Positions 1 to 64,000 of a DNA stretch of 64,000 bases are shown here, piece after piece. The notes under the pieces are model-generated. The model did no database searches. It was not told the DNA's origin and saw only the letters and a program-made list of their open reading frames with translations. The first letter of the stretch is position 1, and each line of letters begins with the position of its first letter. Origin of the DNA: Mesodorylaimus sp. YZB2_4 (Eukaryota; Nematoda; Enoplea; Dorylaimida; Dorylaimidae); NCBI GenBank assembly GCA_030248295.1, contig JASANH010001053.1, forward strand, positions 272,042 through 336,041, read 5' to 3'. The translations under genes and the position numbers were made by a program.

Positions 1-1592
1 CCGGTAAATCATTTCGCTATCGAGCTTTGCGTCGCATCGAAGTGCTTACAATCGCATCGCACCCAACGCGTCGCATCGCATCGATCTACGCTACGGCCTT
101 AAAGGCACTCGAACCCACGTCCCTGGTTATCGATTGTATAGGCGGGGTAGAGCGAAGGGTGGTGGTGGTCTCGCCGTGTTCGTGAAATCTCACTATCCTG
201 TTACCATCCTGAAACCAGTTGACGCCTACTGCATCGTTTGTGACACCCTGGAATACCCCTCTCCACCATTCCACCGTCGCGAGTCACTTGACGGATAGGC
301 GCATGCAGTCTGGATGTGGTGAAACTGGCGACTTTCACCAAATACGTCAAGGATGTAACGGCGCAACTCATCGTCAAAAGACTGAATCTGAAACCATATT
401 TTACGCAAGCTGCAGAAATTAGACAGAAATGAGATATGGATATCCTGTGCTGCGCATTCCAAGTCCCAAAGCTAGCCCTGGGCTCATATAAATTTACATG
501 TTTTATTTTTTCTCAATGTGTGTGTAGTGAGGCCTTACTTACAGAGGAAGGTACGGTTTCTGCAGGTGTTCGTGGAATAGGGACAAAATCGCTGAGTCGG
601 GAACATGGAGACGAAACATTCTTTAACAGCGACCCAGCCGGTCTGCGTCGTTCCAAAATCACAACAGTAAGCCAGGCCCTAAGCATTCTCTCAATACCCT
701 ATCACTACGGACCAGTTCATGGCTATGGACCAGTTATGCGGCAATTCAGCCTGCCCCAGCCTGCAGCACCTTACATTCAATGGCGAGTTATTCAAATATC
801 CCCCCTAAAACAACCTCAGTGCATTTGAAATATGGTTTCAGACTCACGATCAGTACAGCTTTTTTACAGCGCACGTATTTTTCTGCGCTGGTTTTACTGT
901 TGGAGTGGAATGTGCAGACTGTTGTGGCCAAATCCACTGATTAAAGCGAGTCGGTCGTGAATTTCGTAAACGACTTTCGTGAATTGGACGCATATAAAAT
1001 TTCCGTCTGCGTTTATTCTTCAGTTTATGCAGACGGCGGCTTGCGATAGGGACTAAAAACTATGCATCAGTATCAGAATCGCTAATGCTTTCAAAACGCC
1101 CATAATGAGAAAAAACAAAAAAAATCATGTTGATTTTGCCCAACAGTCGCACGCAACTGAACGAGTACTATAGCGCAGCATATGCATCGCATCGCAAGGG
1201 AATATTTGATCGCATCGCATAGATTTAGCAATTCGACGCATTGGAACGTGGCGCATCGCAGAGCTTCCCGTCGCATCGCATTGCTAACAATCGCATCGCA
1301 CCCAACGCGTCGCACCGCATCGAAATAGACTATGCCCTCTCTCTTCAGCTTATGCTTGAAACAACGCCCGAACTTAGATTTTACAGCTCTGGCTGACCTG
1401 CTTCAGTTGCGGATAGCGACCCTGATACCTCCTAGGCGCAAACGTTGCGAGCACCTAAAATCGCGCGTGCCCCAAATCCGATAGCGTGACAATAGTAGGC
1501 TGTAGTGTAAAGTCGACTTGGCCAAGGATGCGTGTGTCTGGGGTCATTGTGCCTTGAACAATTGCGCGTGGCGGTTGTGATTGGCAACAAAA
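1..1592. repeat. Gene-free 5' edge with TCGCATCGCA-type repeats
   Basis: I see no convincing gene here. Two related blocks rich in GTCGCATCGCA words occur at about 30-95 and 1175-1333. A longer shared phrase around ACCCAACGCGTCGCA lies at 62-76 and 1301-1315, so these are two copies of one degenerate repeat. A separate inverted pair of a TGAAACCATATTT word lies at 389-405 and 827-840; it recurs elsewhere in the window (see findings). The longest open frame (436-828, plus) has no recognisable domain and no coding-like composition, so it is not called. Confidence 0.5.
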
Positions 1593-4078
1593 ATGGCTGC
1601 GAAACGTAAAGAACAAAATGATAACAGCGACTCAAAGCAAAATCCTAAAGAAGAGTCTCGACGTCCGAAATCTTTCTACTTATTGGTATTTGCTAGTGTT
1701 ATGGCCGCAATAATCGCTGCTTGGGTTTACCCTTTGCGAAATGAAATCGTGGATAAAATTATCAATCGCGATCCTGATCCGAATGCCTTCAAATTTATAA
1801 TAAATTTTACCGCGTTGCATAAAATGGGTAACGCTTTTTTCAACGATGACTTATTGGTTCGAATCAATTCCGATTTTTCAGGAGAATTTAAGGAAACCTG
1901 GAAATTCCAAAGTGCAAATCTCGCTTTTCGAGCTGCAAAAATTGGCGGAAAAAAGATTTTCGATCGATTCTCAGCAATAGAATATGGAGAAGCTGGAAAC
2001 GAAGACCACGTTTTGGCATTTGCTCTCTACGATGGTTATGAATGCCTGGTATGTTGCTAGGTCGTGCTGCTGATAGGTCTTGACGAGTGAGAACAGCCAA
2101 ATGAGGCTAACGAAAAAACTTTGCGGTTTACGTTCTTCGTTTTTTTAATGATTTTCGCAGTCAACGAAATTGTTACAGGATGTTGCCGAATCTGCTGAAC
2201 GCGAACTTATTCCGCGAATCGTTAACGACATCATTAAAAAGGCACCCAATTCGCGCGGGGGGGCTGCCAACGTAAGTGAGAGAAATTCGTCCAGTTTTTC
2301 TTCTAGTTGATGATGATTTTTTTAAGATAATTGCCAACTATTTGGCAAATTTCGAAAAAGCAGTATTTGAACACGCACCCCGTGGAACGTGCGGAACAAC
2401 AGTTTTAATCGGTGTTTATTACAAAAATCATTACAACGTTGCCGTCATGGGAGACAGTAGCTCCTTACTCCTTAACGAGACCAACTCGCAGAGGTCGCCG
2501 CATCAACCCATAACAGAGGAGGTAAGTATGGATTTTGAAAATTTGCGATAGAGTGCTGCACGTTGATCGAAAAGACATCGAGTTTTATGAAATCAAATTG
2601 TCATCTACCCAGGCTGTGTTAATTTGAAGTGTCGGTGAAGTAGCTTGACAGTTTTCTTAAAGGTTCTCTGGTTTGATTTTTTAACTTCGAGGGATAACTG
2701 TACCATCTGAAAATTTACTTGGCCACCCTAACATTTGCACCTAGCCACTCCTCTGCGATTCGGAAGATGAAAATGCTGTGAAATTCGAATTCGCGCCAAA
2801 CGGCCTATCCACACTCAGGTTAGAGTTGGAGTGGACGTGTGTGCGTCAACGCCACACGGCTGCCCGAAATAAAAAAACCAATCCCTACACATAGAAGACT
2901 TGGAGAACAGCTTCTTGCAACACTTCAGGAGCTGGATATTCTCATTCTTTCATGCATGAATCGTCGTCAGATTACATGATTCTTTTCTTAGATATCCATT
3001 TTTTCGAGCAGCCGTCAGGCATTTACAGACTCGCATGTCTATTCCAACACGACCCCGTCTGTTTAGATACCGTTTGGAGCGAGTTCAAATTTCGCGGAAT
3101 TCTCATCTTTCTGAGGCGCGATGGAAGGTTTGGGGACGAGAGCTAGGTAGGGCCGCCCAAATGTTTTTCCAAAGGTATAGTTTAGCTTTGCCGAAGCCAT
3201 GGCAATGGTTCCACGTCTGAGCAATTTTAAGCTTTCAGGGCAAGCTTTAGGGCAACGACCTTTTTTGGCACATTTAAAAATTGGAATGGTATTGAAGTGC
3301 GCCAACATTATTTGACCAAAAATATTGTCAGGTGTTTGAAAAGCAGTTTTTAAATAATTCCTCCAGGAATTTGGGATTTAGTGTAATTTCAAAGCAATTT
3401 GAACCTGTATTTAGGCCATAATTAAGTTGGGACCTTGTAACGCCGGTACAGTCAGCCCTCAAAGCATTGAAAAATTGACTTCAGTGGCCGTTGATCCGTT
3501 TTTCGAGCCATAATATAAATACTTCATGTCAAAAATTATATGTTAGCGATGCATCTTTGTTATTGGAGGATATTGCAAGGAGAAAAACAACGACATATAT
3601 GCTTGAAATGAGAAAAAAACTTCTAGAGTTTCATGAAACATCCAATTTCTTTGCGCAAGTCGCAGGGTCGGACTAACTTCGATTACACACGTAATGGCTA
3701 AAGAAATATATTTTGTTTTAGCACGCTAAAAAAATTCGCGCTTCTGGCGCCCCAGTGCATTTTGTGGCTGGCTCTTGGCGTCTTGGTTCTGACCTTCGAG
3801 CCAACTCGAGCATAGGCGGCACCCTTTACAAGACAAAGAAGTGGACCGAAGCACACATCGTTATAGCTACTGACAATAATTGGGGGGGTGTTTACCCTTA
3901 CGTGGTCGCAGGCTCAAACGGATTTTGGGACGTCATGACGGAAGAAGAGGCCAAAGCTATCGTGAATCAATTCAAAAACGAACCAGATTTTGGTGCTGAG
4001 CAGTTGATGAAGTCGGCGTTGACAAAAGGACCCTCTGATCACGTTTTTGTGGTGGTGGCTAAGTTGAAGTATGGTTAA
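1593..4078 (+). CDS. PPM1L-like membrane-anchored PP2C phosphatase, catalytically eroded
   Basis: Four exons can be read: 1593-2048, 2161-2271, about 2307-2521 and 3722-4078. An N-terminal transmembrane helix (about residues 28-46) precedes a PP2C domain, as in PPM1L, an ER-anchored Ser/Thr phosphatase that acts on stress-kinase and ceramide-transport substrates. Family landmarks in order: IFDRF where MEDRF is usual, ALYDGYE for the DGHGG metal loop, CGTTVLIGVYY, VAVMGDSSS, HFVAGSWRLGSDLR for the FNGSWRVQG region, SNGFWDVM for SDGLWD, and a C-terminal GPSDHVFVVVAKL block. The Asp of SDG is Asn and the DGHGG glycines are lost, so metal binding is probably impaired; it may be a pseudophosphatase. 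Exon 2 ends in phase 0 but exon 3 needs one preceding base. A seven-G run at 2257-2263 just before that junction may be an assembly indel or a real frameshift. The start is the first ATG in frame; TTG at 1581 was rejected. Confidence 0.72.
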
Positions 4079-5533
4079 TAGATATCAATTAGATTATGAT
4101 TGGTTTTTGGGTGGTAGGTAACGTTACTGTAGTGGAAAGATTTTAGAGTCCATGGTTTAAAATGTATGGGAAAATGAATTATTTTGCGAGTTTGTTTTTT
4201 GAAAGCGTTAATTAAATTGATGTTGATGTTGAAGTAAAGTAAAAATACGTTTCGAACGATAGCCATAGCATTCAGTCAGATCTTTTTGACTTTCACTTTG
4301 AATTTTGTAACATTTTGAAAGATTCCTCCCCTGGTTCTAGGATCTTCACGATACCTAAATAGGTTATGAAAGAGATCTTTGTTTTTCGCCACTAGAAATT
4401 TTTATTGTCGAGGTCACAATCGCAAAAGGTAAGGACTTTGCAACATAGGAAATACAGGGGGAAGGCGAGAAAATTTCGTACATGGCATAGGCTGCTGCAT
4501 TCGAAATCTTGCAGCCGTTCAGGTGATTGAGCAACATGTCACTGTCGTTTAAAAAATCACTTTAGCATTAAACTGATTTCGAAAATGGCTCGCTTGGCGC
4601 GCATTTTTCTTTGTGAAAGAAATAATCTATGATCGAGCGATTCGATTCAAAATCGAACAAAAACTTAAAAAGGTTTTTAACTACAGCTCGAAACTCACCT
4701 CTGTAGAAAGTGCTTGGCAACTACAGTTGTTTGTGTACAAAATACGCATACGCAGAAGTTTGCGTATTAGCATTGAATTTTGGATAAGTAGACGCGTATA
4801 TACGAAATTTGGATAGGTATCCATCGTACTGATACTTTGGTCTTTGTTAGTTACACAAGAAGTTACTCAAATATGCAGCTCCAGAAGAGACAGAAATGGA
4901 ACTTGTCCCCATGATATCGATAGTTTGTGATCTATTGGCAAGCTTGATAATTTATCTCTCCAAATCAAATTAAGACTGGAACACATACATGCCGCACGAA
5001 TTTCTTCGATTACCCCAAAAAACACCATCAATCATTAGTCCAAGCCACCACACTCAGCCTCCTGCGTTGCCGTCACAAAAAAGCAGACTCATGGCGCCTA
5101 TCGATTAATCGATAGACGTCTCCAAGGATACAATTGTCGTATTACCAGCTGTCTTTTCCATATCCATCCCATCCTGTGTAATTCTTTGTTCTTACCTCTA
5201 ACCTTTGAAACGATGCAGCTAAACAAAAAAGAGGCTCGGAATTTTCGAACTGCGCAGTCCTCTCGAATAAAATGGTTCAACACTTTCCGAGGAATCGCCC
5301 TGGCGCTTCACTTGCAGCACTTCTCTTTACTTAGATTTACAAGTTCCGTAACGGGAATTGCATCAGCCAGATCCAGCAGGGGAAAAATTTGTTTTGTTAT
5401 TTGTCACTCAATCGCAAACGCACTTTGTATTTAAATCGACTTGGAATTACTCCACATATTTGTTGTTAAATTGTGTCTTGCTTACTACAAGGATATTTTT
5501 GATTATATCATTTAGACGCTGTTGTTTTTATTT
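4079..5533. other. No gene seen
   Basis: Only short frames without family resemblance occur here. The DNA is AT-rich with no clear repeat, RNA gene or splice-linked exons. Confidence 0.5.
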
Positions 5534-5995
5534 TTAGCCCACTGTAAGCTTGGAAGATGATAAGCCTCGTTGAGCATGTTTTAAAGTTAGGCCTGACTTT
5601 TTATTAGTTCTCAACATTTTGTCGATCGCCTTTGCTTGCGGTTGTTGGGGCTGCTGCTCCGTGCAATGCATTACCACATCGTTCAGAAACGAATCGACTA
5701 GAAACATAGCAGTAAGCACAGATTTTTAGACTTTTGTACCTAATGGTCCTTTTTTAGGAAACTTCATTGGAAGCCCCCTTAACTCCAACCGAAGAGTTGT
5801 GATGGGCTTTGTAAAATCATATATTCTTTGGCTTGGAATTTTGGAAATTGATGAACCACACGGATCGGTAATGTGAATGTGTGCGCATTTTAGCAGACGC
5901 CGCTGTAAAGTATATTCATCTCCGCGAAGTACGGAAACATGTAGATGCGGAAACAGCAAGGGAGCATATGGGTATTTGCCTCTGCCTATCAAACT
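5534..5995 (-). CDS. Possible two-exon 3' part of an unidentified gene
   Basis: On the minus strand an open frame beginning after a TAG acceptor near 5988 encodes a segment containing KYPYAPLLFPHLHVSVLRGD and later CAHIHITDPCGSSI. It ends at a GTACAAAAG donor near 5748. A TTTCTAG acceptor near 5703 starts the next piece, which contains VVMHCTEQQPQQPQ and stops at 5534. The phases agree (G plus TC gives Val across the junction), and the predicted intron is about 46 nt, typical of this genome. I do not recognise the protein. No upstream exons were found, and a TIR element begins at 6309, so this may be a truncated remnant or chance. Confidence 0.28.
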
Positions 5996-6308
5996 GGGCA
6001 AGCACCTTATCGTTGAGTGTTAGGGTCGCAACCAGGCACAGTAAATCACTTGGTGTAAATGTGACCCTTCACCTTTGAGTGCGCATACTGCATTTGGTGG
6101 GATACCAGAACAAAAACATGTAAGGCAGCCAGTCACAGCAACGTGGCTGTTCACAATGGACAGTCATCGTAATGCTCGAGATCAGCTGAGCAATTCCTGC
6201 GTCTGTTTCGCCAGGCAGGCCTGGCCTCTTCTGTGAAGGCGGACAGAAGTGCCTAGAGCTACACTCTACGGTACTACAGCACCTGATAGGAAGATGGGTT
6301 ACGGACTA

Positions 6309-7595
6309 CTGTAACTCACTTTAATTTCGCGGTTTTCGCGGATGGCCTGGACCGCGAAAATTTCCTTCCGCGAAATTTTTATGTAGAAAACCTGGATTTT
6401 CAGATAGAGCATAGGTTCAGTTTTACCTTGTTTTCAATTACCTGCTCATAATATTAAGTTGAACTTCAACCCGGATCAGTTTCCGCATACGTTTGAAACC
6501 ACCTTATCAAAGAATGCGGACACGAGTCACATTATCAATATAGTGATTGCACTGCCCAGCATCTTGAACAGTACTAAAGAAAGCAGTCTGTTCTCAACCT
6601 ACCTGACCAGAAGCTATCCAACTGCATTGGAACGATCCACGTGGATTCTGGTGGATCCACGATGGATTCTTATGGATTAGGGAATCTGGGGCCTTCAGAA
6701 CCGATTGAGCATGCCATGGTTTGATCACTGACAGCCTGAAATCCACTTTTGGCAGTTGCTTACAGTTTTTTTTATTTCTTCGGAATTTCTTCCAATTGAG
6801 TAAAACCATTTTTGAATGCTTAGGCGTATCCACAGCTCCTTCCACATCAAATTTTTTCGACCCATTCTGGCCCTGCAGAGAGATTCAATTTTTGTCCTTT
6901 TTCCTGCGGGCTGGGGGCTTCTTAGCTGATCTCATCTTGCCATCAACTAGGGTCCACCCGGGATGGCAAGAGCGCGCGCTGATCTCTACTCCGCGATGTC
7001 AGTGGCTACCCAATGGTAACTACCCAGCCCGTGCCCAGTGAGGGGTCTGGATTCGAGAGTCCCTCGCCCCATAAGACCTCTCCTTGTTCATGGACACCGA
7101 ATGAATAGAAAAAGTCACCCAACAACAGGCGTGCAACGCACAGAGAGAGAACTTGACCAAGCTCTCAGATGACTAGAGTTGAATCCAGGCTGATGGTTTT
7201 GCAGCAGTGTGCTAAGCAAATTGTGACTTGAATAAATGAATGAACATGAATGAAATTGTGAATTTCACAATGCTTGGTGCGAGTAAATGACATGACATGA
7301 CATGACATGACATGTGACACACGCCTTTCACCGCTGCACAACCCAGGCGGCTCCTTACACGCATCTAATGTTTGGAGCTCCTACGTGCAGGAAAGCAGGT
7401 ATAACGGAGCTGATTGTGTTCAAAAAGATCGAACATTCCTACACAGTCTGAAGTATCAGCGGGAGATTCATCATATGCATAACCAGTACTCATGACTGAC
7501 GGTCAGCCAGAAACCGCGAAAATTTGTATCCGCGAAATTTTGCAAAAGTCCAAAACCGCGAAAATTGGGTACCGCGAAATTAAAGTGATTTACAG
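6309..7595. mobile_element. TA-flanked TIR element with CCGCGAAA subterminal repeats
   Basis: The left end CTGTAACTCACTTTAATTTC and the right end, read inverted, CTGTAAATCACTTTAATTTC differ at one base, and the match continues through CGCGG. Each end is bordered by TA, the target duplication of Tc1/mariner-type elements. Just inside each end lie further CCGCGAAAATT words in both orientations (about 6335-6380 and 7509-7580). No transposase frame is visible, so the element looks non-autonomous. The interior includes a tRNA-promoter-like stretch (about 6970-7070, with GGATTCGAGAGTCCC resembling a B box) and a (CATGA)n run at about 7288-7312. Confidence 0.8.
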
Positions 7596-9066
7596 TATAT
7601 GACGTGTGAGATCTCGGCGCCACTTATCGTCAGTAAGCCTTTCCTACTATTTGGCATGCCTGCCTTTTCCTGCTGCTGACCACTGCATATGTCAAAGCGC
7701 ACACGCATTTTGAATTTCCCGCGTCTGCTGCTTATAGCACACTGCACTGACTAAATGTGAAAGAGAGGGTAAGTTGTGCGCAAGCAAACGAAATCAAACT
7801 AATAGCAAAACGCATGCCGAGCACTTGGTCGAGCCACACATACTGTACCGGTACGAATCAAGTGCGATGGATGCAAGACTAACGGTCGAATGCTCTTCCG
7901 TAGAGCATGCTCATTCTAGACAATTTAGCGCGGTTGGCACTGTGTGAAATCGTTAGCTCGTCCTAGAGCTAACAAGGCCGAAATGAGCGATCCCACTCAG
8001 TCCACGGCGCCTCATGCGAAGAATATTAGCTGACGCACGCAGCATAACGCCAATGCAGACCTTCGATTCGGTCCACCGTAAGCAGAATTTTAGATCAAGG
8101 ATCGAATTTTTCAGAGTACAATTCTAACCAGGAACACTCAGGCCAGTCACTAACCAATGGTTGCAAGCCAAAAGTCACTCGACCTTGATCTCGCTCCAAT
8201 GATCAGTCTTTTCACTAAATGACCCCAGGAATCTTTGCAGGCTTTACTCGAATGTCTCTTGAGAGAGAGAAATTGTGAGGACAGTGGAAGAGTCACCCCT
8301 GGGCTCCAGGTGGCACATTTCGACAGTGCGCATAACCCTAAAGCTTTACAGTACTTTACGATAAATACATTTTTGACCAGTTGAGTGAGTCGTGTCCCGC
8401 TCGCATCTTCATGTACATGTAGGAAGATCCGCAGATGCACCAAAAGCAACTTATCTAGCTGGAGATTAAAAATGGTATGATAAAAATATAAATGGTAGAA
8501 ATGATCGCACATTCAAATTGAGTTTTAAACTCATTCTATTAGAGAAGTATTCTACTCACATATATATGACTATTCGCTTTTGGACCCGCAAATTTTAACC
8601 AACATGACCCTAGCTGAGACACAGTTTTCACCAGAGCACTGCTTACAAGCCCTGTTCCTCGAGCAAAGATATGCTGGTCTCCTGTGATCATATTCACCCG
8701 TCAAAGGACGAAAAGGCAGGAGTTCTATTAAAAACATAGCTAAGCCAATGAAAAGGACCCTATATTAGGCCAACGAATCTCCTTCTGAACCGTAGAAAAT
8801 TGCTCACGGGCTACAAGGCTGCGCATTTTTTTGAGACTTTGTGATTTTATGGACTTAGATCGTTTAAGTTCTTGTTAATGAATCCAAATTTCGGAAATGT
8901 CGATGGCTTACTTTGGAGAAGCACAAGTCACTTGTGGACCTGTAACTTGGTAAAACCTGGTCCAGATTTATTTCGTACGTAGCTATTCTAAGCTTAGTAT
9001 TCATTTAGAATGTTGAAATGTTAGCAATATGCAAGGGACATCAAAAGGAGGGAATATCAAGGAGTA
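7596..9066. other. No gene seen
   Basis: Unstructured intergenic DNA. The minus frame 8150-8512 lacks any family signal. A stretch near 8120-8200 resembles one near 15100-15180 (both contain CAGTCA and GAGCCAAA/CAAGCCAAA words), suggesting an old dispersed repeat. Confidence 0.45.
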
Positions 9067-10427
9067 CACCCCGGATCCGGTCGGGTACTTTCGGGTTGGG
9101 TCAAAATCGGGTCGGGTCACTTTTTTGAAATATCGGGTCAAACGGGTAAAAAATTCAGCAACTTTGCCATACTACTGCTAGCAGTTAAATAACCCTTGCC
9201 ATATCTGTTCAACTCCAGGATTTACAGAATTTGCTTCATGGATACGCGCATAAAGTCTGGCATCCCACGGTTTTCATTCTGCATAACTTCCAAGAATGTC
9301 AGACAAATTGTAAGCTGTGGGAATGACCAATTTTTCTGAGTAAATTTGCATATGGAGGGGTCCATATGTGAGAGTTCTCATTAACATTCTTGGCAACTCT
9401 AATGAATGGGTGGGACTAGCCATACTCTTAGAAGGAATTGATAATTTCCGACAGGTCGTAGGAATATCTACAATCACATTGGATTCCTGATGACAAATAA
9501 GTTCTTGGGATATACCTAGATAGAAAAGCCTGGTATTCAGTCTGTGCCCAAACCACAAAAATCTTGCATCAATAATAATCCCCACGGCCACCATTCGCGT
9601 TACCATTGCAAAACAGTTTCTGTGTTCAAAAGTCGGCCCCCTTGAGATTCCTTCATGAGTAGCAAAGGTTGTGACAGCTGCTAGTTTCCTGCACAATATG
9701 ACTTTGCAAGTATAATACCTTTTGTGAGGACCAGATGCATGCTGTTAATATAATTAGGTATTTCTTTGCTTAACGAGAATAGCCTGTCTCTGACTCCAAA
9801 GGTTATGCAAAAAGGCTTCATTATTTGGATTGGTTGAATCTTGCTAAGACTAGCAGACAGACCCTAGTCGCTTTTAGACATACTTACATAGGTTTTTAAA
9901 ATTGTTTGACAACTATTGTGGGAAATATGAAGGAATGCTGTTTTATTTAGCAAGGATTCTTAGGGAATTACAAAAGACGCAAATTCGGGTGCGCATGAAA
10001 AAATCGAAATATTTTCATCGAAATATTTTCACACAGTTACCGTTACAGCAAAGTCACCACGCCCTGCAGGGTTAACATTTATGGGTTATTCCCTGCGATT
10101 TTATCCATTTTTCTGGGTTGTGCGGCATACTGCAGGGTTTTGGTGAAACGCACGCGCAGATTATCTAGGGTGAATCCCTAGGTAGACTACCAATGGATGC
10201 TAGTAGGGGTATGGTTTTGGTGAAACACAGACACTCTAGGTACTACCACGGTAACCACGGGTTTTACCATGGTAGAACCTACAGTATCTATGTACCACGC
10301 GCAAATCCCCTCTGCTAGGGACTGCTTAAACAGTTTTATCTCAGTAAGCTTCAGCTGCTTATGTAGTAAAAAGTCGGATCAGGGTCTTTCGGGTTGGGTC
10401 GGGTTAAACCAGACCTGATCCGGAGTC
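9067..10427. mobile_element. GGGTCGGGT-rich TIR element, copy 1
   Basis: The ends CACCCCGGATCCGGTCGGGT (left) and, inverted, GACTCCGGATCAGGTCTGGT (right) form imperfect terminal inverted repeats bordered by TA on both sides. The ends are followed by runs of GGGTC/GGGTT pentamers. The internal region about 9274-9696 matches, in opposite orientation, the interior of a second copy at 57268-58458, so this is one family and not chance low complexity. The shared interior contains minus-strand frames without recognisable transposase motifs. It is probably a non-autonomous or decayed DNA transposon. Confidence 0.75.
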
Positions 10428-10429
10428 TA

Positions 10430-11243
10430 TCAAGGAATGATTGAAATGGAAGATGATGCTCGTAATTAGGCTTCTAGTACTTCCCATGACTGCGATTCAA
10501 CAGCATATCAGGTCAGAACTTGATATCATCTGATGACAGGCGATATCTCATTTCCGTCGCAGTCAGACTGACATGTCGAATTATACGAAGAGGGGGCACA
10601 GCGCACTCGAGCGGCCAGGGTCTTCGATCACGGCAATGATCTCATAAACTGCATTTTTTTCCTTATACTATGCCACTGGATATTCGGTTTGAGATCAAAG
10701 TCCAATCAGGATAGGTTATGGCGGAACTGGACTCGGAGCATGGTAGTCTAGGACATCTTGCATAATGTGTTACCTGATTTAGGCGTGCAAAATATGTCTG
10801 CATTTTGCTATACCTTGCCAGTCACTGGGAGAGGCAGCTGCAAAATGTTTTTTTCCAAGTTTTTCGTAGTGCTTTGTATGATTTTCCGTGATAACGATTT
10901 TAGGTCGCCAAATTATTTCGACGCACTGTATGCTAGCTCCAACCAATGTACAATCTATTCGACACAAACTCTTCAAGATTCTGGTTTGTGAACGCAATTT
11001 TTTGATGCACCGGACAGACATATTTCTTCTTTTTCAGTTCGTACCCTGTTCGGGTTCTACTGTGCCTCTTGCACAGTAATGGATTAGATGTATTGGCAGT
11101 AGTTGCGGCAAAGATGGTCGCTGGGAGACATCACGTCCAGGCTGCGCCAAATCTGGTCTCGTCGAGAACACTGAAACGACAGTTGATAAACCTATGCGTT
11201 AACCAGTAGCGCACCGTCACTTGCTTTGCCTTCGCATGGAAGA
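10430..11243. promoter_or_regulatory. 5' flank of first AGMO gene
   Basis: This is the upstream region of the first AGMO copy. The last 130 bases share short conserved words with the equivalent positions before the other two copies, in the same order: CCAAATCTGGTC near 11146, GCGTTAACCAG near 11197, and CTTCGCATG just before the start. No unambiguous TATA box was identified. The remainder of the stretch shows no gene. Confidence 0.4.
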
Positions 11244-14200
11244 ATGACTGAATTACTAGGACCTTACGGCCGCAATATTCGGCAACTCTTCTACCTGGTG
11301 ACACCATGGGAAGCCATGTACGAGAACTTGGAGGATATGCCTCCTTTCGAGGAGCAGGTACATCTAAACAGTGTAGCATTACGAAACACCCTTTGCATTT
11401 GCTGCTTTCAGGTGGCACCGTGGCTGGGATTTTTAGTTTTCATGGAATTATTTTTTATTTGGATAAAAGGATCGATGCATGCTTTTCAAAAAGATGATGC
11501 ATTAGCTTCGGCTGGCACCCAGTTTCTGCAAGTAATTGTGAATAGGTATGCATTACTTGTCGGCTCCTGGGGAGATTTAGTTTGGAATCATCAACAAATG
11601 TTGAGGACCCAATTAGGAGCTTTGGAATCATTTTATAATATTAGACTCTTTTAGGGCATTTTAGTCTTATTGAAGCCAGGCAATCCACTTTTATTACGCC
11701 TTTTGAAAACAAAGACGCCCAATGTTCATTTAAAAAATGCAGTCATGATAGAATCTATTCTTCTGAGGCTCGAACCTGCTAACTTGACAGACTGCCAAGT
11801 CAGAGCGGTAATAGAAGTTTATCGCGCTACAAAAGTTTCGCAGCCTACGTGATGAGAATGCTTACAAAACAAAAAGTTGTACTCTTACCGGTACTTTTTC
11901 AGAATTCTGTGCCACTCCTTGTCGATGGCTGCCTACGTGTGGGTTTATGAAAACTGGTCCGTTTATCGGCTCCCATTCAACTCGGTTTGGACATTTCTCA
12001 TCTCAGTTGTGGTCGTTGACTTTTTTTATTACTGGTTCCATAGAGCTGCGCACGGTAAACGACTTTTTCATCATCACTCCTTAAACCCTATGTCATGGTC
12101 TTTTAGAGGTGAACATAATTTGGGCATTTCATTCGGTCCATCATAGCTCTGAGTATTTTAATTACACGAGTGCTCTGAGGTGAGTACGTGCTCGTTGCAG
12201 CAACAGATCTAAAGTACGAGTACAGGTGTGTGATTGTCGCTGAGAGATCAAGCTAGATAAGCTCATTCTCGGTGAGCTCACAGGCTAGCTGTGTGAGCAC
12301 TCACTTGATCAAACTTTTGACACAACTACACCACGCGGATGCCTTGTTTACTGACATTGCGCGTCTTGTGAAGACTTTTTGCAAATGCATAGCTATATCT
12401 ATTTTTTATCTTTTGTGAGCTGATATATGCATAAGATAAAAAAATTGAAAATCCTGCGACAACCCAATATGCACGAGTTTGTGCACCACTTGCATCTTCA
12501 CCTTGCAAAAATTTTTAAATGCGAGTATCTTTACCTATATTTTATTGTGTAGCTTACTTTGTTCATATTAAACCATCTGCAGTTCTAATGTAACGAAGCT
12601 TTGTAAGGTGTGGCAAGCGCTTGTCTGGTTCGATTGACAACCGCAACGACCGCAGCTAATGCTGTGTCGAAAGACAGTGAGAGGGAAAAGAAGCCCTTTT
12701 AATCTAGGCTTCCAACTTTTAAGATTTTTATCTAATAGCTGAGTTTTTGGATCAATCTGATGTCTATATCTCGAAAGAACGGCTATTCATATCTTTTCAA
12801 TTGATCGAATTGAATATTCATCTACACCTAAAGTATATATCTTTTGGGATTATTGTATAAACCATATATACAGTACGAAGGTTTATCTATATTTTTTTAA
12901 AAGGCATATAAACACTACCCTAGGTACAGGAACAGCAACTTAATCTATATCATTGTGATTCACTTTGCAGGCAAAATGCTCTTCAGCTCTTTGTCTCCAA
13001 CTTGTACTACGCACCCCTGGGCTTGTTCATCCCGCCAGGAACCTTCCTGATGCACGAGCTGATGAATCGTTCATACCAATTCTATTTGCATTCTGAGCTC
13101 ATCGGTAAGCTGGGTCCGATGGAGTGGATCATGGTCACCCCGTCTCATCATCGAGTCCATCATGGACGCAATCGATATTGCATCGACAAAAATTATGGTG
13201 GTTTTTTTATCATTTGGGATCGCATTTTCGGCACATTCGAGGGCGAACGGGATTCGGAACCAGTGCTCTATGGACTAACGCACAACGTCAATTCATTCGA
13301 TACAATAAGGGTCCAGGTGAGTCCCTTATGCACTAGGTACCCTGATTTTCAGTTTTGTTTTTCTGCTTTCAGTTCTTGTACCTGAAGCACGTGTTATTCG
13401 AAAAATTGCCCTCAGTTAAAGGGGTAAAAAACAAAATAAAGGCGCTGTTTTATGGGCCTGGTTGGACACCTGGAAAGCCACGATTGGGTAATTTAGAGGA
13501 CATTCCTGAGGTATCCACTTTGTTCTGTTGCCTAGCAGACTGGCAATGTGCACAATTTCTTCCAGGCAGTACCAACAAAACGGTATTGTTCAGGCGTGGC
13601 ATTGTGGGTGTCAGCATACTCATTCATTCACTTTCTCATCTACCTGCATGCATATGACACATTCGTCAAGATGGTGAAGGTAGGTAAAAGTCACAGTTCT
13701 GAGTCCATGCTCTGCTCTCTGGTCCAAATGTAAGGTTAACTTTCACTACACGATGACAGTCGGCAATCAGAGTTTTCAAGAAACTACTCAATAAGATTCT
13801 CGAATCGGAAGGGAAAAAACCGAAAACCTATTACGAGCGACTGGCAGATACAGTAGGGCCATGGAGACTCCAAACTGCCTCAAATTAACCCCCCCTTCGG
13901 CAAGAGAAGGCTAATTGGATACCCATTCAGGGCGAAACCCTCAAGTTTTTCCCTCAGCACCACTTCCTTGTCTTTAAAATACTTCTGTTCCTTCGCCTTT
14001 TTTTATTTCTTTCACGTTATTAGCATTTGAACAAGAGAAAACATGAGACACCTTTTTACTCAGGGATGTGACGCCTATTCCGGTACTGTAGATACCCTAG
14101 CTAGTGTTCTCGTTTTCGAGTGTCTAGTATTCTAGAGTGCTTTTTCAGTCTAGTGTTCAGGACCAAGTTGAAGTAGTTTACAAAGTGAGATGAAATTCTG

Positions 14201-14605
14201 GTAAGAAGGTCCTGTGCCTCTGCTAGCAGCAGCATTCCAGGAACTCCATAGAAAATGTAGCACCAAATATTTCAGGTGGCTTCGTTGACAATCCGCTTCG
14301 AGTTCTCTCTGTGGATTATCATTGGGATGTGCGTCTTGGGAGGATTTCTCGACAATAAGTAAGTACACACTGGATGGTCTTTCCTAGCTTTTGCTAATCA
14401 CCCTTTCTGCAGGGGCTGGGCGCCCTACGCCGAGGTTATTCGATGTCTTATTTTTTGCATTCGATTTTTCCAAATCGTTTGGCCAGACGGATTTATTTGT
14501 GCCATTTTCCAATTCATCACTGCACTGTCGCTCGTTTTCTGGGTCAGCATATTGCTGGTTTCAAATGGAAAAACTATCTCGGCTAGACTCAAGAAGAAGA
14601 TGTGA
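11244..14605 (+). CDS. Alkylglycerol monooxygenase, tandem copy 1 (AGMO-A)
   Basis: Nine exons: 11244-11357, 11412-11545, 11903-12054, 12107-12179, 12971-13316, 13373-13510, 13566-13679, 14276-14358, 14413-14605. All phases join to give 448 residues, close to human AGMO (445). AGMO is an ER-membrane, tetrahydrobiopterin-dependent di-iron enzyme of the fatty-acid-hydroxylase superfamily that cleaves the ether bond of alkylglycerols. The iron-binding histidine boxes are intact: HRAAHE (H129, H133 plus the catalytic-type Glu134, which spans the exon 3/4 junction), HSVHH (142-146) and HHRVHH (217-222), followed by GRNRYCIDKNYGG and DRIFGTFE. A C-terminal set of hydrophobic segments matches the family's multi-pass tail. 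The start is the first ATG in frame; two residues seen in the sister copies are absent here. Confidence 0.95.
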
Positions 14606-15445
14606 TTTGTGCATTCAAGTGAGCCAGACCTCTGCAGACCAGAATATTTGGCTCCTATTAGTGCAAATGGTAGCTAGAAACATCGGGTCTAATATCGATA
14701 AGTGCAGGTTCCACATACTTGCTCGAGTGTACTAGACTGACTGGTACCGCATACTGGTCTTGCGCATGAAGGAACTGTGTAATTATGTCTTAGCACCAAT
14801 TGCTGATATGATGTTATCTATTTGCCTGTGCCCGATCAAGCAGCATGGATGGAGTCTCTGTCTGACCAAGTACAGTGATGACCGTACATACAGTACTGTA
14901 AAGAATTATGGTCAATCTGGTTGCCTGGTTTCGTGTTTGGTCTATTGAAAAGACGAACAAAAAGCTTCATTTAAATTGCTTGGTACTGATAAATTAGTAC
15001 GACTTTACTAGGCTATCATTCTGTCAGGTCATATGTGAACTCCCGATTTGGTCAGCTTCAAACGAGATTTTGACGGACCTACAGTATGACCGAATTTCAC
15101 TTCCTTAGACCAGGGACACTAAGCGCTAAGATCAGTCATTACCAATGTTTGCGAGCCAAAGGTCTCGTCATCGGTTTCGCTTCTAAGCTCGTGTGCGGGG
15201 CAAATGGCAAGTAAAACTCAAGTCAGTCGTGGTCCAATTTGTTTGTCGCAGTATGAATGCATTTTGCCGGCAGTTATCGCAACGTATTTTTCACCTGTGA
15301 CGAATTGTTCAATTCTTGTTTGGCAACACTGCCGAATCTGGTCCAGTAGCACAAACTTAAAACCAGCCGTCAGCCACTCGCACACTGCCTTCCGAAGATT
15401 GTCTTCGCATGACACCAGTGAGTGCTGACAGTCGGTGCAGAAAGA
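14606..15445. promoter_or_regulatory. Spacer between AGMO-A and AGMO-B, with AGMO-B 5' flank
   Basis: No gene. A CAGACCAGAATATTTGGCT word about 30 bases after the AGMO-A stop recurs after the AGMO-C stop, suggesting conserved 3'UTR sequence. Just before AGMO-B, CTTCGCATGACACCAG matches the flank of AGMO-C exactly. Confidence 0.4.
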
Positions 15446-18400
15446 ATGATGCTGGCAGAAATAATCGGACCTTATGGTCGCCATATTCGGCAAATTTTTT
15501 ACCTGGTTGCACCATGGGAGGCCATGCACGAATCTGTGGAAGATGTGCCTCCCGTTGAGGAAGAGGTAAACCTAGGAGTGTAATTTTGGAAAACTAGCCA
15601 TTGTTGCCCTTCTAGGTCGCACCATGGCTGACACTATTAATTCTTGTGGAAATATTCCTCATTTGCAAGAAAGGACCACCACACATCTTTCAAACAGATG
15701 ATGCAGTGGCTTCGGCGGGCGCCATGTTTCTACAAATAATTGTGAATAAGTATGAGCTGAATTTTGAAGACAGTCGATAAGATCTTGGAATTTACCAAGA
15801 ATGTAAAGCCCTGGGAAACATATTTTTGTTTTTTATCATAAACTCTATCAAAGCCCTATTAAAGCCCTGTATCAAGTTCTTTTTATTTCATCCAGAATCC
15901 AGAAATCCAACAATTAGTTCCCCTCCTCATCCCCACTTCCAATCAAAGGACTAATATATGCACAGTATACAGTACAGTAGATGGGGGGGGGGGGGAATCA
16001 CTTTGGTATGTAAGTCCCTTCTTAGGCCACCTGCTGACTGAGCATGCAGACTGCCAGTTGATGCATTCCTCTCTGAAGTGGAGTCCCACTGAAATCGTCA
16101 AGTTCTTGACTCACTGGGAGTGTGCAAAACAACCAGGCTCACCCCTTCAGAGTTCTATGTCACTCCTTGTCGATGGCTGCCTACGTGTGGGTGTATGACA
16201 ACTGGTCGATATATCGACTTCCGTTCAACTCGGTTTGGACATTTTTCATCTCGATAGTTGTTGTCGACTTTGTTTATTACTGGTTTCATAGAGCTGCGCA
16301 CGGTAAACGACTTTTAGATCATCACACTTCAACCTAATGTCATGGTCTTTTAGAGGTGAACATAATTTGGGCATTCCATTCAGTCCATCACAGTCCCGAG
16401 TATTTCAATTACGCGACTTCTCTGAGGTGAGGACCTGCTTATATAGTAGCAGGAAAGGCAGTAGACTGTTTCCTCATATAGACCATTTCACACACCGCAA
16501 AATTTGAATTTCCCGCTACGAACTGCTTATGGCAGTTTTACATAGATAAAGATTCCAAACCTGAGCGACCGCTGTATTGAAAAAAATTTTTTATCAATGG
16601 TTTTATAGTTTCTGACTAATCCTTCGTTTCGTTTTGAAAAAAGGCCCAGAGTTGTCGTTTGGCCAGCCCAAAAAAGCTATGAAATGCAGAACGCGCACAG
16701 CCGTAAAAGTATGGGACTTTCATCTATGCGAAACTGTCACAAGGGGCTTGCAGCGGGAAATTCAAATTTTGGGCTGAAGGAGACCTGCAAAACGGTCTAT
16801 AAGCTTCCCAAACGGTCATGAACGACCACTTCATACCTATTTTCCAAAAAATTTGAAAAAGGTTCGCCGAAGTAATCTTCTATGACCCCTTATATTGTAG
16901 TAAAAATATCTTCTCGCTCTGCTGCGCGAAAATGAATGATCGACAGCGCGCACAGGGAAAGGGACGCGAATAATGTGCTACAGTCTCACCCCCAGAAGAT
17001 TTAAAAGTGCAACCTGCCAAAAACTAGAAATAACGGGAAAGTCTTTAAGACTGCTCTTTTATAGGCAAAATGCTCTTCAGCTCTTTGTCTCCAACTTGTA
17101 CTACGCACCCCTGGGCTTGTTCATCCCGCCAGGAACCTTCCTCGTGCATGAGCTGATGAACCGTGCGTATCAATTCTGGCTGCATTCGGAACTCATCGGT
17201 AAGCTGGGTCCGATGGAGTGGATCATGGTCACCCCGTCTCATCATCGAGTCCATCATGGACGCAATCGATATTGCATCGACAAAAATTATGGTGGTTTTT
17301 TCATAATTTGGGATCGTATTTTTGGCACATTCGAGGGCGAACGCGACTCGGAACCAGTGCTCTATGGACTAACGCACAACATCAATTCATTCGATACAAT
17401 AAGGGTCCAGGTGATCAGTCCCTGACTCGCGTGGCCCCCTGATTTTCAAACCTATTCTTTTTTCAGTTCTTTCACCTGAAGCACATGCTATTCGAAAAAT
17501 TGCCTTCAGTTGATGGAGTACGAAACAAATTAAAAGCGCTGTTTTATGGGCCCGGTTGGGCGCCTGGAAAGCCACGATTGGGTAATTTGGAGGACATTCC
17601 TGAGGTATCGGTTTCTATTGCTCTTCGTCAAACTGCCAATTTGCAAGTTATTTGTGATTTGTCTGGTCTGTATCAATGCAGCATCAATCTGAGGCGTGCC
17701 AGGTCCAACATCGGACACTCGAACCCGAAAAAGTCGGGTTTGGGTTGGGTCGGGTTTCGATTTTGGAGCTACAAAAAACCTGACTTTTATGGCTCAGAAA
17801 AATGGAACAAAATTTCTCGATACAGAGTGGCTTCTCAAACTCCTTTATAGCCCACTGTTTTGCACGTAATTTGGATAAAATTAATATGGAAATGTAGAAG
17901 ATATATCTTCAGCATGAGAAATGAATATCTTGGTCGAAAATTCAGAAAAAAGTCGGGTTGGGCCGGGACGGGTTTGGGGCAGAAATTTCTCGGGTCGGGT
18001 CCGGTTCGGGTTTTGGATTTTAGGTCTCGGGTCGGGTCGAGTAAAATTTCTTTTACCCGATGTCGGACCTGAAACGCGTGACGCCTCCAAGTGCCAGCTC
18101 GTTTTAGAGGATCTACTACGTACACCCAGACGAGCTTCCACTTATTTTTCAGGCAGTTCCAATAAAGCGATACCATTCGGGTGTGGCACCTTCTGTGACA
18201 GCTTATTCACTTGCTCAGTTTCTAATCTACCTGTTTTCATACGAAATATTCGCCAAAACGATGAAGGTACGGTAGGTGAAGGTAACGCTAGCATTTTTGG
18301 GTCTCTGTACTCGTCTTTAGTTTTGATTTAAGGTTAGCCGAATACTTGCTGGTGGATTTCAGACGATAATAATTTTAAAAGCCCTCAAAACTTTCTCGAA

Positions 18401-19027
18401 TCAGGAAAAACACGGAAACCCTGACACTTGAGTCTTACTCTTAGTTTAACAGTCTTATCGCGTGGCGCGGGCCATCTAGCATCTTGTCAGGACACGAGAC
18501 TGCATAGCACAAAACTGCTAAGACTGCTGCTGGACCGCCACAGAGTAACCTCAGGATGGGAGTAAAATATGGTTTCAGTTGGCAGCTCGCATCCAAAGTG
18601 AAGTGAAACTTCGTTGTAGAAACTTTCTATCCCGGGCCTCAGGAAACAGCAGCATTCCAGGACTTTCAGAAACTGTAGCATGGAACAAATATTTTAGGTG
18701 GCACCGTTGACAGTCCGCTTCGAGTTCTCCCTGTGGATAATCATTGGGATGTGCGTCCTAGGAGGACTTCTCGACAACAAGTAAGCGTACCCCAAATGGT
18801 CTTGCCTCACTTTTGCTAATCACCCTTTCTGCAGGGGCTGGGCGCCCTACGCCGAGGTTATTCGATGTCTTATTTTTTGCATTCGATTTTTCCCAATCGT
18901 TTGGCCAGACGGATTTATTTGTGCCATTTTCCAATTCATCACTGCACTGTCGCTCCTTTTCTGGATCAGCATATTGCTGGTTTCAAATGGAAAAACTATC
19001 TCGGCTAGACTCAAGAAGAAGATATGA
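15446..19027 (+). CDS. Alkylglycerol monooxygenase, tandem copy 2 (AGMO-B)
   Basis: Nine exons: 15446-15565, 15616-15749, 16151-16302, 16354-16426, 17065-17410, 17467-17604, 18153-18266, 18698-18780, 18835-19027, encoding 450 residues. Exons 2-9 have exactly the same lengths as in the flanking copies. All histidine boxes and the adjacent Glu are retained, so it should be an active ether-lipid oxygenase. It is the most divergent copy: exon 7 reads SGVAPSVTAYSLAQFLIYLF against SGVA(L/F)WVSAYSFIHFLIYL in the others, and exon 2 has a CKKGPPH loop. Intron 4 carries a TIR element (16479-16799) and intron 6 another (17700-18071); both are removed with the introns. The start is one of two adjacent ATGs (15446 or 15449). 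Confidence 0.94.
15983..15995. repeat. G13 homopolymer in AGMO-B intron 2
   Basis: A run of 13 G. Comparable runs occur at 30930-30941 (G12, Wnt last-but-one intron) and 41009-41023 (C15, intergenic). Lengths may be inexact in the assembly. Confidence 0.8.
16479..16799. mobile_element. TA-flanked TIR element in AGMO-B intron 4
   Basis: The ends TAGACCATTT and, inverted, TAGACCGTTT are bordered by TA. About 25 bases in, both arms carry AAAATTTGAATTTCCCGCT in inverted orientation, and a little further in TTACATAGATAAAG is matched by an inverted TCGCATAGATGAAAG, so the arms are roughly 80 bases with interruptions. There is no coding capacity. A related copy lies in the last intron of the Wnt gene (29921-30268). 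Confidence 0.75.
17700..18071. mobile_element. Small TIR element in AGMO-B intron 6
   Basis: The ends CAGGTCCAACATCGG and, inverted, CAGGTCCGACATCGG frame a 372-base element full of CGGGT words. Unlike the others it lacks flanking TA; a CAGG start is more hAT-like, but I could not see a clean 8-base duplication. It shares composition, not ends, with the GGGTC elements at 9067 and 57268. Confidence 0.65.
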
Positions 19028-19714
19028 TGTGTGCTGTACATTTTAGTAGGGTTACTCGTTTTTTGGCTAGTTTGGTGTTTGATCGATTTGAACTTACTGC
19101 TCCGATAAATTTCTTGGTTCTAATCGAATGAGTTTCATTTGATAACGCCGTTGGTATCTGAACAATTTGATTGTATCCACGATGTGATCGATAGCCGGGT
19201 TAACGATAACTAGTTACGTACTGAAGAACTAACGTTACTCTAGAGTAGCTCGTCAGTCCAAACATTGAAGCTTCTCGCTCTTTCTCGCCTGCTGTAACTC
19301 TCACTCTGTCTAACGTGAAGTTTCCGATAGTGTGATTACCTCTCTACTCTTCGCTGACTAACGGAAATGATAAGCCCAATCAATAATCTACCCCACACAT
19401 GTGGCAGCAAAACGTAAAATCCACTGTTTCTTTGATAATACATTCGTCAATTCCATATTTCCATTCACCTCTTCCTCTCCCTTCCTAGCCACCCACATAA
19501 TCACCAGCCACCAACTCTTCTGGCGCTCACTGCGTTGTTTCGTGGTCAGTAAATAGTGCAGTGGATTTTTCTATTTCTATTAACTTCTTGCCGAAACACA
19601 ATACTGTGCACTCTGAGACAGCAAGCCACATAAGGTATAAAGTGAAGGATAAATAAAGTCAAGAGCAAAACCATTAAAAAGTCGTCAGAGAAAACTTCAT
19701 CGATGAACTTATAA
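19028..19714. other. AGMO-B 3' flank, no gene
   Basis: A block beginning at about 19060 (TTTTTTGGCTAGTTTGGTGT) resembles one at about 28500 downstream of AGMO-C, so either the duplicated unit extends past the genes or a repeat inserted in both. The remainder up to the LINE is featureless. Confidence 0.4.
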
Positions 19715-22072
19715 AATTATGGTCTTCGACAAAGCTTTTTTAAACATATTTCTATCTGTAATCGAGGCAACTTCATATGGCAACGAGTTCCATGCATTCA
19801 TAGATCTATACAAAAAACTTTGCGTAAAACGTTAGTAGTTTGGGATTGGAACAATCAAGTGATGAGGTTCTGTCAAGCGAGCACTAAAACGTGAACCTGA
19901 ATCCGTTTTGAGAATAAAAAATAATTCGGAAAATCGTGTGTGCCATTGTAATATTTGTGGAGCAGGCATAATTTAAGACATTTTCTACGATCATGAAGTA
20001 AAGACCACCCCATCTGACTAAATACAGTCTCATACGACAAGTTCCAATCTTTCAAAATCATACGCAGCGCAAAAAATTAATTGAGATCGCTTAAGCTCCT
20101 GAATATCTTTTTTAAAAACGGAGTCCCAAGATACACATCCGTATGCAAGAATTGATCTTTATATATATACTGTATATATATATATATATTCCTTCTTTTA
20201 CATTAACGTTTAGTCATTATAAATGATACTGTTAGTATGGCCAAATAAGTGCTAACCAAAAGTCAGTGCAAACACACGAACACGGGCATGATCAGCTGCC
20301 ATTGACGCTTTAGCAAATCCAACTTTCCAACTCTATAAGCAAGCAGAAACATAACGTGATACCAGCTACGTATCGACCGAATAAATCCAGAAAAAACAGG
20401 TATGTTTTCCTTGTGCTTACAAGAATATATGTCAAAGCGGGCCCAGAGCAATAGAATGTTGACGGGTATACTGTATTCAACAGAACCAAGTAAATATGTC
20501 TCAACCGACAATGCAGCATCGACTCCAAGTGAACGTAACCTTCTTTCCAGCTCCTCCCACAGCTCACGGACACTAGCACACGCAAAAAATAATGTTCGAT
20601 AGTGTCAATAGCATTTTCGCGCCAATGGCATGTTTCTGACTTCTTAATTTTCCTCAGAAAAAAAGATGGCGATCCGTTGGAGTTAGGCGGTGCAGGAGCC
20701 TCCACTGGAAACTGATTAGAGCGGGTTGTAACCGAAAGCGAGTGAGCTGGCGAAAATAAGGTAGGATCTCTGGAATATCAAGTGATCTCTGCCAGGAGAG
20801 CTGCGAGGCAGGTACAGAAACACCTAATTTGACCAAAAAAGAGTAAAAAGTCTTAGATCTAGCCTGGGGTACAGATTGGCAGGACCTTAAATGCGGATTA
20901 AAGAGGACAGGTTTAGGAACAGAGTTGAAGAATTCAGCCAGCTCAGAAATGACCGCAGAAGACGAACGTATTGTACGCTTCCTCTGAGGGGAAACAGAAG
21001 ACGACATCTGAGAAAAATGAAGCCACTCACTGATAGGCAGCCCATACCTACTCCTTATTTCCTCGAATGTTAGAGGGTTACCCTGCGCAGAAAACAGCTG
21101 ACCCAAACAAAAAATGCCAGCGTCAGCCCAAGTCTTAAAAAAGAAGGGCTTTTTGTTAGACACGAGATCTCTATTATTCCACAGAATAATCTTTGCTGTG
21201 TCTTCGGGACTAGCGATAGGACCTCGTCGTTTAGGCAAAGAAAACCAGTCGACTAAGATCTGCCTGTAGAATGATGGAAAAACAGGAGTAAGGAACTTTG
21301 GGTCAAAATCACAGGCAAAAAGGAGCACCCCATCGAAAGGTGACAAAAGGCAATTGAGAAAATGCCTCCAACCGGGAGATTCAGAATCCATCAGGAAACG
21401 TGACAGTCAGGCGGGCCGAAGACTTTTCGCGCACAGACCAATATCTATGATACTGAGGCCTCCATCCTGAATAGGCGCGGGGGCCAAGGTCCGCATGACC
21501 TCAGAGCGAGAATTCCAGATAAACAGCTCAGGACCTGCAGGGCGGTTCCTGTAGGACCGTAAAAGCTTAGACGATGGAAGGGGAAACTGAAGCGGATAAG
21601 TGATTTTGGATAAACACAAGGTTTTAACTATCAAATTTCTGCCAATAATACTCAATCCGCGCAGTTTCCGTCTATTGAGAAGAGCATCATTGGTTTCGAT
21701 ACCTTTCGTAAAATTTAAACGGTACCCTTCAGTCTCATCTGCACGATTCAAAAAGGCACCTGAATATTTATATGGTCCTCTCTCGATGCGGCATCCCAGC
21801 GCGTCAGCATCTCTTAGAACAAAAATTAGGACTTTCCTAAGGTTCAGACGAAGACCCGATGGCTGTCCAAACGCACGGAAAATTTCAACAGCTCGATGCA
21901 CAGACAAGGAGGTAGTATGAGTAGTACAGGTATCGTCAGCGAAGTGCAATATGGGTAGTTTTGAAGAACCCAGATCAAGAGCTGTTGCGGTCATTTCTAC
22001 TTCATAATAAGAGGCCAGAGCCTGCATAGAAAGAATGAGAGGGACGGGGGAAGATGAAGAGGGAAGAGGATA

Positions 22073-22254
22073 TTGTAACCAGCGCATCCAGGCGCCGGGA
22101 GATAGTCGAGACCGAAGTCTCTAGGCAGAAACTCCGACTGGAGGAAGGCAAGTCTCGCGACTATACCTGCCCCGGAAACATCAACCGAAGAGGTTGACGT
22201 CCCAGCCAGGGAAGCGTATCGATTACTCCCAACCGCCAGATTTGCTGGTTACAA
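22073..22254. mobile_element. 182-base TA-flanked MITE inside the nested LINE, family copy 1
   Basis: The ends TTGTAACCAGC and, inverted, TTGTAACCAGC are perfect inverted repeats, and similarity continues to about 24 bases (...ATCCAGGCG / ...AATCTGGCG). TA borders both sides. It sits immediately after the RGCRQG motif of the LINE reverse transcriptase. Related copies lie at 53108-53291 and 56975-57178. Confidence 0.85.
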
Positions 22255-22815
22255 TATAAGAACGCCCTGCCGACAACCACGCTGGATTGGAAAAAACGGA
22301 GTTAAATTATTGTTAGCACGTATAGAGGATTAAACATCAGAATTACACAATCGGATGGACTCTATAAAGAATTTTGGAAATTTCATAGCTTCCAGCAAAC
22401 TGCACAGAAAATCCCATTCAATCAAGTCAGAGGCTTTTTTAAAGTCACGCAAAACAATATAGCCGTCCGACTTTTCAGGCTTATAGCCAGAAATTAGATC
22501 AGATAAGGTTCTTATATGCTCACAGATAAATCGACCCTTCAGATAAGACATCTGTTCACCGGAAATCAATTTAGGCAAGACTTTCGTCAGCCTAATTGCT
22601 AGTGCTTTAGAGAAGATTTTGTAATCACAACTGAGAAGGGCGATCGGGCGTCTAGACGACTGAAATTTTGGTTTATCCGCTTCAGGCACAGGTTTAGGTA
22701 TTAACCGAATACAAGAACGCCTTTGGTCGCGAGAAAGAGTGCCAACTTCATATGAGTAATCTGGAAATTTTGGAAAAGCATTTGGTTTCTGTCGACGACG
22801 TGGTACCAACAGCGC

Positions 22816-22982
22816 TTTGATTGTTGCAACGGAATTTATCCACTCATTGATCAATTCAAAGCAATCTCGATACGTAGCTGGAATCTTTCTCGACGTCCAC
22901 AGAGCCTTTGATAAGGTGCCACATTCGCTTTTGTTACATTCCCTGTCCGAAAAGCATCTATTACAACCAAAGATTATTCGCC
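22816..22982 (+). mobile_element. Inverted fragment of LINE-2 inside the nested LINE
   Basis: This segment matches, in reverse complement, LINE-2 at about 23680-23840: both encode ATEFIHSLINSK, YVAGIFLDVHRAFDKVPHS and EKHLLQPKIIR. It carries 15 bases (coding for extra LLLHS-type residues) that are missing from the local LINE-2 copy, so its source was a different, more complete family member. Confidence 0.8.
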
Positions 22983-24100
22983 ACTGCCGAAAAAGCCACT
23001 GGCGAAAAAAGGGAGACAGCTCGCGCCAAAATTTCTTGAAAAATTCAGAGGGAAAACCCGAAAGAAGCAGGGGCTTTATTACCTGGGAATTCAAGAATTG
23101 ATCTTACACACGCGTTGTGAACAGTAGCTCAAACTTGAGAGGAAATCGAACGACCAAACTTGCGATTAATGGCACCAATCATAGACTTTGCCCGTTTGCT
23201 GACTTCAAAAATATGATCAGAAAACTTCAGATCGTGATCAAAAAGAACTCCTACAGTAGGTATCTGGCAGAGTTCCAAACATGCAAAGATGCATTATTCA
23301 AAAAAGGAAGATCTTTGTAAAGTCGGGACTAGGACCATAACAAAAAATCAAAACTTGTGTTTTAGTCGGATTGAGATTCAGTCCGGCCGACGTAATCCAT
23401 TTTACAATAAAATCCAAGGCAGGTTGTGCCGATCGATCAACAGCGGCGGGTGATTTTGAAGGAGCCATTAAAAGAAGGTCGTCCGCATAAGCTTGCAACC
23501 GAAATTCAGGAAATCGACTTCCGAAATCACGTAACAATTCATCGAAGTACGCGATAAAGAGTGTTGGTCCGGGAATACTGCCCTGTGGGACGCCGCAAGG
23601 AATTGATACTGAGTTGGAAGCGCAACAATTGATCGAGACCGATTGTGTGCGACCATTCAAATATGATGCAATCCATCGAATAATCTTTGGTTGTAATAGA
23701 TGCTTTTCGGACAACGAATGTGGCACCTTATCAAAGGCTCTGTGGACGTCGAGAAAGATTCCAGCTACGTATCGAGATTTCTTTGAATTGATCAATGAGT
23801 GAATGAATTCCGTGGCACCAATCAAAGCACTGCTGGTGCCTGGTACCACGTCGTCGACAGAAACCGTGCTGATGGGCTGAGAATCTTATTTTCGATCTAA
23901 TCAAGGAATCGAATTGCTTTTCCAAAATTTTCGATAATAGCGATAGCAGCGGAATCGGTCGATAATTTCCACAATCGCTGCGATCTCCAGACTTCGGGAT
24001 AGCAATAACTTTTGCATTTTTCCACAATCAGGGAAATGTCGCCACGGCTATTGATCACATTGTTCCGAGTCATTCGTTTTCTCCTTGACATTTTAGACTT

Positions 24101-24470
24101 TTCCTTAATCTTTTATTGGTGTCTGCCCCAGAGCTCGCTGCGGCTGTTTCAAATCACAGTAATATTATGAACATGAATACGCATACTACCTCAACGAACA
24201 ACCTCGGAAAGCAATGTGAGGATTTCTTTTCGAAGAGTAACTTTTTACTCATGTTCTGTCTCTTACACTAGATTAGATGCGATGCATTCTGTCTGCAGCT
24301 GCCGCATCGTAGGGTCACCAGAGAAACACCAGTTTAGACTGTGCTGCTCCAAATCTAGTCTTTCTAACCACGTCTAAAGTACGGAAACTGAATACATTCA
24401 CTGTAAACTGTGCGTTAACCAGCAACGCACTCTCTCTTCATGTTTGTCTTCGCATGACACCAGCAGAAGG
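24101..24470. promoter_or_regulatory. 5' flank of AGMO-C
   Basis: No gene. CCAAATCTAGTC near 24351, GCGTTAACCAGCAACGCAC near 24411 and CTTCGCATGACACCAG at about 24449 match, in order and spacing, words before AGMO-A and AGMO-B. This suggests a shared promoter or 5'UTR duplicated with the genes. Confidence 0.45.
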
Positions 24471-27400
24471 ATGGTGCTGGCTGAACTAATCGGGCCTTAC
24501 GCTCGCCATATTCGGCAAATCTTCTATCTGGTGACACCATGGGAAGCAATGTACGAAAACTTAGAAGATGTGCCTCCTTTTGAGGAACAGGTGAATCTGA
24601 AAATGGCAGCTTGATGATAAAAATGGTTAAATTGCTTAATTTAGGTTGCACCGTGGCTGACACTTTTAATTTTACTCGAGTTATTCATTATTTGGAGAAA
24701 AGGAGCGACTCATGTTTTTCATAAAGACGATGCACTGGCTTCACTGGGCGCCATTTTTTTGCAAACAGTCGTGAATAAGTATGTGCAGCTTTTAGGGCTT
24801 CTAGGGGATATCTCGTTTCAGCTGATAAATTATAGGACTTTTTACTTTCATTTTATCACGTTCCTCAATTTTCTTAGCCGCAATAAAAAAATTCATTACA
24901 ATGCTTCGTAATAGAATAATAGTTTAGTGTAAGAGCCCATTTTTTCAGGCTTAAACCTGCTGACTGCGCAGGCTGCCCCTTGAGTCTCATGCAGTGGGGT
25001 CTCAGTGCAATAGGAAAATCTCACTATCAAATTCAAAACAACGGCTCCCTCTTTTAGAATTCTGTGCCACTCCTTGTCGATGGCTGCCTACGTGTGGGTT
25101 TATGAAAACTGGTCCATTTATCGGCTTCCGTTCAACTCGGTTTGGACATTTTTTATCTCAATAGTTGTCATTGACTTTGTCTATTACTGGTTTCACAGAG
25201 CTGCGCATGGTGATGGATTTCACTGTTTCACAACTCAGATGATAACACTTTGGTCTTTTAGAAGTAAACATAATTTGGGCATTCCATTCAGTCCATCACA
25301 GTATCGAGTATTACAATTACGCGACTGCTCTGAGGTGAGGACCTGCTGCAGGCGTGTGCACACATGCTCCATAAAAAGATGTATCATAAGCAAAAAAGTT
25401 GAAACAATAGCTGTTAAATGTAAAGGTCATAGTTGCAGACGAAGGCCACAAGACCAGCTTAGGTCAATTTTACTCAGCGATGTGCATCTTTTTATGGTAT
25501 CAGCAAAGCAGGAATGCGCACTCGTGTGTGAAGGGGCATATTCAGGGTTCATACAAGGCGCGGAAAATCATTGTCCCTGATTTTCCAAGCTTCCAGACAA
25601 ATATTCGACTTTACTGATTTTTTTACAGTTTCTCAACAGAACAACGAATTTCAATTGATTCACAGCGTCGTTACTGCTCCTTGGTTGAGCGACTTTGCAA
25701 AATCTGAGGGATCTGATAATATTCTTCCTCCCCAGAGCTTTAACCGCCCTCAGAAAAGGCGGCTGATTCAACACTTGATATCTTAAAATGCCAACTGTCA
25801 CAGTTTTCCCTTATTTTCCAAGGGTTTCCACACATTTATCGGATTTCCTGACTTTTCCAGATTTCCCTGGTTTTAGAATTGTATGTACATTTTACACACA
25901 ATGATTTTACTAACCGCGAATCAAAGACTTGGTGTAACTCCGCACCTCGTGTGAGAAGCAGACGCCTAAGCCCATCAAAGCGCAAGCTGGGCACACAAAA
26001 AATATATTTGTCACCGCCTTATGGCCGGTCGCTGACACGAACTCCCGATCTATTAGCTAACGAAAAAAATCGTCATCTTTTCAGGCAAAATGCTATTCAG
26101 CTCTTTGTCTCCAACTTGTACTACGCGCCCTTGGGCTTGTTCATTCCCCCTGGAACCTTCCTGATGCACGAGCTGATGAATCGTTCATACCAATTCTATT
26201 TGCATTCTGAGCTCATCGGTAAGCTGGGTCCGATGGAGTGGATCATGGTCACCCCGTCTCATCATCGAGTCCATCATGGACGCAATCGATATTGCATCGA
26301 CAAAAATTATGGTGGTTTTTTCATCATTTGGGACCGCATTTTCGGCACATTCGAAGGTGAACGAGACTCGGAACCAGTGCTCTATGGACTAACGCACAAC
26401 ATCAATTCATTCGATACAATAAGGGTCCAGGTGAGTCCCTTATCCACTAGGTGCCCTGATTTTCAGTTTTGTTTTTCTGCTTCCAGTTCTTCCATCTTAA
26501 GCACGTTTTATTCGAAAAATTGCCCTCAGTTAAAGGGGTAAAAAACAAATTAAAGGCGCTGTTTTATGGGCCTGGTTGGACGCCTGGAAAGCCACGATTG
26601 GGTAATTTGGAGGACATTCCTGAGGTATTACTTTCTCCCTTTCGCGCTGCAAAAAAGCTTTGCTTAAAATATTTTTAATTAAGGCAGTACCAATTAAACG
26701 ATACCGTTCTGGTGTGGCATTTTGGGTGTCCGCATACTCGTTCATTCACTTTCTCATCTACCTGCATGCATCCGATACATTCGTCAAGATGGTAAAGGTA
26801 GGTGAAAGTCACAGTTTTAGTCCAGTGTCTCCTTTTCTGGTGATGAGTATGGGCGATCAAAATTTCAAGAAAAGATCGATGAAATTCTCAAAGTTCGACT
26901 GAAAACCTTTGTTTTCTTCCCTTTTGTTCCCTCTCCTACTTCTTCCTTGACTTTTTCGTTATCGCAGTTTAGTAACCAAGTTAAGTAACCTAATTTCAAC
27001 ATTTTCGCCAAAGTGAGAATATTGCGCCAAAAACAGTGCAGTAGTTATCCCAAGCGTTTTCGTGACTTCAGAATCAAATGACGTAGTGTTTTGAATGAAG
27101 CAGCCAAAAAATGGCATATTATATCTTGGAATATGTGAAAAATTATTTCAGTTGGTTGCATTCAAAGTGAAGTGAAACTTTGTTGCAGAAACTTCTTGTC
27201 TTGGGCCTCAGGCAGCAGCAGCATTTAAGGAATTCCATAGAAACTATAGCATGGAACAAATATTTCAGGTGGCACCATTGACAGTCCGCTTCGAGTTTTC
27301 CCTGTGGATAATCGTTGCGGTGTGCGTCCTGGGAGGATTTATCGACAACAAGTAAGCATACATTCGATGGTCTCGCCTCCTATTTACTAATCACTGTTTC

Positions 27401-27598
27401 TGCAGGGGCTGGGCCCCCTACGCCGAGGTTATTCGATGTCTTATTTTTTGCATTCGATTTTATCCAATCGTTTGGCCAGACGGATTTATTTGTGCCATTT
27501 TCCAATTCATCACTGCACTGTCGCTCCTTTTCTGGATCAGCATAATGCTGGTTTCAAATGGAAGAGCGATCGTGGATAGACTCAAGAAGAACATGTAA
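24471..27598 (+). CDS. Alkylglycerol monooxygenase, tandem copy 3 (AGMO-C)
   Basis: Nine exons: 24471-24590, 24645-24778, 25058-25209, 25262-25334, 26085-26430, 26487-26624, 26684-26797, 27269-27351, 27406-27598, giving 450 residues. The three histidine boxes and HRAAHE are intact. The second box reads HSVHHSIEYYNY. Intron 6 ends in TTAATTAAG, an AAG rather than CAG/TAG acceptor; the exon length (114) and the protein match to the sister genes leave no better site. Intron 5 is 56 nt and differs from that of AGMO-A at only three positions, showing recent common origin. The C-terminus is RLKKNM, against RLKKKM in A and RLKKKI in B. Confidence 0.94.
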
Positions 27599-29644
27599 TA
27601 ACATTTTAACTGAGGCATACAGACCAAAATATTTGGCTTTGACGGCACTATGACGGCGAACGACAACGATAAACAAGGGTCTATTGAGTTCAGGCTCCAT
27701 AGTAAATGGCTAGAATGTACATGGACGTGTGGTCTTTGTGCATTACAAAACTATTTCAATATTAAACAATATTTCAACAATAAACAATATTTCAAACAAA
27801 ACAATATATTAACACTGATTGTCCTTATAATGTTACTTCCTCTGCCAGCGCTCTTACATGGGGCTTCCGCGGCCTCGCATGCATGAAGTCTTTACTATTT
27901 GCTGAATATTGCATGTGCTATACATACTGTTGTGATAAAGTTCGAATTGGCCCCACCTTGTGTGAGTGTGCAGTGTCTTGCGTCTTATGTTTAGCGGGTT
28001 TTTAAAGTTGTGACGCTTGGCACTAACGAGCAGGAACTTGAACTACTTGCCTTGTTCTATCCGTTTCTTTTTGCATGTCTTATTACTTTCCATCTAATCC
28101 TAGGCTCAGGCTTTGGCTTAGGCTTACGACTAGTCTGGCGCTTCCTTGTTTGCCGATTCGTCTGATAAAAAATGTGTGTTTCCGTTAGCCGTGTCTTCTA
28201 AAGCGTGCGGGGATAGGAAGCACATCCTTCTCGTTAGTGCCGCGTGTCCTTGACGTGCAGTTGTGAGTGTGGGTGGGCTGACAGCTGTGTTCTTTTCGGG
28301 TTTTGCTGGCTCTGGGAACGGTCGGCAGCGGAAGTGATTGCAAGAATAGAAAATGGTCTGCAAGCGTAGTATCCATTACGGTACGTATATAACAAGCGCC
28401 TAACTCGAGTCCTCATACTCGGGTTAGTGGAATATGAAGCCTTTACCTAGTCGTAACTAACGCGTATTCATTACATTGTGGAGTTGATAGGGTCAATCGT
28501 TCTTTGGCTGGTTTGGTGTTCGATCGAAAATAACTTGAGTACGCTGCTCTGAATACATTCTTAAGAATGTATTCAGAGCAGTGTACTCAAATTCGTGATC
28601 AAGAGTGATCAAATTAGTAGGTACTATTTTACTACAATATGAATATCTGATCACGTATATAATCGCTGCAATCGACTACAGTTTATCGCAGAGAAAAAAT
28701 CGCACTCACGATTAGCCCTAAAAAGTCTTGATGATACTGGTGGTTACGTAGTTACACCAAACAAGCGTGTCTGCCTGATCGCAGTCGAACCTGATTTCTG
28801 TGTTCCCGCAATTTTTCCCGTGACTCCTATCTACTTTTAGAAATGAATAAAAAATCATGAAAACTATAACTTTTTGTCGTAATTCTGAAAAAATAGTTTC
28901 TTGCTTCTGCCTTTTTACCTTGAACCTAAAACTAGGCATTGAATTATTTACAGGGAAGTATAAATGTCCACCAAATATGTGTCTACAAGAATAGTGCCCT
29001 ACTAGCATTGGTGTTGAGCATAACATCATCATCGACGAAGTCTGTTTTAATGTGAGAAGTCGTGCATACAAAATTCATTCGCGTTGAAAAGGCTTGAAAA
29101 TTGAATTAAAAATACCTTTCCAGGGATTTTTCTTTCGCCATTATTACTGTTAACCGTTGCGGCTTACACTATGTATTCCGTTATCCTGTGCATCCCAGTC
29201 AGAAGTGCGCCAAATTTATCCCCGAATCGGATCAGATCCTCCGATCTAAACTACCTGTCTGCGCAGATAGGCACTCTTCCTGACGTCTCCTTGATCACCC
29301 CACATTCCAACAGAAACAGATATCTAGCCAACTTCGAATTTCTTCTTGTCCTAAAGGTGCAAAAATCTAGCGCACATGATCCACCAAATTACACAAGCAT
29401 CAAGCGGACCAAATGCACTACTGTACAGTATACACATGCCCAACACATTGCATGCAGATTTCATATTTACACCTTCTTCCTGCGCACTTTAGATGCCAGA
29501 TATATGATAAAACGGCAAGTCAGCTTTGGCTTACTCATCATTCGCAAACATATTGTATGCACAACAAGAAACAAAAAGCAAAGCGATGCGAAATGTCTAA
29601 ACTAAACTACCATAACAGGCTATGTTACATAGTGCAGTGCAGAG
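27599..29644. other. No gene; contains a large palindrome
   Basis: Intergenic. The shared CAGACCAAAATATTTGGCT word follows the AGMO-C stop. A direct A/T-rich repeat (AACAATATTTCAA units) lies at about 27760-27810. The frame at 29171-29605 has no family signal. The palindrome at 28535-28590 is listed separately. Confidence 0.45.
28535..28590. repeat. 56-base near-perfect palindrome
   Basis: Two 28-base arms meet without a loop at TT|AA (28562/28563). All pairs are complementary except one G·T position (28543/28582). It would form a long hairpin in single-stranded DNA or RNA. It lies in a block that also occurs, without the palindrome, after AGMO-B. Confidence 0.85.
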
Positions 29645-32600
29645 TTACTCGCCGTCTGGGTAGATCGGAAAGGACTGAGGTTCACGCTTGCATGTGTCCA
29701 CGTCTTCCCACTCAGAGCAGTGCTGACACACGACATCGCAGCAGTAGATGAAACGGCACTGAAAAAATAGGAAGTCAGCAAAGGATGATAGGATTGCAAA
29801 ATGGAAGAGTGCGAGGATATGACTGCTGATTTCGGCATATCAAAGATTAATCTTGCTGTGGTTCTTCTGATTAAAAGGGTATTAGTAGCTTTCCTGTGTA
29901 GTATAGCTAGTCCGTTCACCAGACCATTGGAGATTGAAGAATTCGAATTTCTTGCCGCGAACCGCTTATAACAGTTTTATAAGGATGAAAATTCCCACTG
30001 TGGGCCTGTGTAGGTCAGGCATTTCGAAGCTCTGCATAAAAAGATAAAAACTCAGCCGATTTAAAAAAAAAAGAATGAAAATCGTTAATCATGAACCAGG
30101 AAAAAATTGAGCGCACTAGCTTAGAAATAAGGGAGTTTTCGTGTGTAAAACTGCCATAGGGAACGGTTTTTTTCGTGACAGGCCTCGCAAGACGTCATAC
30201 TAGGCGCGCACACGCTGACTTGGCGACGCTGACCAATTTTGCATTGTCAGATACCTGTGGAATGGTCTACACTGGAGCTGTAATTTTTCAAACCCGTGAC
30301 ACAAGGCGATGGCGAACTCGATGGCTGTAGGTTGAGGAATGGTCTAAGCTCTTGTTATCGTCATCACACTCTTATCACTGACCAAAAAATTAAATTCGAC
30401 TGCCTGACTTACGTTGCATTTGTAAATCCTCAGCTGACGTGTGGTGTCGAATCCACGCCCACAGCAAAGGCTATCGCATCCATCAGGCCCTGTCGAAGTC
30501 CGATTGCACCTACGTCCAGCCGTGCCTGGAAACCCAGTCCTTGGATCGCGGTTGCAATAATCGGGTGATGGCTCGAAGTAGACCAAATCCAGCGCATTGA
30601 TCCTGGGAGACTGGAACTTGGCGTTATCCGCGCCCACTCTGCTGGCTAGCGGTTGATCGTATCGACGAACGCTGTGATCGAAGCTGGACGAGGATGGTGT
30701 CAGGATGGAACCTCGGGAGCCCACGGTCACTTGCATCGATTGGTCATAACGACGACGTAGCAATTCACCAACGGCGTCAAATTTGGGCAGGGACCACCAA
30801 CATGTACGCGTGGCGCATGATCCGCTGACGCCGTGGCATTTGCATCGTTTCTCGGGGCTACGACGAATTACCTAGAACGTGCATCAAATGTTGAGAAGGC
30901 CTCCAATGTCGAAGAGTCAATACTGTGCAGGGGGGGGGGGGTCTGATGGCAGTACAACTGCCAAAAGAGCTGAGAAGTGGTGCCTTTTTATGCCATATAA
31001 CATCACGGTACCTATCATCTGCTAGGTCATAGCATACAAAGTATCTAATCTGTTCCAGCTCGCATACACCCACCATTTACTCGGTCCCATCCCGGCTTAC
31101 AAAATTCGCTCACCTTTCTTCCAGCTCTGTTGTTATGCAGATTCATCAAGGCACGTCCGTCACGTGACATACGATCTTTAGCATCGATAAATTTCCTCGC
31201 GAAGCTGGTGGCGTAAGGAATATTGTCCGAGCATCCACCCCACAGGAAATCGCCTTGTTCATCTTTGCCGCGTCCTTTCATCCATCGCCGATCGCACTGG
31301 CAATCTCCCAGCTCGCCCCGATTACAGGCCTTGGCAATGGAATAGACCACACCCGCACTGGTAATTGCGTAAACGAAAGCAGATTCGGCACTGCCAGCTA
31401 AAAAAGAGCGGTCTGCATTGTCACGGGCAATAGATCTTGGAGTGCCTGCATTGCACATCACTGATTTTAGCAAGAGACATGTCGCGTCCCTGAGTTCGAT
31501 CCCCATCGACTAAAACCACCCCCAAGGTCTGTTTGACACTTTGACGCGATGAGGTACAGCTTTCGATAACAATGCAAATTTGGTGCATCGTGAAAATGTC
31601 AAAACCCAGGGATTACTTTCAATGGGTCTGAGTCGTCCATTTCGAAATTCTTTGAGCGGGAACTATTTCAAGGGAAACTAAAATGTGCAACACATTTTGG
31701 TATCGAAGAATAGTATTCTGTCCCAATTTAAAAGTCGTACCAGGGTGTGCATGGGTTGAGCCACAGAATACAGTGCTGTCCCACACTCTCCCTGAGAAAC
31801 TACTTGAGGGGATTACACTCTACAGTAAGTCCCAGAAAGCGCGCTGCCGCCTTTGCTCGAACCTGGGGAGACAATACTTCAATTAGATCCAGGCGGGGAT
31901 GTACATATTGAATTTGAGGGAGAAACTAAAAAATTCAGAGTAGACACCATTACAGTACAGTTTTGACCAGTTTTCGAGCAATTTTAGAATCCGCAGAAAC
32001 TCCCGTACAGTGATTCATTAGTGTAGAAGCATTCTTTCTTTTCGAGAAAGAGGTTTAAGACGCATGACAACTTTCTCATGTGGTAGATAACAGATGACTT
32101 CCTATTAGCATAAGAATAGCGAGGTTTTTAACCATGTCTTTCGACTCCTGGAAATCAATTCACTGATCCCTCCAGACCCAGAATCTTATAATCGATTTCA
32201 GTCAGACTCGCGAAAAGAAAGCATGGCATTGAACAGCCGAGTCAGTCCTTATTAGCAAGTTTTAACTTAGGCCCCAGAGACTTCCTACTCGAAATAGGGT
32301 CCATACGAGAAGAGAGACTTCCGAGGAAAAAACTCACAAGAAAGAGTATTTCTGGCAGTGAGAGGTTTTTGTGTGTGACCCTGCGGTTATACACTAGCTT
32401 TCCAATTCCCTGTGTCGCCACCATTTCAATAGTCACACGGACACACATGCACTTACGTTTCAAAACTATCCTTCCAACTCCGTTCGGCTCATTGGTCGAG
32501 CAGTTCCATCGATAATTAGCGAATTGACGCTGGCATTCGGAGACTCCTAATCGTACACCTTCGCGGACGGCATTCATAGCTTCTGGATTCGTGCGACAAA

Positions 32601-33259
32601 GCCGACGCTGGTATCTGGATAGACCGGGTATCAAGTCGCACATGGCAGGACTCGACGACGTGCCCAAAGCTAAGACCCGCATTTGTGGAAGAAACCTGAA
32701 GCGAACATTGATCGAGGACGTGGGAGTAACAGTGATGCCGCTGTAATTTCCATTTTGTTGGTTGTCTATTGTTGATCAGCAGATTAGAGGTCCAAGATAC
32801 CAGGCAGTCCCCTCTAAGGACAAGTCTTTTTTTAAAAATCAAAACATAACAGCGCAGTCGCTGTTATGTTTGTCATAGCATTGTTAGCAATGCCCCAGCG
32901 GACATTGCTAACAATGCAGCTGCTGTATAACAGATTCTTCTGTCTTAGCTCACAAGGCTCATAGTCAGTCAGGGGCTGCGGTGACTTATCATATGGATTA
33001 GCCGCAAACTGTTATTTCCAACATAACACCTCCAAGCTCTTATCAGTTCATTGATAAGGAAAATATACTCAGGTTGGAACTGATAAGACGCTAATCACTC
33101 GGCTATCAAGAGCATCCATGACCTTTTCAACCCATGAACTAGTCTATCAGCCCTGCTATGCGGGTTTTTCACTTACCACCACGTAGACATTGTACTCGGG
33201 ATCAGTATCCAGAATAGGACGAATAGTGCACACACTCGTCCTCGAACAGTCCACATCAT
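29645..33259 (-). CDS. Secreted Wnt ligand, Wnt2-like
   Basis: Five exons on the minus strand: 33259-33177, 32695-32457, 31397-31114, 30871-30413, 29758-29645; phases join to 392 residues. The N-terminus has a hydrophobic signal segment (about residues 9-25). Wnt landmarks follow: [65 protein letters not shown], the lipid-modified serine motif [40 protein letters not shown] and the cysteine-rich end [14 protein letters not shown]...DTCK. The stretches [24 protein letters not shown] and [11 protein letters not shown] favour Wnt2 over the other subfamilies, by memory of those sequences. It should signal through Frizzled receptors. Intron 1 carries hairpins and GATA sites; the last intron carries a TIR element. 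Confidence 0.92.
29921..30268. mobile_element. TIR element in the last Wnt intron
   Basis: The ends AGACCATT (left) and AATGGTCT (right) are inverted. The inner part (TTCGAATTTCTTGCC, CGCTTATAACAGTTTTATAAGGATGAAAATTCCCA) resembles the left arm of the element in AGMO-B intron 4, so both belong to one family. It has no coding capacity. Confidence 0.6.
32842..32917. repeat. Two adjacent perfect hairpins in Wnt intron 1
   Basis: The first stem is 13 bp with a 4-base loop (32842-32854 with 32859-32871; AAACATAACAGCG arm). The second is 15 bp with a 10-base loop (32878-32892 with 32903-32917; GCATTGTTAGCAATG arm). They are six bases apart. About 120-170 bases downstream are three GATA sites, two of them in an inverted arrangement (CTTATCAG...TGATAAG, 33039-33058). 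Confidence 0.8.
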
Positions 33260-34569
33260 TTTTCTCCCTGATCGATTGATTGATTCCAATCGATTTCCAG
33301 CCCGATCTGCTGGAACCCGTGAAGAATAGAAGGCTCTGTAAGTACAGCCTGCCGCCCTTTTCACGCCTCCGCCACGTCTCGATCTTGCGATGAGGTTAGA
33401 ACAGAAAAAACGAGCCGCCTGCGTAAACAAAGGAGGATTGAAAAGAATTGACGCCTAATTACGAGGAAACCGGGCGCAAAGAGGCCTTCAAAATGTTGAC
33501 CCAAGGCAGAGCGAGGGGTGCTGCCGAGATGATCAACAGGTAAACATGTAAACGAGGGGCGATGAAGCCAGGATAGAAAGAATAATTTTTTGATTTCCAG
33601 AGGAAAGGATTGGAGTTTGTGGAAATTATAATCACGCTGTCAGTGTGAGGCATGTGTCGTGCAGGGGAGTGGAGGGAACTGTACCGTAGAACGACAGAAA
33701 TCTGGGAAAGTCAGGTCTTGCGACAGATGACCTGAAAGATCAGAGAAAGATAGAGGACAGGAAATGAGCTGGGCGCGCTTCGAAACCATCGAAGTGGTTG
33801 TCAGGGCTACTGTCAGAGATAGGCCAAGCAAGAGATGCCATGTACCAGGCGGAGCGAGCCCGACTGTGAGACCCGCCCATACACTATTGACGAGGTGGCG
33901 TGATAGAAAAACCATCAACAAACAGCAACCATAATTGAACGTGATCTAGACGTTTTTCGGACAAAAATCAGCTGAAAAACTTGTTGACACATTTTTGATT
34001 TTTTTACGAAAAAACTTTTCTGACAAAAATCGCTTTGAAAAATGTTACAAAACCTTTTTTCCCCCAAAAAGGAGTTCTAGAATTATCCCGACTCTACTCC
34101 ACCTTACTATCACCGCTGCATTCCGAGAACCGACATAAAAAATGGGTGTCCTAACCGAGTCGAGCAGATCAAAGAAAGGCCGCCTTTTGACCAATCATGA
34201 CTCCCCTAGACTAACTACGTTTGCTTACCAGTCTTACGTTGGCTCGAGTTTTTAGTGGCCTAGATCATAGATGAGGAGGCGAAGCCATTCTGCGCACAGG
34301 AAACAATAGGCTCTGGACACGAAAGCAATAAAGGTGACATAAAACTCGACCAGCGACCGGGGCTCGTAATTGGCAGAATCGGAGGACGCTACTTGGTCGA
34401 ACGGCGGGGACTGTGGGCAAAAAACCAGCATTCAGATACAAATCAAAGACATGCAGTATTGGGTGCGCAATAAATCCTGAGACAAACGATTCTTTTAATA
34501 TTTTCATGGAAATCCAATGAAATTGAGAAAACTTTTTCCGTGGTTTATCGATATCTCGGCAAATCCAAA
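33260..34569. other. No gene seen upstream of Wnt
   Basis: This is the presumed Wnt promoter region (minus strand). Minus frames at 33459-33653, 33640-33921 and 34265-34507 have no recognisable domain, and I could not join them by splice phase. Confidence 0.4.
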
Positions 34570-35527
34570 CTCAAAGCAGATGTTTGAGAAGACCTCCATC
34601 ATCTAAACGCTGAATGGAATTATCAGTGATGCGCGCGAGATCATATTCGGCTGTTTTATCCAAGCTTTTAACAACGCATTTTCCAACGTCGACGCTATCG
34701 TATCTTATTGAGCAGACTTTTTGCTACAACATCGACCAGATCGCGTAGTCGTTCAAAGGCAAGCTAGAGGCCCACACATCTTTGTCCCACTTGCTGGAAA
34801 CAACTCACGGCAGAGGCCCAATGGGCGCCTGGTCTTATCGAAACGTCCAATGAGCATGTTATATTCTACGTGATTTTTCGCCCACTTATCGACTGCAACT
34901 TTTAAAATTGATATTTGGCATACTTTGCCATCGATTTTCACTCCTTGATTCACAAAAACTAATGAGTCTTGCAAGTTGCACTGACTCCAGCCCAAACCAG
35001 CACAGATGCGGTCGCAATGTGGTCGACCAGTAAATTTCACGTTTGCAGGGGTTCTCTTATCTATCATTCTGATGGTTGTCAGATCTGGGAAAATTTTCTC
35101 ATCTGTGAAAGAGATTGATCTATGACGGCCAGCAGCGGCGAGACCACCCATTTTTCGTGCTTTAACTAAGTCGATTTTTGTAGCTTCCATTCGATCATTG
35201 AGGTTGTTCAGGTGGTGTCCAAGCTGACTTTTAAACAATATTTTGGATCGATCCGCCACTGATCCAATCGATTTTGACATCGATCTTATCGATCGCACCG
35301 AATTCCGACTGATCTTATTACGTATAATAACGTTATCCCGATTTCTTACCGCGACCTGTGACTGGTCGACCAGCTCATGGGCGGTCCATGATGTCCGTAA
35401 CTGCGTCAAATCGTTTTATCGTGTCAAATACAGTTTGTTTCGGCACTGCGAGCATTCTCAAAATTTCAATCGGCCGAAATCTGGGCCTGTGCAGAACAAT
35501 AACAGCATTCGGTTTTTTCAATCCCAT
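34570..35527 (-). pseudogene. Decayed Tc1/mariner-family transposase
   Basis: Reading the minus strand from an ATG at 35527: a helix-turn-helix N-terminus (EILRMLAVPKQTVFDTIKRF, then a GRPVTGR-type AT hook), then RNSVRSIRSMSKSIGSVADRS and a catalytic-domain start FTDEKIFPDL. SLVFVNQGVKIDGKVCQ follows, then ELFP, then a C-terminus containing DYAIWSML and QKVCSIRYDSVDVGKCVVKS. There are frameshifts near 35400 and in-frame stops. The middle DDE aspartate block is corrupted. No intact TIRs were identified. Confidence 0.78.
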
Positions 35528-35834
35528 TTTTCTTCAGGAAAAAGACAACCTGTTCTCCTCAAAATGCACCTCCCTATAGAGAAAAATCTGGAGATTCGAA
35601 TGGTGTATCTGACACGCCCGCAGCAGACTTCCTCTTTCAGCGCAATCTCTTGCGAAATTTAGCCACCCTGTATTTTTCAATGCGTCAAAAATCGATTGCT
35701 TGACGAAATGAGCTGATTGTGAAAAATCAAACTACAACACAAAAATCAGTCTACTGATCTTATCGCCAGAATTAATCACTTATCAAAATTTCATGTTTCT
35801 GTTTTTGTTCATCGGGAATTCTTTAATTTCGATA

Positions 35835-36122
35835 TCAAGAAGTACTTATTTTTCCGCACCACGAACACGGACCCACGGCCACGGCGTCATCGCAATAGAG
35901 ACCTTTACAGAAATGAGCGGCCACATCGTTGGCGGTGGATACGGATGGCAAACGACGGATGGCATCGTTACGCAATTTGCCTTTTTTATCGATTTCGGGA
36001 TACTCGAAACAAAAGAAACATCGATAACCAACTTCGGCCGGGGTATTGCATCGAGGGCAAGTCAGAACACGACCATTCTGAGGCAATGGCTGAGCCCGTT
36101 CTTCGCTTGACACGTTTCCCAT
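35835..36122 (-). CDS. Small cysteine-rich protein with N-myristoylation signal, function unknown
   Basis: A 95-residue frame starts MGNVSSEE, a textbook N-myristoylation sequence (Gly2 and Ser6), and contains paired cysteines arranged as CPRC, CFFC, HFCKGLYC and CSWC, suggesting one or two zinc-binding knuckles. It could be complete or a first exon: a possible GTACTT donor lies near 35847, but no following exon could be joined, and the mariner relic lies immediately downstream. I do not recognise the family. A membrane-attached zinc-binding adaptor is one reading; nothing in the neighbours supports a role. Confidence 0.45.
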   Translation of the reverse strand: MGNVSSEERAQPLPQNGRVLTCPRCNTPAEVGYRCFFCFEYPEIDKKGKLRNDAIRRLPSVSTANDVAAHFCKGLYCDDAVAVGPCSWCGKISTS

Positions 36123-36543
36123 GTTGATCAGTCGATGATGAATTTAAATGAAACGAATCGAAACACGCAACGAATTACAACCACTCACAAAGAACGCCAA
36201 TGTAGACAGTGAAGAGAAAATTATTGAAACGAAGGGCGCGGAGAGGCAATTTAAAGTGCCAAGACGCACAGACAGCCTGTTGTTATCAAGTTTTTCTGTT
36301 AGCCGTGCAGTGCAAGTGCTCTCTCCTCTGGACCGGCCGTGTAAATGGAATGGAAAGTCGAATCAGGCAGCCAAAAGTTAAACGTCATCATATATTTATA
36401 TTTAACTAATACTCTGGATTTTTCATTGTTAGGACACGATGCTACGATCTACCTGATCTGGTGGAAATCACGGCTAACGGGAAAAAGAATAAATCCCAAG
36501 TCAAAAGGGTACTCGCATCAAAATAAGCGAAACATAAAAAATC

Positions 36544-39212
36544 TCAGAATGGGTTGGTAAACTTGACAGTTTTCACCTTGTTCGCGTGTCCATTCGCCAT
36601 CGCCATTCCAGCTGGCTTACCGTTTGGAATATTATTCTCTCTGACCACGTATGTCGTCACCCAAGTGGATGCAGCGACCAACTTTTCTTCATCGGGAGAC
36701 TTCAATTTGACCAATGCGTGCATTTTCGGTGCACGATCGTTTTTCGCTGATTTTAATGCAGCTTTACTGTAAGGCAATATGAGCAAGTTTCTGGCACTGT
36801 TCTCCTCGAATTGCCCCTTCTCAGCCCCGTCGATATAAGATATGTCATCGTCGTCCACGTACCCATTGACCAACTGGGCTGACTCGGTGTCCCAGGGGAA
36901 GGAGGGGATCAAATGGCAGAGTTCATCGGCAAAATTCATGGCCACAGCTGCGTGTCGATCAAGGACCACATTCAGTTCGACATCGTCGTCGTCTTCGCCT
37001 AAAATGGAAGAACTGTAAAGTGAGGTCTTAGTTCTGTCACTGATAAGAGCCTATATGATGTGATAACTCTCTGGTCGCACACTTATCAGCGAGCTTGAAC
37101 CGGAAACAGGATTGTTATCAGCATGACTGAGGGAGGGGATTTAAGCGCTGTCTGACTGATAAGCCGTTACAGATAAAGAGTAATTGTTATCAGATGCAGA
37201 AGATATCAGTAAATCAGCTTACCTAGTAGCTTCCCTCATATCCAATTTTACTAATGTCATATGATTTCTTATCTCCTTATCTCTTATCACCTAAGTGCCG
37301 CAATTTGTGTCACAGTACAACTCTACTGTGCAATCAGAAAAAAAAGCTGTGTGACCTGATAGCCATATCAACTCCTTATCAGAAACCAACCCAGCCATCT
37401 TTCCAAACAATACTTACCGAAAGGCCTCATCAAATCCTGAGCCACTTTAAACCAGCCAACGAAAAAGATAAATTGGAGTATGGTCAAAAATGGAATGTAC
37501 AAATCGGCTTCCGATGCAAAGTATTGATGTCCAATCAGGCAAAATGCAAAATATCCGTAGACCACCACTGAACACGTTTGAGTGTAGACGAGAGGAATGC
37601 AGATCCAGTCGTATCTAAAGCACAAAAGGTCATGATGACCTTCATTCACTGATTTGCACAAAGACTCTTGCCTAGCTCTAGGAACATCAGGGGAAAACAG
37701 CGTCAGTCTGAAGTGGCTGAAATCTAGAGAGTGGCAGACGAGGACGAGAGTTCTGCTGTGGCCTACAATAAAGTGCTTTCTCACAGTACGAGGGATGAAT
37801 AGGCACCAGGACTGCGACCTATAAACGATGGAAAAACTTCGAGGTAGAAGAAATGACTCATATTGGAAATCAAGAAATACTGTATAAACAGAAAAAAACA
37901 TTGGCCTCAGTGACATAAATCGTTAGTATACTCGATCAGTTACCTACTACTTGGGGTCCAAGTTCGATTCCCGCTCGGCGCTAATGTTTTTCAGCCTGCT
38001 TCCACAGTATCTTGAAACAGTGGACAATCATAGCTGTTACTAGTAGAATGAACAGTTTATGCAAATCTTATCACTGACCACTGAATATATACACATGTAC
38101 ACCACTCACGACTGCCTTTTTCACAAACTAACCTTACCACCGCACGCCCAGGCATACATTCTGAGCACCAACCACTCAATAAGGCTAATCTTATCACCGA
38201 CCACCCTCATGTTCATGTTCATGCTTTACCTTATCACCAAGCGCAATTTGCGCATTCGAGGGAAGAGGGACAAATACACACACAAATGATTGACCCGTGA
38301 GTCGAGCACTCGCGTACTGTGCACCTGGGGTGAGATATCCTGTCCACTAATCTTATCACTAATCACTAATCATCCCCACACGAATTCATGTACCTTATCA
38401 CTGAATCGTTAGGTGACCTTTTAAAAAATCAGACACAAATCACTTTAGCTTCCTTTATACTAGATTTCTGCTGGGTTGGGGGACTGAAAACTGCGTCACC
38501 ATTACTTACATAGGCATGGAGAAAGTCTTATGCACCCACCACACCCAAACTATACTTACATATAAATTATTCTCAGGGAATTTCTGAAATCATTGATCTT
38601 TGATATAAGTGTGCCGGCGCCAGAGGCGGGAATCTCATTTGAATTGGCAGCAGGTACCACAATTCCGTTAATTATCCATTGTAAAGGCAGCTGCCATCTG
38701 TTATTTTCCACACTGACCCTTTCGTACAAATCATACTCCTCCACAGTCATTAATCCAGCTTGTAATAAGGAATTAATTGTGGGAAATCGTTTCCTAATTC
38801 TTGTCGATACATTTCTTAAAACTAAAGTCTCGCATAATATTAAATATCTAGCGATTAATCTCCTTTTTACGCGTGTATTGGCATCGTCTTTAAAAAAGAA
38901 TGCGTTCGTCCACACCATGCAGTCATCTGGCCAGGGTACGGCTTGGACTTGAGCCCACCATCTGGTCACTACTTGACCAACATAAAAACCGAGAAGAAAC
39001 TGTAAAGGAATTTTGCTGGTAAATAAATCAAATAGACGAATCATTTTTTTCATGTAATCCAATTGTTGATCATCTAATGCTGTGATACAAATGAGGCGAA
39101 TTGAATAATAGAGGAAGAGCCAGACAATCGCTTCTTTCCATACCGCTTTCCAAACACTGCCTTTCCAACGACCGAGAAGAGTCAAGAAATCACCAGAGTA
39201 CGAGATTGTCAT
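36544..39212 (-). CDS. Bestrophin-family anion channel
   Basis: Three exons on the minus strand: 39212-38560, 37614-37418, 36998-36544; phases join to 434 residues. Bestrophins are pentameric, calcium-gated chloride/bicarbonate channels. Landmarks: the MTISYSGDF start (family MTVTYS), GFYVGQVVTRWW with the neck region and VPWPDD, RYLILCETLVLRNVSTRI, KRFPTINSLLQAGLM, YDWICIPLVYTQ, ILQFIFFVGWFKVAQDLMRPFG, and the acidic calcium clasp GEDDDDVELNVVLDRH spanning the exon 2/3 junction. The usual post-clasp block with PDMYW is replaced by a divergent sequence, and the tail is short. Both introns contain many GATA sites, suggesting gut-type expression if this is a nematode. Confidence 0.93.
37041..37381. 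promoter_or_regulatory. Cluster of GATA-factor sites in bestrophin intron 2
   Basis: Eleven (T/A)GATAA hexamers (either strand) lie within 341 bases, beginning at 37041, 37061, 37083, 37115, 37158, 37171, 37187, 37269, 37277, 37284 and 37376. About 0.3-0.4 would be expected by chance with even base composition. TGATAA is the preferred site of nematode intestinal GATA factors (ELT-2 type). Five more TTATCA sites occur in intron 1 between 38065 and 38400. Confidence 0.6.
37930..37985 (+). other. tRNA-like relic in bestrophin intron 1
   Basis: AGTTCGATTCCCGCT matches a T-arm/B-box, and TTAGTATACTCGATCAGTTA upstream resembles a D-arm/A-box. The anticodon arm does not fold. It is likely a tRNA pseudogene or SINE head. 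Confidence 0.35.
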
Positions 39213-41407
39213 ATCGATATTGATATTTAGATTGAATCAAGCAGAAGTAAGATTGCTTGTGTGGCAAGTAAAAACACAAAAAATGGTTTACGCGGTAAGT
39301 TTTCAAACTAATGTTCCTTTCCTAGTGTGGGAACCAGTACCAGAAAAGTGCATTCGCGCCACGCCCAAACTTCAAGGAAATAATTGAATGTCAAAAGTCA
39401 AAGGTTTGTGAGGCCTCGTCGCAACCTTTATTACCTAAAATAGCTAATTTCCACCCTCAGTTATAAAGTCCAATATGACAACGTACAAAACGGTCCTTGA
39501 ATAACTCACATCCATCTCCCATAGTTTCTTTGCATGCGACTGCCTTGCGTGCAGCTACTGGTGGCGGGGGACTATACAGGAATACAGATGTAATCTGAAG
39601 GTTTTTTTCATGAACACGGTTCGTTGCCAGGTTTGGTGAATGAGCAATTTTATGGGCGGGTGCTGGCGTATTGAAGACGAAACTGGAAATGGAGTACAAT
39701 GGCAAGAAAATAGGAAAGGAACATTCTTTGGTGGGTTTGAAAGATTTATGATTGTTATAGAGCGAAGTAAAAGTGGAGGAGGGAGTGAATAAGCATGAGG
39801 AAAAAGCTCGTTTTGAGCAAGCTACTATTTTATGTGAGGACCTATTCAAAATCAAGGATGTCGTGAATGAGTAAGTTTAGAATAGGTTTGAAGGTTGGGG
39901 AATTGAGAAATCATGATTATGCGTGTCCTGTTGTGTAAACTTGATTCAAAACTTTAAGGGTGCGAATGAGTGGCCTCGAATAGCATGCAGTTGAAAGGCG
40001 GCTGAGCAAGTAAGCAAAGAGTTGTCGAGTGATTCAAAAAAGATCGCAAGGTTTGAAAATGAATTCGAGTGGAAAAAGGTTTAGACGCTTGACTTTGCAG
40101 AAGTCAGGAGCAGACGCTGCTAGAATCAGGTCAGAAAGAGAGGAAGTACTGAAATTGAGACATGTTCACTAACGATTAGACGTGTGCAAGTGAGCGATTT
40201 TGGTGGTTGATATGCCTATTAGTACGCTTAATCCCCTTTCTATGACGCCTCCTGAAAATCAAATAGTATGAAGCCTACGAAGGGCACAGTAGTACTATGG
40301 AGCTCATGATCGATCTTGCAACTTTGCTTGAAAGACAATTTTACGGGGAAGTTTGCCTTGGAATCACGCTTCAGGAATTACGAATCAGCACTGTGTTTTA
40401 CAGTAGCGACTGCTATGAGGAGCAGGTGAACACCCACTTTGACGTGCCAAGAAGAAAAGGCGCTTGTCATAGCCGGTGTCGCATCTTGTTCATTGTCATG
40501 TGAAGGCGACGAATTGCCTGAAACCATATTTAAGTTAGCCGTGCAGTGTAATTGAGGTTTTGTTTGGACACTGTGCAGACCGAAACCTCATCGTCAGGAG
40601 GTACCATGGTTATCTGCGTATATATGCAGATTTGAGCCTGCGATAACGGCACCTGCTGGACGGAATTATACCTCTTATTTTTCCGACTCCGCGTCGTAAG
40701 GCCAATTTACAGTTTTTAAGGCTTGCACTTTTAAGTTTCCCGCGAGCGTTACTGTAGCACTTTATTGCACAGAAGCCCTTCTCAGCAGGGTCCTGTGAGA
40801 AAATGCTATAAAATGCACTATATTTCGCGAAAATGCACGTGAGCAAGAGATAGCTAGAACATGTTTATGCTTGTTATAAGCGGTCATAAAGAAGATGACT
40901 GCAGCGTACTTTTTTCTAATTTTATGGACCCTGAAATGGCCTTTTCAAAGAAATGCCCGGTTGCCATGATGGGGAAGGAAGGAGGCCCCTAAAACCCCAG
41001 TGGGCTGACCCCCCCCCCCCCCCTTCCCCACGCCCTGGCTGGCTGCATCGCAGCAGAACCTCAAAACTTTGCAAAGATACTCGTTTGTAGTACAGACCCC
41101 ACCACTTCCCACCCTCAAAATCCTGCTAGAGACGATTAAACCGACCCGACCCCATCCTTGAAATGCTCAAGGAGCCTTAGCGTCTACGAGACGGCGATGA
41201 TCGGGCGGCTCCGATTGGCTGCGAGCTGACCAATCAGCGATCGCGACCAATCGTGCGCTCTGAGCATGTGTAGATGTTCAGGCAACGTGAAGTTCGTGCG
41301 ACCAACTTCTGCGAGGTTATTCAATCACTTTAACCACGCTGGACCTGCACGCCTCGCGCTCGACCTTCATTTCGGCTCCATCTCAATCGTTAAAACCGAA
41401 CGCAAAC
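39213..41407. other. No gene seen
   Basis: A minus frame at 39457-39855 ends with a short cysteine-containing stretch (ACKETMGDGC...VRC) after two CAG acceptor-like sites, but no family or consistent exon chain emerged. A C15 run lies at 41009-41023. The last 150 bases form the CG-rich leader of the next gene. Confidence 0.4.
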
Positions 41408-42025
41408 ATGGAAAGCGAAAAGATGGGAAAAGGCGACGCAAAAGCGAAGATGCCGAACGAAAGGAATGATAATTCCGTCTCTAATCAATCTCCATCCTCA
41501 TCGAAAGCTGATCATAGCAGTCCGTCCGGTAACGATAATGCCAGCAAGAAAAGTTTATTCGAATGCCAAAATGATGAAATCGATGAAGAAAGCGCTGAAA
41601 GTCTGGTTAATATTCTTCAAGATCAATTCGATCAATTATTACGCGAAAACGAATGGAATCAAGCTGGAATCGAAGCTTTGCAAAGCGAGATCGGTGCCAG
41701 TGGAGATGAATCGGCGAAGTCGGAATCGAGCGGCAGCACTTCACAAAGTCACGAGTCGATGAGCGAATACGAATGGTCGTGTTTTTTGTACGAATGGCGC
41801 CGTAAATTTGGCGAATGGGGAAAACGCGTTTTGGACGTCAGTCAATGCGAGAATAAAGATAATGTCAAGGCCAGTCATTTGCTGGTCGAAATTTATCGTC
41901 GTCGTTGCGCCTTGGCCAGTTGCAAAGCTCATATTTTGAATTTGTTGAAAGCGGCTCATCAATTCGACAAAACCACTGTCGAGCCCCCTCAGGCCACTAA
42001 AGTGGAAGAAAATTTGGGATTGTAA
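41408..42025 (+). CDS. Unrecognised intronless protein, 205 residues
   Basis: The start context AAACATGG is strong, and an AATAAA signal follows at 42096. The N-terminal 50 residues are low-complexity Ser/Asn/Lys. Then come an acidic helical stretch (about 55-95, containing ESLVNILQDQFDQLL), a second Ser-rich linker, and a compact C-terminal region with WSCFLYEWRRKFGEWGKRVL and LLVEIYRRRCALASCKAHIL. The mix of disordered linkers and amphipathic helices resembles nuclear adaptor proteins, but I do not recognise the family. Codon style (frequent CGA, GAA, TCG) matches ELL next door, supporting a real gene. It lies about 1 kb upstream of ELL on the same strand. Confidence 0.7.
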   Translation: MESEKMGKGDAKAKMPNERNDNSVSNQSPSSSKADHSSPSGNDNASKKSLFECQNDEIDEESAESLVNILQDQFDQLLRENEWNQAGIEALQSEIGASGDESAKSESSGSTSQSHESMSEYEWSCFLYEWRRKFGEWGKRVLDVSQCENKDNVKASHLLVEIYRRRCALASCKAHILNLLKAAHQFDKTTVEPPQATKVEENLGL

Positions 42026-43052
42026 TGAGAAGTGAGCAGAAATGATTTTTATATTGGTTTTGCTAATGAATTTTGTTTTTCTGCTAGTATGAACGAATAA
42101 AATCGAGTATATTTCTTGCTAATGTGAGGTGTTTATCTGTTTTATTGCCGTGATTTCTACTACCTGTGCTGATGCAATGTTTGATCGACAGACTTTATTA
42201 TTTTTCTTGTTCAATTCATGATGTAAAAACAGCTTTGACAAGCATCTTTGACTGGAATGTGGAATGACAATTTGAATTTCGCGCTTTGATGTAAGTAGAT
42301 GCGTACTTTCTGATTTTCCCGCTATGTAGCAGACAACTGTTAAACAGGTACGAGTAGAGTTTGCTCGGAAGGTTCGATCGAAGGGGAACGATCAAAGTTT
42401 TGCTTTTATGGGTTTTGAAGAAATGATTTTGTAAGAATATTACTCACGTATGCAAAAAAATTTGATTCCATACGTGTTTGTTGGAATTTGAAAAGCTGAG
42501 ACTCGATAAATCTCGATGGTGAGTTTTGCTTTGGCAAGTTTCCAGTTTCTAAAGCCACCACTTTTTCCCAAATACGTATGTGTTTTCGATTAAACACAAA
42601 TTGTAGAAATGATTCTGTAAGCTTCGGCAAATAGAGAAATATCGATTTTTAGTTTGAACGAGTGAACGTAGAATAATAAGGGAAAGTCAAATTTCTGTTT
42701 TATGTTCATGTTTTATGTCTGTTGAGAAAGTTTATACGTGAAACTTATGATACGAAGCAGTTTTTAATTATGTAGTTGCCTGGAAATTCTATTTTGAAAC
42801 TAAATCTTAATAAACGGTGACCCTATTTATTCTGTTCCTTTTTAATTATATTCAAAACGGAGGAAAACCGTCCGGGACCTTGTCTGATTGATTAGCTGTG
42901 GCGTGTGTTCTCGTCGTGCCATTGTACTGAAATAAGAGCAGGGGAGGGATGAGTGGGAAAACCACGGCTCGTTTAGAACCTTTAGTAATTACCAGATAAA
43001 AAACTAGACTCAACCAGCAATATTCCCGTAAAAAATGTTTTTCGTTTCAGAA
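42026..43052. other. Spacer between the unknown gene and ELL
   Basis: AT-rich. An AATAAA at 42096 probably ends the upstream transcript. A pyrimidine-rich TTTTTCGTTTCAG acceptor at 43038-43050 lies directly before the ELL ATG. There is no gene. Confidence 0.5.
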
Positions 43053-44735
43053 ATGGCCAATACAAGCGCATCGCATTCGGCCAATTCGTCTTCGATCATT
43101 GAAAGATATTCATTAATAGCAGACGAAACGGGTGACAATTCGAAGAAAGGGCGACCGAAATTAAGCGCATTTATCATTCGATTAACCGATGCTAGTTTGA
43201 AATCGTTAAACGAATCTATCGCCGAATCGAAAAAGGACAAATCGAAGATCAATCCCGGTTACGTAGAGATGCAAACGAATGGCTCTGAAGGCGTGCTTTC
43301 GTTCAGTGGCAAGCCCGGTATTGAACATCATTTTTCCATGTTGGACGCTCAACGCGATTTAGGGCCCACTGGTCAGTTGGAAGCGATCGCAGAAACGCGA
43401 TCGGCGGCGATAAAAACCTCATCGATCAATACCGTTGGACGAATGCGATCGATTGGATCGATAACAAAACGATTACATATCGCGGCCACGACTGAGGATA
43501 CGTTCGAATCGACAAAACAAAAAGCGAAACGAGCGGATGAAGAAATGCGTAAAAATGCAGCAAAAGTATTAAAAGGACCCGCTGGTGCTAATCGTGGTAG
43601 TGGGAAAAAATTATTGGAGAAAATATCGAAAGTGCACGCACCCGCTTTACAACGTCCTTTAACACCGTTAGGTCATCGGGCATTGTCGCCAGTCGCGAAA
43701 AGGACGTCGGCAGTGACATCAAGCACAAAAAAATCAACGACTCCAATTTCGAATACGGCCATCGGTTCGAATAACGAATTATCGAAAATGGGACTTCGTG
43801 AACGCATATTATATCGATTAATTTTATCTCCTTCGACGCAAAAAGATTTATTAACTAAATTAATCAGCGAAGGATTATCGGATAAAGATCGAACGGAATT
43901 CGAAAAAGTTTTTCAAGAAGTGGCTCAAATTAAATTGGGCAGTGATGGAATTCCGCTTCGTAGTGGGGTTTATCAAGTGAAGAAGTCACTTTTGGACGAA
44001 ATTAAACCAGATTCATGGCCATATTATACTCAGTGGGAAAGGCAAACTTGTCGACGAGTATTAGTCACGGCGGCCAAACCGATATCGAATCACGTTCTTA
44101 ATGAATCGATGGATGATAAGGACGATGGCGGCACGCAACGAGTACGAACCAAGGCGACCCCTCGAGCACCCCCGGCCAAACGATCGGGAACGGGTGGCGG
44201 GTCGAAATCGCAGTCTGCCGTGCCAGCGAGCGTGTCTACGAGTGCCTCGATCAGTCCATCAACCGAGGCTGCCATCGATGCGGTATCGTCGATCAGCATA
44301 TCGAATATGGAACAACCGCCGAGGAAACGTATAGCCATGGAAAAAAGGAATGAAAACGGGCCGAATGATACGACATGTTTGACAAAGACGTTAGAAAAAT
44401 TTGAATGTGAATATCCGCCGATAAAATCGTCGGATGAACGTCGTCGATATAAAGAAGAATTTGATAAAGATTATCCCATTTACATGGAAGCATATGAGCG
44501 ATTACGTAAGTTGGCATTGGAATTTGAAAAATTAGGCGAAAAATTAAAAACGGCCCCGAAATCTTCGTCGGAACGTGAAAGTGTGGAAAAAAATATTTTA
44601 AGTAAATATAAAGAGTTTGAAAATAATACGGAAATTAAGAAAATGAGGAAAAATCATGAAGAATTGAAATTAAAATTACACGTTTTAAAAATGCGGGTGA
44701 AAGAATTCGATGATAAGATCGGAGTCGTGGCGTGA
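43053..44735 (+). CDS. ell: RNA polymerase II elongation factor ELL
   Basis: A single-exon gene of 560 residues. The central winged-helix part of the ELL domain is recognisable (LRERILYRLILSPSTQKDLL ... EKVFQEVAQIKL ... DSWPYYTQWERQTCRRVL). The C-terminal ~110 residues form the occludin/ELL homology domain, beginning near YPPIKSSDERRRYKEEFDKD and continuing as charged coiled coil. Between them lies a Ser/Thr/Pro-rich linker. ELL suppresses transient pausing of polymerase II and works in super- and little-elongation complexes in the nucleus. I chose the ATG at 43053 because a TTTCGTTTCAG splice acceptor ends two bases upstream, which would remove the earlier in-frame ATG at 43035. Trans-splicing of a leader or a 5'UTR intron is likely. 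Confidence 0.9.
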   Translation: MANTSASHSANSSSIIERYSLIADETGDNSKKGRPKLSAFIIRLTDASLKSLNESIAESKKDKSKINPGYVEMQTNGSEGVLSFSGKPGIEHHFSMLDAQRDLGPTGQLEAIAETRSAAIKTSSINTVGRMRSIGSITKRLHIAATTEDTFESTKQKAKRADEEMRKNAAKVLKGPAGANRGSGKKLLEKISKVHAPALQRPLTPLGHRALSPVAKRTSAVTSSTKKSTTPISNTAIGSNNELSKMGLRERILYRLILSPSTQKDLLTKLISEGLSDKDRTEFEKVFQEVAQIKLGSDGIPLRSGVYQVKKSLLDEIKPDSWPYYTQWERQTCRRVLVTAAKPISNHVLNESMDDKDDGGTQRVRTKATPRAPPAKRSGTGGGSKSQSAVPASVSTSASISPSTEAAIDAVSSISISNMEQPPRKRIAMEKRNENGPNDTTCLTKTLEKFECEYPPIKSSDERRRYKEEFDKDYPIYMEAYERLRKLALEFEKLGEKLKTAPKSSSERESVEKNILSKYKEFENNTEIKKMRKNHEELKLKLHVLKMRVKEFDDKIGVVA

Positions 44736-45008
44736 ATTCGATGATGTCAAATCAAATTAATAGATATTAGAAAATCAGGGATCGACTTGGGTATTGACTC
44801 TATGTAAGTATTTTGTTGTGATTAGAATAATTTTTGTCCTTTTTTTGAGCGATTTGGTGAAACTGAACTGTGAATCGATCGAGAGGAGCTTGCATTCAAG
44901 TCAGAACATGTGCATGTATTTGATGCCTAGTAGCCTTAATTCGAGCAAGTGATGGAATTGTATGAGCAAGCTTCAATAAAATGTAGCAAGGAATCAAGAA
45001 AAACATTT

Positions 45009-45080
45009 GCGCTGAGTGGGAATCGAACCCGCGCATCTTTGATTCAGTCGATCTAATAGCGATTATACCATCAGCGGGAC
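45009..45080 (-). tRNA. tRNA-Gln(CTG)-like sequence, probably pseudogene or SINE head
   Basis: Minus-strand reading gives CGCTGATGGTATAAT (acceptor and D-arm), a loop with CTGAATC (anticodon CTG), and GCGGGTTCGATTCCCAC (T-arm), closing with TCAGCG, which pairs with CGCTGA at the start (6 bp). Arrangement and sequence follow eukaryotic tRNA-Gln. The anticodon stem has two mismatches and the seventh acceptor pair fails, so function is doubtful. Confidence 0.45.
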
Positions 45081-45451
45081 TGCGCAGCGCGCACATGGCC
45101 CAAAAACTTGTGCGAAGTTGGAGGAATTGGACATCAAGGCATAAAATTAAAAACATGTACCCTGAGCGAAAAGCGAACCCGCGTCACTGTACTACGAATC
45201 AAATACAGTGCAGTGATATTTTTTGCGTGCCTACCTAACTGATATGGTCTATGCTTATCCCACCTGCACGCGTAGAAAATGCTAGAATTTTCCAAACATG
45301 GTGTTTGATTGCAGCTAAGAAAACTTTCCTGAAACTATATTTTACACAGTGGCATTGTAGTAGATTGTCAGCAGCCAAGTCAGACTGAGCCAGTCTATCG
45401 AAGGATTTGAATTTTGCCTTCATTGAGCTGGAAACACACAGTCTTTCACGA

Positions 45452-45532
45452 ATATGGTTTCGGATGCGACTGCGTAAAATATGGTTTCGGGTGCGACTGC
45501 GTAAAATATGGTTTCGGATGCGACTACGTAAA
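45452..45532. repeat. 27-base tandem repeat, three units
   Basis: The unit begins ATATGGTTTCGGATGCGACT and ends GCGTAAA; the three copies differ at one or two bases. The unit contains, inverted, the dispersed TGAAACCATATTTTACG-like word found at several other places in the window. Confidence 0.9.
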
Positions 45533-45681
45533 ATATGGCTTTAATATGGGGCTTCGTGTGGCAATAATCTGTGCATTCATCACCTGCCCTTTGTGCTCGT
45601 GGCTAATCAGTCAACACTGATGAGCATCGCAAGGTACAACTCTGGTTCTTTAATAATTTTAATATGATTCCCATTTCATAA

Positions 45682-48207
45682 TCAGTTCCTATCACTATCA
45701 CTGTTATCACTTTCTGTCCTTTTGCCGCCCCTTATCTTGTCCATATCCTCCAAAGTGTCGGGCAGTGGTCTGCTTGCAGTTTCGGGCAAGATATAGAACC
45801 CCACTAGCCAGGCCAGACAGCCCAAGCAGGCGGCTACCAAGTAAGGCAGTGCTGGCCAGTACTTCTGCAAGTAGATGAGTTGGGGTGCCACCACCGAACC
45901 GAGATTATCAGCCACGTTGAACGTGCCACTGGCGATGGCCCTGATAACTGTTGGGAACAGCTCTGCCGAGTATTGAGTGGCGGCCACGTCGAGCACACCA
46001 CTCGTGATGCACGAGCCAGCCAAAGCCAGGGCAGTGGCTACCGTACCCCAGGGACCTGTCTCGGCTGGATTGATCGAGTTGATTATGATGATGCCTAGGA
46101 AACAGACCAGCACGAAGGCCAGCGAACAGAGGTACATGGGACGACGACCAAAGAAGGAGCTTTTCAGTTCGAGTAGCACAAGAAAGGGAGGCGCCCAGAC
46201 GCGCAGTAGACCATACAGGGCCACGTTCAGGAAAGGACTGCCCGCCAAACTGTCCACGTTGAATAGAATGACACTGACAGTGCACGCACAGAAGAAGACT
46301 GTGATGGCGATGATGAATGAGTAAGCGAACAGGGTCTTGGTCGAGAACAGGAGCAGTAATGAATAAGTTGGCTGATCGGTGTCCAGCTGGATAGTCTGAA
46401 ACAGATGGTCCATGCACATAGGGCGACCCGAGCCACAAACTCTGTAACCGCGAATCTTGTCAGCAGGAACACACTTGCTGCTCTGCTGTCCGTTGGTGTA
46501 GTAACCTCACCACCTGGGGAAAGGACGAACTATTCACCTCCCTGGCCTACCCCGTCCAGATTTTTTGCAGCTGCGGTCAATGTCCCAGGACTTGCTTCAT
46601 CTTTTGTCCCAGAATCTGTCTTCAGCCTGCCAGGCATGGTTTCAGTGCGCTATGTACGTATTGCTGTAGGACACTGTCCGAATTTGCGGCAGCAACATGG
46701 GGATTAAAGAAGATATTCTGACCATGGATGCTACGCTTGAAAATTATTCACATTGTTAAAAAAAAATTTGACTCCTGAAGACGCTGAATACGTGTAATCA
46801 GGTACTGTAGGTACTGCTCTTTAGCCCACAGTTCTTATTGCAATGCGCGCGAGTTTGAAATTTGGCTTGTAAACCTATGACCATGCTTGTTTTTTTACTC
46901 GATCTGAACTGTAATTTTGCGACTTCGTTAACTAAGTCAGGTTTTTGAATTCGCGCGCTTTGTCGCAAGAGTCAAACGGCAGTCAGAGGACCTATCCGAT
47001 CACGTCCCGCTATATTTGGGAGGCATTTTCTCGAAAGTGCGCGCATAAAAAGAGTAAAATTTAGGATTTGCGTATATTTACAATCATAGAGTGCATGGTC
47101 AGAATATCATGAAGCGTTGATGTACCTACATACTCTCTGCAAAGCGCTGTGCGTAGGAAAGCGTGAAATTGCGGATTATGGATTGTCATTCCCAGATAAA
47201 ACAGTTTTTACCTCAAATACGCCATCTACTTTCGCCTCTTAAGATAGTCCAAAACATCTTACCTTCAAACTGTCAGGCGTAATCCTTTCTTTTCTTCCAT
47301 TCCATTTTGCAATTTTATTCAGGACTCGACTTGCCGCCTCGTATTTTCCCTTCTGTATCAGCCATCTGGGACTCTCGTCCAGGAACAGCATCATGATGAC
47401 GAGGGGCAGGCATAGGCAGTTGATAGTGATCATATACTTCCTCCAGTCGGCAGTCAGGTAGGCCACCAAGGCCACAACTTGGAACGAGATGCACCAAGCG
47501 AAAGAGAGGTTCATAATCAATCGATGCCTCTTGCCAGTCAACTCCATGATCAAGACGAACATGGAAGCCAAATAGAGGCCGAATGAGAGACCCAGGCAGA
47601 ACATGAGAGCAGTCAGGACTTGCCAACTGGGCGCCGCTGAACAGAGGAGACCACAGGCGAGGAAACAGATGAATCCGATGAATGATATCCACCTGCGACC
47701 AACATAGTCGGCCAAATGGCCACCGATCGGATTGCCCATAGCTTGACCCAACATTTGTATGGAAGTCATAAAGTTAGGGATATAGTCCTGGTCACATACC
47801 AGAAACCAATCCTGGACGATGGAGTGGAACTGGCTGCGGACACTCAGATGGCTGGTGCCATTGGAGTCAGTGCAATTGTGCAAGTAATGGCAATAGTCAT
47901 CCACACCAGGGTCGCTGAAGTTGAGGCTATCACAGTGCCATTTGGGTTTCAGAGTCCCAAAGCTCATCATGTAGAAATTACCTGCCAGCATCAGGCAACT
48001 GTACTGGACACAGAAGGCTGCAAATATGTGGTACCGGCCGAATGACCCGATGTTAGAGAAGATTTGTTCAAACTGAAGAAAACTGGTGGGGGCTGAGGGG
48101 GAGGGGTGATCAGAAATAGGGTCTGGCGGCGAGTCGGTGTCCGATGGGTGTGGGGCAGTGATTACCATCTTGGATGGATTCACTGCATTGAAAGACCTTT
48201 CCTCCAT
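45682..48207 (-). CDS. SLC22-family organic ion transporter
   Basis: Two exons on the minus strand, 48207-47263 and 46395-45682, join in phase 0 to 552 residues, the usual SLC22 length. These are 12-helix major-facilitator transporters of organic cations, anions or carnitine in the plasma membrane. Visible: a large first extracellular loop with several cysteines and N-glycosylation sites (NFSD, NCTD, NGTS), IVQDWFLVCDQ, the MFS motif GGHLADYVGRRW, LDESPRWLIQKGK, then in exon 2 SSFFGRRPMYL, QYSAELFPTVIRAIASGTFN and the final helix GFYILPETASRPLPDT. Substrate cannot be assigned. The start is the first ATG in frame (GTG at 48297 rejected); ATG at 48168 is an alternative. The 867-base intron holds no gene. 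Confidence 0.92.
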
Positions 48208-48809
48208 TTTCCGCACTAGACCAATTCTCCAGCGATTGCCAGCCACTTCAGAACGGAGGCACTGCTTTCCTCTTTCAGCAGCCTTGCATGACGTCACATC
48301 CTAATGGCGAACAGACCCCAATAAAAGTAAATGGCGGGCCTATTCCCCTCAGCTTATAGCATCGCACCCTGTGTAAACTTTGCCGTTATCTGTTATCTGC
48401 TTGCAGCTTGAATTAACCTGAATTAATACAACATGTGTGTGTGTGTTAGGTGAATAAACTTCAGTTGGTGTCAGGCTAGTTTTAGTGTAAAAAATGATCA
48501 TGTCGGGGCAAAGTTCAATATCAGACAGTCGAATGGTTTTTTTCGATTCATGATTCCGGACTGGTTAGTCAATCAGGTGTCTCTTTACATCATTATGTCA
48601 ATTGCTTCACTACAATTTGAAATAACCGCCTCTTTTGCAGTAAGTAGTCAAACTACCGTAATGTGCGCACCGGGCTGGGGTTTTTCTGTTAGCCGTGTGC
48701 ATATTGCTAGCCGTGTAGTGCAGCGCAGGAAATTTCCCTCGCTGATTTGACTGTCTCATCAATTCCTCGTTTGCTCAAGTATTTTTATCGGGTTTTGTAT
48801 TACGTAAAC
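48208..48809. promoter_or_regulatory. Divergent spacer between SLC22 and DNAJC2
   Basis: The two genes are head to head with about 600 bases between start codons, so this stretch probably holds both promoters. It contains a (GT)n run near 48435. No GATA cluster or obvious TATA element was seen. Confidence 0.4.
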
Positions 48810-51800
48810 ATGGATTCAACGCTAGGAATGGCTTTGGCGTGGCCTGGATTTCAAGGTAAGTGTAAAATTGGATTTTCATTTTTTAGTGTGAATTTCTTTC
48901 GGAAACTGGTTTGAAACTGTTTTAGGCCTAAGTGTTGTACTGCATGTCTACATACAGTTTGCGCTGAGAGGATTATACTGCAACTCAGTTGATATTTTAG
49001 CCCCGCCACCTCGTAATCCTGAAGCAGCCGGTGTTTGTTACGAAGCTTGGATTATTCGCGAACATTTGCTTCGTGGTGACGATTTCAACTCCGATGTTTT
49101 GCATCCAACTTTCTATCGTCGTCTTCAAGATATTCTCGGTCAAACTGGCGGCGCTGGGTACCGTCATGGTGATTTGTTGGCCAACGAAAAAACTGCTTTA
49201 TTATTACCCGAGGTGGACTCGAGCGATACAGTTTGGTTAGATCAGGAAACCGAAGCGTACGAAAAATATTTGCGAAGTTTAGATCCGAAACATTGGAAAG
49301 AACAAGATCATTACAAGGTGCTCGGGCTGTCCACTTTGCGTTATGCAGCAACGGACGAACAAATTCGATTAGCATGTAAGCGAATTTTTAAGTTTAAACG
49401 TTGAGATGATCAGTTTATGAAAGCTATCCTTTCAATTTTAGACCGTAAAAAAGTACTAAAACACCATCCAGATAAACGTCGACATCGCGGCCTGCCAGTG
49501 AAAGCGGGCGAAGACGATTATTTCACTTGCATCGCAAAAGGTGAATTGCCAATTCCTGTTTTGTATTTCAAATTTCATGCGTGCATTCGAACGTTTAAAA
49601 AATTGTTTTTTCAGCTTATGAAATGCTTAGCAATCCTCAAAAACGCAGATCTTACGACAGTGTTGATCCGACATTCGACGATTTCGTGCCTTCTTGTACA
49701 AAATCATCGGACGAATTTTTTTCGGCATTTGCTCCAGTTTTCGAAATGAATGAGCGGTGGGTTAAAAAAAAACTAAAACTCGGGCGATATTTCAAGATTT
49801 CTATTTTGTTTATTTTTCAGATGGTCGCGAATTCAGCCAGTCCCTAAATTAGGCGATGCCGATACGCCATTCGAAGAAGTGGATCGGTTCTATCGATTTT
49901 GGTACAATAAATTCGACTCTTGGCGTGAATTTTCGTATTTGGATGAAGAAGATAAAGAAAAAGGGGAAAAGTGAGTGACAGTTTTTGTCTTGACAGCCAG
50001 ACCATCTTGGATGTTGAAGGATATCAGGCTGTTTTCGACGAAATAGGAAAATTTTTCGTTAAGATCAAATATTTTCCTCTTTCAGTCGCGAAGAACGTCG
50101 ATGGATCGAGAAACAAAACAAGGCGGAGCGTGAGAAAAGGAGGAAGGACGAACTGAAACGTCTTCGAACTTTAATTGGTAAGAGAAAAGTTTTGGTGCAT
50201 AGATGGGTTTTTTGGGGGGTTTCTTCAAGATTTTACTCCTAATTTTTAATATTGGACCTCAAACTCGAGTGAAACGGTATTCTTTTGTAGAAAACGCTGA
50301 AAAATCGGATCCACGTGTTCAAAAACACAAAGATGAAGAAAAGAAACGGAAAGAGAACGAAAAACGATCACGGGAAGAAGCTCGACGATTGAAGGCGGAA
50401 GAAGAGGAACGGCGGAAACGAGAAGCGGAAGAAGAAGAAAGACGAAACAAGGAGGCGGAGGAAGAAGCTCAGAGGCAGCAGGTATGTGTAATCTCTGAGC
50501 TAAGAGAAATTCTTAACCTGAAACTATATTTTACGCACTCTTGGCGAGAGTATGTGAGTGATGTATGATTTCAGATAGGGCATTCCCTTGCGCCACCAGT
50601 TCACTTTGAAATCGATGTTGGAATATTGAAAAAGTATGATGTTCGGATTCAGCACCCACGTTTTAGTGGGGCAGTTAAAATTTTGGAGCTCCAGCGCCTT
50701 TGCCAAAAAATCGAAATTTGATTGCAAAAAGGGGTTCCTGGGAAATGAAAATTTCGACGTAAATAATTGAGATAGCTGTCCAAAATTTTGGCTACTCCTA
50801 CTAAGACGCGAGTGCTGAATCTGAATATCATAATCTTTTTTTCAATATTCCGAAATTGATTTTACAGTGGACTTTATCGTAACTGGTTTTATCCCTTTTT
50901 TTTCAGATTTTGGCGGAGAAGCGAGAAAAAGAAGTCAAAAAGAAAGCTTTGCAAAAAGAAAGAAAATTGTTGCAAGAACTTGTCAAAGTAAAAAGATTTT
51001 TAATTTCGAATATAGCAATTAATGGTTCTTATTTAGGAGCAAAACTATTTTGCGGAAAATGAATCGGAACGGGTATCGATGATGGCTGATCTTGATCGTC
51101 TTTCTCAATTATTGTCTTTGGATCGCCTTCAAAATTTGAATGAAGAACTTCGACGAGCAACGAATGGGAAAAAACCGAAAATGGTTTTCGAAAATTTTGT
51201 AGACGAATTAAATAAGAAAACGCAAGAAGAAGCGGCGGAAAAGCGGAAACGGGATCAGGCGAATGAGAATAGCCAGGAGAGTACGACTTGCGCGTGGTCG
51301 GTCGAGGAGCAGCAATTGTTGGTCAAGGCCATGACTGTGTTTCCGGTCGGCACAAAATCGAGGTGGGACGTGGTTGCGGCTTTCATAAACGAGCATAGGA
51401 AAGAAGGGTCGGGCGTTGATGATGGTCGATTGAAAACAGGAAAAGATGTGGTGAAGAAAGTGAAAGAATTGGAGAAACTTGGTGAGTACACGTTGTATGT
51501 TGAGGGAGAGAATTTTGGAGGTAAAGTTCTTATGGTGCATTTTAAGACGAAACTACGAAAGAGATGGCGGTTAAGGGTCAAGCGCTGAAAATGTCGAAGG
51601 CGGGTGCTCAAGTGGAAGCGGCACCTTCGGTTAGGACGGAAGGTATAGTTGAGTGTTAGTGTTGGTTCGTAATTTGCATGGAACACATTTTTAGCACCGT
51701 CGGAAATCGCTTCGACAGGATCTGATGGTCGACCGTGGACAGCGGAAGAGCAGAAGATTTTTGAGCAAGCGTTGAGAACATATCCGTCGAATTTAGGCGC

Positions 51801-52107
51801 GGAACGGTGGGAAAAAGTTGCAGCGTGTTTGCCAGGTCGGACGAAGAAGGAATGCATAAAAAGATTTAAGGTAGGATTGGATTTTCGTGTCTGGAAATAT
51901 CTGATAGTGTCTGTTGCTTTTTTTCCTCGGGGACTGTAACCTAGATAAGCAAAGTTGGACTTGCTGTCCATTTTACCCTGCTCACAGCCTTGTTCACTTT
52001 CAATATTGGTTTCATTTTAGGAATTGACTGAGCTGGTCCGAGCGAAGAAGGCTGCATTGCAGAAGGTGGAAGATGAAAATAAGAAGGGTGGTGATAAAGT
52101 CAAGTAG
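48810..52107 (+). CDS. DNAJC2: DNAJC2 / zuotin ribosome-associated J-protein
   Basis: Twelve exons: 48810-48855, 49001-49375, 49442-49540, 49615-49756, 49821-49970, 50086-50177, 50291-50481, 50907-50987, 51037-51481, 51547-51642, 51695-51870, 52021-52107; phases join to 659 residues (human 621). Domains in order: a J domain (about 108-180) with HPD and [18 protein letters not shown], the zuotin homology region ([20 protein letters not shown]), a highly charged Glu/Lys/Arg coil, and two C-terminal SANT/Myb repeats ([16 protein letters not shown] and [18 protein letters not shown] ... [13 protein letters not shown]). It acts with an Hsp70 partner on nascent chains at the ribosome and, in animals, also in chromatin. 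Intron 9 ends in an unusual TTTTAAG acceptor (51541-51546), needed to keep frame. Confidence 0.95.
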
Positions 52108-53107
52108 GCAATGATTGAATGTGGAACAGGTTTTTGCATGAATGACTGGAAATTCACTGATCTATGATCTATATGAGTGGCTGCAAATCGTTTCATTAGT
52201 CAGCACTTTGCCACAATCATTAGCGAGCTGATTGTGGTCAAGGCTCGCTGGCAATGTTTTAGGTTAGCTCACTCCAGGGAACTCTCCGTGCATGTATTAC
52301 CAACAAACAGCAGGTATGTGTGATCAGCACTGCACCTGCTACGCAAAGCGGTACGAACAGTGAGATATCAGGTATGGAAACCGCAACACAGTACTGTATT
52401 GACTGGCCTGGGCCATGCTTTACAAAGACGACGTCGTGTGCGAATGCACCATTTTTGACCCTTGGCTGATTCCCCAGTGGCGAAGGCTACAGATTTTGCG
52501 AATTATCAGGAGAGTGACTGTGAGCTTACCAATGCGATGCCCTGCACCTCGGTTAATGGATAACTTCGCCTTTACTAAGTAGTCCAAAAAATGACCTACT
52601 AGCATGCTGCGAAGAAAACCGCGGTGACTCAGGCGTTGGTCCCTCATTGCTTCGGTCAGCAACCCTGACTAAGAGACCACGGTTTTGTTCCAGCTGAGGA
52701 CCATTCTCGGAGTCTGGTCTGACGCCGATTCAACAAGTCCCTCGCTGGCCTTGCACACCTGGCTCTGGGTCACTCACCCGGTAGGTACCGCTCAATGGCG
52801 GACGCCGAACGAGTTGAGAATCAGGAAACTGGTTCCCCAACACCAGATGCAACAATCTTATAAACTTCAGCCAGAAAATAGCTTCACTCCCCTCACAAGA
52901 ACCACATGAGTCTGATGTAAATGCGGGTGTTAGTAGTGATTTAGTGGAACAAGGAGACCCGTCATGTGCTTCAGATTCAATTAATTAGTTTAGACGTAAT
53001 TTGTTCTGCATAAAAAGGTGAGCGGGAACTCTGTTTTTTCCTGTCAGCCCCTAAAAAGATACATGAGTAGGGACCCCAAATGTTTTTGATTTTAGATCAG
53101 TTTGATA
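52108..53107. other. No gene seen
   Basis: Intergenic; short frames only. Confidence 0.5.
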
Positions 53108-53291
53108 TTTCAAGCAGCGCGCCCAGGCGGCGGCAGAAGTGAGAGACCGAAGTCTCCGGAACAAAATAACCCCGACTGGAGGCAGGTTGGTCTCGCGACT
53201 ATTGATGCCCTAGAAACATCGACCCGAGGGGATTACGTCGGCCAGCCAGGGGGGAGTCGATCCTCCGACTACCAGGAATGCTGGTTACTCC
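53108..53291. mobile_element. MITE family copy 2 (related to 22073-22254)
   Basis: It shares with the LINE-embedded copy, in order: CAGC followed by CCAGGCG, GAGACCGAAGTCTC, CCGACTGGAGG, GTCTCGCGACTAT, GAAACATC, CAGCCAGGG and a terminal GCTGGTTAC. The ends are more worn and the right boundary is approximate. Confidence 0.75.
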
Positions 53292-53357
53292 ACTTTATCA
53301 GCCGGGAAGGTCCCTCCCTTCTCACCCAGCATCATCCTAGGACGCTGGTGTTTCTTG

Positions 53358-53450
53358 TTAAAAATCTTTCGTGTTTGTAGTAGACCCAGCAGCTGATCGT
53401 AAGCTGTTTCTTTTGTCATTGATGTTGCAAATGAAAGAGTCGCTAGCCAC
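53358..53450. repeat. Direct repeat, copy 1 of a pair (second at 56590-56680)
   Basis: TTAAAAATCTTTC, GTTTGTAGTAGACCCA, CTGATCGTAAGCTGTTT and GTCATTGATGTTGCAAATG occur in the same order in both places. The pair flanks the GPCR gene at about 3.2 kb spacing. Each lies within 400 bases of a MITE copy, but on opposite sides of it. Confidence 0.75.
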
Positions 53451-54209
53451 TTTTTCACAAGGGCCAGAAAAGTCGTGGTAAAACGCTCGTCCGTCAGGCT
53501 TGTGACTTATTGCCCGTAGTTCTCTATACTTGCGATGTGTTTGTCTGGACGGCTCACAGGCTCCTTGGAACCAGGCATCTCCCACGCTTGCACTTCTAAC
53601 TTATGAGTTTGTTTGAGGCGAAACGTGAATATTTTAAAAACAGACACTTGCGACGCTTGTAACACTTGCATGTGCTTCGGTGAAACTGGGCCCAGAGCGT
53701 TGACACGGCTTCTTTCCAGTTTTTCCAAAGATCCGCATTTCACGTCGGGTACGAAATCGCAGAATAGCTGGAGCATTGTCGCCACTAGCGAAGTATTAAT
53801 AATTCATTCTGACCTTCCACTCATGCCGGGGGCGTAGGAAGCTTCTTTCCAAGAGCACAAGCTCAAGTGCAGGAAGAGTCTAAATTGAACTTCCCTCTTC
53901 ATTGAACAGGTTTGATCTTTTCGTAAGGTCATCCGCTAAGGTACATAAATCTTTCGGACCCCCGCGTTGATTTAGCATCCATTTACTCTGCGACTCTAAA
54001 TCTCCTTGAATAAGCCTCGGAATAACTTTTCCTCGTCGTTAGATTTAGATTTTATCAAGTGTGAACGCTTTTGTGGCTCACCAGTTTTGCCATCACCTGT
54101 GTTTGTTTGCCGACTCCCTGACTTCAGTCTTCTTCAACGCTAGAAAATCTTTGGAACACGCTGTAATTTGCGTCCTAATTTGAGTGGTTTCTAAGCTGTA
54201 CGAGACAAA
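53451..54209. other. 5' flank of the receptor gene, no other gene
   Basis: No exon-like frames or splice sites consistent with an upstream coding exon were found. The region presumably carries the receptor promoter. Confidence 0.4.
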
Positions 54210-55250
54210 ATGGCAAATAATACGACAATCTTAGTCAAAGGTAACATCACTGCGATCGAACTTTGGGTCCACTTGACCATATTCTACTCCTTTCTCTGCG
54301 GCATTGTATCAACTGTTGGAAACACCTTAATCGTCATTGGAATCATTCGAAGCAAGAACTTACGGAGTCGCTTTTTTGTAACAGTTGGAACATTAACTTT
54401 TTGTCGCGTTTTGCTCTGCCTCCAATTTCTGATCATGGCCATTTACAGAATGCTGCGTCAAACTGGCATAGCGCCATCGAATCTTAGCCGCTTGGCTTGC
54501 CACAGTATTCATTTTTGGCTGCTCAGCGGACTGACCTTGGAAATGATGCTACTATTGACCCTAGTTTTGGACAGGGCGGTGGCCATTATTGCCACTTCTC
54601 TGTACCGACGCTTGACCATGAAACAAGCTCTCACGGTGTGCTTAGCTCTTTTTATAGTTGGCATCATAATCAAGTTGCCGTTTTCGTACTCGGATGTAAA
54701 ATTGAAACAAAGTGTCTCCTGTACGAATTCCTACAGCGCGCCTAATGAGATGTTCAATCGGTATTCACAAAATATAGACTTGGCCCTGCTTATAATAATC
54801 CTAGTTGTCTACATCCTTCTACTTATCTTCGTCCAATATAGAGTTCGTAAACTTCGTTCATCGACTGCCTCAAATGCGGCTATGATCTCTTTGAAAAGGC
54901 AGCTAAAATTGATGCCCATGCTGCGCAATTTGGTCGTGGCTCACTGCAGTTTTGCTTTGATTTCGAAAATTCTTCGAACATTGGCTGGCGTTTATGATGA
55001 CCATCCTGAAGCATCGGCAAGGTTCACGGCTTATGGCGGTGTGTTCACAACGCTGGATCTGTTTTCAAATATGATCGCTCTGTTGTGGTCCAACAACGAT
55101 ATTCGCATGGCCAGTTTGCCCTGTTGTCACTGTTTGCATAAGAAATCAGTGACAGCGTGGAACAATGTCACACACATGCCAACTACGGCAGTCAAGGGCA
55201 ATCAAGTCAGCCCCCATGGTCAATCCAACCGACCAACTAATATTCGCTAA
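54210..55250 (+). CDS. Rhodopsin-class 7TM receptor, nematode Srsx-like
   Basis: Intronless, 346 residues, start context CAAAATGG. Seven hydrophobic helices are clear. The N-terminus has NNTT and NIT glycosylation sites; TM1 has VGNTLIVIGIIRSKNLRS. TM3 begins with a cysteine (LACHSIHF) that can pair with SVSC in the second extracellular loop, and ends LDRAVAIIATSLYRR. DRA replaces the classic DRY, as often in worm chemoreceptors of the Srsx type, where DR followed by a hydrophobic residue precedes a YR motif. TM6 contains NLVVAHCSFALISKILR; TM7 is LDLFSNMIALLWSNNDIR. The C-tail is short with a CCHC cysteine cluster that may be palmitoylated. The ligand is unknown; neuropeptide-like receptors are an alternative reading. 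Confidence 0.8.
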   Translation: MANNTTILVKGNITAIELWVHLTIFYSFLCGIVSTVGNTLIVIGIIRSKNLRSRFFVTVGTLTFCRVLLCLQFLIMAIYRMLRQTGIAPSNLSRLACHSIHFWLLSGLTLEMMLLLTLVLDRAVAIIATSLYRRLTMKQALTVCLALFIVGIIIKLPFSYSDVKLKQSVSCTNSYSAPNEMFNRYSQNIDLALLIIILVVYILLLIFVQYRVRKLRSSTASNAAMISLKRQLKLMPMLRNLVVAHCSFALISKILRTLAGVYDDHPEASARFTAYGGVFTTLDLFSNMIALLWSNNDIRMASLPCCHCLHKKSVTAWNNVTHMPTTAVKGNQVSPHGQSNRPTNIR

Positions 55251-55527
55251 GAAAGCGATACATAACGAAACACATACACAATACAATAAGTTATAGCTTA
55301 TGGGTCGACGACGGGAAGTCTTCTAGCTGCCATGCGCGTGATAGCCGTGAAAATCATCTTTTCCTTCAGTTTGGTGATTAATTTCGCGTAGTGTACTCCA
55401 TTGGCGATGTGTCTCTTAAAAAATTTTTTATGTGTCAGATATCATTCGAAATCACGATTTTCAGAACAGTCAGGACCAGTATCAGATGCTTTATCTGCGC
55501 ACCAACTGTCTACATGCGTGAGTTTTT

Positions 55528-55865
55528 TTTAAATTTTTATGGGCCGAAGCCCGCTTTGGCCATAGCCAGCAGACAAACCTTCTAAGCAAGGCTGTGCGGG
55601 GACCGGTACACACAGCAGCCCCTCTGTGCGTCTCCTCCAGGAGCACCTCCACGAGAGGGCATCCTGGACAGGACACCGACTTCCTCGGACGACGGCGGGT
55701 GGGCTGTGAATTCTGTCGGTGTTGGACAGCCGAGACTGTCTCCTCGTTTGGCTTCCGTTTCCCCACTCGGACCACCTCAATGGTACCGGGCGGGGGTTTA
55801 TGGTTTGCACCGACCTCTTTACCGGGGATCGAACCCTGGACCAGTCCAGCCACTCAGCAACACGA
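55528..55865 (-). mobile_element. tRNA-derived SINE-like element
   Basis: Minus-strand reading starts with a polymerase III promoter-like head (TGCTGAGTGGCTGGACTGG as box A region, GGTTCGATCCCCGG as box B). It continues through about 250 bases of unrelated GC-rich body and ends in an A-rich tail (55528-55546). No coding capacity. There is no clear target duplication. Confidence 0.6.
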
Positions 55866-56589
55866 AGAGACGAATGCGCACCAGATTCTTCGAGATAGTT
55901 CAATTCGTCCAATAAAACCTGGTCGATTTACGATTTGACGTGAAAAGATGATTGATACCTATATCATGTGAGGAATCGTGAGACAACAGGAAAACACAGG
56001 AGCACCCATGGTCCAAGGAAAAGAAACTTCAGGTATGGGGAACGAAATCATTCTATTAACCAATCGAAGAGCTCGCTATCAGACAGCTAGCCAAGTCCAT
56101 CCAGACCTATTAAAGGGGCAGAGATAGGGCAGTGACTCTGCCATCAAGAAAACCAAGCGATGTGCAACATGGAAGCCCGAACACTGTTCCACCATAATCA
56201 GCTTCTCGATTCCAGCGGGCCTTTTTCATCCTACAGTACACGTCTGGCACGATTTAGACATTCTGTAAGTACCGTCCCTTGCGGCCAGCGAGTAGGGAGC
56301 TCAGAGAGTTCGTAGCCTGCATATCTTGCACATGAGCTGCAGAAGCACAATTCGTATTTTACACTGCTCGTATCCTGAAGCCTTTTTACTCTCGTACTGC
56401 ATTTTGCGACCCAGTTCATCAGGCATTACGCCATTTGGGGCCAAAAGTCATCGCACACGGGATTTATCTTTCGGGCCCAGGTAACAGAATGCCCGCCGCT
56501 GCATGTCTCCAAACAAACTGTAGTTTCCGACATCATGTTTTAAAAAGTGCTTTAATCATTCCTTAGCATGAAATTTGGCAAAGGGGACT
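55866..56589. other. No gene seen
   Basis: Intergenic, without recognisable structure. Confidence 0.5.
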
Positions 56590-56680
56590 TAAAAATCTTT
56601 CTTGTTTGTAGTAGACCCAACAACTGATCGTAAGCTGTTTTTTCTTTTGTCATTGATGTTGCAAATGAAAGAATACAGTA
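56590..56680. repeat. Direct repeat, copy 2 of the pair with 53358-53450
   Basis: It matches the first copy over about 85 bases with a few substitutions and a short insertion in the T run. Confidence 0.75.
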
Positions 56681-56974
56681 CACAGCTAGGAGAGCCACTT
56701 AGCATCACGGGAGGCGGAATCAAGAAATGTAGCTGCCTAAACTCCATCAGCTTCATGACTTTCGACTCCTATTATTTTGCAGGCCGAGGAAGCTACTATC
56801 TGAATTGATAATAGTAATAATACTGTATACTGCAGCGTTTTCTTGTGCTTAAAACACAATGCACTGCTTCACTGCGCAACAGACGAAGGTTTTTGTCATC
56901 GTCAGAGACAAAACAAAGAATTTGTCAACTAATAAAATAACTCGTCAAGTATATGTGTATGGGTATGCTCCCAA

Positions 56975-57178
56975 CCAACTCCAGCTGTTTCCGTCGGCAA
57001 ATTATAGCGCCTGTAGCCAAGTCTGGCCGTAGGAGAAATGTAGCTGACCGTAGTCGGAAAGTCTTACGACTACACCTGCGGCTGAAACGTCAACCCGAGG
57101 GGTTGACGTCTCCCAGCCATGGGAGAGTATCGATTACTCTCTCCTTATCGCCATGGCCTACCAGGCGGGAGTTACTCA
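56975..57178. mobile_element. MITE family copy 3 (related to 22073-22254)
   Basis: The inner half matches the other copies: ACGACTACACCTGC, GAAACGTCAACCCGAGGGGT, GACGTC then CCAGCCA and GTATCGATTACTC. The GTCAACCCGAGGGGTTGAC core is itself an inverted repeat. The ends are worn (AACTCC...GGAGTT). Confidence 0.65.
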
Positions 57179-57267
57179 GTTTGACATACATTGCCACTGC
57201 GAGATAAGCCACCCTCCTGAATTTTAGGGACTCAGGCATAAACAGTATATGGCCATATCCGTCAATA

Positions 57268-58458
57268 GACACCGGATCAGGTCGGGTTCAACCCGACGGG
57301 TCGGGACCCGACCCGACCCGACCCGACCCGACCCGACCCGACCCGAAAGTCCCTGACCCGAAATTTCGGGTCGGGTTGACCCGAATTCGGTATAAGTAGT
57401 TGAAGTTCCGCGCGATAAAAACCATTCACAAATGCTCAGAAGGTGGTGGCGTTGGTGTAAAGCTGACTGTGAGAAAATATGAGATGGAGACATCTAACGC
57501 ACGCGAATCTTCATCTTTTGTTATTCCCTAGTCATCCTGGGTAAATGCAATAACGTTCCTTCATATTCTCCACAATGGTGGCCAAATAATTTTTTAAAAC
57601 CTCAGATCTAAAAGCGACGTGGGTCTGTCCACTGGAGACACGATTTAACCAATCCGAATAATAGGCGTGAATAATAGAGACAACTCTGTCATAACATTTG
57701 GAGTCTGGGACAGCTTATCCTTGGTTAAACAAAGAAATACCTAAATATTTCTGAGCCCCAGGCTAGAGTTGCATCTAGTCTTCGCAAAAGATATTGCTTA
57801 CAAAGTCATATTGTGCTGGACACTATCTCCTGTCAGAACCTCCACTACTGATGGAGGGATGTGAGGATACCTATCACTTTTGAACACAGCAAACTGTTCT
57901 GCAATGGGAACATGGATGGAGGTTAAGGGGGCTATTATTGGTACATATTTGGTGTTCGGGCACAGACTATATTGCTCTTCCAGCCAGGTATACCCAGGAA
58001 GTTATGTCATATTCAGGAATGAAATGTGATTGTAGATACCCCTCCGACCTGCTAAAAGTTATCAATTCCTTCTTATGTTAGAGTATGGCTAGTCCCACTC
58101 ATTCATCAGAATTAAAAAGAATGTTTATGAGAACTCTCACATATGGACCCTTCCCTTTGAAGAAATTATACAGAAAAATTGGTCATTCTCACAGCTTACA
58201 ATTTGTGTGACATTCTCGGAAGTTACGCAGAATGAGAACGTGGAATGAAAGACTTTGTGCATGCATGCATGAAGCATATCCTGCAAATCCTGGAGTCGAT
58301 CAACTATGAAAAGGTTTCTGTAGTTGCTAACAGTAGTAACTTGCAAAATTTCTGTATTTTTGACCCGTTTGACCCGATCTATCAAAAAAGTGACCCGACC
58401 TGATTTTGACCCTACCAGACCCGACCCGACCCGAAAGTACCTGACCCGATCCGGGGTC
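57268..58458. mobile_element. GGGTCGGGT-rich TIR element, copy 2
   Basis: The ends GACACCGGATCAGGTCGGGT and, inverted, GACCCCGGATCGGGTCAGGT are bordered by TA. The right 100 bases match the left end of copy 1 (9067) in reverse complement, including the AGTGACCCGACC and TTTGACCCGATC words. Internal sequence at about 57900-58260 matches 9274-9600 inverted. A run of eight tandem CCCGA pentamers lies at about 57306-57346. Confidence 0.8.
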
Positions 58459-58589
58459 TATCCGTCTATCTTTCAGCTTTGGTCCGCCTCAGTTGTAGAA
58501 CTATAGTCGTCTAAAGTGACCTCTCGAATTTTTAAATTCCCCCCAAAATTCGTAGTGTCAAGTGTAAAGCTGGTCCTAAAGACTATCTA

Positions 58590-60044
58590 TAGTCGGATTA
58601 ATCAGTCTAGAGGCACTACGATGCACGGCGCCAGTCCGGCGGGGAGGCCCATGGCCGCGCGAAACACAAAACTAGTAACGAGAGCGCGCCTGAAAACAGG
58701 TTTCTTGTATGCTAGGGGCGGGAGAGTTTTAGCAAAAGGACATGTATCTAAGGATTGTCACGCTCGGCAGGGGTGGATACTATTGACCTTTTACGGCGGG
58801 GGCGGGGCGTAAGGCGGAAAAAATTAAGGTTTGCATTGATCACTGGTAGCCTGAGTTGCACATCAGGGCTATCGAATTTCTCGATTGGTGCCAAAGCATC
58901 TTTTTGTGAAATTCAGGGCGAACATGTATTTTTCCCACATGAACTTTGGAGCATTGAACTGAGGAATCTGTTGCACTGCTGGCACAAGGTACTTATGATC
59001 CTGAGTGGCCTTCATTTCTTTCATTTGCAGCGGGATCAGCTTGCAATTGAGGAATAAATTTAATGTATCCTGCGTGATCCCATTCACATGGACGTTTTTG
59101 AGTGCGTTTTGACGCTGATCCGCCATCCACTCTATCATTCAAATCCTAATCTGTGTTTAACTAGACGTGGACTTCTGGTATGTTCATGTCTACATCCATA
59201 CTTGTGTCCATGTCAATATTAATACTGGCATCTGGCTCCGTAAGTAGCTCGTTGTCCTCATCAGTGTCGCCATGTTAGCTTTCGCGAACTAATAGTAATA
59301 AAATTATTGGTACTATAAATAGAGTTTTCGTGATTTTTGTATATCACGACTTATTCAATTCAGGTACCGTAGCGAAAGTTCGCAAAGGATAGTTCAGCCT
59401 GCTGTGTGGATGTGCAGTGAGAGGAAAGACAAATTCACTGAGGAAAACCGAGCTGGGTTCAAAAAAATTGGCTTTTCTGCGTTTATCAATGTGCAGATGT
59501 TCTTCTCGATGTCACGCGGCTATCTAGAAGGCCTCACTCAAAAAAGGTATCTTATATCTGATATCTCATGACTATCCATCACCCATGTCCATAACAGTAC
59601 TGACTCCATCACTCTGGACTATCCATCACCCAGTACGGTCTGCGTGCTCTCGAATTGCCAAATACATGCAGTACTTCAATGATTTTCGTGATACCATGAA
59701 TTAGAATACACAACTAGTCAAAGTTTTTATGTGGAAAGCTTGACTTATTCAGCAGATGCGCAGAGAAACCAAAATCACAGAATAATCAACTGCATGCTTA
59801 TTCTGGATCTTTAGAAATGTCTTCAGGCTTCCATCCAGAGACAATGCAGGTCATCGATATACCTTGCGCAAAACAATCACCACATACCAGGCGCTAAGCA
59901 TTCGAAAAAATGCCGCCCCTAGCATACAAGGAACCTGATTTCAGGCGCGCTCTCGTTACTAGTTTTGTGTTTCGCGCGGCCATGGGCCTCCCCGCCAGAC
60001 TGGCGCCGTGCATCGTAGTGCCTCTAGACTGATTAATCCGACTA
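58590..60044. mobile_element. Long-TIR DNA element with about 130-base inverted ends
   Basis: The left arm (58590 to about 58722) and right arm (about 59912-60044) are near-identical inverted repeats, from TAGTCGGATTAATCAG through GCGCGAAACACAAAACTAG to GTATGCTAGGGGCGG, with only a handful of differences. TA borders both sides (58588-58589, 60045-60046). The 1.2 kb interior has only short frames (for example minus 58869-59138) without transposase motifs, so it is probably non-autonomous. High arm identity suggests recent insertion. Confidence 0.88.
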
Positions 60045-60046
60045 TA

Positions 60047-62252
60047 TGAATAAGGAATCGTATCCTGAATTATTCAGCCGGATCCTTGCTCTCTAAACGA
60101 CAATGGTAAAAAGACAATATCTTGAGGCTCCAATGATATAAAAATAAGAAAAATAGCGGGGTAGGACAGGATTAAAACTATCACTTCCGAGGCGTGTTTT
60201 CAAAAATTTATTTTTCGCGCTGATAAATCGCCATCGACTACGCGTGCCAAATATGCTGTCTCGGAAATTTCTGCTTGGCCTCGCCTCGCGAAGAATGCCT
60301 CTACGACCCCTGCATGTTATAGCGGAGTCTTTTTGAAAACAGCTTTTCACATTCATTGTTACTCAATCAATATTAAAAAGCAAACTTGCTGCATTTACTT
60401 TGGCTGGAGTATATGAGTTCTTGTCCTTTCTGGTTTCGTTGAATAAACAAAAAGAACTGGGGCGGCGAATAGAAGCTTACCTCTAGCTGGGAATGCGGAA
60501 GGGCGTAGGCTGAAACTGACTAAGATCTTGTTGACAAATGATGAAGTTCAAGATTATGTCAGCAGCTTATAGTGTGTGTGGGTCGGGGAGGGAAAAGGCT
60601 GCCAGTACTAAATGTAACAGCGATTGTCGCGAGGAGATTATCCAAAAAAATTTCTTTAAAAATCTCGTCCATTCTAGGAAATAAACGTTTTTTATCTTTT
60701 TGCGAGTAAACATAAAAATCTCATTTCATTTAGCCTGACATTCTTTGGAAATCTTGAATGAAGATCTAGCTATTTAGTTTGTCCCAAAATTTGTGTCCAT
60801 GAACCAAGGATGTGCGCGGCGTGCGAAAGCCTTTAAGCACTAGAGCAAAACGAGTCCGCTGGTCGAATAGACTTTTTAGATTACGCTAAAAGCTTTGAGT
60901 TCGGAATTCTCGCATAGGCTTCTTATGGCAATGAGTCGAGGATCAAGCAGATCTGTGCGCGATCTCATGCATGATCACATGCATGTAGTAAATAGCCATG
61001 GCCTGAAGCAATTTGGCTCGCATGATAAAAATCAATATTTACAACTAAATTTATCGAGCATAAAAACAGGGGGAAAATTGCTGTAGAAAAAAGAAAATGA
61101 ATTTTCAAATTAACTTTGCCCCCGTTGATCTCAATATTAATTTGGATCGATAGAACAAACAGATCTGCTCACCAGTGTCAAACTGTCATAAGCACTCAAG
61201 CTACTGTAATCGCGGGGACTTAGTTTTTTACTGACGCTCAAAAGGTCTGTGTGGCCATCCATTTCGGCAGCAAAAATCTCAATTTTTTGATTCTCTGGCC
61301 GCATGTCAATCAGGTCTCAAAAACCCTCTCGAAAATTGCTGGCCATTTCAGGCATGCCTCCCTCTTTCCAACGCAGTTTTGTGATCTTATGCATTCTTGA
61401 GCTTGACAAAGTGCTTTATACTTCCGATCCATGTTGCCTACACTGTAGCCAGCCAGCAGTCATGATATGATGAGCGATGCCGTGAGGTGATCAGCTCTCA
61501 CGGCAACGTTCCTCTACGCGTCTCCACTACAAGCACCCACATAACAGCACCAGCATCGCAGGACATTACTGGGCAAGAAGGCAGAGTCCTTTTCGATTTA
61601 TGTTCGAGAACTAGCTTTCTCATTCTCAACTCGTTCGACGTCCGCTACTTGACAGTAGCGAGTGAGTCGCTCAGAGCCAAGTGCGCAAGGACAGCGACGA
61701 GCTGCTAAACCGGCGTCTTCAGTCGGAATAGAACTTTGGCCTCCCAGTCAGGGCTGCTGGCCCAAGCAATGCCTCCGACTGAGCCATCGCCTCCCAACTT
61801 CTCCCTTTCGCCATTCCAATCAGGAATAAAAGTTTTCAATGTAAGTGCGCAGTGCTGGGTAAAGATAAAAAGTGTTTGATGCTGATAAGGCGAAAAATTT
61901 TCTAAACGTTTCCGCCTCCATATTTCTGAGTTAAAACTACGCTCGTGTTGTTTTTCCGCCAAAAACATTTTAAATAATTTTCATTTACATGGCGATCAAA
62001 CGTCCAATTTTGATGTAGGAGCACCATGAAACTCTTGCCTGAATGTCCCTCAGCCCGTGAGTGCGCGATACCGTAGGCCATGACTCAACTGCGAACTGAA
62101 CTGACTGACTGAACTGGCCATGGCTACCTTATAGATCGAGCTATGATCCGTGACCTGAGCCCGGAATACTCGGAAGGGGAAGGAGAAAATGTGAAGGACT
62201 GTTTATCTCTGACTGAACAAGCCCAATTAATTTTCAGTCCACTTCTTTCCCA
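60047..62252. other. No gene; 3' end is the scramblase 5' flank
   Basis: No supported exons. A TTAATTTTCAG acceptor at 62227-62237 lies 15 bases before the scramblase ATG. An upstream non-coding exon or a trans-spliced leader is implied. Confidence 0.45.
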
Positions 62253-63157
62253 ATGGCCCAATATTCAACCTCCACTCCTCAAAATATTCAATTTTATCCG
62301 GACATCCAACCACCACAAAGCTTTAGCTATCCACAACCGCTCTTCGTTCCGCCAGCACCAGGAGATCGAGCCCCCATGTCAACCTTGATGCCCGGCCTGG
62401 AACCGCTGATAAACGTGCAACAGTTGATTGTGAAACAGAAAAAGGAAATGTTGGAAGTATTCACTGGGTGGGAAACAAATAATAAATACGAGATTTATTC
62501 CGAGTCTGGTCAACTAGTCTACTACGCTGTTGAGGACACTGCTTGCTGCGCACGGTGCTTTTTCAAAAAGAATCGTCCATTTTGCATTCGAATTTTTGAT
62601 ATGCAACAACGGCCTGTGATTTTTATGAAAGCCGAAGTGAACTGTTGCACTCAACAAGTCAGTGTGCAAGTGCCCGAAGGAAATGAAGCGGCAACCATTT
62701 ACAAGGAATTTGCTTTTATTGCACCATCTTTTTTCATTAACGATATCTCAGGCGCGCTCAATTTCAAAATCAAATCTCCCAAAAGAGCTTGTTGCGGTTC
62801 GTTCAGTGATGTCAAGTTCGATATTTTGGCCAGTGATCAGACAACAGTCGTTGGTGAGATCACGAAGAAATGGGGTGGATTCATCCGCGAGGCATTCACT
62901 GACGCCGACACATTTAGTAGGCATGAGGGACTTTTCTGTGTGACAGGGTACCCACACTTCATGCGCCTCAGCCTAGCGTGAGTACTCTGTCGCACAGACC
63001 ACATTGGTCAAAAATACTGCACGCTATCTTTTTAGGCATAAGCGTTCCCAGCGACATGGACGTCACGTGGAAAGCCATTCTGCTGGCGGCTGTGCTTCAC
63101 GTCGATTTCACGTTTTATGAGGAATCAGCTGGCGAACATCGGCAGCACCAGCGATGA
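62253..63157 (+). CDS. Phospholipid scramblase (PLSCR family)
   Basis: Two exons, 62253-62916 and 63036-63157, joined in phase 1 to 261 residues. PLSCR proteins are palmitoylated, calcium-binding single-pass membrane proteins linked to lipid scrambling and to nuclear roles. Visible: a Pro/Gln-rich N-terminus, PGLEPLINVQQLIVKQKKE, FTGWETNNKYEIYSESGQLV, the cysteine-rich CCARCFFKKNRPFCI, KWGGFIREAFTDADTF, and in exon 2 the calcium-motif and membrane segment (SDMDVTWKAILLAAVLHVDF) ending in FYEESAG. The exon 1 donor is TTTA|GTAGGC, weak but exact for phase (A plus GC gives Ser). Without splicing, the frame runs on to a stop near 62981 and lacks the family's C-terminus. Confidence 0.92.
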
Positions 63158-64000
63158 TATGGACTAATCTACCAGAAACAGAAGGTCAGACTGAAAAGCA
63201 GTCAAATCGATGGTATTCGTGTAATCACAGTATCTTCGAGTGCGTGTGCATACTGAATCATATTCCTGTCTTTTTGATAGCTGTGTAACATAAGTCCAAT
63301 TGATAATTCCCAGTGAGGATGAGGTGATGTCGACATAAAATCGATTAATCCGCTAGGCCCAGATCGTAGCCTGGCGTGTTGAGGCGTCTGCCTCTCACGC
63401 TGGGAGCGCAATTACAGGGGAAGGTTCGACTCCCGCCAAGGGTAAAAAATTATTATCAGTCTCTGTGTTCCTGGTCGAGTGCCCAGTATGTTGCTTGGCC
63501 ATGGATAAAGCGTGAAATCACAAAAGGGTTTCACATGACTGGTGACCTCAAAATCTTGATGAGGCGCATGTCACATTGACCTGTGTTTTCATTCTTGGCT
63601 ACTCTTCATGTTCTACCACCCAACCTACGCTGGGTATTTCGTTAATCAGCTATCTTCCTAGGCCGACCGTGGCCGCACCAGACATCCACTGCCATCACAG
63701 CATCAGCCATGGTCACCCTTTTCCGACGCTATCACGGCATTCCAGTCATTTGGCTCTGCTGTATTTGCATGGCTTGGTTTCCAAACAGCCCATATAGTTT
63801 GTCCTTTTTTCATCTAGTTTTCAAATACATCAAGATACGACAAAAAAATCTGGATTACATAAAGCAATAACCTAAGGCCTACTCTACGTTTTTATCTTCT
63901 TAAACCATCGAAGAAAAATTCCTTGCAGACATTACATCAGAAAAAAACTCTAATTTTCGAAGCTAAATCTAAATCTCTCTAGATACCATAAAAAAATTCA
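63158..64000. other. No gene; tRNA-like relic at about 63370-63433
   Basis: GGCGTGTTGAGGCGTCTGCC, CTCTCACGC and GAAGGTTCGACTCCC follow the order of a type II (Leu-like) tRNA, but the stems do not pair well. The remaining sequence is without genes. Confidence 0.4.

Follow-up and report, generated by a model that had tools for sequence, protein, structure and literature searches.

Three intact AGMO genes in tandem

The window analyzed here, a 64,000-nucleotide stretch of contig JASANH010001053.1 from the nematode Mesodorylaimus sp. YZB2_4, carries three complete AGMO genes side by side, and gene conversion after an old triplication would be the simplest account of the mosaic pattern in which they have diverged. 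AGMO, a di-iron membrane enzyme that depends on tetrahydrobiopterin, hydroxylates the ether bond between alkyl chain and glycerol in alkylglycerols and in this way breaks it. Typical of the family are nine transmembrane segments and an ER location. A first-pass annotation had proposed three tandem, intact AGMO genes with exon lengths and phases common to all copies. We re-derived the gene models from the raw sequence, and the rebuilt models, Pfam matches and open frames bore this proposal out, giving three genes in head-to-tail orientation with nine exons each. The assignment of each copy draws on its gene model, Pfam matches, essential residues and a branch omega below 1:

11244..14605, plus strand: AGMO copy A, 448 aa; exons 11244-11357, 11412-11545, 11903-12054, 12107-12179, 12971-13316, 13373-13510, 13566-13679, 14276-14358, 14413-14605
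15446..19027, plus strand: AGMO copy B, 450 aa; exons 15446-15565, 15616-15749, 16151-16302, 16354-16426, 17065-17410, 17467-17604, 18153-18266, 18698-18780, 18835-19027
24471..27598, plus strand: AGMO copy C, 450 aa; exons 24471-24590, 24645-24778, 25058-25209, 25262-25334, 26085-26430, 26487-26624, 26684-26797, 27269-27351, 27406-27598

The exons of copy A measure 114/134/152/73/346/138/114/83/193 nt, and those of copies B and C are the same except for exon 1, which is 120 nt (114 in A). Coding length modulo 3 after exons 1 to 8 is 0,2,1,2,0,0,0,2 in all three copies, GT-AG borders are present at 24/24 introns (8 per copy), and the proteins have unbroken frames with a terminal stop only. Amino acid identity is 83.5% between A and B, 87.1% between A and C, and 85.3% between B and C, a level that rules out chance likeness, while coding-base identity is 87-89.5% (10-13% of bases differ). 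A tblastn search of the whole window for further family members (E up to 10) returned only matches with E >= 2.5 outside 11244-27598.

All three proteins match the Pfam FA_hydroxylase domain (PF04116; 102.8, 103.6 and 101.6 bits for A, B and C, cut-off 31), the domain that they have in common with human AGMO and C. elegans agmo-1 (formerly BE10.2). They also score above the cut-off of 28.3 for the AGMO C-terminal domain AGMP_C (PF24858; 33.5, 30.3 and 29.9 bits), with a narrow margin and over profile positions 2-67 of 88. According to the figure 2 legend of PMC7911779, the essential residues of human AGMO are nine histidines and six others. At the human spacing, each copy has 9/9 of the histidines (132, 136, 145, 148, 149, 201, 221, 224 and 225) and 6/6 of the further residues (Q162, D233, N235, Y236, W243 and D244). 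In addition, a Glu directly follows HRAAH in 3/3 copies; the passages of PMC4423366 on the worm protein name E154 (worm numbering) as the likely biopterin-binding site. The earlier claim that the di-iron histidines and the Glu of HRAAHE are kept is therefore confirmed, with 16/16 key residues per copy and nine histidines among them. We infer that all three genes probably encode expressed ER enzymes with AGMO chemistry.

A related family, the ornithine lipid hydroxylase OlsE (NF052566), has its core region in common with the copies, but they score only 65-67 bits against its cut-off of 475, and we rejected membership in that family. A PDB sequence search with copy C found no solved structure matching at E <= 1.

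Purifying selection on every copy

In a three-leaf maximum-likelihood codon model, with likelihood ratio tests against omega = 1, overall omega was 0.313 (P 4e-17). Each branch was likewise below 1, at 0.39 for A (P 0.001), 0.31 for B (P 1.9e-7) and 0.25 for C (P 1.2e-6), and no difference among the three branches was detected (P 0.5). Every copy, taken whole, is thus under purifying selection. When exons were considered singly, omega was below 1 at P < 0.05 in exons 1, 2, 3, 5, 6 and 7 and short of significance in exons 4 (P 0.068) and 8 (P 0.055). Exon 9 had an omega of 1.6, indistinguishable from 1 (P 0.46), and selection on the C-terminus may be loosening in at least one copy. None of the nine exons had an omega significantly above 1.

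Mosaic divergence along the genes

Neutral divergence, summed over the three leaves, was 2.72, 2.39, 1.72, 1.29, 0.84, 1.04, 2.74, 1.12 and 0.18 substitutions per codon for exons 1 to 9. Because this is a roughly 15-fold span between exons, the copies seem to have swapped sequence, a pattern that the first-pass annotation does not mention. The identity of the closest pair also changes with the feature along the gene (chi-square of pattern type by feature, P 9e-13). Over all sites we counted 146 switches in 308, compared with a shuffled mean of 203 (SD 8.2) and 0/10000 shuffles as low, and the switch test on silent codons only gave P 0.004, in permutations that take no account of clustered mutations. 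The longest concordant runs over all sites, from the same kind of permutation, were significant for A-C (13049-13097, P 0.0016) and A-B (12041-12067, P 0.0094) and not for B-C (P 0.68); with silent codons only, the longest-run tests fell short of significance (P 0.053, 0.072 and 0.23).

The introns are similarly uneven. Intron 5 is 0.943 identical between A and C, 0.717 between A and B, and 0.698 between B and C, and intron 3 is 0.863 identical between A and B, 0.431 between A and C, and 0.510 between B and C. Intron 8 is 76-82% identical in all pairs (10-13/54 positions differ), intron 6 is 51-71% identical across pairs, and introns 1, 2, 4 and 7 are at 36-56%. With a second aligner, introns 2 and 7 scored above shuffles (z 4.9-13.9) and intron 4 behaved like shuffles (z 0.2-1.4). 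The 300-base upstream and downstream flanks were 41-63% alike in alignment. We propose two exchanged stretches:

12971..13510, plus strand: proposed A-C exchanged stretch, part in A, running from exon 5 through intron 5 to exon 6; counterpart in C at 26085-26624, borders approximate
12041..12111, plus strand: proposed A-B exchanged stretch, part in A, running from the end of exon 3 through intron 3 into the first codons of exon 4; counterpart in B at 16289-16358

Exons 5, 6 and 7 are 96%, 94% and 88% identical between A and C. This does not make a single clean A-C tract, because intron 6 is unlike in that pair (0.509) although exons 5-7 are alike. Exons 5-6 are alike in every pair (A-B 90.0%, B-C 88.7%). 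At the A-B stretch, silent codons 131, 135, 136 and 137 join A with B; deeper in exon 4, the closest pair is B-C (0.918).

We consider it probable, from these comparisons among the copies, that an old tandem triplication was followed by gene conversion that touched the catalytic core and the C-terminus in patches, with the N-terminal part and exon 7 drifting apart. One animal AGMO gene would have been tandemly triplicated long ago at the DNA level, introns included, and the copies would first have diverged to a level comparable with exons 1, 2 and 7. Interlocus gene conversion would then have homogenized A and B near intron 3, A and C over exons 5-6, and all three copies in exon 9, such that the catalytic core stayed near-identical; what diverged would be the N-terminal part, together with the exon 7 segment in copy B. 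Given this apparent exchange, the likeness of the core may owe something to homogenization as well as to independent conservation. The array also illustrates that, where conversion acts, divergence measured over a whole gene can be an unreliable clock.

The first-pass annotation had raised the worry that the array might be an artefact of haplotypes, and the divergence of the copies largely, though not fully, answers it. Alleles, or misjoined or over-polished paralogs, appearing as three copies would fit with a run of 110 nt that is identical in all three (coding columns 607-716), where short-read polishing could blur the copies, and over-polishing might have affected the most similar stretches. 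Against such an assembly origin, which we regard as very improbable, coding identity of 87-89.5%, a shuffle-like intron 4 and unlike flanks amount to more difference than is expected of alleles, all three copies are open and spliceable, and B is separated from C by 5.4 kb that contain remnants of reverse transcriptase genes.

Silent identity in exon 9

The lowest neutral divergence falls in the last exon, where silent-change counts and alignment mark the following feature:

14413..14605 (A), 18835-19027 (B) and 27406-27598 (C), plus strand: exon 9, with silent sites near-identical in all three copies

Only 1/49 conserved degenerate codons in exon 9 varies silently, versus 83/287 in the other exons (Fisher P 8e-6). 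This silent identity gives out near the two ends of the exon, at the intron border and at the stop codon. The adjoining intron 8 carries the differences given above, and the 3' flanks part shortly after the stop codon. Such exon-bounded identity is odd: it is not what a conversion tract need show, and it counts against plain conversion.

One reading of this pattern is that the uneven silent divergence does not come from conversion: silent sites in exons 5 and 9 would instead be constrained by RNA structure, splicing or regulatory signals. The borders of the exon 9 identity are what such constraint would predict, but the likeness of intron 5 (A-C) and intron 3 (A-B) also fits exchange, and the amino acids of exon 9 still vary at 11/63 positions. 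The RNA of exon 9 in copy B, the only copy folded, was no more stable than shuffles (z -0.17), giving no support in that copy to RNA structure as the cause of the identity. We therefore think constraint on silent sites an unlikely explanation overall.

A more speculative idea, and to us a distinctly long shot, is that conversion operates within functional modules only, with the catalytic exons, above all exon 9, homogenized almost exactly between exon borders, perhaps from a spliced-RNA-derived template, and the N-terminal and exon 7 modules left free to diverge into variants in substrate or membrane placement. If true, module-wise conversion would amount to a functioning means of generating enzyme variants around a common catalytic core.

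Where the proteins differ

Variable residues make up 14/38 of exon 1, 21/45 of exon 2 and 16/38 of exon 7, where 12 changes are unique to copy B. The core equivalent to human 202-250 has 0/49 variable residues. Human positions were mapped by a constant offset, verified only for 132-244, which places exon 7 outside the verified range. By this offset and the TM borders given in PMC7911779, exon 2 takes in TM1 plus a portion of TM2, and nearly all of exon 1 precedes TM1. It is conceivable that the differences in exons 1, 2 and 7 affect lipid access.

These differences could mean that the copies are three specialized AGMO isozymes, in which the N-terminal part and exon 7 alter substrate choice or membrane placement and selection retains all three. 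The clustering of variable amino acids in exons 1, 2 and 7 against none in the core, the exon 7 changes in copy B alone and the constraint on each whole copy are consistent with this. However, omega is significantly above 1 in no exon and is below 1 in exons 1, 2 and 7, faster drift is expected of weakly constrained parts in any case, and divergence elsewhere may be masked by conversion. We regard specialization as possible but doubtful.

Alternatively, the copies could be redundant and retained simply for dosage, because more ether-lipid cleavage helps, with conversion keeping them alike. The near-identical catalytic core and the exon stretches common to the copies agree with this idea, but the N-terminal parts are unlike, and with flanks only 41-63% alike, shared regulation is not evident. 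Simple dosage is a reasonable candidate that we nevertheless do not favor as it stands. Judging from the sequences, the likeliest use of the array would be more, or differently regulated, AGMO activity, and different substrates are possible.

AGMO is the only known enzyme able to degrade alkylglycerols, as stated in PMC7911779, and its loss in C. elegans alters cuticle strength and resistance to a bacterial pathogen, according to passages of PMC4423366 and PMC7911779. In an animal with three constrained AGMO copies, the roles of ether-lipid breakdown would be separable by copy.

Relatives of the array

The first-pass annotation had called AGMO a single-copy family in mammals and C. elegans. 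In mammals AGMO is a single-copy gene. For C. elegans the claim stands on the passages of PMC4423366 that give one AGMO gene, compared with three in tandem here. The copies retain, at human spacing, all nine histidines and six further residues listed as essential in the human enzyme (positions from the figure legend in PMC7911779). Among the matches listed in a search of open-licence PMC articles, we found no AGMO gene expansion or array, which is weak evidence of absence, and the AGMO passages of PMC7347838, PMC13161914 and PMC12110897 give no copy number.

No relatives emerged from homology scans based on the whole alignment, whose search patterns lay in the N-terminal quarter. With a 49-residue core piece as the query, we found at least 586 prokaryotic relatives, of which 80 loci were kept, and 4 loci on viral contigs. 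Only one of the latter (L081) was used, the other three having matched over 16 residues only, giving a set of 81 relatives (80/80 kept prokaryotic loci and 1/4 viral-contig loci). Each of the nine histidines is conserved in 80 or 81 of the 81, and the residue after the first HX3H box is Glu in 24/81 and Arg in 46. A Limnohabitans protein (L001) is 34-36% identical to the copies over 349-373 aa; we take such bacterial relatives to be sterol desaturase/FA-hydroxylase family proteins. Many bacterial relatives are only ~300 aa long, and they are single contiguous ORFs, unlike the nine-exon copies. Tandem duplicates with gene conversion are a familiar kind of evolution, and the array, though uncommon, is an ordinary instance of genes duplicating.

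Neighborhood of the array

The gap between copies B and C contains the remains of mobile elements:

21410..23885, minus strand: degenerate remains of reverse transcriptase, lying between B and C and recognized by RVT_1 matches to ORFs of the minus strand

Against an RVT_1 cut-off of 29.6, the matches scored 20.5 bits at 21410-22120 (below the cut-off), 47.9 at 22333-23103 and 82.4 at 23301-23885, and we read the remains as non-LTR type. The segment 22784-22980 matches 23677-23865 at 87% in inverted orientation, which gives the elements a nested look.

Copy B has two unusual introns. Intron 4 holds a 68-nt inverted repeat (16493-16560 / 16709-16776, 76% complementary) that resembles a small inverted-repeat transposon, and a stretch near 29930 looks similar to it by eye. 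Intron 6 (17605-18152) is 548 nt, versus 55 in A and 59 in C, with G-rich GGGTCGGGT-like stretches; its extra length is probably an insertion, and no inverted repeats were found within it.

Upstream of each start lies an out-of-frame ATG, at 11236 (A, 8 nt before the start), 15409 (B, 37 nt) and 24454 (C, 17 nt), and A and C have one additional upstream ATG each within 120 nt. These are possible uORFs of differing lengths. We rejected a conserved uORF as a shared element, since the upstream ATGs of the three copies differ in length and frame.

Elsewhere in the window, Rfam and tRNA scans gave no matches. A dispersed repeat of ~0.9 kb occurs inverted at 9094-9993 and 57498-58416 (76% identical), and an inverted 134-nt pair at 58588-58721 and 59913-60046 is 98% identical and perhaps a recent mobile element. 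The neighbors of the array are Wnt, bestrophin, ELL, scramblase and GPCR genes (the last with Srsx as best Pfam match, 60.8 bits). Together with the short introns, this gene content would tentatively point to an ecdysozoan, perhaps a nematode or tardigrade. Three Wnt-gene ORFs lie just downstream on the opposite strand (30347-32775, minus strand); for one of them, the top-scoring solved structures are Wnt-5a (114.5 bits) and, almost level with it, Wnt-7a (112.2 bits). The ELL elongation factor (43032-44735, plus strand) is a single 567-aa ORF with ELL and occludin-homology domains, unlike the nine-exon AGMO genes.
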